From Apostichopus japonicus (lineage: Eukaryota; Echinodermata; Holothuroidea; Aspidochirotida; Stichopodidae): DNA of 64,000 nt. The notes under the pieces were generated by a model. That model was given only the letters and a program-made list of their open reading frames with translations. It did no database searches and was not told where the DNA came from. Below, one piece after another: positions 1 through 64,000 of the stretch (position 1 is its first letter; each line of letters begins with the position of its first letter). The translations under genes and the position numbers were made by a program. Location of the stretch: contig NC_092562.1 of assembly GCF_037975245.1 (NCBI RefSeq), forward strand, positions 30,640,054 to 30,704,053, written 5' to 3'.

Positions 1-524
1 AAACTGTGTACGGTATGTAAGGCGGATGCGGTGTTGCCTACTATAATGCTGAAAATAGAATGATGTGAAAAGAAATAAGTGTGAATATCCCTTTACCATG
101 AAACCCTCCTCATGTGTGGTCAAGGAGGAATGTTATCACCAACTCTTCCATCCTGACTTGCCCCCTGCTGACCTTTCATAACCAGAGCTGTGCTATAAAG
201 TTGCAGTTAGCTCAAACTGATCTGACCACAGAGCAGGCAGCAGAGAGAAAGATAAGAAGAGTCACAGATGGCTTGCTTAATGAAGTATAAACAATAACAT
301 GCGTAGTACAGTGTAAACTGAATCCTTCTGAAAATGAATAAGTACCGAAAACAGGACTACCTGCCCGATAGGCGATAAGAAATAACATTTACGTGAATGG
401 CAGAACACGCCCCTAACCGCGTGCGGCCATCTGAAAAAGTTAACTTTCTGTTGCTTGCAAGTGACGTTTTGTTCATGTCGGTAAAAAATGCAGACAGTAA
501 TGAAACGTGATAACCGGGGGGGGG
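1..524. other. No gene recognised
   Basis: I see no convincing exon, RNA gene or repeat boundary here. The open frames are short and carry no recognisable motif. A G-run near 517 marks the approach to the tandem array that follows. Confidence 0.5.
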
Positions 525-1020
525 GTGCATTTTGGGGGTCTACGGGCAGTGGTACCCCACTAATAGAAATTTGTGGAAATGCCCATCCCTTACATATGAA
601 GTGATAACTATCATTTTCCAGTAGGTTTCAACTGGTTAACTCATGAGCTGACTTAGGTCAATGAGGGGGATGGGCATATTGGGGGTCAACTGGCAGGGGT
701 ACCCCACTAATAAAAATTACTGGAAATGTACAAAGAGTACTGCCAATCATTTTCCAGTAGTTTTCAACTGTTTACCTCATGAGCTGACCTAGGTCAATGA
801 GGGGAGGGGCATTTTGACACTGACAGCTACTGACAGGGATACCCCACCAATTAAAACTACTGGAAATGCCCCTCCCTTGTATCTGAAGTACTAACCATCA
901 TTTTCCAGTAGGTTTCAAGTGGTTACCTCATAAGCTGACCTAGGCCATCCGTGAGGGGTCAATTATTGATGACTGGCAAAGCTACCCCCACCAATTACTG
1001 GCGATGGCCATTTGTTGCTC
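525..1020. repeat. Degenerate tandem satellite, about 135-146 bp unit
   Basis: Three full copies and one partial copy follow head to tail. Each has the order: a line like TTTTGGGGGTC, then GGTACCCCACTAAT, GGAAATG, CATTTTCCAGTAG, and CATGAGCTGACCTAGGTCAATGAGGG. Copies start near 530, 676, 811 and 957. They differ by scattered substitutions and small indels, so the array is old. No coding frame is shared by the copies. Confidence 0.85.
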
Positions 1021-2401
1021 TTTGGGCCATACCTGACACATTGTACTTACTTTGATGAGGTTACCATGAAAGCTGATCTAGTTTAGCTTTTAGGTGACTT
1101 TAAAATTGCTCTCCCAGCCACACCCATCACATCCGGTTTGCCAGTCGTCTGGTTTCATATACAGGAATGCACTGTGAACATTGTGATGTACAAGGCAATT
1201 GGTTACCTTCCCAGCTAACCAAACCCTCCGTTGTTACAGGAGGGTTCATGTACAATCTAGGCCTTACCATCGTCTGTTTACAGAAGTTCAGACAATTAAT
1301 AGAAACTCTTCAAGTCTTTGTTCATTTTTGACAACCATTGTAAGTAGTTATGCTACAATCTGCCATAAGAATACAACACATTAAAAGCCTCATTCAGCTT
1401 CAACCCAACTTCTTGTCAAGAAGTGTTACAGTAATGGGATTCATACACTGGCGTCCACGAAGGATTGGGCGAGCAAGTGGGACACTTTCCCGCTAGAAAA
1501 TCAAAGTACTACAACAACAAAAAGCAAGTATTTTTTCAAAATGCTACGTCTTTCGTGGACTTTTCGCGGTGGAGCCATTATGCCTAGAAATTGAACATTA
1601 TCTTTATTGCCAATCGTTGAAGAGAAGCTAAACAGAAATAATAGAAACACGATTTAAGTCCCGGTAAGCAAGGTGGTTCTTCCACCTCCATGCACACTGC
1701 TAGCCATGTTATTAACAATATAAGATATATCACAGCCTTTATTTCACCAGGTAGTTCCTTGTTGTCACTCTACGGGTCAGTGGTTAGCAGGTTGGTGTGT
1801 TATTTTATTACTTCTAAACGAATTCAAAGGGTCTGAAGAAATGCAAATAGTGTCGTGCTTGGACAGTATATTGGACTATCGATGTACAATCGCCCATTAC
1901 GTGGTTAGACTGTCGTAGAGTTCAGGATATATCGTTACTTACTAGTGAAATGTCATTGGCTGGAACGTTTGGAATAAACCATTATTACCTATGGGGAATA
2001 AGACTATGTGAAATAAAGAAACAGGCCTTGTATTTCATACACGTACGAGGGTTGTACCGAAAACTCTTGCCTTCTGGTAGGCTACTTTCAAACATGCAAA
2101 TCAGTGGGGGAAATTGTCCCATCAATTTATCTGCCAGCCCTCTTCCCCCCTCTCCGACAAAGAAAATGCCAGAAATTCGTTCATTTTTATCACCAAAAAA
2201 GGTCATTCCCCATGGAAAAGCAATTCCCATTAACCCTCCCCTAAAAGCAAACGTCTAGCAAATTCAGATTAATAACGTCCTGATAGAAAGCAACTATTTT
2301 ACAATGCTAAGCAGCTGCATGAGGCGAACAATAGTTGCATACACTGTTCAGAACAAGATACCTGCAGGGCAGTCCACACTGCATATTTCATAGCGAGTAT
2401 A
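1021..2401. other. No gene recognised
   Basis: Open frames at 1199-1384 and 1950-2258 are short, lack recognisable domains and have no clear splice context. I see no RNA gene or transposon terminus in this stretch. Confidence 0.45.
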
Positions 2402-2795
2402 GCGGGCCATCAGGCTCAAATCGTGGGGAATCGATATATACCGATATAAATCGTCATATCGGTCGACTTATACCAGTTTCTTGCAGCTTAAATTGACTTC
2501 TACCGATTTAAATCGACATATACCAGTTTAGAGCGCATTAACATATTCCAAATCCCAAATTCGATGATGATTGACATGTGAAAATACATCATGTGAAGTC
2601 ACCTGACAAGGGGGGCGAATAAGTAAATAGTTCCTTAATTACCAAGAGAGTAAGAGTGTTTATCGTGATTATGTAAATGGTTATTTTGGACAATTACTTG
2701 CAAACAGATTTCGGTGTAATAATAAGGCTGAAAAAACTGATATGTCAATGTCAATATGTCAATTATCTCAATGCAAACTGGGCTTGTTTAGTCAA

Positions 2796-2829
2796 ACCAG
2801 GGAGCTGCTACTCTTAGCAGCTCCCTGGT
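2796..2829. repeat. Perfect 15-bp hairpin with CTCT loop
   Basis: The arms ACCAGGGAGCTGCTA and TAGCAGCTCCCTGGT are exact reverse complements separated by 4 nt. The hairpin lies in the core of the foldback element. Confidence 0.85.
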
Positions 2830-3159
2830 CAAACACGTGGAGCTATAGTATAGGAATACTCTTAGCCAAATACACACAGGTCTGCAGGACGTACACAGAT
2901 GCAATTACCTACTCCAGTTACACCATAAACAAAGATTACATTGTTCTGCTGTGAGGCCTACTGTAAGGTTCTGGTTTACTGTAGCAATTAATTCTCAGGG
3001 GGTTAACAATTACAGTATTCAAGCTCAAATCATGCATTCCACTGCGCTCGTGTTTATTTTCAATTAATCGCCCGCCTTGTCAGGTGACTTCAAGTGATGT
3101 ATTTTCACATGTCAATCATCACCGAAATCGGGATTTGGAATATGAGCAAAATCGATGAT

Positions 3160-3757
3160 ATGTCAATTTAAATAATATGTATATGTCAATTTGAGTTGCT
3201 AAAAACTGGTATAAGTCCAAAAAAATGACTTACACCGATTTAATTCGACATATCATCGATTTACACTGGAAGATGTCGATTTAAATTGACATATACCGAT
3301 TTATTTTACATATCATCGATTTAAATTGGTATATGTTGAATTAGATCGGTATATATCGATTTAAACTGGTATAAGTTGAATTAAATTGACATATACCGAT
3401 TTATTTGACATATCATCGATTTAAATTGGTATATGTTGAATTAGATCGGTAAATGTCGATTTAAACTGGTATAAGTTGAATTAAATTGACATATACCGAT
3501 TTATTTGACATATCATCGATTTAAATTGGTATATGTCGATTTAGATCGGTATATGTCGATGTACACTGGTATAAGTCGAATTAAATTGGTATATGTCGAT
3601 TAAAAATAGCATATACCTATTTAATTTGACATATCATCGATTTAAACTGGTATATGTCGATTTAAATTGCTATATGTCGATTTAAATCGGTAGTAGTCAA
3701 TTTAAGCTGCTGGGTATAAGTCGAAGGAATTTGGTATATGTCGATTTAAATATAGGG
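3160..3757. repeat. Degenerate 19-20 bp tandem repeat (CGATTTAAATTGGTATATGT-like)
   Basis: Some thirty degenerate units of the type TCGATTTAAATYGGTATATG run through the right arm of the foldback element. A short stretch of the same motif occurs in the left arm at about 2435-2530. Units alternate between near-palindromic forms such as ATCGATTTAAAT. No coding content. Confidence 0.85.
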
Positions 3758-4142
3758 CGATTCCCCGCTATTTGAGACTGATGGCCCGCCATACGCGAGC
3801 ACCCTTCATGAATCAATTGATAATGGAGTACATTCACCGTCTTTATTCGTGAACTCTGGAATGAATGGAAGAGCAATTGGTCTTTAAAAGGTATCATATA
3901 TTTGCCCAAAATGTCGGCATGCTAGAAATTGTTTTCAAAGACAAGGCCTGATTATCTAGAGGGGTTCTGTCCCTTCAAATAATTCCCAGACAAAATGGAA
4001 AATTAAATATTTCCGGTCCGTAACTGATGACCTTTGACCCTTGAGATTTTACTCGTGGCTATTGTAACTGTGACAGGGTTGATTCATCACCCTCCTATAG
4101 AATTTAACTGTCAAGTATTTGTTATTAGAGGGAGCGCGACAA

Positions 4143-4208
4143 CAATAAATTTGTTGCTGTACACCTCAAGGCAAATCTATTCGTTATCGCTCTCTCCAAC
4201 TTTACAGG
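4143..4208 (+). repeat. 66-70 bp direct repeat, copy 1
   Basis: The segment AATAAATTTGTTGCTGT...CTCCAACTTTACAGG recurs at 5226-5294 in the same orientation with only a few differences. The hAT-type MITE at 4217 was inserted just downstream of this copy. Confidence 0.85.
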
Positions 4209-4216
4209 TAGGTTGA

Positions 4217-4585
4217 CAAGGGCGTAGGAACCGGGGGGCGGGGGGGGGGGGCGCCAGCCCCCCAGTGAAAAATGTGGAGGGGCGGAAGTATCATTCCGCC
4301 CCCACTTCGCAAGTCGAAAAACCCCTTTTTCATTTCCAAATGAGAAAAAAAAATCTCATTTGGAGCACCAACTTGCATCTAAGGCCAGGTGAAAATACAA
4401 AATTAAGTTTACAAAATGGAGTGGGTGTTGAAGTGTGCTATATTGCACCAAATTGCATCTGAGGCCACCTGGAAATGCAAAAAAAAAATCCAAAGGGGAG
4501 GGGGACACCCCCTCCCATTAGACCCTCCCCCAGGCCGGCCATCAGTCTTCAGCCCCCCACTCAAAAGTAACTTCCTACGCCACTG
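4217..4585. mobile_element. hAT-type MITE with 8-bp target-site duplication
   Basis: The element starts CAAGGGCGTAGGAA and ends TTCCTACGCCACTG; read inward both ends give CA(A/G)(G/T)GGCGTAGGAA. It is flanked by an exact 8-bp direct repeat TAGGTTGA at 4209-4216 and 4586-4593. An 8-bp duplication with CA..GGCGTAG-type ends fits a non-autonomous hAT-superfamily element. The inside is G/C-homopolymer rich and has no transposase. Confidence 0.85.
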
Positions 4586-4593
4586 TAGGTTGA

Positions 4594-6703
4594 TGAATAT
4601 TTTTTGTCATTTAACAAACAATAAACTAATCATTAAATGTAAAACATGTTACTATCCTAAATAATGGTAAATCAGAGTCAATGCCTCTCAACGGTAGTAA
4701 ATACCAGGATAGAAGTAAATCGTCACTATTAGCAGGCCTAAGGCTATAAGTGTGTATGTTAGTATGGTCCACGAGGCGACGACCGCCTGCACATGTAGCC
4801 ACTAAGACGTATTGTTTGTTATATTTCATTATTAATGCAGACTTTTCATTAATTATTCTTATGATAATCCAGTGCTAGGGTGCTTCGGGGTTAATTTATG
4901 ACATGTGTGATTTACCTGGATACAAAATTGCGTGTAAAACCAGTGCAACCACTATCAAAGTCATTACAATTGTGAATGAACATGGAAGTACATACGGTTG
5001 CTGTACATTGTTCTGCGCATGCGCAGTGCGTATTAACTAGGGGAATCCCATTATAATTAGCGTCTACTGCGGAATTCCTCATTCAGGGACCGTCTGAACA
5101 GTTGTGTCATTAGTTTGTACTGTTTGGGACTAGGTTTACTATGAGGGTAAAGTGTATTTTATTTAAGAAGTTTTACCATTGTGATTGTATGCGAAATAGA
5201 GAACGATGTAAGAATGAGTTAGACTGATAAATTTGTTGCTGTGCACCTAAAGGCAAATCTATTCGTTATCGCTCTCTCCAACTTTACAGGATCCTGACCA
5301 CCTTATTACATTACTAAGGTGTGTACAATGATTATTTGTGTTATTGACATACACACGCAATTGGTCACGGCTTGGACTCGCATGAAACATTTAATCCAGC
5401 GGCCATAACCGTTTCAATGTTTAGCAACAAGTTAAGCAAAGTAGCCTACTTCCTACTCAAATTGCCAGCTCTCGTTGCAAACTCTCCATGTTTCACCAGC
5501 GAATTTTTTAAAATGCCTGAACACATGCTACATGTACCCCCTTCCCCGATATTTACACCATCAGTAGCTTATTCCATCCTCTTGGCTCTTCAATTTCAAA
5601 TTATCAAAATTATTGATTTATAACTGAAAAGATACTGAATATCTTATTACTTTGCGTTGCAGAAATGCTGGTTATTGCACAGAGTTAGGCAGAAGATCGC
5701 GTTTTTCTGTTTTGGCGATAAAATTATTGCTCGCGGGCAAGTCGAATACCTACGGTACTACAGTAGCCTAATCTTAAGACATTCGCCCATGTATGAAGAC
5801 ATCGAGACGTTTCAAGAATGGACCTGACACCCCCACCTGCCACCCCCATCAGGAAGAGTTCCAATCATATCGCCTTATATTTCTATTCTGGTCTAATGTT
5901 AAATTTGTGGAAAACATTTCTTGGAGTATTTACTAACGGGAGTGGATTGTGCTCTAGAGCAAGCACAGAGTTATCTAACTTCCAAGTACCGTGATTGATA
6001 TTATGGTCAATTTTGTTTTGTACATTTTATTTTCTTTCTTACTTTGTTCTCTTTTTTTCTTTTCTTTAGGGTTACTAGCTTGATAAACATATTTTTTTTT
6101 GTAGTATCCTGTATAAACCATTACTGCACTGTTTTTGTATGTCTATGTTATATTAACTGAACTGAACTGAGTAATCTCTCTACATCTGCATGAGATGCCC
6201 TAATATACGAGTGAAAGAAATTTGGCTTTTTTCATGCTAGTCGGAAATTCATTAACACTTTAATGAAAAGGAGATTTAGTCTTTCAGTTCCTCAACGTTT
6301 TAATTACAATAAAGTTTTTTTTTCACAGTAAGTTAAGTCATCGGAACCAATTTTACTTTAGCACTCTAAACAATTGCTAGCTGTTTTGATAAGTACTGGC
6401 CTGGAATATCTGAGCCTCCCAAGTAGTCTGAGCCAACAGGGTCTTGTGTGAGTGTAACCACATTATCATATATACAACCATGGTTCCACAAATATACTAA
6501 CTTGATCAGTGCAATGTTACTAAAAGAACTTCTGTCACAACAGTTTGGTGATATAATTTGATATCTAACTTCACCTTCTTCAAGAGATCATATGTGGTGT
6601 TTTTCACATGCAAAATTGAAAGTGCAGGTCAAACCATACGGTTTGTTAGATGTATGTAAGCTTCATGAAAGTCCCTTGAGTACCTAGCCAAACATTGGGG
6701 CTC

Positions 6704-6704
<1 letters not shown>
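4594..6704. other. No gene recognised
   Basis: Apart from the second copy of the direct repeat at 5226-5294, I see no exon, RNA gene or bounded repeat. The open frame at 5372-5623 has no motif and no supporting splice pattern. Confidence 0.45.
5226..5294 (+). repeat. 66-70 bp direct repeat, copy 2
   Basis: Copy of the 4143-4208 segment about 1.08 kb downstream in direct orientation. The sequences diverge right after CAGG. The spacing could reflect a local duplication or a worn pair of element ends. Confidence 0.8.
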
Positions 6705-6713
<9 letters not shown>

Positions 6714-6743
<30 letters not shown>

Positions 6744-6861
6744 ACCGTAATGAGTTGGAAAATCAAGAACAGTGAAAAAACTTCCAGCCTCCACCGGGAT
6801 TCGAACCCGGGCCTCCCGCTTTGTACGCGGACACCCTTAACCAACTAGGCCATGGACGCTG
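6714..6861 (-). mobile_element. tRNA-derived SINE with (TA)n tail
   Basis: Reading the minus strand, a tRNA-like head (6859-6786) is followed by a body of about 60 nt and a (TA)n tail. The element is flanked by ATTGTATAT at 6862-6870 and again at 6705-6713, as expected of a target-site duplication. The tail-side copy merges with the TA tract, so that boundary is approximate. The head has good internal Pol III boxes: A box TGGCCTAGTTGG and B box GGTTCGAATCC. Family known facts: such SINEs are non-coding and move with LINE machinery. Confidence 0.75.
6786..6859 (-). tRNA. tRNA-like head of the SINE (probably not a functional tRNA)
   Basis: A cloverleaf folds: acceptor GCGTCCA/TGGAGGC with a G-G mismatch at the third pair, D arm with wobble pairs, anticodon stem TCCGC/GCGGG, and a strong T arm around GGTTCGAATCC. 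The anticodon loop GTACAAA would read ACA (Cys by the code) with G at position 32. Both are unusual, and real tRNA-Cys normally carries GCA. A SINE head or pseudo-tRNA is more likely than a working gene. Confidence 0.4.
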
Positions 6862-7086
6862 ATTGTATATTCAGAGGTTCAAAACCGGAAAAGAAGGTCG
6901 TAATTCCACTGTAGGCGTTTGTTACCTGTATCGAACAATACTGGTTCTGTTTTTGGTGACATACTTTGCCTTACTCTAGAGATCAAAAATGATGCTAACC
7001 AACTCATTTGTGAATCCTAAAGCCGGATCTCGAAAGAGATACTTTGAACAGACTTTATGTTAATGAAATGAAGGTAAGCGACAAGG

Positions 7087-7090
<4 letters not shown>

Positions 7091-7166
<76 letters not shown>
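7091..7166. repeat. (TA)n microsatellite
   Basis: Uninterrupted TA dinucleotide tract. The Ile-Tyr open frames across it on both strands are artefacts of the repeat. Confidence 0.95.
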
Positions 7167-7167
<1 letters not shown>

Positions 7168-7168
7168 T

Positions 7169-7342
<174 letters not shown>

Positions 7343-8748
7343 TGTAGTGATGTCTTGCTTGAAAGAACACAACAAACACAATATACACAAAATATACAGA
7401 TTATATGTTTATCTATTTATATTCATCAAAGGGCTAAATTTATTTTTATAGTTGTAATAACAACAGTGACGGTCATATGTTTTAATTTCCTCGTGATTAT
7501 AAATACCTTTAAATTTGAACAAAGGAAGATGGAAAAACTTGGGAAATGATAAACATGAAATATATGAACACAACATATCCTGGTCTACAAATATAAGCTT
7601 AAACACGTGTAGTAGATTACATAGGTTTAGTTAATATGTGGCTAGTTTATAAAATAATAACAGAAAATGCATACAGCTTTTGATTTTAAAGACACTATCT
7701 AATCAGTTTACATCATATTATTATAAAACATTGAACATTAAGCAAACAATGAATCATAATTTAAAACATGAAAGAAGCTTGATGAATGAGAAAGCCGCAA
7801 TAAACCAGAAAGCCAGTCTTTTCAATTCCTTGCCATAAAATGTCTCACTCAACAACCTGATGATGCAGAGCCACTAAATATTAAAAAAAAAAAAAACATT
7901 GTCGAATAATTTAGTGAGAATCATAATATCAGAGACTCTCTGAACCATTACATTCTAATACTAAATACATTCTATACATGATAAAGGCATCAAGCAATTA
8001 AGTCACTGATATGGTTATATTGGTGAATGATTTATTTATATAAAACAGCGAAAAACATGTGTAATGCGAAAGACAATGACTTAATATATCGTTTTGTTAA
8101 GAAAAAGTTGGGCTTGCTAGTAGCCTACATATGGACGGTGAAATAAAAAGTTGTTGAATCAATATATTTATATAAAACAACATGTAACTTTGGCTAAGTG
8201 ATAGTTTGGCTTATATGTGGCATGGTGGAATCAATACGTCCCCCGAGTTGTGACCCTCTCGGTGGTGTGGTTACTTGCTATCACACGGATATATGTGTCC
8301 AAAAAGCCACGTATGGCAGCTTCCTATCCATTTGGGATCAAACTATATACAGTTATATTGCTGAATGATTTTTTAATACAAAAACATACCATTACCCTAG
8401 GCCTATACAGTTCAATAGAAAATATAAAGTTGCCGTTACCAAATTCAGACTGACACCAAGAAAATAAAACAATGGATTACACAATAGCTCGCATTACTTT
8501 CAAATATGACCTCACCCCAACTTGCTGTTGTTGAGTTACCATGTTTAAAAGCTATTTTCAGCGAAATGAATTTGAGCCCCACCCTCATACCACCACATAC
8601 CTGATAATTATACCTACACCTTCTACTCACTACGGCACTCCTATGTATGTATGTTTAGCTGAAAGCAACTTAAGCCCTGCCCCCTCGTAGATATGCATTA
8701 TAACACATTCATAAATACCATTAATGGAATACTGGCTGCTGATTGGCG
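7343..8748. other. No gene recognised
   Basis: AT-rich sequence with short motif-free open frames only. No RNA gene or bounded element seen. Confidence 0.45.
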
Positions 8749-8807
8749 GAAAGTCATTCGAGACCAGTCATGACTAATGCTTTAGTGACTGGTCTCGAAT
8801 GACTTTC
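8749..8807. repeat. Hairpin with perfect 22-bp arms
   Basis: The arms 8749-8770 (GAAAGTCATTCGAG...) and 8786-8807 are exact reverse complements with a 15-nt loop. This could be the remnant of a small foldback element. A hairpin RNA precursor cannot be excluded from sequence alone. Confidence 0.85.
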
Positions 8808-10189
8808 AGTATAGAGAATTTAATGACACTAGATCAGCTGCACAGTTACCATTTGGTAGTTCTCCTTAGTTGTGTGACACAATTAACAATGTAGGATTTG
8901 TTTCTTAGGTTGCTATAGTGATATCTGATGTATGCTACATATAGTAATCATTGGTAAGTATTCATGGTGGTGTTACATAACAATGGATTTGTCAATCTGG
9001 TTGCTATAGAGATCTACTTTTAGGTATGCTAATGGGATTGTTAGCTGAAAATGTCCTAAAATACTAAATACATGTATATATGTTGTGTTCACTGTACGTA
9101 CTGCTGTGTTGTGTGTCAGTATTGATACTTCATTGCTCAATAGTCTATACACAACGTAGCCTAGCCTAACGATGTGTATAACGTTATAGCCAGTACTATC
9201 CTGAGCAGGGTTCCGAAGCAGTATTGCATCGCAGTTTGCGATTCAATATACATACAAATGCGGTGCAACACAATATTTGTATCGCACCTGTGCGAACCAA
9301 AAGTTATTACAAAATCTTTTAAGATCAAATTATTTTATTTTGATTGGAATACAGAGAAAACAGTATAAAAATACTGAGAATACTTCCCCATTGAATTTAG
9401 AAGGTACTTATCACAATGTTACCACTGCTAATCAATCATGAACTTTGATGATCTGCTAATCAAGATCAATTCTAATCCGACCCCTGATCATGAGCACTGT
9501 TAATTCGAAGCTGCTCTGGGTTTAAACAGATAACCAGATCATAATGCAAATGGAACGATACCTTCGTATATTTACATAATCCATTAATTGGGTAATTCCA
9601 TGGGTTGCCTCGCTGATTTCACTAGTATATAAAGACTAGCATTGCAGGTATGGTACGTACTATATGTAAAATATACACATGCACTATGCATAAATGTTAA
9701 CGAATCACACCAATCAACAAGGTGTTGTTTTCGGTGAAACTACCGTCATTTTATCACGAATACTTATATGCGAATCCAGTTTTTCACTGTCTTCGTGTTC
9801 CATCGGCTAGTATCTAGCCAGTCTAAGCTGCTAAATGCTAGCGCATATCGCAATATAATTGTGGTGGATACGGCTACAGAGTGGTCATGTTCTATAGATT
9901 GTTTTGAATCAATCAACTATGACGTGTCAACCACTGTTACGTCACGAAAAAAGGAGAGATGAATAAACCTGGAGAACAGTTCCTTGATCTTTGAAAAATG
10001 CAATAAAATCTTCCTTTTTAGACACTTTTTTTAGTTGTATTTATGACATCATCACAGTGACCTTCGCCTCGGCCCGCTCAGCCTCTGCGACGACGTCATC
10101 ATCGGTCCACATATGTGACCGGCTACCCTCGTATTTATTCCCTAATTGAACACACATTATATACCCACTTTCTACCAACACCTAATTTG
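8808..10189. other. No gene recognised
   Basis: Short open frames without motifs, and no bounded element recognised. A purine/pyrimidine-balanced, moderately CpG-bearing patch lies near 10040-10120. Confidence 0.4.
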
Positions 10190-10546
10190 GGCTCCATAAA
10201 AACCTTGATTCTCATCACCGAAAAGTTTATTTCTGACATTGTTTTTATGGTTTCGGCGTTAATATATTGCCCGAAAGCACTCTGACCAAATCCCACAATC
10301 AAACAGTTCTCTCGTACTCGAGATCATGTTGTATTAATATCACTGAGTGAATGTCGGACTAATTGATGCTCCGGATGGAAATTCAACTTGACAAGAACAA
10401 CAAGAACATTCTGGATATACGATTTATAGTACCAAATTGGGCCCAGTGAGACCACATCAAAAGTTGATTTGAGATAAAAAAAAAATACCTGGCGACTGGG
10501 TTTTCAGAAGTCAGTGATGAGAATCAAGTTTTTTTTTTATGGAGCC
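10190..10546. mobile_element. MITE-like element with inverted termini
   Basis: The left arm 10190-10218 (GGCTCCATAAAAACCTTGA...) is the inverted counterpart of 10514-10546. They differ mainly in the length of the internal A/T run. About 360 bp in total and no coding capacity. The target duplication is not clear. Confidence 0.65.
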
Positions 10547-10603
10547 AAGTATGGCTGTACAAGAAACCAATGGCAAGAAACCAAAAACAAGCCTGTAACA
10601 GTT

Positions 10604-10710
10604 CTAATTAATCTTATCTGTTATATGCTCTCCTCTCATCCTTAGTTTTTCTGTCATCTTCATCCGGATGATTGCCTTTATAGTGGCAGGATACTTTTTC
10701 ATTACCAGCT
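10604..10710 (-). CDS. BEN-like gene, terminal exon
   Basis: Follows TTTTTCAG and ends in TAG at 10604-10606. It reads LVMKKYPATIKAI...RMKMTEKLRMRG, a basic helical tail like the C-terminal part of BEN domains. It joins in phase to the donor at 14237. Confidence 0.5.
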
Positions 10711-10827
10711 CTGAAAAATAAATGAAAATATGGATCAATTCATGCAGGGGTGTCGATTTGCTTTTGAAAGTGTGTGTGTGTGTGGGGGAGGGGGGGCATT
10801 TGCTTGACATGTACTATCTAAGACACT

Positions 10828-10950
10828 ATCGGAGCGCCACCATTGGCGGGTTTGGCCAAAAATGCCTCCCATATATCCGGAAATGGCACTTCCCAGGCCT
10901 TAGAAGTCATCTAAACATTCCTTATTTGAGATCTCATGTTTTATTGAGAA
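10828..10950 (+). repeat. Dispersed repeat, copy A
   Basis: The motif order GGAGCGCCAC-ATTGG, then CAAAAATG, GGAAATG-CACTT, AGGC, GAGAT-TCATGTTT is also found at about 11681-11815 inside the hAT-like element. The copy is diverged. Confidence 0.6.
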
Positions 10951-11625
10951 ATTAACATTTCCCCCAAATAAATTAACTCGGTAAAATCACTTTAAAGGGC
11001 CGGAAAAAATGACTTATGATACTTTATAACCTCTGCTTTATTCATTGTTTTACACAGGTAGTTGAAGGTAATCATATTTTGATAAGGAGAAGCCCTGTAG
11101 GGAATTTAGGTGTATATTAATTGTTAGATTTGTGTTATCATTATTTGTTTTACATGCCAAAAATGGACCTTCTGTGAGGGGGGGGGGGATGAGCTGAGTG
11201 GGTTGGCTGTGTAAGGGACTGAGGCCCATGGCCCCATTATGTATGTTAAAAAAGGCCCTGAAGGAGTGTCCCCTCCCCTTTAGAAAATTTTCAGAAAAAC
11301 TCTTGGTGATAATTAGTGTGAAAATATTAATATTACTTATATAATTATTATATAATTAATATTAATATTACTTTCGAAAATTTAGGTTACCGGTACTATA
11401 ATTGTCTAAACGACAATCAAGGTTTGAGTGCCAGGGGCATACTGTCTAAAACACTATTATTTTAGGGTTTAGGCCACAATAAGTGTGGTGGGACAACAAA
11501 CATTAGTTTCCCCTCCCCAATCGACACACCTGAATTCATGAACTTTATCACAATTTGTAACATTATTTTGATTTTTGAAAACTAGTTTTAGTTACGTCAT
11601 GATCTCATTTTCATAATAATAGGTG

Positions 11626-13031
11626 CAGTGTTCTCCGCTTGTCACTTTTTTGTCCGGGTGCTGCTGTCAGTACTAACTAAGCGGAGCGCCACTATTGGTT
11701 GGCGCGTAGCGTACAAAAAAATTTAGTCAAAAATGTCGCCCAGATTGCAGGAAATGACACTTTTCAGGCATTTATAAATTGCATAAATTTTGTTATATTG
11801 AGATTCCATGTTTCACAAGTTTACACTTTTTACAATTTTTTTTCAGTAAAAACACTTTGTAGGAGAAAGCTGCCAACACCTGACATTACTTTATTAAATC
11901 TGATGTATTAATTTTGAACAGGTTTAGGCCTAATGTGACCTTTGAAATAGCCCCTGGAATGCTGGAAACCATGGATCCCTTTACTTGTCAAAATTAATGG
12001 TTGTTCACAGGTTGGCAGATGTTGTTTGTCTTTCAATTATATAATATATTTCTGCTTAAAATTTAATCAATTACGTGATTGGCCAGGATAATACTGATAA
12101 TGACGTCATAAGTTATGACACACGTGGCTGAAATCATATGTAAATAATGCCATCCAGTCAGTGATCAGTTTACAATTTACGATAAATTTAGTGTTTGATT
12201 ATTTGGCATCATTTAAGATCTTAGATAGGGTAAAATGTCAAAAGCATTTCATCGTTTGAATTTCTGCTTTACTGCATGTAATGTTAGATGCTCAAATTCT
12301 GTAGCCTACGTGTGCCACTGTAATATGTTTTTTTTTTTTAAATTTTAGTTTAAGCGTTGAATGTTTGTTAACTTATAATAACATTGTTAGAAAAATGCAC
12401 ACTTATCTTACAATCGGAAAGATCATACTCTAAACAACTTGTTTGTTAAATTGAATATACAATGGCTTTTTTAGAGAATGTTGAACAGGATTTAAATGGC
12501 GATGTTTTCATGTGTAACGTCAAGTAACGTTAAGAGTTAAAACAGAACATATAGTGTATCTGCATATAGCGAGTGATTTAAGCCAACAAACATTTAACGT
12601 TCCACATAAAATGTTGGTCTCTGCGTGTGATTGTATTCCTAGAACGAGATTACACGAAGCCATGAGGAGCATATAACCCTTAACCGCCGAAAAAATGCAT
12701 ATCTCCTTCCGTTTTGGAGTTATAGGTGTTTTTGTCCAACAATTCTCTGTTAATACTTTCCTTTATGTTCACATTCATGTAGCAGAAAATTATAATCGCG
12801 GAACTGGTATTTACATTGCGGACCGCGGAAAATCACGGATTTGGAAATTCGTGCACATAATTCGTGAAGAAAAAATCGGAATCGGGCCGATGATGAAAAA
12901 AATAATCGGTATTATCCGATATTGCATAATCGTTTGACCACTACATAAGTGCATGCCATAGATCAACCATTCTGATTCGTTACTTACCGCGATTCTCTAT
13001 CACGTCCGAAAGTATTGCGCTAAAATTGAAC

Positions 13032-13130
<99 letters not shown>

Positions 13131-14004
13131 TGCTATACACAATTTCGCGAACGATGATATTTGGTCTCGCTAAGCGTTAACAGCCATTGTTTGTTGTTAT
13201 ACATAATTTAGCACGCGATATGTGGTTCACAAATCGTTACAACACATCACTACCACGTGCATTTATAAGAATAACGTTAATGCACAAAGTAGGGGGCGCT
13301 GCTATATGCAGTGTGAATATATTTTGATTGCTGTCGATGTTGATCCAAAATTTTGTAATGTATCATTCCTTTTTTCAAACGGAGTTACCACTTGATAAGA
13401 GTGAGCTTGCCCGGTCGTTTTTTAACTTGCCCGGGCAATCGGGCAGTCGTTAATGTCGAGCCCTGCAAAATGCCGTACCGTACGACAACATCAATATAAC
13501 ACCTGACGCAAATGAGTTTTTGACGTCATAAGTTTGCTGGCCAATCACGCAATTTGTCATCAATTTGTAAAATATGTACCTTCAAAATGTAGATTGCAAA
13601 GTATATCCATTCAATTAATTATTTTTATGTTATTACTTTTTTAAATGTGTTTTAAATGTTACTAGTAACAAGTAAAAGAAGACTTAACAGAACTGTATAA
13701 GAACACTTAAAATATGGAAAATGTATACACTTGTATTTGAAAGTGATTTATACAGGTGAGCTGGACGGGGCTGATATCGGATGGTCTGGATCGGCAAGTT
13801 TGGATAATTTTGCCGATACCGATATTCCGCCGTTAACGGCAATATATTTTGCAACACTTTGGAAAATTTTCCCAAATAGTAAATGCAATGGTTTCGTACG
13901 GGCGGCCGAATAATTTGTCCGGGCGGTAACTTTTTGTCCGGGCGCTGACGCACCTTTTCAGATTGTGTCCGGGCGCGGCGCCCGGATACTAGTGGAGAAC
14001 ACTG
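11626..14004. mobile_element. hAT-like non-autonomous element, about 2.4 kb
   Basis: The left end reads CAGTGTTCTCCGC and the right end, inverted, CAGTGTTCTCCACTAG. Subterminal TTGTCCGGGCG-type repeats occur at both ends, and related TTGCCCGG motifs near 13410-13440. A further inverted pair containing GTGATTGGCCAG and GACGTCATAAGTT lies at about 12075-12115 and 13525-13555. The CAGTG..TTCTCC ends resemble hAT termini. No 8-bp duplication is exact; only AGGTG is shared by the flanks. No transposase frame is present. It sits in the last intron of the BEN-like gene. Confidence 0.65.
13038..13125. repeat. (TA)n microsatellite
   Basis: Uninterrupted TA tract inside the hAT-like element. Confidence 0.95.
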
Positions 14005-14236
14005 CAGGTGTAATGGCCCGTGTCATTGTTTATCAAAAACATGGGAATACAAATGTAGTTTTTGTCGGACCCCAGCAATCACCTGTAAAAAAACATTAAC
14101 TAATCTGAATATTTTTGCCTCAATTATATGTTAATTGAAATTAATATGACTTTCAGTGATTACTAATAAAATTAGAGCCACCTAGCCATAAATCCCTTCC
14201 ATGTAATCATGGATAAACAACACAAATCAAACTCAC

Positions 14237-14433
14237 TTGTTATGGCATCTATCTTCCCATTGTGCAACTACTGTACTTCTTATTATCACTGTGGGGTGAT
14301 TTGCCAGTTAAGGAGGATATCGCCATGTCCTCCCTGGTAAAAAGTGTTCTCATCAAGTTGCAAATGAGTTTTTTTCATTTTTGGCCTGCAGAGCTCTGTG
14401 TCGGATCTCCTGTGGAATTTTGAAGGCTTCTAG
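14237..14433 (-). CDS. BEN-like gene, core-domain exon (frame broken)
   Basis: Acceptor CTTTGCAG and donor GTGAGT. It begins LEAFKIPQEIRHRALQAKN in one frame. The BEN-like LMRTLFTREDMA lies in another frame after an A7 run, and NGKIDAIT in a third. At least two indels separate these. Confidence 0.5.
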
Positions 14434-15458
14434 CTGCAAAGACAAATGATAAATGTGTTTAGAGCAGCTCTGAAACCAGGAAGCCAAAAAAGGCAGATAT
14501 TGATGGCCCATTTCCAAGTTTAGTAACAACTTTTTTTTACTGGCAAAGCATTTATATTCATGAGAAACAGCACTAAAAGCAATAAGGATCATCTACCCAA
14601 TATATGCACAACCTATATGTACCAGGTATGAATGCAATGTGGCACTGTTGAGAAAAAGTGGTAACATTAAGCTTGGCATCATACACACATACATGTTGTG
14701 ACAGCATAGATTTCTTGAACCTTCGGCAAGGAATCTAAAATCTGTTTCCGCCTATCAGTTTTCCTGCCAGAAAAGTTGTAAAAAGGGGAGGGGGATTGGC
14801 TACCACCGAGATATGATGCTGAAATCATCATCAATGATACATCATTAGTGAGGTATGACTTTAACAGCATGGGTGGGAGGAGGGGGGGGGGACCTATACT
14901 AGCTAGTACCATTGTGGCTTATACAGTCTACGTTATGTTCATACCGTCAACGTATCGTCACAGGAAGGTAAAGATGTACTATGTCCAAAATTGCCATTTT
15001 GAGATAATTGCATTTAATAATTTTAATCGTGTATAAAATATGCTCAACTTGCTAAAATATTTAATTTAAGGTTGCATTATTGTCAAAATTGTAGATTTTG
15101 ACCGCTATATGAGAAAATTAAGGGGGGCCTGAAATGAACGTTTATATTCCACAAATATGACATACATTTGTTTTTGGAAATAAAATAAAAAACCTATGTC
15201 CAGGACATAGGACAGTTTATCTTTCCCTAACATGGACATACTAACTAGAACAGTTTATCATTCCACATAGGAAAATATTTGGAAAATATAAGGTACCTTA
15301 TCATGTTGAAGAACGTTTTCCCATCAAAAAGTCAATTTAGCCAAAAATGGATTTAGGACACCTTTACTTTTCCTGCAATAATATGTACCAAGTATGAACC
15401 TAATCGAACAGGAGGGGGGGGGGGGGGTTACCACCGAGAATGATACATTAGTACACAC

Positions 15459-15592
15459 CTCATTGCCCTCAAATAAGTCAGCATTAAAACTGTTTTCAGT
15501 TGTTGGGCTGTCTGGGGTTGGAAATGCTTCCCTGCTTGGTATTGAGGGCGAAACTGGACACCCGTCTAACCTTGCAATGGCTGCAGGGAATC
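15459..15592 (-). CDS. BEN-like gene, linker exon
   Basis: Open between acceptor TTATTAG and donor GTGTGT. It reads FPAAIARLDGCPVSPS then a Ser/Pro/Asn-rich stretch. Its end phase matches the next exon at 14433. Confidence 0.45.
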
Positions 15593-15729
15593 CTAATAAG
15601 TGAAGAATGATAAAATAATTCAAATTAAATAAATATGAACAGTCCTTTATATCTTTAATCATTGTTAAAGAAGTAGTGTGTTCCTTTGAATGAGACACGT
15701 ACAAACCTACAGAACCCATGAAATGACCA

Positions 15730-15731
<2 letters not shown>

Positions 15732-15803
<72 letters not shown>
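15732..15803. repeat. (TA)n microsatellite
   Basis: Uninterrupted TA tract in an intron of the BEN-like gene, followed by GAGAGAG. Confidence 0.95.
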
Positions 15804-15811
<8 letters not shown>

Positions 15812-17466
15812 ATTAAATAATACACTAATTGGTCCAACTCCCATCGCCATATCTTTACATCAGAAACCAGTGATAAATAAAAGAGGAGACATCCAGGTTG
15901 AGCTGACCTAGACCCATTAAAAATTCTAAGCCATCGCTACTATAACAATCCATGGGTTTGGAATGTCAGGCTACCTGCATGGGTTCTTTGTATTAGAAGA
16001 GTAGTAGTACTTGAATATCATTGAATCTATACAAACTGATCACAGAAATGATTTTTTTTACTAGAATAGACCCAAAATTGAGAAACAGACAAGATATGGA
16101 GAGTTTAAAAGTAAAAAAAATATAATTCCGAAATATACTGTCCATAATCCATACAGTGCACTTACTCCCCGCTGCCTACTGTGTGTATAGTATGACAGAC
16201 GAACCATGTGAACAGATACGAGAGTGTGATATAGATCCTAACCATCGTCACTATATATTATTTGATTGTAGAATGATTTTGATTGAGTTTCAATGCGAGT
16301 ATTAAATTACGTCTTACTAAAGACTAAGGTTAAACAATTTCAACTGATTTGCACGAGCTCTTCTAAGAAATGTTCATAATATAACCAATTTACGTGGCAA
16401 CCTCATTTCTGTGCGGGTTGTATATATAGTGAACCTACTGTACACGAAAGTATACATACATTAAACATATCTACATATTGCGAGTACCTTATGTTCGGTG
16501 TTACGCTAAATATATTTGACTGTTGCGCTGTCTGTCAGGGGCCAGGGAGTATTAATTGCGACAGCCTAACAGCGATCGTGGGAAGTTGAACTGATTTCGC
16601 CCAGCTAGCAATTTTGTCTTTTTGGCGTCGTCCATTTATTTGAGCTAAATATTGACAGGGTCAAACATGAAACATATTTTTTATCTACGTGTGCAGCGGA
16701 CTTCAATGACATTGATATTTGAAACAAATTGAAACGCATTTATACATTTTCTTTGTGGAAATTCAACCCCAGTTACTAACTGAAAACACAAGAATGCCAC
16801 ATAGGTCACTGTGGGGCCCCAAGGGATATGATGTTTAGCGATGTTTTCTCATGATCCGTTGCTGAGATATGGGAATATTTAAATTAATTGGTTATTTATT
16901 CAGCAGGAAAACTCACTAAATTGCCTGTTTTCTTTTATAATTGGAAGCCTTGTAGTTTTATTTTAGAAAATAATGTAGGTCAACTGTAGCAACACACGCT
17001 GTTGTTGGTATACTTATACACGGATGGTCACATCACTTTACTATAAAGACTGCCAAAAATAATTATAAACAATAATGAAAAACAAAGGTAATTTAATTAA
17101 TGAGTGTTCCTTTTGTTACATCATAGTCGATTGTGCTGCGATAATCTTTTCTTTTTTCAACTAATAAAATATTTCTCAACAATGGATAAAAAAATATTAT
17201 GATAGGAGTTGGACCAATGACTATATTTTATCATTCTCTATCACATATATTTTTGGAATTGGTTATTTCATGAGCTCTTTAACATCAGCTAATATGAAAC
17301 TGGATACAAATATATACTATCATTACTGAAAACCCCTATTAAATAGGAACTAACAATAATCATTCTTGCATTGTCTCCAGAAGATTTTCGGTAGCTAGAG
17401 TGAAATGACATCACAAATATTACCAAAAGCACCAGACTATTTTCAATGAAAATATTCAAAATCTGA
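15804..17466. other. Intronic stretch, nothing recognised
   Basis: AT-rich intron sequence of the BEN-like gene. I see no further exon with a convincing frame. Confidence 0.4.
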
Positions 17467-17935
17467 CTATAACATGATTGCTGCTAACTGAGCATAAACC
17501 CTGATCAATTCATCTGGCTGCAGTCTGGCTGGTGGTCGCTGTTGTGGCGAGGCCTGTGCTGCTGGTTGGTGTTGTGGTGGTTTATCTGCTGGGGCTGGTG
17601 GCTTCTGGGATGGGGTTGGTGGTTTTTGTGCTGGAGCTGGTGAACCATGTGCTGGGGCTGATGGCTTCTTGTGAAGAACTGGTAGTTTATGTTGTGGTGA
17701 AGCCTGTTTTGGGGTTGGAAGTTTGTGTGCTGGTGGTGGGGATGGTGGCTTCTGTGGTGGGGTCTGTGCCTGGGCTGGTGGTTGGTGGTTGGTGGATAAC
17801 TTCATCCTCTACAAAGTTAACCAGCTCAAACTCGTCATCCTGACCCAAATCCAGGGTGTTGTCCCTCTGCTGCAGAAGCTGGGCAATGATGTCATGTCCT
17901 GCAGCAGACTTTGCTTTCTTTGTTGCATCATTTTT
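17467..17935 (-). CDS. BEN-like gene, acidic then proline-rich exon (frame uncertain)
   Basis: Follows TTCTGCAG in reverse. It starts KNDATKKAKSAAGHDIIAQL and becomes acidic (QDDEFELVNFVEDE). From about 17800 the frame with PPxPxxK-type repeats and the ending LQPDELIRVYAQ looks more protein-like than the starting frame, implying an indel or an unseen splice. Confidence 0.4.
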
Positions 17936-18475
17936 CTGCAAGGTACAATAATAATTGAAATAATAAATGGTTGATCCCTTTGAATTGAATGCCATGTCCT
18001 CTTAGAGTTTGATGGCAATGCTAAAATTAAACTACATTGACCAAAAATCGTCGCGTAGATTACAGGTACACCGCCATTAAATACTTTTGCATTAAATACG
18101 GCTTTTCCTTTTAGTATTACATACTGCCTGACAGTTTAATCAGGCGCATTGCAAGCAGCGGTCATTCGCTGCCAAATTTAGCTTTCAGCTAGGGCAGGCA
18201 ATTCGCCCTATTTGTATAAACGTAATATAGAGTATTTTATGATATAGAATTAATTAGGGACCAGTTAGTGACGGGACGACAGGAGATCGAAGGAAATTTA
18301 TTTTAGGAAGTAATTAGTACTGTGTACCTACCACTACAATTCCTATAGGCCTAACTCCTGTTATGTATTTTAACCTATATAAATATCTCATCATCTTGGT
18401 AATACCAACAAGCAAACCTTGCTTGTTTGCAAAAGGCACAGCCAAACAAGTATTCTACAACAATTGTTTACTTAC

Positions 18476-18662
18476 AGGCTTTTTTGAGGAAGAGGCCGAT
18501 TGGGATGAGAGCATTGTCTGATCGGTCTGAATTAAGCTCCTCAAGGAAGTCGGGATTTCCTCTTATGAACTCTATGACCTCTTCCTTGCAAGGACTGAGA
18601 GTTTATTGAGGCATCTGGTACTGGATGTATCTCCTTTAATTTCACTTCCATCTCTTCGAAAG
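18476..18662 (-). CDS. BEN-like gene, upstream exon (frame uncertain)
   Basis: Acceptor CTCTAG and donor GTAAGT. One frame gives FEEMEVKLKEIHPVPDAS; another continues as KEEVIEFIRGNPDFLEELN. An ATG near 18514 would open the frame that joins the next exon in phase. Confidence 0.35.
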
Positions 18663-20274
18663 CTAGAGATTTTTTTTGAAAAGAAAAAGCAGGATTGTGA
18701 GCGGATTATATTACCAACATATCTTACATCCCTATACACACATTTACATTACAAGGACTACAATTAAGAGAATTATTGTCTTATATTGACAGTCTTGTCA
18801 TTCATTCAGTATTTCACGAAACCAAAGATACTTGTCACTTGATCGCGTGAAAGCGCTGCTGACAAACAGAGTGATCGACTCAAGGTACAACTCGTTACAG
18901 TTCTGCCTAACAAGGGAAACATTTTTAGAAAATGCTATTTAGGCTAGGCCCTATATTACTATAGTAAGGTGCTTAAAATATCAGGTTTGACTTGAAAATT
19001 TTAGCATATGTTAGAAAAGATCCATTGAATTATTACAAGCCAGTTCATGAGAAAAATGGGAAAACATTAAGTGATCAACCCAAGCCCACGGTACCCCACA
19101 TGTAGGCCTGGCTAGTAGTAGGCTAGTACTACTATAGGCTATAATTGGTCGTTTCGCCCCATTGTCGTTTCGCCCCAAAGTACCTACAAGTTCGACCCAA
19201 AATTTTAACAAAGGAAAACACATTTTGATGGTTTTCGCCAACCACAGTAATTGCATTGCCCCAAACAAATGAAAATTTACGTAGCCTAGGCTAGGTTAGG
19301 CCCCCCCCCCAAAAAAAAAATTCAGGTCCGAGCTATTTGGTAAAAAGGAACTTGGAGGCGGGGCGTTTTTATTCACAGTGATTTGTATTGGGGCGAGTTT
19401 GTCATTAATTTGTTGAGGCTTATAGGCCCTATGTAAGACTAAGACAATGTTCAATATCAGTGCAAGGACAGTTACTGTAAATACTGTAGACTATAGGCCT
19501 AGGGTTACTGTTAGTGTTAGATCTATATAGGCTAGGCCTTAGCCTAGCCTGGGCCTGAGAAGAAGTCATTGTTTTTGCGTAGGCTAGGCCTATTCAAACA
19601 TAGGCTAAGTTATAGTAGAACCTATAAGTACAGTAACTAGTCTGTAGGGTAAGCCTCGCCTACGTTGGACAAAGGAAGAGCCTAACTTAATAAACAAGGA
19701 AATAATTAGCACATAGGCCTAGTCTAGGACTTGGCCTTTCATTGCATCGCTGTCCGAGAAATCCCTAGGCCTAGACCCTAGGCCCGTACTGGCTACGCAG
19801 AGACAATTATATACTTGACTACCTAGCCTATACCGTAATAAACTAATATTAACAACAACATATAAACATCAAATTATGAAAGCCATAGTTATGAACATTA
19901 TCTGATCATTATACGTACTACCGATATGAATAATTGTAGCGGGCAGTAATTGGTGTTGTATCTCCCAGACACTTTGCTTCCCACGACGTTGTCGTCAGTA
20001 GTTCCCAAGACATCTTTCTGCGATAAGATTGAGATTCCTCGGCACTTTCCCCACTGCACGAGAACATGTGTCATTCTTAACTCGTCTTAATTGATGTACA
20101 TGTATTTAAAATAATGAAAACATAGGTTATTTAGGGCCAATTTTATCGAGCTAGAATAGTTACGCGTGATCCACAATACGGATGCTAAATTCGTAGTGAC
20201 CGTACGTACGTAGTGCGGTTGCCTAATTAACGGAATTGAAAACGGCGCCAAATTTTGAGATACCACTTTTTTAG
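18663..20274. other. Gene-free, rich in TAGGCCTA-like palindromes
   Basis: No exon recognised. From about 19080 to 19810 the sequence is dense in TAGGCCTA, AGGCTAGGCC and CCTAGCC, and near 19150-19190 it repeats GTCGTTTCGCCCCA twice. The 5' exons of the BEN-like gene may lie here, but I cannot place them. Confidence 0.45.
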
Positions 20275-20662
20275 CACTGAAAACTTAAATTGGTCTACCG
20301 ACTAACCTAACGTTAGTCCATTTGGTGCCTCTACCGACTAACATAGCTCTAGTCAGTTGCTACCGACTAATTTATTCCTTTGTCGGTTGGATTTCGTAGT
20401 CGGTCATCTTAGTCCGTCAGCTTAGTCGATCAACAATATCTTAGTCGGTAAATGTATAGTAGTCATTTACATTAGTTGGTGACATTAGTCGGTGTTTACC
20501 GACTAATTTATATAAGCCACCGACTAGTTTATAGCAGGTTTTACATTAGTCAGGATGGTGCCTCTCCCGACTAACCTTTCTTAGTCTGTATCGATTGACA
20601 AGTTGCACTGACTAGAGTCACTGAAAGAATTAAACCCGACTAGTTTCACTGACTAGAACCAC
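20275..20662. repeat. Left terminal and subterminal repeats of the CACTA-like element
   Basis: Begins CACTGAAAACTTAAATTGG. At least a dozen ACCGACTAA/TTAGTCGGT motifs in both orientations follow (first copies at 20297 and 20333), drifting to CACTGACTAG near 20620-20660. These would be candidate transposase or accessory-protein binding sites. Confidence 0.8.
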
Positions 20663-22047
20663 TGAGAGAAAAGATAGTAGAAAAAACACAAATAATGTGT
20701 ACGTTGGCAATGTTTATTTCTGATACAACTTTTGATTTCTACAAAAGCTGGCGATCATAGAGGTTGAAAACGATACAGTAGTAAGGCAGGCAAGGCAGCA
20801 TTAATCACTAACTTTAATTACTTTATTTGACTTAAGAAATACTTATGTTTGGCAAGGCTGTGTTTAGCATGTTTGTATGTATGTATATGACAATGAATAT
20901 AAGGAGAAAACAATATGTGTATTAACATTTGAAAGAATTGGTAGGAATACCTTGGTTTAAATATCTTCACTTCAATAAATAAAAAAATAATAAAATGAAT
21001 GACTTATAATGTATTTGGCTTAAGAAACACTTATGTTTGGCAAGGCAGCACCGACAGCATCAATGACTATGACAAAGAATGTAAGAAAGGACTTGCTTCG
21101 AATATCTTGGTTCAAATATCTACATAAGGAAAAAAAAGAATGTCTGTCTAACAAATATAAAAAAAAAAGTTAACATAATAAACAAGTTCTCAACAATGCT
21201 ACTAATAAATAGAAAAATGTGAGGGTGGAAAAAAATGTTTGTTTCAAAACTATTAGGAACTTTGATGCAAGGATTAAATTTTGGAAGCAAGCCCATAGCT
21301 GGCTACGTAATCACAACCTCGGAAACTGAAAATAGGAAACTGAAGTTGCCTATGTTTCCATAATATTATCACTTATCAACAAGGGTGTAACAAAAGAGTT
21401 TGGGGGGGGGGGGGATTTCCAGACAGAGTCCCAACAATTTAATGAAAGATGGCAAAAATAAGGGGCAGGACCATCCATTTTCCTTTTTACCATTATCCAT
21501 TCCCTTATCCATTTGCCGACATATGTCAAACTTGCCAACAAACACAGTTGGGGAGTATGGCACCCCCCCCCCTCCACCCTGGCTATGCTCCTGTTCATAA
21601 CTTGACTGACTGCCAACTGAACATAAACTGATGCAAACAAACTCTTATCCTAAACCTAATCGATTGAAAATTATGTTTTGAAGGATATATGGAATATTAA
21701 ATTGAGTATCTGACAGCTGATATGAAAAGGACCGTATCAGCTTCGTAAAGTAAAGTTAGGTATGTTAACATTACAATAGAGAATGACCAGTTCCACCAAC
21801 AATTTTCATTTTGTCAATTTTCTCAGACCTTTCTTGTGACATTTGCAAGGAATTTTTTTTATGGAATTGTGAACATGTTACCCAAGAAATTACTAACTTT
21901 TTTTCCACCACTGGCTAATGGCAACCAGAAATAGAACTACCCCTTTGATAGTAGAAAAAGCAAAACACTCTTATTGGAATCTTCACTTAAGATGTCACAT
22001 CAGGAAGGTTGTGCTAGGGTGTAAGGACATGCACAGGTATATTGAAG
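20663..22047. other. Element interior downstream of the spliced gene
   Basis: No exon seen. A 35-40 bp direct repeat containing CTTAAGAAAYACTTATGTTTGGCAAGG in two pieces occurs near 20828 and 21015. Around 21400-21580 there is a G-run/C-run bounded segment of the kind found in small insertions. Part of this may be 3' untranslated sequence. Confidence 0.45.
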
Positions 22048-22338
22048 TCACTTACATTGTTGGGAAAAGTTGGCCAGTTTATTTGTTAAAGAAATGATAG
22101 ATCTAGGTACTGGCACTCCATCATAAATATTAAGGATTACCCTCTGTATGAAACACAGACTTTTGGAGATGGAGGAAGGGTAAAAAAAGTTGAAAACATA
22201 AAAAGAGGAAATCCAGCATGCGATGGCCTTCATAACATTGTCAGTAGAGTTGATCACCATACCGTCTGCCATCAACTTAAAGGATGTGGTTATCCCAGGA
22301 GTGTCTCCATCCATCTTGATGTATACTGGATTACTAGT
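22048..22338 (-). CDS. Partner gene terminal exon
   Basis: Acceptor TTTGCAG; 96 codons and a stop. It reads TSNPVYIKMDGDTPGI, then CWISSFYVFNFFYPSS and VPVPRSIISLTNKLANF. Confidence 0.72.
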   Translation of the reverse strand, partial: TSNPVYIKMDGDTPGITTSFKLMADGMVINSTDNVMKAIACWISSFYVFNFFYPSSISKSLCFIQRVILNIYDGVPVPRSIISLTNKLANFSQQCK

Positions 22339-25300
22339 CTGCAAATTTAGAGCAAAACAATCACATGTAAGTAAACATGTTAAAGACTTGAAATTTGGGA
22401 GGAGAGAGACTGTTGAATATTTTATCTTTGAAAACATGCCAAATGGGTACATTTAAAAAAAACTTTATGTTGTCATCACTTAACAGATCAACTCAGTAGT
22501 AAAAGTAAACCAAGAGTACGGGGAGACTCTAAATTCCAACAAAGGGGGCCCAGCTATTGATATCATCAATTATTTTGCGTATTTATTCTATTTTAGAAGG
22601 GGGCTCAACCCCCTGAAAAACAAAGCCTCCTTTTATGCAGCACTGTTCAATTTGACATTTTGGTGTCATGTACAAGAATTGCTTTAATCAAAGGACTGAT
22701 GGCAAAAGGGTAACTTTAAAAGAAAAACAGGAAATTTTAGTTGATTCTGTCTGCATATGTACAGTACATTATGAATGGACATTTTGTGATTTTATTTTTT
22801 GTATTAATTTTATTTTCCACCATGATCTGATGAATGATTGCATTGGTGCCATAGTACCTAAATTCATTTAATAATTTTTGATTTTCAACATGTGTTATGT
22901 AACATGTAATCACTGTAAGTATTCTTTACAAGTGGATGCGTCCGTGTTCGGAGTAATTGGTAATTGAAATAATAGGCACTCTGATGGCAAAACCTAAGCT
23001 ATACCTAAACCATTGATAGATAAAATTATCTGGTAAAGTGCACTTGTAGGTACTACACATTTTAAATGCAGATATGTCTCTTAAAATGTTTGCTCATGAC
23101 TCATATATTTGAGCTGTTTGTCAACTACTGCAAAAAGAACTCTTAAAGAAGCTCCGAGACAGTATTGCTACTTATCAGGATAATCAGTTCCTTGCTTTTT
23201 CTTCTTCACAGTTTGATTCTTTAACGCTTTTCCCTCATCCAGTTTTAAAAGTCATATAATTTTACAAAAAGGTGAAGCTGTGCAAGTTTAATATACATCA
23301 AATTGGTTAACTAATAGTAACCAAAGAAATAAGGGGTGGTATTAAGAAGCACACACTTGCAAAAGAAACTGAAAAATTTCTTGCCTCTGAGCATGCTGGA
23401 ACCAGAATTAGAGAAATATCCTCTTGCAGGAGACCAGGGATTGCCAGGAAAGCAGCTTTGTTTGATGTGTCTGCAATAGTAAAAGAGAAAAGTGATTGGA
23501 AAAGAAAAGTGATTGTTGAAACCTGGCTTTAAAAAATCATATGTTAAATCTATCAATTATAACAGAATAACCAGTTATACCAACACCAAATATCATAACA
23601 ATGCCACAAACCTGATTATCACTTTGTTTTGGAAGAGATTTTGTAATTCATTTTGTAGAGCTGTGAACATTTAGTAGAGTTACTAAATGTTTACACTCAA
23701 GAAAAAATCAGAAATTCAGCGTGTTACACTGCGTTTAGTAACCAAGTATTCCATACAATCAGTCACTGGAACGATTACTAGGCCCATTGTCATCCAGGGG
23801 GCGCCGGGAGCTTTCCGAGAAGGCAGGAGGGGGGCAGCTGTTTCAAATGGGCACTTACTTTCTGAAACTGCAAATAACAAAAATGAAACTACCCAATTGT
23901 CTCTTCCTCTATTTACCCTTTTAATTCTACTGTGCTAATTACTTTGAGGCGTAGAACCCTTTGTTCTGTGGATCTCCTTTGTCTCTTCAGGAATCTCATT
24001 AACAAGCATTTGTGACCATAGGCGGAGGTATGCGCTCTACCGAGTGCCCATTGTCTTTATATATATTTATTTAGTGCAGTTACAAACGTTTCAGATGAAC
24101 ACTAATCTGCTACAGCTCTATTTTACCCTGAATATTTTCAGATACTGTTTTTTTTTTTTAATTCACTGTTAGACTTCAACTGTACAAGAGAACTATGAAA
24201 TGTTTTTCCTTTTTTTTTATATATATAACCAAGCCATCCAAATTTAATTAAGCATTGTTGATCTTGTTCCCTTAATGTTAATATATCATCACCGCAAACA
24301 TGGACATGGACATCAACACCAAAACAGGCCTTACAGACAGGTCACTGCAGCAAAGGGGAAAATGAACAGAGCAAAGTGTCATGTAACTGTTAAAGGAAGA
24401 ATTTATTGTTTATTTACAATACCTTTTATCTTCTGCTCTTCACGATATCCTTCCATTTCAGTGGTAGCCTCCATGAAAAAAGCATGTGGTGCTCTCTTTC
24501 CTTTGCAGGCCTTGATGAGTCCAGACGCATATCTTCCCAGGCCAGCACGGAGCGAATTAAAAAAAGTAACCTCTCCATCCTGTATGCGATTCATCTCTGT
24601 CAAAAGCTAAAAGAAAATGGTTGATTTTAAGATACAGCAACATACTAAAATTGCAACACTTCCTAAATGTTCCCCCCAATTGGTATTGATACATGAACAA
24701 AATATAGCTAACCCCTCTGGTACCCATTTCAGTTGAGTGGACTGAAGCAATGAATGTTGATGCAATGGTTGGAAATGATGGCCTTCTTGATTATAACATG
24801 TTGCTGTGCAGGAAATGTAAACACCCACTGGCACTCGAAAAATAACACAGATAACACCAATTTTTTCCATCTTTTGCGGAGTTGGTTGTTTTTTTAAGTA
24901 ACACTAACAAGAAATGGTTTACCCTACATTCCTGCAGTTTCCAATATTTGTCCCAATACTTGGCAAACAATCCCAACCATTTCCATTAATTTGCATATCA
25001 AATAATACACTCAATTTTAACAAAAGATATTTTTTGGAAATATTTTAAGTGAAGTACTGCATTATTTAGACAGGGCCAGAAATCTATTGGCAAGTTAGAA
25101 CCAACACACTTAACAGACAATTTTTTTTGTAAGAAAGCTATCTTTCCGCACGGTCTAAGACCCAGGCTCCCATTTAGATAGTGTGTAACAATGTTCCCAC
25201 ATAACACTTTTCACTCACTAGTTGGCTACTTATGCAAATGAATATAACACAGTGCATATGCATCAAAAAATGGATGTGTTAATTGGCATGATTAAGACCT

Positions 25301-28300
25301 CTTAATAAAAGGAATATTCCTATTTATTTTCATAAATTTAAATTTAAGACAGGGAACATTTAAAAAGAAACTGTGTCAATATCTTATTCTGTTTAAAATT
25401 TACAAACTTTTTAGGACTTTTCATTTAGGAAAACCACAAGGTAGATTGGCAACATCTGTGATGTCATGTTAGCACTTTCAGGAAATTTCTTTGAAACACA
25501 AATTGACATTTATCCTTACTAAACTAACTAAACAAGATATATTCACTTGGATGTCATCAAATAACCATGGGTACTTGCTCTTGATATCTGCGAGGGATGG
25601 AGTCTGGGGGGAAGAAATAATCCACGTCCTTCTGTCAGCCAACGTCAGTGCCATTGACTGACTTACTCCTCGAAAGTCTGGCTGCCTTTTACGTTTTTCA
25701 TCCTGAAGCCAACAAATGTGTCCATCAATGGATGCATCGTCTTCTGTTTCAGGGCGGTTCGGGAGATAGTTTTTCATACCCCATTGAGGTGGTGCTGCTG
25801 GTGATTCTGGTGCGGACTTTGGTTTCCTTGCTACTTTTAATTTCTTTTTTTGCACAGCCGCAATTTCAAATGCCACCCGCTTTCTGAAGTTCTGAAACTT
25901 ATATTGCAGCCTATGCTTCCACAGCATCTGGAAGAAAGAATTGTAAAAGGAATATTGTGAGGATTAGGATAGAAAAAAATAAAGGTTACACGGACAATGT
26001 ACAAACTAACAGTAAAATATCTCTTAGCTTACGCAATGTTGAACAGTAAAACTTATATAGATTCAAAAACTAAGAGGATTAAGAAATGTTTCAAGCAACC
26101 TAATCAACTCTGCAGTTTATGTTGTGAGTTAAGTTCAAACTTCACTGCAGTATATCATTCTGCTTCTGATAAGTTTTGTCCATGTTGACATTAATTTAAA
26201 GAGTAGTTATTTTTCTACTTCAATCCAAACAGTTTTGTTAAACACAATATTTCACACACTCAATACACATTACCCTCGGCCATGCAAAAAAAAATTGTTT
26301 CCTGTAAAATTCTTAGATTGAAAAATCTCATGAGTGAGAGAGGAAAATTTGTTTTCCCTTTTTTTTTTAACATGACAGCCAAAGAAAGTACAGTAAAACA
26401 AGAGCCCAAGGGCATTGTGGTTCCTTGCATAGGGGTCTATGACAATACACATAATATTATCAAGCAAGATTGGGCTCAAATAGTCTATATACTCAATAAG
26501 TAATTGTGGTCCTACATGTACCCATAAAGTAACCAACACTATAGCCAACACTTTTGTGATCACAAATTGTGATCAGATTTTTGATCGGAAAGCACTTTTG
26601 AGATCTGAATATGGCATCGAAAATCTAAGAAATATAGGGTCACCTACAAGCTGGTCAACAGATATGATAACATTGGTGACCTCAAATCACATGACTGTTA
26701 AGTTTGAAATTGTTCCACCACCCATTCACAACTTGTCCCAAAATATCAACCATGTCACACCTTGGCATTGGGAGTTTATTGCATTGTATTTCAAAAAATT
26801 AACTGTGAACTTGTATACATAACTTCACACACAAAGGTCACCCGGGGGTCAACCAATGGACATTTTTTATTGGTGACACGTGAATATACCATCAAAACTA
26901 TAAAAATTCAAACAATTTTTTCTTTGCCCAAATAGCAGTTTCTTAAAATGAATTGACCTTTGGTGACCTTGGATCACATGACCATCAATTTTGAAAATAT
27001 ACCCCTATACCATTTCCAACTTGTCCCAAAATATCAACCCTGACACACCTTGGCACTGGGAGTTATTGCATTAAATGTCTGAAAATTTACTTTGACCTTG
27101 TATAACTTCGCACACCAAGGTCACACAGGGTTCAACCAATTGACATTTATGATCACAAGGTACTTTTTATGATCACAAGGTACTTAAAGGTCACCAGCGG
27201 TCAAATTGAGGTCAAGGGTCACCCAGATGCGGGTTGACAATTGGATTACATTGAAGCAACTCCCAAACCCTAACAGACAATTCGTTCTCAAGTGATCGCA
27301 AAAATACTAGTTTTTTATCATTAATTGACCTTTGGTGACCTTGGATCACATGAATGTTAAGTTTCCAAATGTTCCTCTAACCAGTTCACAACTTGTCCCA
27401 AAATATCAACCTTGTCGCACATTGGCACTGGGCGTCATTGCAGTTTTAATATTTTTGTTTTTTGGACCATAACTGACCTTTGTGGGCACCAAAAACAATA
27501 GGGCACACCTTCTCCATATGACAGATCTATAGTCCAAGTTTGGCCTTACTCCAATTTTCCCTTATTGAGATAGAGCGTACCCAAGCAAGTGTCACAGATG
27601 CACACACACATACACACACCCAGACACACGCCAACCTGACTGCATAGGTTCCTTTTGCTAAAGCAAGGAACCAAAAATTGATATATGGATACTCAGGTAT
27701 AATACAGTATTTCCAGCCACAAAATAGTATGTATTGATAACAATGCCAAAATCTACATTTTTGAATGAATGCTTTCCAAATCATAGAAAAAAATATTCCT
27801 TCATTCTTAAATATTATATGTAAAATGTTTATAGAGATAAGGTTCAGAAGTAACAAAACTCTTTACTTTAATTACATTTAATCCAAATTAATTGCAACTT
27901 CAAGGACTAGTGAGAGTATAAATGATCTCATTCAGTATGCCTTATGTGCAAGCACTGTGACTGCCATATATCAATGATATGATATGAATGATATGCTTGT
28001 TGTATTTAAGACTAAGCTGCAAAACATTATTTCATTGGACAAAATTGTTGCTGGCCCTGACACAACTTGTCTTATGGTTGTCCAGATCAGTAACAAGATT
28101 TGTTGAACACTCCCTAAGGCTTTTAATATTGCTTTGTCAGAAAAATGGAAATATTACCTTCAGATTACCAACTGGCATATTGTCTTGTGGAGTCTTCATG
28201 GAAGGGTACTTCACAAACAATTTGGTGATAATTTCATCGTACTGTGCCTTGGACGGATAGCTATGAAAAAAATATAAACTGTAGTCATGCATCAAGTTCA

Positions 28301-30351
28301 CATACGGATAAATTGCATACTCCTACAAATGAAGGTTATATAATGTAGTTTCGTCCTTTAATAGCCAACAGCATATCAACAGCACACCTTGGAGGAAGAG
28401 TTAGAGATGGTGTATATTTGTTGCATGTTTGCTACACAGGGCTCTAGTGGGTAAATCAGGGGGCTGAGCCTTGAAGGTCCCTGTTTTCCGGAGTATAGTC
28501 TGACTTGCTTGACTCCACTGGCAGCACATCGGGATCATGCTGCATATATTTCTGAGTTTGGACAATTTCTGAGGATTAACCATTTAACAACAAGCACATC
28601 TGGGAGGCATATTTGCTACAGAGGGCATTAGAGGGTTAACACCAAACAATCGGACCTTTGGCATGTATTTGTATAAAACCAATTTGCTTTAATTAGCAGG
28701 AAATTTACCCATATTTTTTAACATGTGAAAAATATACATGTACTGTACTACTGTAGGAGATAAATGTGTGCAGAAATAGTCATGAATTTGAAGGGTACCA
28801 TAAAGGAACAAAAGGAATGCAGTGTACTTACTAGATACCATACTTTTCTGTAACCTCTTTATAAATGCTGTCCAAAAAGAGGCTCCTCTCTGCTACGTTC
28901 ATGGTGTATCCACCACTTTTGAGCTTAGATTCTATTGTTGGAGGTTGTACTGGGATCTGAAATTTAGTTATCCATCCAGAATGAAATGACACAGGTGAAG
29001 TAGGATGGGGAGACACAAGGGAAGAAGTTAAGGGTGCAGCAGGTAAGGATGGTGGGTCATCAGCACTGGAAGAAGTGGAAGGCTGTTCGATTGAGACTGG
29101 GGTTGAATATGCATTTGGTGTTGGTGGTGGAGATGGCGAGTTCGGCGTTAACAGCGAAAAGTCAGAATTGTCACGTAAGAAGTCACTGCCGGCTGTATAG
29201 TCAAGTTGAGATACTGTGGATCTGTGAAATGATAGAGCAGTAATACTGTAAGGTTGAGATGGCTAACAGCTAAAAAGTGTTACTTACCATACACATCTTT
29301 TCAACGATTGGACTTTTGACCAAACAGATGCTTCTATTTGGAAATGTGATAACTTTGTGTACATACAGACAATATCAACTACATACATCTTAATTACATT
29401 TTGCCCCATTTTTCATTGATATACAAATGTAATTGCATTGGGAGTCAATGTAGAAACAAGTAGTGTGTGGGAAGAGATTTTCTGTCATAGGAAGCTTCAT
29501 TGCATTATTTAGGATGTTAAAAGTGAGGTTAATGGAAATCTGAACATCTGCCATGTTTGAATCCTATATGGCATATAGATGTGCAATGTCTCATGGATCA
29601 TTTTCACGTTTGCCCATGCCCTCCACTCACACATCACACCCAGCCCAAAAAATTAAATCAGCTCAAAGTATGCAGTTGGTGGGCCATCTCCATATAAGAT
29701 ACAATGATGTTGAAAATTAAATAGTGCTTCACTGCCTTCATACAGTAGGCTGTTACACATCAAAAATAACTGAATGTGTAACCTTTGGAGCGGTCACTTC
29801 AAAAGGGATATGTCTCAACTGTACCTTTTCTACTGTAGATACATGTAAATTATGAGATGATATTAACAAATACAAATACATAATTAACAAAGTATGTAGA
29901 ATCTATTGTCGACAGTAAAAGCTAAATATTACAGAAAGAAAGTAAATTTATTGCACAAATATTGACAATAATTGAATAAGATGTTACCAAAAACAATCAT
30001 TGTTGTTTATTCTACATAAACACAAAAGGTATATCAAAATGAACTTACCCACTGTCACTAATTTCTGCATTTATACTGTCTTCTGCATTATTAATTGTAA
30101 CTGGAAAAGTGGCAGGTTGCTCTTGTCCTTTAACAACTCTCAGTTTGGCAGGCCCATAGAACAACTCACCATCTTCAATGTCAACATAGTCACTGAAATC
30201 TCTATCATAGAGTTGAAGAATCAATTCTGATCCACCCAAACCAAAAGTTTTCACTGCAGCAGCATGAAGTTCTGACTTTGATGCCCCTACGTCATTGGAT
30301 TCAATCTCAACTTTTTTGTTATTTGGTCCAAATATGAGTAGAAATTTGTGA
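22048..30351 (-). CDS. Spliced transposon-partner protein with ubiquitin-like N-terminal segment
   Basis: Seven exons are recognised: 30049-30351, 28832-29221, 28158-28260, 25547-25927, 24423-24606, about 23357-23470 and 22048-22338. The joins of exons 1-5 are phase-consistent. The order is: an HKFLLIFGPNNKKVEIES...LQLYDRDFSDYVDIEDGE beta-grasp-like segment (ubiquitin/PB1/CIDE-N-like by eye), a Ser/Thr/Pro-rich linker, a helical segment ending KYGIYYPSKAQYDEIITK, a basic LWKHRLQYKFQNFRKR segment, a D(R)R plus SLADIKSKYPWLF segment, and a C-terminal FYVFNFFYPSSISKS region ending in a stop at 22048. I recall similar multi-exon proteins in fish and invertebrates labelled SAMD3-like, but cannot confirm this. 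The first exon and start codon are not found. Being inside the CACTA-like ends, it may be the accessory factor of the element. Confidence 0.7.
23357..23470 (-). CDS. Partner gene exon (3' border uncertain)
   Basis: Acceptor ATTGCAG joins in phase. It reads TSNKAAFLAIPGLLQED. A donor at GTTTCT (after 23369) would keep phase with the last exon; the stronger-looking GTGTGT at 23356 would not, so an unseen exon is also possible. Confidence 0.5.
24423..24606 (-). CDS. Partner gene exon
   Basis: Acceptor TTTTAG and donor GTATTG. It reads LLTEMNRIQDGEVTFFNSL then GLIKACKGKRAPHAFF. Open throughout. Confidence 0.7.
25547..25927 (-). CDS. Partner gene exon: basic region
   Basis: Acceptor CTTCCAG; donor probably GTGAAT. 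It begins MLWKHRLQYKFQNFRKRV, has Lys/Pro-rich low complexity, then NYLPNRPETEDDASIDGH and ADRRTWIIS and KSKYPWLFDD. Confidence 0.78.
26560..27680. repeat. GACCTTTGGTGACC-type tandem repeat with (CA)n end
   Basis: Three long units contain GGTGACCTYRRATCACATGA and AACTTGTCCCAAAATATCAA at about 26673, 26961 and 27335. They are followed by a CACACA tract (27600-27635) and the near-palindrome GGTTCCTTTTGC...GCAAGGAACC (27649-27674). It lies in an intron of the partner gene. A similar unit/CA-tract arrangement occurs at 54.7-55.3 kb. Confidence 0.75.
28158..28260 (-). CDS. Partner gene exon
   Basis: Acceptor TTTCATAG and donor GTAATA. It reads YPSKAQYDEIITKLFVKYPS and ends VGNLK. Its first base completes a Tyr codon from the previous exon. 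Confidence 0.8.
28832..29221 (-). CDS. Partner gene exon: Pro/Ser-rich linker and helix
   Basis: Acceptor TTTCACAG and donor GTAAGT. A low-complexity SPSPPPTPNAYSTP-type linker is followed by ERSLFLDSIYKEVTEKYGI. The frame is open for 130 codons. Confidence 0.78.
30049..30351 (-). CDS. Partner gene exon: ubiquitin-like segment
   Basis: Acceptor ATTTTCAG and donor GTAAGT. It carries hydrophobic beta-strand-like stretches and LYDRDFSDYVDIEDGE, ends in an acidic Asn/Ser-rich linker, and leaves two bases for the next exon. Confidence 0.75.
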
Positions 30352-31577
30352 CTGAAAATTAAACAAGTCCAAAATAAAGTTATCATCTCTAAAAAAGCGA
30401 CAAAGTAGCAATTGTCTTTTTAACGCCACTTACACCAGTATCAAACATGTTTGAGCATAGTCTCAAAGTCACAAGTGCATTTCACATATTTTTCCATTCA
30501 AATGAAGTTGATGAAAAGGAAATTACTGTCTATACTACTGTATTTTACTTTTCAGTAGACACATAACGATTTTACTTATGTTATGCTTGCAATAAAATTG
30601 ATGTTACAGTACATTTGCTGTGTAAGAACAGTCAACACACTTGAACTTCAAAGTTAAACAAATGCCAATGATATGTACTGCACAAAAAAATACAAGGACC
30701 TCTTTTTACGTGGTAGTACTAACAACACGGCACTGAATGCGAAATCAAATACTAACTGACCAAGATTCGATCCAACCCGCTTGCAAAAGTATGTCTGTAT
30801 GTTCTGCACACTGTGCAATAAAATACAAGGACTACTACAGAACATCTGCATAGGCAGAGTTGGAAAAAGTTTAAACAATTCTTGCATTTCAAATTCACAA
30901 TCGCATAAAAATTACCAAAAAGATCATAAGGGCAAATTTTTATGGAACTAGCATTGATGTTCTCGAACAGAATACCTTCACAAAATTGACTAAACTTTTT
31001 AAGGAAATTGTCAGATTCTTTCTGTCATTCAATTGAAATATGGCATAAATCGGACAGCACCAAACAAATTGTAAAATTATTGCAGCGCAGAAATGTTGCA
31101 TTTATCATAACACACATGCTTCACACAAACGCATGTGTGCCCTTTTTTTTAAAAAGCTGAAGAGACTACCTTTTCAATTATATAATCTAAATATAATCTA
31201 AATAAAATATGCAAAACTTGTTAGCATGAACTTAGAACTGTCTGGTTATTGAAATTCGGGGCTGTATAATTGGATAAATCTTTTAGCTACCATCCATTTG
31301 TTGAATGATAATTAGATAGTAGGGATATGATGTTAGGTCTTGTTAACAATCAGGATGCTTACAACCAAAAATTGGATACTAGGTGTGGTAGAATCTTCCA
31401 TCTATACAGATTATATCACTAAGAACCTCAGCAATACAAAATTAGCAAAAACATTTTAATACTAAATGCGTAAACAAATTAAAACTGTAGTACTTCAGTT
31501 TAAGCAAAGTGCAATCATACACACTCAACTAATAGAGCTTTAGTTTGCAGTTTTGCTCAGGTCTATGTTTAGAAACA

Positions 31578-33983
31578 CTAAAGTACAAAATTATGCCTCA
31601 GTGTTATAAGCTCCATGTTTCTAGTCTGATATACCCCAAGTGGGTAAGAATCAAAAAGATCTGAACATTTCTTAAACACAAACTTGCAGCCAAAACATAC
31701 ATTAAAAGCATGAACATGAGAAATATACTGTACTCTTTCACTCATGCGGCACAATAAAAACACCTCATCAGTTATAAGGAAACACATGTCAATTTTTCCG
31801 AAACTCCCTTCTTCAACAGCAACGGCTAAGCCTTTGGAATAGAATGAACCATTGTAACAAACTTTACCAACAGAATACACAGATTCATTACCACCAACTA
31901 AAAGCAATACTTGCGCTTGTATTGTTTGTGGCAAAAGCCGGACAGGGTACAGATCACCCTTGGAGTGAGTTAGAGCATCTTCTGTGAGGAAGTTTTGGGA
32001 TCCATGATAGGTGGCTTGCATATACTCATGACGGGTAGCAAGAGTTTTGCACACATTTTTTCGATTCTTTGAAGTTCTAGCTATTTCTTTAAAGTAATTG
32101 TGCTTCCCTTCAAACCTCAATGTCCATGTGTTGATGAGTGGGCCATATTGCAACAGCATTTCAGGGTAATGAACCAAGTAGTGTGCTTTGGGTTTCATTG
32201 ATACATGTGGAAACGCTTCAAAATACATTGTCAAAAATTCCTCAATTAGATCAGCTAAAAATATTGTCAATGCCCTAGTCACTTTCTTTGACATGCAATA
32301 CTGTACGACATCTAACAATTTCAATAATACTTGCCATTCCTTACTATCTTGGGGAATGAAAGAACCGACCATTAAAGGTAACAAACGACAGAGACACAGA
32401 GCTTGACAGGCAGTTTGCTTAACTTTAAAAGTTTGAATCTTGTCAGACATCAAAGAAGGTTTATTAGTGCAATCAGAACCTTCATAAGGAAATTTTTTTA
32501 TCTGTTCATTAAGATCACTTAATGTAAAAAATTGTTGAGTAACACAATACTTGACAACCTCTGCAATGACTTCAGGGATTACCCCTTCAAATAGATCATG
32601 GGCAATGTCTGGTGGACTGCCTTCCACAACATGAAAAAACTGTAATTCATTGAGGCAAGAAGACTGCTTGATTCCATATAGTGTAAAGAGGGCAGGGTTG
32701 GTCTGTACTGCAACTGCTTGCAGTTCATATGCTTCTTTGGTTCTCATTTGCAAATTATCAGATCGAAAATGATTCTTCTGATCAGCTTTAATTACATTAC
32801 AAAATCTACATATCCTCCCATGATTGAAATGTGTTTGAAATCCACCTAAATCATGAGCGGCCAAGTTATCTGCCACTAAGAAAGAAACAGTTCCATGAAA
32901 AGTATATTCAATTCCATCTTTCAAAATTTGAATACCATTTTGCTCAAGAATCTTGAGATCGGAAATAAGTGGCTGGAGTATACTTTCATAACCATATTTT
33001 TTGACATAAATGGTAGGGCACAAAATCACTGACTGAATAGTTCTTAATTTAGAGCGATGCATGGGTGGTAAATTCCCCAGAACAAAGTACAGCACACAAA
33101 ATTTCAGTAAATGAACATGTGTCCCTAATGGATTTGCAACAGTGAAATCGTCACAGTACAGTTGAATTTGAAGGCTATTTGGCTGCTTTGAGAATAGCTC
33201 GTTATCATGAAACCTTACACCATCACAGAAGTCCCCCAGAATATCTCCATCTGGAGAGGAATGCCCATTAATTACTTCACTGAATACATCATCAAATTTC
33301 AACAAGGCCTTTAAAGTTTGAAGAATAGGAATATATTGCATAGTATGCACCTTGGCAGTTACATTATCTCTGCCTAATTCATATTCACAAGGTTTAACTA
33401 CACCAAACTCATTTGCTACATATTTCTGTAGGTTAAGGGCAGTTGAGAAATTATGTAGTGCATGTTCAAATTCACTCTCTTGTAAGACATTGTCTAAACC
33501 AGACTGCTTCAAGACATCAATATTAGTATTTGTTCTTTGTAACACATTATGCAAGTCCTCTGTCATCTTTTCCCTACACATTTTAAGAATGTCGACACAT
33601 TCATTTGCAACAAATGTACAAGCAGCTTGTGGTATCTTATGAATTTCTCTAAGCTTCAACAAAAACATTGAAACTTCCCTATTAACATCAATATCTACAG
33701 CGTCGTCTGCATTAGCATGATTTTCTTCGATTGGCAATTGGTCATCATTTTCAACACCATTATCATTTATCACATCAGCATTTGTTACTTCAAGCCAAAA
33801 TAGTTCATGTTTGAGGCGTATATGGCGACGATATGTTCTAACATTGGAATAATTCTTTGCACAACCATTAATTCCACATACAATTCTAAAATTTGGATTA
33901 TTTCCATGAACAAACCTATAATGTTTCATTAAAGTTTCAAACTTCACAGTGTTAAAAATACAGTAACAACAATTAAATCGCAT
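31578..33983 (-). CDS. CACTA-like transposase with two C2H2 fingers
   Basis: An uninterrupted intronless frame of 801 residues from ATG at 33983 to TAG. The frame is also open upstream through a TATTTAG acceptor-like site at about 34005, so an upstream exon is possible. Two C2H2 fingers lie at about residues 5-27 and 36-59 (CxxC..HxxxxH and C-x4-C..HxxxxH). An acidic linker follows, then a core with DDFTVANPLG (about 278), YFVLGNLPPMHRSKL (about 299), SFLVADNLAAHDLGGF (about 367), RICRFC (about 391), PPDIAHDLFEGV (about 457) and KPKAHYLVHYPEM...RFEGKHNYFKE (about 597-633). The order resembles CACTA Transposase_21 proteins (acidic residues, CxxC, H-D-LFE, late His/Phe-rich block). The assignment of the catalytic triad is inference. 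It could act in the nucleus on the element ends. No in-frame stop, so it may still be functional. Confidence 0.8.
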   Translation of the reverse strand: MRFNCCYCIFNTVKFETLMKHYRFVHGNNPNFRIVCGINGCAKNYSNVRTYRRHIRLKHELFWLEVTNADVINDNGVENDDQLPIEENHANADDAVDIDVNREVSMFLLKLREIHKIPQAACTFVANECVDILKMCREKMTEDLHNVLQRTNTNIDVLKQSGLDNVLQESEFEHALHNFSTALNLQKYVANEFGVVKPCEYELGRDNVTAKVHTMQYIPILQTLKALLKFDDVFSEVINGHSSPDGDILGDFCDGVRFHDNELFSKQPNSLQIQLYCDDFTVANPLGTHVHLLKFCVLYFVLGNLPPMHRSKLRTIQSVILCPTIYVKKYGYESILQPLISDLKILEQNGIQILKDGIEYTFHGTVSFLVADNLAAHDLGGFQTHFNHGRICRFCNVIKADQKNHFRSDNLQMRTKEAYELQAVAVQTNPALFTLYGIKQSSCLNELQFFHVVEGSPPDIAHDLFEGVIPEVIAEVVKYCVTQQFFTLSDLNEQIKKFPYEGSDCTNKPSLMSDKIQTFKVKQTACQALCLCRLLPLMVGSFIPQDSKEWQVLLKLLDVVQYCMSKKVTRALTIFLADLIEEFLTMYFEAFPHVSMKPKAHYLVHYPEMLLQYGPLINTWTLRFEGKHNYFKEIARTSKNRKNVCKTLATRHEYMQATYHGSQNFLTEDALTHSKGDLYPVRLLPQTIQAQVLLLVGGNESVYSVGKVCYNGSFYSKGLAVAVEEGSFGKIDMCFLITDEVFLLCRMSERVQYISHVHAFNVCFGCKFVFKKCSDLFDSYPLGVYQTRNMELITLRHNFVL

Positions 33984-34167
33984 TTCTGTAGCAAATAGTT
34001 TCACTAAATACAGGAAATTTGTGATTTAATGCACATGTGACTTTGAGAAAATGTATGTAATTTGTTCAAAACCTGATAATTTTGGAACCAATGCAGGCAT
34101 GAGTAACCCTGTTAAGAAATAAGTAAAAAACAAATTTAAATGCAATGGATGGGTAAATACCTGGCTG

Positions 34168-35922
34168 TATAGTCCACACTTGAATTAGCAACCATAGGGG
34201 TGCCACGTGTTAAGCTGCATAGGAAAAACCTCAAATTTTGCCCACTTTTGCTTTTAACTAAAAAAATTGTTGCATCACTGGTCATAATCATAAAGTTATT
34301 ACAAATAGTATGATAAATTCCTTTTAAACATATTCCCTGCCAAAACAGTTCAAAAATTTAAATCTTCATGAGCTAGCCTTGTGCGGGATCCCGGTAGTCA
34401 AGTGAATCCCGGTATCCCGATATTGACTATTCCCGATCACAGTACAATGTGTAACTACTACTGGTATTGGGAAGACAACCGGTTATTACATTCGTTTCGG
34501 TATCATTCACAGGAATCCAAGACATAATACAAATATCTAAGTGTTACTATTTGAATTAAAGAAAAGATTACACATATATTTCTGGTTTCTGTATTCTTAG
34601 TTTGAATAATATCTGATCAATTTACATACTGACCTAGACCTATATATTAACGAATCAACTGTTCACGTAGTAATTTGGACCTAAGCTATCAAACGTTACT
34701 TGCGCTCAGCATGTTACGTGACCTCAAAGTTATTCTGAAATTGTTGTTATTTATTCTGCCTTCAATTGATGATTGTCAAGGTTCCCATGAACAAAATCTC
34801 ACCTTTATGCATTTCACCTCATTTTGGTATAATAATTATAACGATTTAATAAATGTTGAGCCAAAACCGCACGTAATATTAAATCCATCTTCGCACGGGA
34901 CTGTATATTATTATAGCCTAGGGTACTGTACTGGTACTCACACACAGTGTAATGCAGTACTTGAGATTTGATGCTGTAATGAAACGGATTCGTTTATTAA
35001 TACGGAGGGTTCAACGATGTCAATAAAAGTTATCTTTTGCTATTTTTTCAATATTTCAGAACTTTTGTACAAAATATGGATATTGTACGTTTCGAAAGTA
35101 TATTTTCTAGAGTAAAAACAGCTGATTAACGATATAAATAAATCTGTACTATTCTTATGTATGTAGTTTAAAAATCCCGTATTTACGTAGCCCCTGTGTT
35201 ACATTCTTATTGTCTGAAGTTCCAAACACGTGGTGACTTGTTGACAGTTAAAAACTTTTCATTGTGAACTTTTGAACTTAAAGGGAAGGCGTTGAAAAGG
35301 CCCTAATATAGCCTGTTATTTTTTTTTATAACCGTGCGTGTAAGAGTATGTACATAACCTATAGGCTATGCATATTGAATGTATGACATCCCGGTTGTAG
35401 TTACGATACCAGGACTCATGTTGCAGCACTATCGGTTGTGTGAAATCAGACTACCGCACAGCGCTAGCATGAGCAAATACGAGGAAAATCTGAGACAGTT
35501 TTGGAAAACTCTCAAGGGACTTGAAAATGATGTTCCAAACATCTTGAGTAGCAAAATCAACTTAAATTCATTCCTCTGTATTTTATGATAGGCAAATCTG
35601 TTATTAAGGTTAAAGTAAGACTTATATAGTTGTTTCCCCTGCTTTTCAACCAAGAACATCAGGAACTTCATATTTAAGTCCCTTGGGAGTCTTCAAAAAG
35701 TGTCAGAAATTTTCCTCTTTTTTGCTTAAATCGATGAAAGTTTTTTAACATTATAATTTGAAAGGAATATGCTTAAAGGGAATTTATCTTGTTATTTTAA
35801 ATAGTTTCATGACCAGTGGTGGGATACTGTAGTTCTTAGGAAAAGGTGCAAAAATCAGCAAAATTTGAGGTTTTTCCTATGCAGCCCCTAAGGCTATGGT
35901 TTCATTTCAAGTGTGGCCTATA
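34168..35922. repeat. Inverted repeat pair inside the CACTA-like element
   Basis: Arms 34168-34285 and 35809-35922 are inverted copies. A 27-bp stretch is exact (34215-34241 against 35858-35884), flanked by matching CCACACTTGAA, ACCATAG and ACTGGTCAT blocks. It may be a nested element or part of the structure upstream of the transposase gene. Confidence 0.75.
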
Positions 35923-36654
35923 ATGTAGAGCCAAATAGTAAGAAGTCAAATTACAGTGAATATACTGTACACATCATTCACTGTTCCTGAACTAATTAGT
36001 TATTAAGAGTATAAATTCTTTCAAAATCATACAAAATTCTCTATGCAATCTACGTCTATGGACAGGTAAGGATTTAATATGCACCAGAAACAGCAGTAAA
36101 TTATGAACACTGTAGTCTTTAAATCACAAGTGAAGGATTTATAGTTTTTTAAGGTATGGTTGAACAAAGTTTTTAAGAATGTTTAATATATGCACAAGTC
36201 GTGATATACAATCAAGAAAGCCACTCAGAAAAGTTAATGTAATTCGTTTAATTTCTTTCCAAAATTTCACCCCTTGATATTTAATTGAATCCTTTTTATT
36301 GCTGAAATTTGATAGGGGTATGATGAACATTATAAATCTCTTGTTCATATTCAGTTTCTTCTTCTCATAAATCTTTGTGTGAGGTTTGAAAAACAATACA
36401 TGGTAACATAAGAAAATGTACGGTTGACTTGATGCCATGTCACACAATTAAAATAAAATTGGCATAATTTATTATAATGAGTCCTCAAAATGCAAAAGTG
36501 CTGTAAAATGGTAAATATTAACTGATTTTGATGATTTTTTGCTGTGTTCATGGGTTTATTGCATACCTTCTTTAAAATATTAAGCACCAGTCATTGCTAC
36601 CTGTTCATGGATTTTAAAATGTAATGATATTTCTTTTCATTTCTTGTATGCATA

Positions 36655-37341
36655 TAGGGCTCAGTACAGTTTGAAGGGGTCAGTTACTGTATCATTACAT
36701 TTACACTAACAGTCAATGGAGAAATTTTACTAGATTATTCAATTCTTTTGTGGTTTAAAAAAAGGACTGTAAATAATTTCTTTCTTTAAATGTTTTAGAT
36801 CAATGCCTAACACATCAAATTAGTAACAAACAAAAAATAATAACACATTTCCTTACCAAAATAAAACAGGTGTTTTGGACCAAAAATTTGGCAAAATGGT
36901 AGCCATTTTGAATGATTTTGACAACAACAAAGGCTTTAAACTTCGTTATAAAGTATCACTTTAAATTAGTTTTGATGTGAATGGAGAGCTGAAATTTAAC
37001 TAAAATAATAGCATATGAAGAATTCATGCTCTTTCTGTTAGTTATCTTAAATTAGAGTCAAATTATCGCAAAAATTTGAGAATTTCCCATTGGCTTCAAT
37101 GATAAATATCCTATCATTTTTTTAACAAAAAAAATCATTTCTTCATAACTAAAGCTTATTTCCAGCCGGTTTTTCGCAGGAATATTGTGTTTGGTGACCA
37201 TGTTCAACATACTTGAGTTTCAGAAATTTTTCTCCACCAAATAAAAAAATATTTCGAACAAACTGTAAAAAGCTAGTTTTTTTACCCCATTGACTGTAAT
37301 GATAAGCGACCCCTCCAACTGGAGAAAACGTGCTGAGCCCT
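36655..37341. mobile_element. Nested MITE-like element
   Basis: The left TAGGGCTCAG...GAAGGGGTC...ATCATTACA...AGTCAATGG and the right inverted AGGGCTCAGCACG...GGAGGGGTCGC...ATCATTAC...AGTCAATGG correspond over about 65 bp. Total about 690 bp, AT-rich inside, non-coding. The target duplication is unclear. Confidence 0.65.
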
Positions 37342-37854
37342 GAAGCCTATAGGCTACACTCAAAGTTTGAACCTAGGCTACATTCTTTTCTAAAACTGCC
37401 CAATTGCGAGTGTGGCCATTACCGTAAGCCTGTTGGAATTTATGCATCTTTACGATATTAGCCCTACTAGTACTGTTACTTGTTAGTGTTACTATAGCCT
37501 AATTAATATACGATATGCAGGAATTCTAGCCTAACGTGTGACCAAAGGCTAAAATTCATGGATGTTAGCTTAGTGTAGAGCCTAGTGTTATGTCTTATCG
37601 TGGACGAAACTATGAATAAAGACTTACAATTGGCGTGAACATAAGGATGAATCCAGTTGCGTGTCGAGGTCAGACATTTTCAGTTTCAACTTAAAATAAA
37701 GTACGACAGCCGGACGGAAATATTACAATGAACTTAACTACAAACTAGGATGTATTTTGAGTGGTTGGAATCGACAAGTTTCTGTTTAGGTGTCATGCAG
37801 CATGTAGACTATTCTTGCACTGTTGCAGGCGAAATGTTCACGTGGTTTCAAATA

Positions 37855-38108
37855 CCTTAGTTCGTCGCCACCGACTAAGCTACAATTATGGCGCGAATCG
37901 GGTGTCCGGATCGTTTTTAGTCCGTGGGTTAAAATAGCTTAGGCCGTCGCCGCCGACTAAGCTACGATTATTTTTTCCTTAGTCGATGTAAACCGACTAA
38001 GAAGCAGTGATGAAAAGAAGATTTTTGCTAGTCTGTGTGCATTGACTAACGTTAGAGACTAATTTAACGTTAGTCCGTTGCAATATTGACTAGTTTATTT
38101 TTTCAGTG
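37855..38108. repeat. Right terminal and subterminal repeats of the CACTA-like element
   Basis: Carries several ACCGACTAAG/CTTAGTCG motifs and GACTAACGTTAG/CTAATTTAACGTTAGTCC, and ends TTTTTTCAGTG at 38108. Motif type and mixed orientations match the left end. Confidence 0.8.
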
Positions 38109-38110
38109 AG

Positions 38111-39869
38111 GGGTATATAGCTCAAACTTAAAACAAATATAACACACGTATACACTGAAATGAACACGATCGACCAGTACAAAATTAAATAAATGAATAA
38201 CTAAATTTGCCTGCAATTGATTTAGAAGCAATATAAGCAAACTACGAAAAATTGTCTATAAGAATCTTACAATTTACCTGTCGGGGGATCATAACAATAA
38301 GTAGCGAATTGAAAGCTAATAATATTAAGCATGACCCAGTGTGATTAGGAACAAAAAAAAAAAAAAATCAGCGAGACGTAGAACATGTTTGTTCAATAAA
38401 AAATCAAAAATATATATATTATTAATACCTTTTGAATGAATTTCGTTAACTTATAAGATTCGTTAAATAATATTCCAAAATAGATGAGCTTTATATGCAT
38501 AATTCCAATAATTATCATTATAAATAGTCTGGTCACATTTTCTAAAGCATACGAGTTCGACGTACCCTACACGACTCTGAGTGAAATAAATTCTTCAATT
38601 CCACGAACCTGTTGGGTTATACACTTACCTACACGTGTGCCGTTGTCTAGCCTACACACTGTTCACTACACGTATTGTGTTAGGATGTCGTAGTATATTA
38701 CCGAAGAGCATGGGTAGGAAAGTTGCACTGCATCTGCAGAAAGACATCGTCGTGTATGTGCGGGCATTTATGTAAAGTATATTTGGCGGATTAGTATGTT
38801 AAGGAGCAGGATTGTAGCTCTGCAAGTAAGATAATTACGGGAATGTGGAGGACTAGGTATGACCTTGGGGTTTACAACTTAGTTATGCTGGTAGTAGTAC
38901 TAGGATTATAGTTAATGTGCCCTTGTACTGTACTTGGCTACATTTGAAAGTGCGGGTTTACGTATTCTGTGTTGCTCAGTACAGGTTATGTTCTAGTATT
39001 TGTTTATTCAGTGACTTCCATCTAAAGTGGTATACGATTTCAACAGTTGTAATAGTTAAACCCTTGTTAAAGAAGTGGGTGTCTGTGAGTGAAACATGTA
39101 GTCATATGTTTTGTTTAGGCATTCTGTGAGGTCGGAGGTATTTAGTATGCATTGTAATTACTTCGTTTGCTTTCGTATGGGAGTGCCGTACTTGGGATAC
39201 GTTTTCAGTTTTGCCTGGAGAGGTTTCGTGTTATATTTTGATTGTTATATTTACTTGTTATTTTATCTTTCATAATTAGTTGTGCTCATAAAAGTTACGT
39301 AGTTTTAGTTGGACAATAGCGACTATGATACTTTATAGTACTTAATGGGTTGAATTACTACCTTTATAGATGCTTTGATGCCTTCCTGGTAGCTCTCGGG
39401 TGTTTCAAGGTCGGGAACTGGCCAGGAAAGTCAGCAACACCGTCATACAAACGGGGCTCGTCTATTTGGGGTTTAATAGAGGGGCGTATTTAATTAAGAG
39501 GCGTATTTAATAAAGGGGAGTATTTCATTAAGGCTAAATTTTAAATTTAAATGTATAAGATTTTTTATTTGTTTATGGTTGCTCGGTTTTCACCGAACAA
39601 CTAATTAAGTATCCTGGCTTGTGTTTTTTAATAAATAAGGAGACAGCAAAAGCATACCGTAATTTTTTGAGTCCGTTTGAATCTTTCTCTTTGAGACTTG
39701 ACCTGGGTTACACTAAAATATTAACTTTAACAGCCTGGAACCGGCCAGAAAGGTACGACCGTAGCCAGGCAAACGCATTTCCAGATCGTTTTGTCAAGTT
39801 TCTTATAGGAGTCAGTTGATCGATGGTATAAAAGTCAGCAGATTGTTCCAATAGAACTAGGATTGCGGC
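38111..39869. other. No gene recognised
   Basis: Only short motif-free open frames, for example 38484-38693 and 38917-39129. The sequence at 39470-39530 repeats AGGGGYGTATTTAATTAAG-like blocks three times. Confidence 0.45.
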
Positions 39870-40085
39870 TTAACGTGAATCAACAGATGTCAGGTCATTT
39901 TGCACACGAACAACAGCTTTTTCGGTACCGTGTCCATGGCAATAGGCTGCCTGCATTATGTCAGCATTACCTGTAGCGTAAAGATGAGTAGAAAGTCTCT
40001 TAACCGCAACTCTCTTGGAAACTTTAGATATTAAAGACAAATTGGCAGTAGGCCTGTTATTCCCAAGGATACTGACACCGGACAG
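39870..40085 (-). pseudogene. Non-LTR retrotransposon reverse transcriptase fragment
   Basis: The minus strand reads NNRPTANLSLISKVSKRVAV, then RLSTHLYATGN, QAAYCHGHGTEKAVVRVQND, ending in a stop at 39870. This matches the NYRPISNLP..SK..E...L...GF/SAYRKGHSTETALL block of LINE (CR1/L2/Jockey-type) reverse transcriptases. The catalytic YADD part is absent, so this is a dead fragment. Confidence 0.75.
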
Positions 40086-43000
40086 AATCAGATTCTGACT
40101 CTTTTGACTGTAGGTTGTATTGGGAGATCTTCAACAGTGCCATATTCTTTATTTTCAACCTTTAACATCGAAACACAACTATTCTGTTCCGTAACAGATC
40201 TGGCAATTAGTAAACCAAATCTAGTTCGATTTGTTTACGTCATGTTATTAAATAACTTTACAAATATTTGGTATCGTCCACCACAGCATCTCCTCCTTGT
40301 TTTCTTTAAACCATATATATCCATTGACCTCAGTAATTCAATTAAATTAAACGACTGTAATAGACAATAGAAAACACAGATGGAGAAAATTCCACAAATC
40401 ATTCTTGGTTAATATATTTCTTCAATACCCCCAATCCAGGACGAAACAAAATAAAAGGGAAATGCTTTCAATAGCCAGAAAAATGATGATATGAAACCTG
40501 CTCAATTAAGTTAACTTTACTTAAGCATTAAATGCATGAATACATCAAACTGGACTAGTCTAAGATGACAGTGGTATCTGGTGGTAAAATGTATTTGGTA
40601 TTTCAGATATAGTGGCTATGAGCGTCTTTTCGATGGATACTGCCATTTCACATGTGTAAGAAGTGACATTCCATATAATATAGACTCCAAAAGAATGTGA
40701 CCTCCAGATGACTAGGTGTCTGTTATAAATCCAGATCTGTTATGAATGAATTTCATATTCTTGAAGTGTAACTGAAAATAATAAAATATTTACATAGTGT
40801 GATATATCTAATTATAGATAGGCTATCCATATTGTTTAATGAAATCAACATTTTGTTTTGTTCTCTATTTTCTCTACATTTTATTATTTATTGGCAGCAA
40901 AATCAAAGTTTGCAGAAAGCAGCTAGAAAAGTTCATTACACCAAAGTTTATGAAAAACTAAAAGACTGGATGTGTAATATATCAATCATACCATTTATGT
41001 ACTCAATGATGAAAGTTTGAAGCCAACTTTCTTAAAAGTGAAAAATAGAAGAAAAACTTTCGAGCTCCTTATCATATATGACTTCACGTATATATTGCTG
41101 GATGACTATTAAAATATGGATTGAGGTATAAGTAACAGATCAATCACATATATCTTATTACATTACTTCAGAAACTGGGGAATAGGTAATAGGCCTATAC
41201 CAATGATCCCATTTACTGATCACATAAAATAGGTCATAACTAGGTAACAAAGGATCCATTTTTTTACTGTAACTATTAGAGCATAAGATATCACTCATCC
41301 CATTAAGTAATCACAGATACTGGGCAATAGATAGCAACTGATCTTATAACCTTAAATACTGCAATTACTGGCAACTGATCCTCATTGCATGTAGGTAACA
41401 TACACTCTGGAATAGATAACAGACCATTCATTGCAATTGATCACAGATACTGAGATGTAATAGTTAAATGGAAAAGTATGGCTGGATAAGTTACTATGTT
41501 TAACAATATTTTGCTATTAAATTATTAATTGCACCAGTGTTTCTCAAAGAATGTTGTTTGTGAAGCTCTGCAGGGATTCACCTACCTGCATTACCGTATA
41601 ATCTGCAGGAATGAAACCTTTGCATTATCCAATATTTTACCATTTTTATTGTTTGATGATGAAAGAACTATCCAGTATGAACAAAGACCTAGCAGAAGGG
41701 GCAAACGTGTTTATCAATTAACTATATTCTGTTTATACATGGTTGTGTAGTACTAAGCTTTTCCTTTAATACTGTGTCATTTATACTAGGAATACGAAGT
41801 TATACAAGGACATTTTTGGTAGAATTACTAATGCTGAAATCCATAGAGTAATACAAACAAGTTTCTGACAGTTACTATCCATGAAAATCTACATGGGACT
41901 TAGTTTAAGAAAGTTAACATATTGTCTGTTTAAAAGTAACATATGCTACAGTTAGGATTGTTCATTTATGGCTTTTAAAAAAATGAATTGAAGTGAACAG
42001 GAGGCAAGACTTTAACCAGCAGATCTCGGTTATTACACAGATTCAGGATAATTGTAATAAGTAGGATAATTTGAATAATTTAATTGAGTTAAATTTCATT
42101 ATAATTATGATTATATTTTGTTTGAGTCAAAACTCTAGTGTCTATCAGCTGTCTATATGCCAATGGCAGGTGTACATTTCTACTTTGGTGTAACTTCAGC
42201 TGCTGGACTAGAAAGAATATACAGGACATTTGAACATTCAATAATGAATGGCAAAAAACATACTGCATATTCCTGTTGTTTCTTATAAACAGTTTGATCA
42301 TAAATATTTTCAAACCTTAAAACTTGTATTTTTCCTGCAAGATCTGTATTTTTGCAAAATACATATAAAAGTCCTTCAAAAAATATTTTAACAATCAAAC
42401 CAAAATCAACCACGATTACAACAGAATGAATAGCTTACATAGCACTATGTCTAGTTAATACATTGTTTACAATAATCAAACCATTTAAGCACTGATAGCA
42501 GATATGTACGTTATAATTACCAGCAGGCCTTGACAAAAAGCGTTGAAATTAATCAATTTGGAGAGCATGATTAAACATTTAATTGCAAAAACAAAACACT
42601 TTAGAACAATGACTGTCTCTCTAGACTACTGTAATATAGGACTACTTACTACTAATCACGACTTATGCTGGTTTATGGTTGTTCTGTCATCCATGGTTTC
42701 TTTACCATTATTATTACTACAGGGGAACATTCACAACCCCATATTTATCATGATTCCCCGTACGAACTACAAAATAACCATACCAGCTAGTGGTCAGCTC
42801 TGAGTGAATGGAGTGTATAGCTGTATTCAACTTGATTTGTTTTTGTAGCTTATTGTTGCAATTCCTTGCAGCGGAACAATTATATTGTCGTGTGTATTCA
42901 ACATTCCATATTGAACCTAATAACAGAGGGGTTCAACATTTCAGAAGGAATATCAGCTGCCCAGAACAAGCACATAAAAATGTAGAATAAAAGTAGGAAA

Positions 43001-45423
43001 GGAAATTAAGACAGAAAATGGCCAAATATGGCAAGATAGATTAAAAAGGGGGAAAAGAAGGTAAATGTAGAGCAAAGTAGAATGAAATATAAAGTGCTGT
43101 AACAATGATTCATACTGATATTGGATAAAAATAATTTATGAATCTGGTAAGAATATTTTCTTTTTTTGGTGTTGGTGAACAGTTGGTACATGAGATGACA
43201 AATCTCCCCAAAATTATTAATTTTCATATAAGTACAAGGTCATGAAGTCAGCAAGCTTTCAAAGGAATTTGCTGCATTTTGAAAACACATGTTACAAAGC
43301 AAATCCAAAAATGTAAGTAAGAAAATGAAAAGACAACAAAAAAGGAAGAAAGGATTAAGGTGCGTCATGGAAATTCAAATAAAAATGTTGCATGATGCTT
43401 AATTATGTGATTCACAACACTTTCACTGTCAACCATTAAGCATATAATATACGATGCCAACCTCAGAGGCTTCAACTGAGCTTCACAAGCTATGTAGCCA
43501 AGGGTAGTTGTGTGTGTACAGATCAATTCAATGTGTCATAATGGGTTTTTATGAGACTATTAGTTGTGAAATGGAAACGATATGAATTATGAATTTGTTC
43601 TAACACCATATACTTCAAAGGGTATTTTCTTTACATGTTAAAGAGAAATTTCACTGTGGTGAAATATTTAATCAATGCTAAGAGATATTTTGAGATATGA
43701 TCATTTTAGTGCAAATCTCTTGCCCAAATGTGAACTTGAAGAAAACAATTGTTACCTTAGAGCAACACAACATATACAAAACTTTTTCTTTCTCCAAAAA
43801 TGTTGCACCCCAGATTCTACATTAAAGTGCATCAGCATATGAGTAGATTCATTTTCATATTTTTTAGTATAAAAGAATAACAACGCTTACATCGAACGTT
43901 GACGCCGTAAACCATCCAAGGTACAAAAAGAAAATAGACTGAATAGTAAAGAAAAGAAATAAACATATATATACACAAAAAGAGGAAAATAAAAAAGCTG
44001 TATACAACAGAAGGAAATGTAAAAAAAAATGATAAAAAAAGAGGGTTAACTTTGTTCACTATGCTAATGTTAGATAAGTATGCAACCAATTTCGACTGCA
44101 TCAAAAACTTCAGAATAATCTTTCATGAAGACCTAATCATAGGCATAATTTAAACTCGTAATATGAATACACCACAATGCACCATTTCCATTTTTTTTTA
44201 AATTTGTTTAGGTGGGTGAGGTACATTGGAACCCCCCAAATATGGGAGTCGGACTTCAAAAACCTCAGGGTAACACCCTGTTTTTTTTAAAATCTTGGAT
44301 CCAACCCGGCAAACAATTTACATACTGGAAGACCTAATGTCTACAGGCATATGAGCCTGACTATATAATTACAACAAGTGAGTGAATATCATGGGAATGA
44401 ACATAACTTGAGCAAACAATGTGATGGTAGCTATTGCAGCATTGGTTTCCTGGTTATCAAATGTCAACTAGATGATTGCATTTCCTAAATATATCCCACT
44501 TTGCATCTTATTTCTCAATGGTGGTTGTACCATGTTATATATTAATCTATGACGTTTTTCTTATTTCCTTACTAGTTAAGTTTAAATTAAACATCTAATT
44601 ACATAAAAATGAAACAGTTAACTCAAAATTATTTTATATTCGGAAAAAGAAATATAAGGAAAAGATGTATTTGCAACCAAGTCTGAATGATTTTGTTACA
44701 TAACCTATTGGACTTGCTTTTTATTTCTTATCAATATTACCTCCAATTGTAAACAGAAAAGGAAATCTACTTATGTGTGCTTGAAAGCAACCTGGGGCAG
44801 AAAGTCTGGCAGTTATAATTACTTTATCGCACTTCACCAGTTTCCTCATCCAATGTGCATTTTGTCACACGACATATGCATGGCATACTTGACTTACTAA
44901 ATACTTAAAAGACATAGATATAGTTATAATAGAAATGAATGAATTCAAAGGAAAACAAGAGCAATTAATTCTATTATTTAACTTTATCATATAACAGCAT
45001 CTACAATACTCAGAGCAGCAAATGTGAGTTTAAAATACACTCTCTACAAACTTAAAATGACTTAGAAAGGCCTGAAAAACTTCATTTCACAAATTGTGAG
45101 AAAGTTATTTCAAACTATACTGAAGATAATACTGAAGATAATATAGAAGACAAATAGAAGCAATTAATGGAACAAATATTTTGAGTGTCTCAAATGTCTA
45201 TAACTGCCTTGCAATTCTGGACTGTGAGTTGAAATTGTGTCAACACATAAGAACTTATAAATGAAATACATAATGTACCTAGCAATACATTGTAAGAATG
45301 ACATAAAATCAAACACTGAGAAAAATCATTACATCCTGTGTGTTTCTCTTCTGGTGTTTGTTAGATATTGTTACAACCACTCTAGGCCACCAATCCTTGC
45401 CAAGCTAGATTGCTCTGATCAAG
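40086..45423. other. Gene-poor region; 3' flank of the phosphatase gene
   Basis: No exon recognised on either strand. Loose repeats of GATCACAGATACTGGGCAATAGATA type occur at about 41160-41460. The part nearest 45423 should hold the 3' untranslated region of the phosphatase, whose end I cannot place. Confidence 0.5.
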
Positions 45424-45498
45424 TTAACAAGTTTTCGTCTTTGCCACTTCAGTCTCTAAGTGCATCAGCACTGCATCAAATATAGTCTGGTACTGCTC
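45424..45498 (-). CDS. PTP exon: D2 end and stop
   Basis: Acceptor TTTAACAG; EQYQTIFDAVLMHLETEV then a short Lys/Thr tail and a TAA stop at 45424-45426. Confidence 0.94.
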   Translation of the reverse strand, partial: EQYQTIFDAVLMHLETEVAKTKTC

Positions 45499-48400
45499 CT
45501 GTTAAAAGTAAAACATTGATAGAAAAATTAGTGAGACCCTTTATAACTCATAAAATGGTCATTAAACCAAGGAAGTAATAATTTCAATGACATCCTATGA
45601 AAATATGATATGACAGACAATACACAAAAGTTCCCAATTGCCATACCGGTTGCAAACATATAATCATTTGTAATTACACAAGTTAACCACACAACACATT
45701 CTGCCGGGAACAATTCGCTTCCTCTCTGATTTACACATGTTGCTAATACACTGTTTAGAATAGATTCTCAGAGTATAGTTTACTTTCTGAAAATGGGTGC
45801 AATATACAAACTGACAATTGTTCTCACTGGTGATCTTCCATAACGTCTGGATCATCATTATATTTATAAAATACCTGGTCTGGTTATCTCTTATGCAGGT
45901 GATGCAGGATTAACTGACAGTGTTGGTATTGTAAACATGCAGAGAAACTTATAATTCCCTTGAACAGGTAGCAGTAGGACCTGGGGATACAAGTGGCATC
46001 CGTAAGGCCATTTGATTACAATTATTGAAGTAGACAGATCATCAGGTACATACCTGGTTTTGGATTATGAGTGGCTGAGCTGAACGCATGTTGCTTATGA
46101 GTTGGAATATATCAACCTCCTTGACTGCTTGTGCCTGATCCAAAGCTGATACTAATCCACAAAAGACACCGGTCCTACCAACACCATTCCTGTAGGTAAG
46201 TAGGACAATGGCGGGAGTGGGCGTGAATATAAATTTGAATATGATAGTACATCAAGCATAAACAGATGAAAGGATGTTAAGGGCATCCTCAACAAGCATA
46301 ACATATTCAAAGATACACTTCCATCACCTTATAATATTTCCTCTATAAATAAAGCTATAAATTACTAGCCATTGATAATGATAGGTTTTATACTCACATC
46401 TGGCGATGGGAATAGATCATGTAGACTGCAATAAAATATCTACATAAGGCTACAAAAGTATAAGTAGGCTGTAAATAGCTCTACTCATAGGGGTATAAAC
46501 TATGCCAATTGAGCGTAATAATATATTTGATTAATGGTAGACTATATCTTACAAACACATGTAGCTAGCAGCTAGGTCTTGGTCATTATAACACAAAATG
46601 ACATTTCATCATCACCAGACCATTGTCTAAATTTGGTTAAGTAAAATCTGACATGTAAAAGAGATCATATTACCACACCTGTACTTACATGCAATGAACC
46701 AGGACACGATTAACAGCTCTTTCCTTGCGCCACTGGCTGAGCTGATGAACGCAATTCAGTAAAAGCTCAGATGAGTTACTGACTGTCTCATTATTTGGCC
46801 AACCCAAACACTGTATCTGCATCACAGTGCGTAATTTCTAACAATATTTGGAGGAAAACAAAAGAATATCAGTATGTTAATGCTCATTAATGATACATGG
46901 TATAGAAAAGGTCTTTGAAGTTAATAATGGATGAACAGAAATATATGAATAAAAGAAAAAGCAGACAAAAGTATTAACAAATGAATGAATGAAAAATGTT
47001 TCTTTCCAATGTTGTGATTTCTCTAGTTTATTCCAAATATTTTATTATTTATAGTTGTTTATGTTGGTTTTGCAAAGAACTAACCTGCAGAGCTGAGTTT
47101 GTAATCTCAATTTTGCGAACACAAATAGTACCACGATTTTCAGTAGAGAGCGATTTGATGGTGAACGGACTGAATGTGACAGAAGTAGACTCAGGCCAAT
47201 ATTGGTCACTCTAGAAGAAAAAGAATATATTATTGTTACTATTTTATAATTTTCATTTATACATTTACTTTCATAAAACAATAACAGTAGTATTAAACAC
47301 TAAATGGATAGAAATAACCTTATTAGAGTGCAACAGCGATAGTGCCACAAAAAAGGAAACAGCAAACGGTAATTTCTTAATTCTCTCACATAGTGTAATG
47401 ACAATGGGGCACAGTATCAATCTTGTGTAACAGTTTCAAAGGATCTGAACTTTATCTTTTACAGAATACTACGGTTTCTGTGTACAAAAACTGCTATACA
47501 TACTGCATGAATTATTCCCTGCATCATTTGGATGCTAGCTCTAATGTGTGATGTGATGGAGAAACAAAGAATAAATTGGCTGATAAAATACAGATCTAAG
47601 ATTTCAATTAGCAGCTGTTTAACTGCTACAAACTGTTACAAAATACTATTCATTTAGTGTAAATATTCATAGTAGATTATCTACAGGACTTAAGGTACAG
47701 TATATTAGCTAACAGTGAACAGAAATGGATGGCCCACTAGATCAGGTTTGTCAGTTTTTCTGTAGCTCAATCATCCAAATGAAACGTCCAACCAGGTGGC
47801 AAATGTCAACAACAAATTTAAGCATTATTTTATTATAATTGAACACTGAATATGGCAAGGAATTGTGTGGGTCTGCAATGCTATGCAATTGGGATCTGTT
47901 AGATGAGCTTTAGGAAGTTGAACATGGTCAAAAAAAATTCCAATGTGGCTGCCTGTTTGCAAACTTGAGTCGAACTGAGCAACATGAAATTGATGAAATC
48001 TATGTTCTCTGGGGATATTTCAAATATTCAGCAACTTTCTCTCAAATTGAAGGCCATTTAAATAAATACCAAATTTTCTGTGTGGCCAGCCCTTTCATTT
48101 CCTCCAGCCATTGAAATTTAAAGAGTAGCAATTTCTTCATGTTTGCATTTAAAATGCCAAACTGGCAGTGCTGTTCTGAATATTCAAGAAGGGTAAGGAA
48201 TATCTAAAGCTAGACATCTCTCTATTTAGAGAAATAATGCAGCTTTGCAGAACAGAGACTTATGTGGATTTGTTGTTTCTTATCTGTGGAAGGCTTTGCA
48301 CTTTGAATGGTTGAATAGTAAAATGAGAAACTTCTTTGCTCATCATAGCTGCACTGATCATTATCATCATGATTGTCATTCTTCTTCTTCTTATTATTAT

Positions 48401-51400
48401 TATTACTTGAGAAAGTGGTCAGATGCTGACATACACTCTAGTACATGAGATAGGTACACATTGAGAAACATTGAGTGGCCAGTAGCAGGAATATATGGAT
48501 GTGACAGTTGTACACCTGACCTTTAGTTCTCTGAACACTCACGGAAAAGAGATGGTTTGGTATACACCAATGTTCATTCATGATCATCCTATAGATAATT
48601 GGTTTCAAATGAGCTTTCATTAGCATTACAGTAAACTAACCACTGGCCCTACAATGCCTATAACTCAAAAAATTGAGACTCCACTTTTACCTTTTCATCC
48701 AACTCATTGAGCATGATGATAACACTGCACTCATGGTCCCAAACAAGGTTCCAAAAGTCCAGAACAGTATTCTTCAGAGGCATCTGAGTAGCTACGAAAA
48801 AGTCCATCTTCTTGTAACCCTGGAGATAGAAAGATAACCTCCTAACGTTTGTCCTAACGTTTGTCAGAATTCAGTGCTGTATGCTGGCAAACTAAACAAG
48901 ATGTCATATACAGTATATTAATGTAGATCTAAAACTAATACAGTTACACGGTAGATGTAGGGTGTGCTGCCCCACAGTAGCAGTACAAAGAAATCCAAAT
49001 ACAACTACTGACGACCACTACAGGAAAGGTACCTAGGTGATGGAAATTCAAAAATTGATAACATTACATTGTTGCCTGGAGTTGTAAATATTATGACAAT
49101 TGATGACCACTGCAGGTAGGTAGGAAAGTGAACGAATCCCAATAAAAGAAGACTGAAGACTACTTCTGGAAATGTAACTGTAATGTAATTACTGATGACC
49201 ACTACAGGAAAGTTAGCAAGGTGAATGAACTCCAATGCCACTACTGATGACCACTACAGGAAAGGTATTAAAGAAGGTGAAGGAACTCAAATACAACATG
49301 ACCACTACAGGAAAGATGACTATGGCAAGGAATATCACAAATTTGATAAGATTACATTGTTGCCTGGAGATGTATACAATATGACTATTGGTGACCACGG
49401 CAGGTACAGTAGGTAGGAATGTGAAAAAATCCAAATATAACTATTGAAGACCACTACTGGAAATGTAACAAGGTGAAGGAATTCTAATAGCACTACTGAT
49501 GACCACTACAGGAAAAGTAGCAGGGTGAAGGAATTCAGATACAACTAATGATGACCACTACAAGAAAGGTAGCAAGGTGAAGGATTCCAATGCAACTACT
49601 GATGACCACTACTGGAAACGTAACAAGGTGAAGGAGTTCAAATACAACTATTGATGTCCACTGCAGGAAAGGTAACAAGGTCAAAGCATTCAAATGCACC
49701 ACAGAAAAGGTACAAGGTGATGGAACTAAATACAAATACTGATGACCACTACAAGACAAATACTGATGACCACTACAAGATAGGTAACAATGTGAAGGAG
49801 TTCAAATACAACTAGTGATGTCCACTGCAGGAAAGGTAACAAGGTGAAAGAACTGAAATGCAACTACTGATGAACACTACAGGAAAGGTAACAAAGTGAA
49901 GGATTTCAAATACAACTATTGATGTCCACTGCAGGAAAGGTAACAAGGTGAAAGAACTGAAATGCAACTACTGATGAACACTACAGGAAAGGTAACAAAG
50001 TGAAGGATTTCAAATACAACTATTGATGTCCACTGCAGGAAAGGTAACAAGGTCAAAGCATTCAAATGCACCACAGAAAAGGTACAAGGTGATGGAACTA
50101 AATACAAATACTGATGACCACTACAAGACAAATACTGATGACCACTACAAGATAGGTAACAATGTGAAGGAGTTCAAATACAACTAGTGATGTCCACTGC
50201 AGGAAAGGTAACAAGGTGAAAGAACTGAAATGCAACTACTGATGAACACTACAGGAAAGGTAACAAAGTGAAGGATTTCAAATACAACTATTGATGTCCA
50301 CTGCAGGAAAGGTAACAAGGTGAAAGAACTGAAATGCAACTACTGATGAACACTACAGGAAAGGTAACAAAGTGAAGGATTTCAAATACAACTATTGATG
50401 TCCACTGCAGGAAAGGTAACAAGGTGAAAGAACTGAAATGCAACTACTGATGAACACTACAGGAAAGGTAACAAAGTGAAGGATTTCAAATACAACTATT
50501 GATGTCCACTGCAGGAAAGGTAACAAGGTGAAAGAACTGAAATGCAACTACTGATGAACACTACAGGAAAGGTAACAAAGTGAAGGATTTCAAATACAAC
50601 TATTGATGTCCACTGCAGGAAAGGTAACAAGGTGAAAGAACTGAAATGCAACTACTGATGAACACTACAGGAAAGGTAACAAAGTGAAGGATTTCAAATA
50701 CAACTATTGATGTCCACTGCAGGAAAGGTAACAAGGTGAAAGAACTGAAATGCAACTACTGATGAACACTACAGGAAAGGTAACAAAGTGAAGGATTTCA
50801 AATACAACTATTGATGTCCACTGCAGGAAAGGTAACAAGGTGAAAGAACTGAAATGCAACTACTGATGAACACTACAGGAAAGGTAACAAAGTGAAGGAT
50901 TTCAAATACTACTATTGATGTCCACTGCAGGAAAGGTAACAAGGTGAAAGAGTTAAAATACAAGTATTGCTGTACACTGCAGGAAAGGTAACAAGGTGAA
51001 AGAACTGAAATGCAACTACTGATGAACACAACAGGAAAGGTAACACAGTGAAGGATTTCAAATACAACTATCAATGAAATGATTTTAAAAAAATAGTTAG
51101 ACAGTCCATTTGATCATATGAGGTCCACCATATACCGATGCTGTGGCCACGTGGAAAAAGCGGTGGAATTTGAAGCAATGAGGCTTAGCAATCAGAAGTT
51201 TCGGACTTGATACCTGCCAGGTCATAGTAAGGAATTCTTTTCATCCAAGAACAATCTAAGGTTTTCCCATCTGAAATGACTTTCTAAATTGAAAAGGATC
51301 CAAATTTGAATTAAAAATGTTGAATTGGAAGCCACCCGACTTGTAAGTTGTAATTCATCAGCCCTTGAGCCGTTCTCCCACATTTGTGGTCGTTTCAAAT

Positions 51401-54400
51401 AAGCTTTGTAAAAATAATTGCTGATTATTTATATTATTATATCTTATGCAAACAAATTACAATTCATGACATACTGCATCTAAAACCTTTGAGAATACAA
51501 TAAGCCTGCTCAACGTGTTAATGATGAAACTTTTCTGTGGCATATGTCATTATTCCATGTTTATATCATAAAATGTTTACTGCAAAACTTAAACCAATTA
51601 AGTGACCAGTTACAACCTAAAGTATTAACACTTACTGTACACTACCTGCACATCTACACAAAACTTGCAGTAAACAGTAGGCCTATAGTAGGTATAGAGA
51701 TACCCACAAAATCATTGCCTGCTGAACTTTAATGCACCATGGCAAACATTTGTCAAAGCTGCTACTAAACTATAACCTAAGCTAGCCACCTTATTTAATA
51801 CCATTCAATAAAATTGTATTCCTAGTGAAACTTTCCAATAACTTACTATATATTGTCAATGTACTTTTCAGAACCTTAATGCTTCTGTTTTCAAAGGGTA
51901 ATGTTTTATATTGTACAAGCAACCAAAAACTGAAAAGGTTTTCTCACTCCATTACCAAAGAAAATGAAGATACTCACATCCATCAATGAAGCATTGATGT
52001 AACGACTGTTTCTCTCTCCAACAGGCGTCTTCAAAACTGGTGTGTGTGCTTCAACTTGTAACATATGAGAGATCATGAACAGGAATCAATAACTTTTGAA
52101 TACTTTTAAGAAATTAAACTAAAAGCATCAAGATCTCATTAAGTAATTTCAGAGTGTTGGGCAGTCAGGTGGTGGGATTATAGCAATTTAATAAAATGTA
52201 TCACTAATCATTCTGAAAAGAATTTTTTTTCAAATTTAATCAAATTTCTGGGGCATATATTATGGAATAAAATAAGGTAGCTTGATATATTTTCTAATCA
52301 GTATTGTAACGTCAGATTGAAGCAAATTAAATTCAATAACAGCTTAAAATACTATTTCATAGAGAATTATAAAGTAGACTGGATTGGATTTGCATATTTT
52401 AATTCTGTAGCTCAATATAGGAAACTATCCCCATGTGAGTAATGGAGCTACTTACGAGGGAACAACTTACCTTCTGGACAAATTACTTATGCATTTACTT
52501 GTACCATCTGCGCTCAATTCCCCCCAAAAAATAACACCAACTATACTGTAGCCTGCCAAGGTCAGCTGGTCTAGCCACTTCCATCTGGCCAGATAAAATG
52601 CCTTGGCCTAGCTGGTCTTTCAATACCACCCCAAAATCCCCCATGTGGGGAGGATGGGCAGGATCCAGAGGGTAAGTTGTTCCCTCTTAAGTAGTCCCAG
52701 TAATCCAATGGGAATGACTTATGTTCTGGACAATTACTTCTGCAGCTTCCCACTGAAACCAGTGGCGGCAGCTGGGAACTCACCTAAAACTAACTGGAGA
52801 CTAAACGATGCCAAATCAACTGGAACCTTCTGAAAAACTGCAGATAGCCCACAATGTAGTCATTGGCTCGCCCTGGGTTCTGGGTCTGAGCAGACGAATG
52901 AGACCACCCAGAGGGACCACGGAGAAAGGCTGAGGAAATACGTGCTTCCTGGTGCAGGACTTCTCGTAAATTAGAGGAGGTTAGAGGACTTCCAGGCAGC
53001 TGCCTGTAGGATCTCATCCAGCCTTTATAGAGCGCCATGGACGTAGACATTACCCTCACATCATGCACCTGCGGGCAGGGCGACGGAGTCCCCAGCACCA
53101 ACCTTGCGATAATCTTGGTGATCCAGTGTGAGATCAAGATCGTGAAGAGTATGGCTTGCACGAAATTACAATGATTGATGTACATGAATCCCACCAAGGC
53201 TGCGTCCAGTACCACTTCAAAGCCGACTGGGCGTCATACGTTATCCTCTGCAATGGAGGAGAATGAAAGCTGAGAAGAGAGGCACCGGTAAGAAGTGCAG
53301 AACCTGGGTCGTCGACAGGAAGGATGGGTCAGAGACCAGAGGCACCCTATATACGGTTCAAATATCATGTGTCCTGGCATCACCGACAGCGCATGGAGGG
53401 CGCTCTGACGTCGTGTCGATGCTGCTGTGAGAAGAAAAGCCTTCTTCATAGACAACTCAAATGGAGGACAAGAAGACATGGCTCAAAAGTGGGAGAAGCC
53501 AGGTGGTCAATGATGGGACCAGGGACATAAGCTCTGGCCGCTTAATGACATGGCATGGACCAGGAGATCCAGCCCTGGCAACTCTTTGAGGATAACACAA
53601 ATAGCGATCGGATAACCCCTAGGGGTATTGACCTGCTTCCCCTCCTCAAACATAGCCATTAAAAAGTCTACCACATCCCCAATAGCTAGTATTCGGAGGA
53701 ACTTGGCAATGGACACACCATTTTTGGTACACTCAGAGTCTCAAATCGTATGGGCAAAAAGTGGAATGTTGCCTGCAGTGGGATGCCAACAAAGTAGTAG
53801 GAGCTTGAGTCTGCTTGCAGGTTTAGAGCGCTTCCACAGTCAGCAGTGGTTGCTACCATTCTTTTGTTTGGATCACAACAGGCTTTGCTGATTTAGGCTT
53901 TTGGTTATCGAATGAGTAGTAGCGGCACGTTGAACCAGCCTTAAAAAGAATCCCACCAATCTGAATAGTACTTTAATGTACCATATGGGTGGAACCATTC
54001 AGAATGGAATAGGCTAGGCAAAGACGGATCAATGTCATAGTTACATGAGAAATCTTGGCCTAGCCTAGGCTTCAGAATCGTACATCCTTGCAACTACCAT
54101 TACCTCTGTGCATTGAACCCCATGCCACAGGTTTATAAAAAATAAAAAAAATCCACACTTTTCATTTTAAATTAATATATTTCAAATTACTAACAAAAAT
54201 TACCAATACAGAGAACACCATCACTATTGTTTTGCTTAAGTGGACAGAGTCGACCATGAGATTAAACTAGGTACAGCTTACCTTGCAAGTACTCATTGAC
54301 TTTTTTTCCCGGTTAAAATGTTACTTTTGCAGTACAAATGAATACTGATAGCATATAATAGGCTACCGTATATAGCTGTGCACAAAACATGATAAAGCCA

Positions 54401-57400
54401 GAATCTCTTTTTCAGAATGATCTCAGTCCCGTGCAAATGTTATGAACTCAGTCTATCTTTCTTGTTTTTCATAAATCGTGTGACTGGTTATACATACTAC
54501 GAGCTTACTGTACAGTACTGAATATGGGAGTTATAGGACTCCCCGTCCATGCTTATTGCATGCTTCGTTTGTTATCAAGCTTCATGGAGTTCATTCTATT
54601 AGCAAGCTGCCAGAGAGACACAAAAAAAGCACTGTTCTCTAGAACAGTTTTGATTGAATAAGCTATTAAATATGAGGTTTGCCCAAGCTTCCTTCCTGGA
54701 GCTATCGTGTTTACAAGGTTTTGACAATTTGACCCCTAGTGACCCTAATGTCCTTCGACCTCCACAGCAAACAATGTGGTACTTCTACACATTAAATATG
54801 AGGTTGCCCAAGCTTCCTTCTTGAGCTATCATGTTTACAAGGTTCCGACAATTTGACCCCTACTGACCCTAAATGACCTTTGACCTCCACAGAAACTGTA
54901 CTCAATGTGGTACTTCTACACACTACAGTAAAATGAGGTTTGCCCAAGCTCCTTTCTTGAGATATCGTGTTTACCAGGTTTTCATAATTTGACCCCAAGT
55001 GACCCTAAATGACCTTTGACCTCCCCAGAAAACTTCTTTTGCTCAATTTGGTACGTTTACCAAATATGAGGTCTGCCCAAGCTTCCCTTCTTGAGATATT
55101 GTGTTTACAAGTTTTCAACATTTTGACCCCTGGTGACCCCAAATGACCTCCACAGAAAACAATAGGCTTCTTGGACTCAATGTGGTACATCTACGCACCA
55201 AACATTAAGTTGGTCCAACTTTCCCTTCTTGAGATATCGTGTTTAAAAGCTGGGCAAAACAAACGCACACACACTTGTACACATACACCATCATGAATGC
55301 AAACGTTACGATATTCATCCAAACCAAAAATTGAAGTGTTTTAAAAGGATTGTCTGGTGGCCCAAAGAAGTCACCTTAAAAAATGATAAATAATTTTCCG
55401 AACATGTTGTCAAAGTATGAGAAGGCTAATGTTGCGTTTTACAGAGAAAAGATTTTTAATCGTTAAGGATGGACACTTTCAATATGATTTGAACAGTACA
55501 GAACAAGACGTCAACTATGCTTGTATGCAGGATTGCGACATAATCCACGCTCCGTACAGTACCTTCAGTAATCACAACAAAAACCATGTTTGAATACAGA
55601 TTAATATCTTCCTTTATTTTCGGTGAAATTTCTTATAAATTAGATATGTTTTCAAAAACTCCTTTATCTGCCATATATGTAGTAGATTGGTGGTTTCGTG
55701 GTCTTTTGGTAACACATGATATGTTTTAACAGCAAACTTTTGGTTGTTTATACATCTCGCTATCCAGCTCCAACGCGAGGAATGTTCGCATGTAGGTAAT
55801 CACAACAAAAACCGCGTTTATATACAGGTTAATTTCTTCCTTCATTTTCGGTGAAATTTCTTATAATTAGATATGCTTTCAAAAACTCCTTAATCTGCCA
55901 TATATGTAGTAGATCGGTGGTTTCGTTGTCTTTGTGTAACACAAGAAAAGTTTTAACAGCAGACTCTTCGTTGTTTATACATCTCGCTATCCAACTCCAG
56001 CGCGAAGAATGTTCGCATGTGTAGGCTACACCAAAGTTTAGAATCGGACAGTTCTGTGAAGCCTAAGCTACTACATTCTGCTCTGACATCGATTTCGCCA
56101 AGTTTCATCTTTCGGTGTTCCGAATGCTTTTCAAGTTTCTTTTTACTGTAAGTTTGATCCATGATTTTATTTCAGCGATTTCGAAGAACAGTTTATGAAC
56201 TGTGGTTTGAGTGTGAGAGTATATTTTGTGCAAGGCTATACGTATACCAACTGGGCATGGTACAGTAGGATTAACACTCGCGATATGCACGTTATTTAGG
56301 CACGTTATTTTTCACGTGAGAGTGTATTGCTGCGGAAATGGGAGTGCTAAATTCAAGTCGCCTATTTTGCCTATTTGCCAGCACTACTGTACGTCAATTA
56401 CAATATTGAAACATTCGAACAAATGGTACTTATGGTGAGAAACTGGTGAATTTGAAAACCAGATTTCTACAAGAAGAAAACGTCGAATTGGGACAATTTT
56501 TACATGGTTAGAAAGAGAAAATTAATAACTACAAGGACAATGTATCAAAATCTTTCACCAGACAATTCTTCAGGCAGATGAATTGAGCAAACAACAAAAG
56601 TTAAATACAACCGTAAACTTAGATGAAAGGAATCCGAAGGCTCCCCAAGGTTTCCGTAGTGACTAAGACCACCAGGGCAGAGCACTGGAGTGAAACAACC
56701 TAGGGTCACATGACCCAGAGCCCCAGCACCGGCATAGTGCCAAGCAGCCTAAGGCCTATGCACAACAAAGTACATATGAAACCGGAGCCTACATACAGCA
56801 AGTACAACGAAAAAAAAAAAAAAAAACACGGACTGAAGGGTCTGAAGAGGGGCCTAGAGGGGAAACAAGCCAAATCCAAGTCCTGAAAAAAGCCGGAATG
56901 GAACGGTAAATGTTCCACAGAGGGAGGGAGGCCCCTGAGGAGCTCACCTATCCGAAGGCAGGGGTCAAACAACAGCCACACCTGAGGCAAGACCGACAAA
57001 CTTCCACACAAAACAATATGGAGGGAACTCCCCGAAGCACACTATGCTATGGTCGAACATGAGGAAGGAGAAACCTTTCCCGACATACCCGGGACAGAAA
57101 GAGGGGTCCCAAAGGGACTAACAAGGAGCGAACTCACCAAATTGGGAGAAACAGGGCTTCAAAGTGAGCTGAGCGAGTGCTGATCTCACGCACAAAAAAC
57201 CTTCGATGTTCACTTGCTCTTAGCAGTGCAAGTAACAGGGAAAGAATGACCAGGCCAGTGCACCTGATCAGGCCAGACAGAGCTGGCTAGACCAGCTGCC
57301 CTTGGTAGGTTACGGTATACGTATATAGTTGGTGTTAGTTTTTTTCGTGAGTTGAGGGCCGAATGTGCAAGAAAATGCATAAGTAATTTGTCCAGAAGGT

Positions 57401-60400
57401 ATGGAGTATCCGATGTAAGTTTGAGTAATATCTAAAATGATTTCATGTAAATACCATTTACCTGGAAGAAATGTTGAACATTGATTTTGTGATTTGTTCT
57501 CCATGTTCTTTGCTGCATACATGTCAGATGCACTGGTCGTAACAGAGATTTCTTCCAATTTCTATTGCAATGAAAAAAATGAAAGGAGTGCATGTTTCTT
57601 ATTATTATTTTTAACATACGGTGCAAATTATTTCTCTCATGACATGCATAAGTTAGTGTTTAGAAATATCACATTTTTGCTCTATAGTACTACAGCTCAG
57701 CTAAAATGTCACAAAGCAGAAATTTAACTTGAAAATATCAAAGGGTAAATCAAGCAGCAAATAACATCTGTTGTTCAAACTGATCATTTTTTAATTTATT
57801 AAATGGATTTTTTCTTTGGAACATTAAACTATAAAATACCTTGAATTGCTCTGTTAAATATGTTTCGCCCGTCTCATCGTTAGTCCTTTTAAGGCTAGCA
57901 AGTGCCATTCCGAATGTCTTAACTGTCATGGTGGTCCTTCCAATGCAAAAGTTCTTCACCAAAGTATCAAATATAAATTGGTATTGCTCCTGTAATATAA
58001 CAAATAGAAAGAGAAATAAAAGGGGAATTACCATGGAGGTTTAAATCACGTATTCTACAACTCAAAACTGAAGCAGTAATTCACACACTAATTAACATAC
58101 CGGTAATTTATTCTGTGGGAAAAACATAAGTGAAATTTTTGAACCACTGGGAATGTTTAAAGCATCACAGTTTATTCAAAAGACAACCAATGTACTAGTG
58201 GTCCTTAGTATTCCAATTATGAAGGAGATGAGGGCAACTCACAATGTAAATAACTGTGCAAAAAGTACAGTATTAAGCAATTCATATGATATTTTGAAAG
58301 CAAGTTATTACAAATACTTGTGTTTTCATTTTCATTTCATCAGTGCTAGGCCATGTTAATGTTTCACTGTTTGAGAATTATACCTGGTGTTTTACATATA
58401 TCCAGGATTCTGACCAATCAGAGTTTTTTTGGTTTGTTGCATCCTTGCAGGAGCAATAACATACTTTACCCACAAGAGTAGAGTTTGCTCTTGCTTCCTT
58501 TGGGGTCTAAGTGCTACTGTACCACAAGTTCAAGTAACACAATACAGTATAATGCTTACACTACTATGAAAACCCACTCGCTATCTGTTGAGAAAAATGT
58601 TTTACTCCTTTTTGCAGTGGATGGTCTCACCCTCATTGCATCAATCAGAACATTTAAACAACAAATCTATTTTGAGGTTTCAATGATTTGGCTATTAAAT
58701 TAGATGTTAATACTTCATTTTCATTTATGTAGACCAGGAGAGCTGACATGGTGTCTATAGACCTATCTGTCCCATTAGGCTATTCTTGTTACAGATCTGA
58801 CTAATATGTTTTGGCTGAGATATTAATACAATAGACACATTTTTAACTGAGCTACATCAAGATATCCATATAAATATTTGCTATGATTTGGATACTAGTA
58901 TTTCCATAGGTTTCCTTCTTTAAACAGCTCTAGTAGCATCAAGTGAAACTTATTTTGTAGTTATTTTAACAACTGTAACATGTTCACAGAAGACATGAAT
59001 ATCATTGTTAATTTATAAATTCTGTATCCTTTCATTGTATATATAAGGTAATACTGGCAAGACATGACTACCTTGACTTGTACAGACTGTCTCCTGCGCT
59101 GTCGCATTTCTGTCACAAACTTGTAGACATTAACCTTTCCTTCAGCCTGTGCCATATCTAACATGGCGTCAAGGGTGATGTAGGTTCCTGTTCGTCCAAC
59201 TCCAGCACTAAATATGCAGAGAAAATAAATCATTCAAAAGCAGAATAATTGATCAAACTACAGAAACAGATAACATTATAATGATGGGAATCAAAACTTG
59301 CTCCCCAGTACCCATTGTATGACAGGTCGGTTCCTGGGTACTCACAAGGCCTTTACTAAGTACATACATAAGCTTACAGTTTCTATGTAAAGCTATGCAG
59401 TCCTCACTCATGTACATAGTAAGACTGTAAAAACACAGCTCGTTTACCCTGAGAACTGATTACTGAGAACTGGCTACCATGTCATATATTTATATTTATG
59501 TGCTTGCATGTGATGTTTTCGTCCAACAATAATTTATAGTGATCAATGAAAAAGTGCTGTAACTTGCAAGTGTGCATCTTTATATGGACATGAAGTCCTA
59601 CAGTGCAATGTCCCATTGTATGAATTATTCGTGAAATGTGGTTTGTGCTATTGAACAATTCCTTACAGCATTTATTGGACTATAGTTGTAGTGATTTGCT
59701 TTAATTCAGCTATGGAAGATAATTGATAATATATTTAGCAAACGAAAGGTTTCTTACAAGAATGTTACAGCACTCATATAGTAGGGCACTGCAGTATCTG
59801 GGCTAGGCCTATCCAGCCTATTCTTTCATTGTGGTGCATTAAGGCTAGTGCTACAGGTCTTTGCTACAGTATTTATAAATTGGTTGGACTATAGTCTGTG
59901 GAGACTGTCTATGAAACCTTATTGTTAAATAGAGATGTCTCAATGTGTCATCATGGGTGAATCACATGTTGCTTAATTGTTCAAAGTTTTGAACAGTTCT
60001 GCTAAACTTTTTTGGGGGGACCATTCCACTGAATTTGACCGGGGGAAGAATACATGATGCCTGACAATAATGGTAATATTCAACTGAAATATAAACTGAT
60101 ATAAAGATACTACTACTATCAATACTTTACATGGGGTTCCAGCTGTAGGCTATAACTGCAACTTACAAAGGTAAAGCAAGAATATCGTGGTCCAGTAACC
60201 TTATTTCTGCTTTTTTTTTTTACCTGCAATGGACAATGGTATTTGGGACTTTTTTCTGACTAGTTTTATGCCTCACAATTTTCAGGAAATCCAGAATTGG
60301 ATCTAAGAATTCTGGAATTTTCATATCGCCCCAATCAGTGAAGTGAAAATGCTTAACTGTCCGGGATTCTCTTCCATGTTTCTAGGCAGGAAAAAATTCA

Positions 60401-63332
60401 ATCAAAATATTAGTTTTATTGAGCTCTGAAATATAATATTAGGAATTATTGAACATGTAAAGAAATCTCAAGAAAAGGCTGAGTCAATATCAAACAATAC
60501 GGATATCTCCATATGCTAGCAGTGTCATTGTGTGAAAATGCTAAAAAGTTAATTTTCTACTCTGCTTGGCTGCAGTGATGATGCAATTAACCAAACATAT
60601 CTGTTTTTTGACCCAACATTTAACTTTTGCCTGTTTTGCACCCATCTTTAAGCTTTATATATGCTAGTATTGTATGAATTTCTGTTAAACCTATGTACAC
60701 ATGCTAATAAGCAACAGACAGTAAGAGATCCATTTTAGGAACTGATATGACCATTAACTGCAGATAGCTAAATATCAGATCACAGTATAAAGGGGAGGTT
60801 TGATGTGGAGTATAAAAGACAAACAAACTTACCAAAGCAATGGTAAATATTCTGTAATCATACTGGAAATGTTCCTCCAGTTTTTCACATTTGATGAGTA
60901 ATTCCCCATAAATTGATTCCTGGTCAGGCCAATACTTCAAACATACTTTCTGAGACGATTAAGAAGATGGGATTGAACGTTTTAGTGAAAAGGAATAATT
61001 GCTGTGAGTGGTGCAGATTCATCCACGAGAGCCTTTCTTCAACAAAAATATGATACACTTAAATGCTACAGAGTGTGACCACAACACCTCTCCCCCACCA
61101 CATCCCCTATCCCATGCAATGCACTTAGGGGTAAACATTGATCCTGATCTTAGATTTAATAATCATACTTCAAGGTTGATGGTTTATACAGGTTACCAGG
61201 TTTACCTCACTAACACCTGTTCTAATCTACAATAGACATTCAGCCCACCCACCTATTGACATAATTAGTAATAACTATGACCTTTGTGTCAGCATGGTAG
61301 TAAATCTATTGTTCAAATAGATTATACTTGCCTACAGGAAAATGTGGCGGACCTACGTTTTCATAGCTATAGATCACATTAACCATAGACACATTAACTA
61401 TAACAAGATGCTGGTATACAGACTTATAGGTTACATATAACATGGACATACATGAACCTTTTACAATATGCAGGTAGATAGAGCTATATGTCACACTAAA
61501 GATGGATATGTTAACTGTTTCAAGATTCTGGTATACAGACTTATAGGTTACATATAACATGGACATATATGAACCTTTTACAAGATGCAGGTAAATAGAG
61601 CTATAGGTTAAACAAAGGTGGATATGTTAACTGTTACAAGGTGCTGGTATACAGACTTATAGGTTACATATAACATGGACATACATGAACCTTTTACAAT
61701 ATGCAGGTAGATAGAGCTATATGTCACACTAAAGATGGATATGTTAACTGTTTCAAGATTCTGGTATACAGACTTATAGGTTACATATAACATGGACATT
61801 CATGAACATTTTACAAGATGTAGGTAGATTGTAGGTAATTTTAATTTCTAATACCTTCTTTCCGTCAATTAGCGATGTCAGCATGACAATTGTAGCAACA
61901 TTCTCTTGCCAGACCATTTGCCAGAAATCAACTAAAGAAGCTTCATTGGGACCTATTAATGTAGAACAGGTATAATTTTATCAAAATTCTAATGTTTCTG
62001 TGATTAACAAGGTCACTTAAAGACATACTTTTTTAAGACAGTTTGACTTTAGTCATTTCAAGCTTAATGCAATTAAATGCAATTAAACAATGATTTAATA
62101 ACTTCATTACTTTTCAATTAATGCAAAACATTTAGAGAATGTTTACATTTGGATTCAGAAAATCTGTGGTTAGGAATTAGTTCCTTGATGAATTTACTGT
62201 TCATTTCAGAGAATTTAATTCTTGAAAGCTACTTGTGTATTGCTGCCTGCAATCTTAGTGTTGTTTCCAACGGTTGGTACATTGCCTATAAAACCTAAGA
62301 AAGAGTGACGAGTAACTTTCTACCAGTAAGAGATTGCTAACAGTCAAAGGTGCAGGAGCTGTTACTTCTATATAGAGCTAGCTTTACCAGTTGCTTTACT
62401 TTTGTAATAAATTTTGCAGAAGTTTCTACCAGGTGCCACAGTCAATGCTACTAAAATACTGCTAGAAGGAATTTGAAGGAAAATGTTCAAGACAAAAGGT
62501 AGAGACTTGTTGACTTAATTGTTCATAGTACTTAACTAATAATAATGTAAAATGTTGTGATTTATGATACTGAATATATTTAGCTTTCCAATTGTAGCAG
62601 CTCTGACATGTTCGTATTTAGCATTGATTTTATGAAGCCATGATCACATACAAAACCATGATTTGTTTTATTCTAAATATTGCTGTAGGCTCTAGTTTCC
62701 ACCTCATCGTCATCTCCATTGTTGGCTTCAATGTCAGCTCCAGTGTCAGCTCTTAGGCTCAGCTCTGCTCATTAAAATATTTAGTTTTCTATTTAAAGCC
62801 CTTAAATAATAATGTCAGGCGCTGGTGTTAGGCTCAAATGTTGTGCCCAGTGTCAAGCAGCCCAAATGTTGTATGCTCATTGAAATATTTAGGCTCTAGA
62901 GTAAGTCCTGACACATAAAAAGATAAGTTTAGGTACAATGAAACCCTGAAATGTGGTTTAGATGTCAGGGCCAAATCAACCCAGATTATTTCGTTTAACT
63001 TCAATTCGGTGTTAGTAAACCAGAAATACCAAACTCACAGAACACTACACTCAAAAACACTGCAAAACAGCAATTTTTAATAGGACAAGAGAATAATGAT
63101 TCCATTTGTAGATTTGAGCCTGGAACCTTACAAACAACATCTTTTTTACTGAAATTTCAGCGGTCCAAATTATAATTGGGACATGGAAAAGCAGAGCTGT
63201 TTATGTGTTAGTATTTTTATCAGTGCACCCTTACAATTTTGCACAACAATTGTTAGTGACACCTTCACTACCCCAATGACCTTTTGGAAACATACCTTGT
63301 GTTGCAATGAACTTTTTTGGGGCTTTGTAACC
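45424..63332 (-). CDS. Receptor-class tandem-domain protein tyrosine phosphatase (3' part)
   Basis: Thirteen exons with GT..AG borders join in phase: 63296-63332, 61855-61952, 60833-60949, 60224-60381, 59072-59207, 57840-57989, 57462-57561, 51978-52054, 48691-48819, 47085-47210, 46689-46837, 46054-46189 and 45424-45498. D1 runs from GYKAPKKFIATQG through HCSAGVGRTGTY to EQYQFIFDTL; D2 runs from NSRYINASLMD through HCMNGVGRTGVF to EQYQTIFDAVL, and the protein ends 12 residues later. Family role: hydrolysis of phosphotyrosine via the Cys of HCxxGxGRTG, with the WPD-loop Asp as acid. In D1 the WPD Pro is Gly (DWGDMKIPE); in D2 the loop is GWPNNE, with Asn for Asp. D1 may be active; D2 is probably regulatory. 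The transmembrane and extracellular parts and the start lie beyond 64000. The closest type (PTPRE/A-like or other) is undecided. Confidence 0.95.
46054..46189 (-). CDS. PTP exon: D2 phosphate-binding loop
   Basis: Acceptor CCTACAG and donor GTATGT. Completes HCMNGVGRTGVFCGLV and runs to QPLIIQNQ. Cys and Arg of the loop are kept. Confidence 0.95.
46689..46837 (-). CDS. PTP exon: D2 WPD-loop region
   Basis: Acceptor TTGTTAG and donor GTAAGT. IQCLGWPNNETV replaces the usual GWPE/D-HG loop; ends RVLVHC plus two bases. Confidence 0.94.
47085..47210 (-). CDS. PTP exon: D2 QYWP block
   Basis: Acceptor TTCTTCTAG and donor GTTAGT. Reads SDQYWPESTSVTFSPFTIKS; the following beta strands are diverged. 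Confidence 0.93.
48691..48819 (-). CDS. PTP exon: D2 GYKKMDFFVATQ block
   Basis: Acceptor ATCTCCAG and donor GTAAAA. Reads GYKKMDFFVATQMPLKNTV and DFWNLVW, ending LNELDEK. Confidence 0.95.
49005..51075. repeat. 52-bp minisatellite with 104-bp higher-order unit
   Basis: The left part is diverged and irregular (GATGACCACTACAGGAAAGG every 50-60 bp). From about 49870 the array becomes a nearly identical 104-bp dimer of two 52-bp monomers: one with GATGAACACTACAGG, the other with GATGTCCACTGCAGG. A block of about 370 bp is also duplicated (49670 and 50039). It lies in the phosphatase intron between 48819 and 51978. Confidence 0.95.
51978..52054 (-). CDS. PTP exon: D2 YINAS block
   Basis: Acceptor TTACAAG and donor GTGAGT. 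Completes FLPVEAHTPVLKTP and reads NSRYINASLMD. Confidence 0.93.
52790..53716 (-). pseudogene. Tyrosine recombinase remnant of the DIRS-like element
   Basis: Three frame-shifted minus-strand pieces are in order: DVVDFLMAMFEEGKQVNT (53716-53507), LSMKKAFLLTAASTRRQSAL (53479-53234) and ISHWITKIIA with HDVRVMSTSMALYKG (53215-52790). The RR...L-AL and HDVR motifs match the first Arg and the HxxR of DIRS recombinases. The catalytic Tyr region is not intact. Several frame breaks make it inactive. Confidence 0.75.
54665..55250. repeat. About 130-bp tandem repeat (GACCTTTGACCTCC type)
   Basis: Five units contain AGGTTTGCCCAAGCTTCC, TATCGTGTTTACAAGG, TTTGACCCC and GACCTTTGACCTCCACAG, starting near 54673, 54800, 54935, 55067 and 55205. 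A CACACACA tract at about 55265-55290 follows. Inside the DIRS-flanked intron region. Confidence 0.85.
55570..56027. repeat. Two-copy tandem duplication, 229 bp
   Basis: AATCACAACAAAAACC begins at 55570 and 55799. Each copy runs through CTTTCAAAAACTCC-like text to GAATGTTCGCATGT. The copies differ at scattered sites. Confidence 0.85.
57462..57561 (-). CDS. PTP exon: start of D2
   Basis: Acceptor GCAATAG and donor GTAAAT. KLEEISV...NMENKSQNQCSTFLP corresponds to the ENxxKNR...LP block opening a PTP domain. Arg is replaced by Gln in the KNR motif. Confidence 0.85.
57840..57989 (-). CDS. PTP exon: end of D1 and linker
   Basis: Acceptor TATTACAG and donor GTATTT. EQYQFIFDTLVKNF ends D1; a 35-residue linker follows. 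Confidence 0.92.
59072..59207 (-). CDS. PTP exon: D1 catalytic loop
   Basis: Acceptor TATTTAG and donor GTAGTC. Completes HCSAGVGRTGTYITLDAM and continues to RQRRRQSVQVK, with the Q-loop Gln present. Confidence 0.96.
60224..60381 (-). CDS. PTP exon: D1 WPD loop
   Basis: Acceptor TGCCTAG and donor GTAAAA. Contains HFHFTDWGDMKIPE, where the usual WPD is WGD, and ends in IVHC, the start of the catalytic loop. Confidence 0.95.
60833..60949 (-). CDS. PTP exon: D1 KYWPDQ block
   Basis: Acceptor CGTCTCAG and donor GTAAGT. Reads KVCLKYWPDQESIYGELL and ends RIFTIAL, 39 codons. Confidence 0.94.
61119..61182 (+). pseudogene. Possible non-LTR retrotransposon fragment
   Basis: The plus strand reads HLGVNIDPDLRFNNHTSRL, resembling the LGV.ID.DL.F..HI block after the LINE reverse transcriptase core. 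It is short and isolated, in a phosphatase intron. Confidence 0.45.
61360..61830. repeat. 117-bp tandem repeat, four copies
   Basis: GACTTATAGGTTACATATAA occurs at 61421, 61538, 61654 and 61771. The units carry ACATGGACATACATGAACC and CAGGTAGATAGAGCTATA. In the phosphatase intron just upstream of the 61952 exon in genomic order. Confidence 0.9.
61855..61952 (-). CDS. PTP exon: D1 DFWQMVW block
   Basis: Acceptor ATTAATAG and donor GTATTA. Reads GPNEASLVDFWQMVW then ATIVMLTSLIDGKK. In phase on both sides. Confidence 0.95.
63296..63332 (-). CDS. PTP exon: D1 GYKAPKKFIATQ
   Basis: Acceptor TTTCTCAG and donor GTATGT. Matches the conserved GY..P..FI.TQGP block near the start of a PTP domain. Confidence 0.93.
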
Positions 63333-64000
63333 CTGAGAAAGCGAAATCAGAAACTTTAATCAGTAACTTGAGTTTCCCAGTTGAAGTAGTAGCGCTGCAA
63401 CATCGATCAGGTTTAACAGAGTCTAAGCTTTTATGTGTCATCATAAAGATTGGCAATTAAATTTATAGTTCATATAAAGGTCTAATGTACAACAATTCTA
63501 ACTAATATCTATTCATAAATAATTATTTTCTGTTGGCTGAAGTTGATTTCTTGACAAACAGTTGGAAAAATTCCTGCATCTTTAGGCAACAACTTCCTCC
63601 TCATAGCATTTTGTATAACAAAAGATATGAATTTTTCGACTTTTGTGAAATTTTGTTAATGCATCTGGCATCAGCTGAATGGATGATATCATCCAGGAAA
63701 TTCTGCTGAGAACTGTATCTGTCTAACATATGTGAGAGTATCCATTATTTTAACTGTTTGGCTCCCACAGCTCCTTTGGTTGAGGGTTGGACACCCTGCA
63801 AAAAGTTTCCAACCAATGTTAAACTTTTACTTATTATCGGTGCTCGTAATCACTTTCATGTGCATGATATACTTATCAATTCAGAAAACGTTTGTTTTCA
63901 CCTTTTGTTTGACGATTTAAAGCTCTATGAGGTTAATATGTATTCCATTTGTATTCTTTCTAAGATTGACTTTTAGAGCTCGCCATTGGGGAGCGTAATA
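63333..64000. other. Upstream intron of the phosphatase gene
   Basis: The exon that should encode the YINAS block of D1 is not visible here, so it lies beyond the right edge. The two overlapping plus-strand open frames at 63732-63976 show no motif. Confidence 0.5.

Follow-up and report, generated by a model that had tools for sequence, protein, structure and literature searches.

A CACTA/EnSpm-like transposon carrying a transposase and a second, spliced gene in the sea cucumber Apostichopus japonicus

A 17,834-bp segment of the genome of the sea cucumber A. japonicus is bordered by short inverted repeats and contains two genes, one of which is read as a transposase. The locus raises the question of whether this segment is a transposon that has moved, and whether the second gene, which we call the accessory gene, belongs to its transposition machinery. 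A first-pass annotation made from the DNA alone had described the segment as an animal CACTA/EnSpm-like transposon with two genes. This description is borne out by further copies, target-site duplications, empty sites, an intact transposase and the accessory gene. In the following, the window means the whole 64-kb stretch that was analyzed (C2:30640054-30704053), and positions without a contig name are those of the window.

Ends, copies and uninterrupted insertion sites

The element extends from 20275 to 38108, with both the transposase and the accessory gene inside. Its borders are composed of the following features.

20273..20274, no strand: target-site duplication, left copy, AG; read directly, and present as a single AG in three of four paralogous empty sites
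20275..20295, plus strand: left terminal inverted repeat, CACTGAAAACTTAAATTGGTC, at the 3' end of the genes; the left end is identical in 4/4 full-length copies found
20298..20660, no strand: left subterminal array of 19 GACTA/TAGTC units in both orientations, ACCGACTA being the commonest
37871..38095, no strand: right subterminal array of GACTA/TAGTC units
38088..38108, minus strand: right terminal inverted repeat, at the 5' end of the genes; the same in the C15 and C9 copies, altered in the second C2 copy
38109..38110, no strand: target-site duplication, right copy, AG; read directly and by empty-site comparison

The ends, the AG flanks and the arrays were thus where the first-pass annotation had placed them. 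When the left end was compared with the reverse strand of the right end, the first 9 of 9 positions, and then 17 of 21, were identical. The termini, CACTGAAAA and TTTTCAGTG, form a short terminal inverted repeat of the type 5'-CA..TG-3' that starts with CACT; the literal CACTA of plants is absent. The left 400 bp of the element contain 19 occurrences of GACTA and TAGTC together, and the right 400 bp contain 11; in 400-bp control windows (n=1,236, overlapping, from the same 64 kb) the count never exceeded 4 and averaged 0.5. Subterminal arrays at both ends, a trait of the superfamily, are likewise present in a second family of elements, F2 (22 and 14 units).

We searched the 671.6-Mb assembly (35 contigs) with the left 326 bp and the right 329 bp of the element. 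The best 40 of 324 and the best 40 of 318 candidates, respectively, were scored, so that copy counts are lower bounds, and copies were called by pairing the left-end and right-end match lists within 30 kb. At least seven end pairs were obtained. Four of them are long (17,853, 17,834, 17,816 and 17,184 bp, the second being the window element) and three are short (4,574, 3,592 and 4,630 bp). The search for other copies with the same ends, which the first-pass annotation had proposed, thus yielded three more full-length copies that end at the same bases, each with a different 2-bp duplication. In one of these, the second C2 copy, the right end is altered, with CACTA in place of CAGTG. The duplications of the long copies are AG, CA and TT; for the second C2 copy the duplication is TA on the condition that its altered end is taken as CACTA. 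The four long copies are 97.1-99.9% identical to each other, with substitutions below 1%, in the aligned blocks of the regions sampled. Frameshifts interrupt the transposase in the C9 and C15 copies (2/4); the window copy and the second C2 copy keep an open frame. Including the elements of other families described below, eight elements were examined, and in seven of them the target-site duplication was 2 bp, although one of these hinges on the altered end of the second C2 copy; the C22 copy of a third family, F3, was left unscored because its 5' end is altered.

The insertion site itself was sought with a 500-bp query in which both window flanks were joined by a single AG. Six matches were found in the genome. 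Two of them are the window's own flanks, and the other four are uninterrupted paralogous loci that align over 498-500 of the 500 bases, with the following identities.

C2:31141581, 99%
C2:30996464, 96%
C2:30835684, 96%
C12:33285921, 86%

The junction reads TTTTTTAGGGGTAT at the three C2 sites and TTTTTTGGGGGTAT at C12:33285921, against TTTTTTAG-element-AGGGGTAT in the window. That is, the expectation of an empty site was confirmed at four loci, while that of a single AG held at three of them. Comparison of the uninterrupted sites with the window junctions shows that the element was inserted with a 2-bp duplication. Copies, target duplications and empty sites show that the window element has been mobile in the past, and it may be mobile at present as well.

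The transposase and the accessory gene

The transposase occupies the following positions.

31578..33983, minus strand: transposase open reading frame, 801 aa with stop, intact, with N-terminal C2H2-like fingers and a DDE core; protein P0002 is 100% identical
32796..33203, minus strand: Pfam match to PF02992 (Transposase_21) below the cut-off, transposase residues 261-396

The intact transposase-like frame that the first-pass annotation had reported is indeed open over its whole length. The profile search that it had proposed gave a Transposase_21 match at 17.9-18.1 bits, below the curated cut-off of 28.6. The residues of the clade, namely the DDE triad and the C(2)C and H(3)H motifs between the second D and E, are present in the transposase and the relatives aligned with it. 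DUF4218 gave no match to the window transposase at E <= 1. Among 35 aligned relatives, Transposase_21 was matched by 10 (best 4.1e-6), DUF4218 by 4 and Plavaka by 1 at E <= 0.01. These 35 were picked, mainly by coverage, from 49 relatives; the 14 omitted were mostly partial and one was fused. D278, D372, C395, H601, H605 and E625 are invariant in the alignment, and C392 is kept in at least 90% of the sequences. From their position, D278, D372 and E625 would be the catalytic residues. Judged by this alignment, the predicted transposase carries the DDE, C(2)C, H(3-4)H arrangement of the CMCT clade. The relatives that bear names belong to two sea cucumbers, a brittle star, a sea star, an annelid, a thrips and a sturgeon; most other matches are nameless.

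When the transposase profile was compared with solved structures, 123 matches were obtained. The 60 listed all lie in query positions 2-111 and, with few exceptions, bear the names of zinc-finger proteins; by this comparison the N-terminus resembles C2H2 fingers. A search of solved structures with the single transposase gave only two weak, unrelated matches.

The accessory gene is divided into eight exons on the same strand, listed here from its 3' end.

22048..22338, minus strand: exon 8 with stop codon, residues 495-590 of the public protein P0051 (spliced alignment)
23385..23470, minus strand: exon 7, followed by a GC-AG intron (spliced alignment)
24423..24606, minus strand: exon 6 (spliced alignment)
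25547..25927, minus strand: exon 5, the best-conserved core (spliced alignment and genome search)
28158..28260, minus strand: exon 4 (spliced alignment)
28832..29221, minus strand: exon 3 (spliced alignment)
30049..30351, minus strand: exon 2, conserved N-terminal domain, phase-2 acceptor (spliced alignment)
30352..34160, minus strand: intron 1, 3,809 nt, predicted to hold the entire transposase frame (public protein model)
34161..34195, minus strand: exon 1 with start codon, placed upstream of the transposase (from the public model P0051)

A model of seven exons had been spliced by eye before homologue searches, helped by recognition of the protein family. Over the 578 residues given, the product of this model is 100% identical to an A. 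japonicus protein that is publicly annotated as 'sterile alpha motif domain-containing protein 3-like isoform X3'. The spliced gene claimed at first is therefore real as a gene model. The public protein P0051 has 12 extra residues at its start, and their exon maps to 34161-34195. In its spliced alignment, all of the seven introns are GT-AG except for one GC-AG. The protein has 590 aa, a computed mass of 65.6 kDa and, overall, a near-neutral computed pI of 7.05, and its residues 271-330 are strongly basic (pI 11.3). No Pfam family matched P0051 at E <= 1, and no solved structure did so at the same threshold. Its profile gave two matches to solved structures (E 0.62 and 0.95), which are not convincing. 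Our impression is that the N-terminal domain is ubiquitin-like. Two protein searches with this family, in one of which the 8000 candidates sharing the most words were scored, gave the same four entries. Three are A. japonicus models, of which two are near-identical, and the fourth is from the sea star Patiria miniata; a spread of the family beyond echinoderms is therefore not demonstrable from them.

The first-pass annotation had placed the two genes on the same strand. This holds, but on the public model they do not merely adjoin each other, since exon 1 is placed beyond the transposase. On the public gene models, the transposase frame sits in intron 1 of the accessory gene both in the window element and in F2. 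The seven intron phases (2,2,2,0,0,1,0) are identical in these two families, and in the models of both the phase-2 donor of exon 1 fits the phase-2 acceptor of exon 2. Thus the accessory gene appears, as modelled, to enclose the transposase in its intron 1, which would be the plan of maize En/Spm in an animal. The exon-1 peptides of the window family and F2 are unlike each other.

Related families and the pairing of the two genes

F2 is represented by two copies, on C10 and C17, of 20,118 and 19,161 bp, in both of which the two genes are present. Its transposase is 61% identical to that of the window. The bounds CACTGAAAA...TTTTCAGTG are the exact points where the two copies cease being alike; the ends match at 19 of 21 positions, and the duplications are CA and TG. 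The copies are 98.5-98.6% identical in two long aligned blocks. The accessory protein of F2, P0052, is 48% identical to that of the window in the alignment, and its modelled intron 1, which holds the transposase, has 6,205 nt.

F3 shares the gene order of the window element, and its ends are similar. Its two copies, on C22 and C12, are about 13.5 kb long, an extent set by where the copies stop matching, and its transposase is 45% identical. The ends of the C12 copy, CACTGTAAACATTAGTTAGTCA, agree at 21 of 22 positions and are flanked by a TG duplication. The subterminal unit of F3, judged by eye, is the variant TGACTAA/TTAGTCA.

A relative of the N-terminal exon of the accessory gene was found downstream of the transposase, on the same strand, at all 20 of the loci examined (18 plus the two F2 copies). 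Loci of one family are not independent, so that these 20 amount to about four families. The match was weakest in the family F5 (E about 4e-4 to 3e-3), in which a match to the C-terminal accessory exon was found too. In a control of 60 shuffles of three loci, one match reached E <= 0.05, the best value being 0.036. A transposase model of Holothuria leucospilota, P0004, terminates in the accessory N-terminal domain (39%, 83 aa, E 3e-13), which indicates that the two are adjacent in another species too. The A. japonicus model P0009 also continues from the transposase into the accessory gene.

We also searched the genome with the accessory protein; the best 74 of 721 candidates were scored, giving 73 matches. 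At least 16 places contain the core exon. Among the matches listed, 12 of these 16 have a transposase on the same strand, no more than about 10 kb upstream. The first-pass annotation had held that its reading would be refuted if the two genes occurred apart from such ends in related genomes, and this was found in part, since 4 of the 16 listed places have no clear transposase upstream. At C22:5703452, a 92% match to the right end, lacking its last 19 bases, is accompanied by accessory exons, with no transposase between that end and exon 2. At C16:30229979 there is only a transposase-like scrap. At C16:10609278 (7.2 kb) and C17:23352907 (6.3 kb, of which 3.1 kb precede exon 2), no transposase was found at E <= 1e-4 in stretches too short to exclude one.

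These four places, and C22:5703452 in particular, are what would be expected if the element were a CACTA transposon whose second gene is a captured host gene or a passenger that plays no part in transposition. The public name of the protein also suggests a host gene, and its accessory function is a putative one. Against this stands the fact that the window family and F2, with transposases 61% identical, have the same gene in the same position and with the same exon phases, and that related exons follow the transposase in four more lineages (F3/F4, C8:38642394, C2:8085253 and, weakly, F5). A passenger role is hard to credit when the accessory gene is kept across such divergence of the transposase, and we consider it improbable. 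Still further from the evidence is the idea that the ends are fortuitous, or those of an older element nested here, with both genes being ordinary host genes. The terminal repeat is short by itself; but copies stop at the same bases, and duplications and empty sites exist. We give this idea practically no weight, and the host-gene and chance-end readings were rejected because of the copies and empty sites.

The arrangement of the genes also admits another view, namely that the two are independent genes with separate promoters in one element and that the upstream exon 1 is an artefact of gene prediction. The unlike exon-1 peptides agree with it, as does the family at C2:8085253, in which the first some 400 accessory residues form one open frame with its own ATG; nesting is accordingly not universal. 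However, exon 1 precedes the transposase in the gene models of two families, and its phase-2 donor suits the phase-2 acceptor there. By our own reading, exon 2 starts at a phase-2 acceptor in F3 and F5 as well, and in F5 only 109 nt separate this acceptor from the transposase stop. We therefore think that separate promoters are unlikely, although less so than a passenger gene.

A proposed two-protein element and its relation to known systems

Taken together, we regard it as likely that the element belongs to the CACTA/EnSpm lineage and is a cut-and-paste transposon that moved recently and is apparently autonomous, in which the second gene, on the public models, encloses the transposase and two proteins would be made by a splice scheme. 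Within this reading, the insertion into a pre-existing site with a 2-bp duplication, the near-identical full-length copies, the DDE-type transposase and the conserved second protein are shown. The mode of action would be as follows. A single transcript may start near the right end from one promoter. Splicing that skips the transposase would give the accessory protein, and retention of the transposase would give the transposase. The accessory protein probably binds the GACTA/TAGTC subterminal units, may join the two ends and may also control the element. The transposase would cut at CACTG/CAGTG, and excision would need both proteins. Reports on maize En/Spm divide the work between TNPA and TNPD in this way.

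In plants, the 8.3-kb En/Spm, the 17-kb Tam1 of Antirrhinum and the 20.5-kb Tgmt* of soybean have CACTA inverted repeats and subterminal arrays, according to the portion of the source drawn on here (PMC2613891). For maize En/Spm, the tnpD frame is reported there to be located in the Intron-1 region, TNPA to bind the subterminal repeats, and both proteins to be necessary; the accessory proteins of plant CACTA elements are reported as dissimilar among themselves (PMC2613891). The sea cucumber element resembles En/Spm as described there in that a transposase frame lies, on the public models, in Intron-1 of a multi-exon second gene, whose product is 67 kd in En/Spm and 590 aa, 65.6 kDa, here (PMC2613891). 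It differs from plant CACTA elements in having CACTG instead of CACTA ends, a duplication of 2 bp instead of 3 bp, and a transposase with N-terminal C2H2-like fingers whose similarity to Transposase_21 is only sub-threshold.

Among animals, SmTRC1 of Schistosoma is reported, in the excerpt considered, as a CACTA-like element with 2-bp duplications in 7/14 copies and transcripts that skip the transposase (PMC1636069). An animal CACTA element with a 2-bp duplication and alternative splicing is thus known already from that account, and a two-gene animal version is less unprecedented than the first-pass annotation had assumed (PMC1636069). The window element shares the CACTA-like transposase and the 2-bp duplication with SmTRC1 and the TRC elements of Schistosoma, Aedes and Tribolium (PMC1636069). 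By its predicted splicing it would also share their alternative transcripts, among them ones that skip the transposase. In the same excerpt, TRC elements are 4.5-9.2 kb long with CCC termini, in contrast to about 13-20 kb and CACTG ends in the sea cucumber, and their second products are short (a 681-bp ORF; 299 aa) and reported as not detectably conserved, unlike the conserved second protein of 555-590 aa found here (PMC1636069). The CMCT clade, as far as the source section goes, has in common with the window element the DDE residues, C(2)C and H(3-4)H between the second D and E, CA..TG termini and 2-5-bp duplications; its fungal families are described there with TET/JBP genes, in place of the accessory protein seen here (PMC12730594). 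The Repbase entry EnSpm-N6_DR shares the animal EnSpm label, but is given in the part of the source used as a non-autonomous element of 346 bp (PMC3485254). Compared with SmTRC1, the sea cucumber elements add their size, arrays next to CACTG ends, a conserved second protein with a 'SAMD3-like' identity, and the repeated nesting predicted by public gene models. No description of the accessory protein in a CACTA element was found among the papers listed, judged by titles and abstract starts, outside Repbase. Priority cannot be claimed, since the autonomous animal EnSpm entries of Repbase lay outside the comparison.

We suggest, tentatively, that the nested plan could be a control device of CACTA elements that is old or has evolved more than once, and not a peculiarity of plants, and that many animal 'SAMD3-like' genes could be CACTA accessory proteins, some of them possibly adopted by the host. 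The element, whose genes are intact, whose copies are near-identical and whose empty sites are clean, offers an animal counterpart of maize Spm, so that the sharing of two-protein, splice-controlled CACTA transposition by plants and animals becomes directly testable. It also traces to a concrete source proteins that annotation pipelines label with the name of a host gene.

The window element and its host site

The second, accessory gene of the 17.8-kb element has a GC splice donor at its intron 7 (window 23385), whereas the donor of the equivalent intron is GT in F2, the second family of such elements. A degenerate direct-repeat array is located in accessory intron 4 (window 26636-27482), and its units, which are 71-91% alike, recur at intervals of about 287 and 372 bp. 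Close to the element's right terminus there is an inverted repeat of 31 nt (74%) with arms 527 bp apart (window 36709-37297). This structure looks like a small inserted element, and is possibly a MITE.

The host site of the element (flanks at window 20025-20274 and 38111-38360) is part of a sequence present at four more places on contigs C2 and C12 (86-99%), one of which lies about 0.5 kb from the second full-length element on C2. Elsewhere in the window, the long open frames at 7067-7549 and 15324-15812 are in part TA-microsatellite read as codons.

Ends and accessory sequences across the genome

In the A. japonicus assembly, scoring covered 40 of the 324 candidate left ends and 40 of the 318 candidate right ends. 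The majority of these formed a group that shares 94-95% identity with the window element at the left end and 90-91% at the right. Three left/right pairs of scored ends span 3.6-4.6 kb and, given this length, are probably non-autonomous derivatives.

Sixteen places match only the C-terminal exon of the accessory gene (about residues 494-586, 33-37%; for example, C12:22651066, C16:36167137 and C9:15805145), and 14 of them contain one TGA. None of the 16 lay closer than 10 kb to any transposase in the list from the genome search (74 rows from 56 of 451 candidates scored). In the divergent family at C2:8082656-8086368 (L055), an accessory frame of 425 aa with its own ATG comes less than 200 bp after the transposase match; a C-terminal part of the accessory protein was not found. 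The copy at C22:5694900-5707825 has a right-end match of 92% and accessory exons, with no transposase between them.

Transposase lineages

The transposase search of the assembly, in which 56 of 451 candidates were scored, gave 74 rows. By identity, these contained roughly ten additional transposase groups, one of which consisted of 17 rows with almost equal scores (38-39%), and internal stops were present in 4 of the 74 rows. Thus, many young lineages of the clade of the window transposase seem to be present in the A. japonicus genome.
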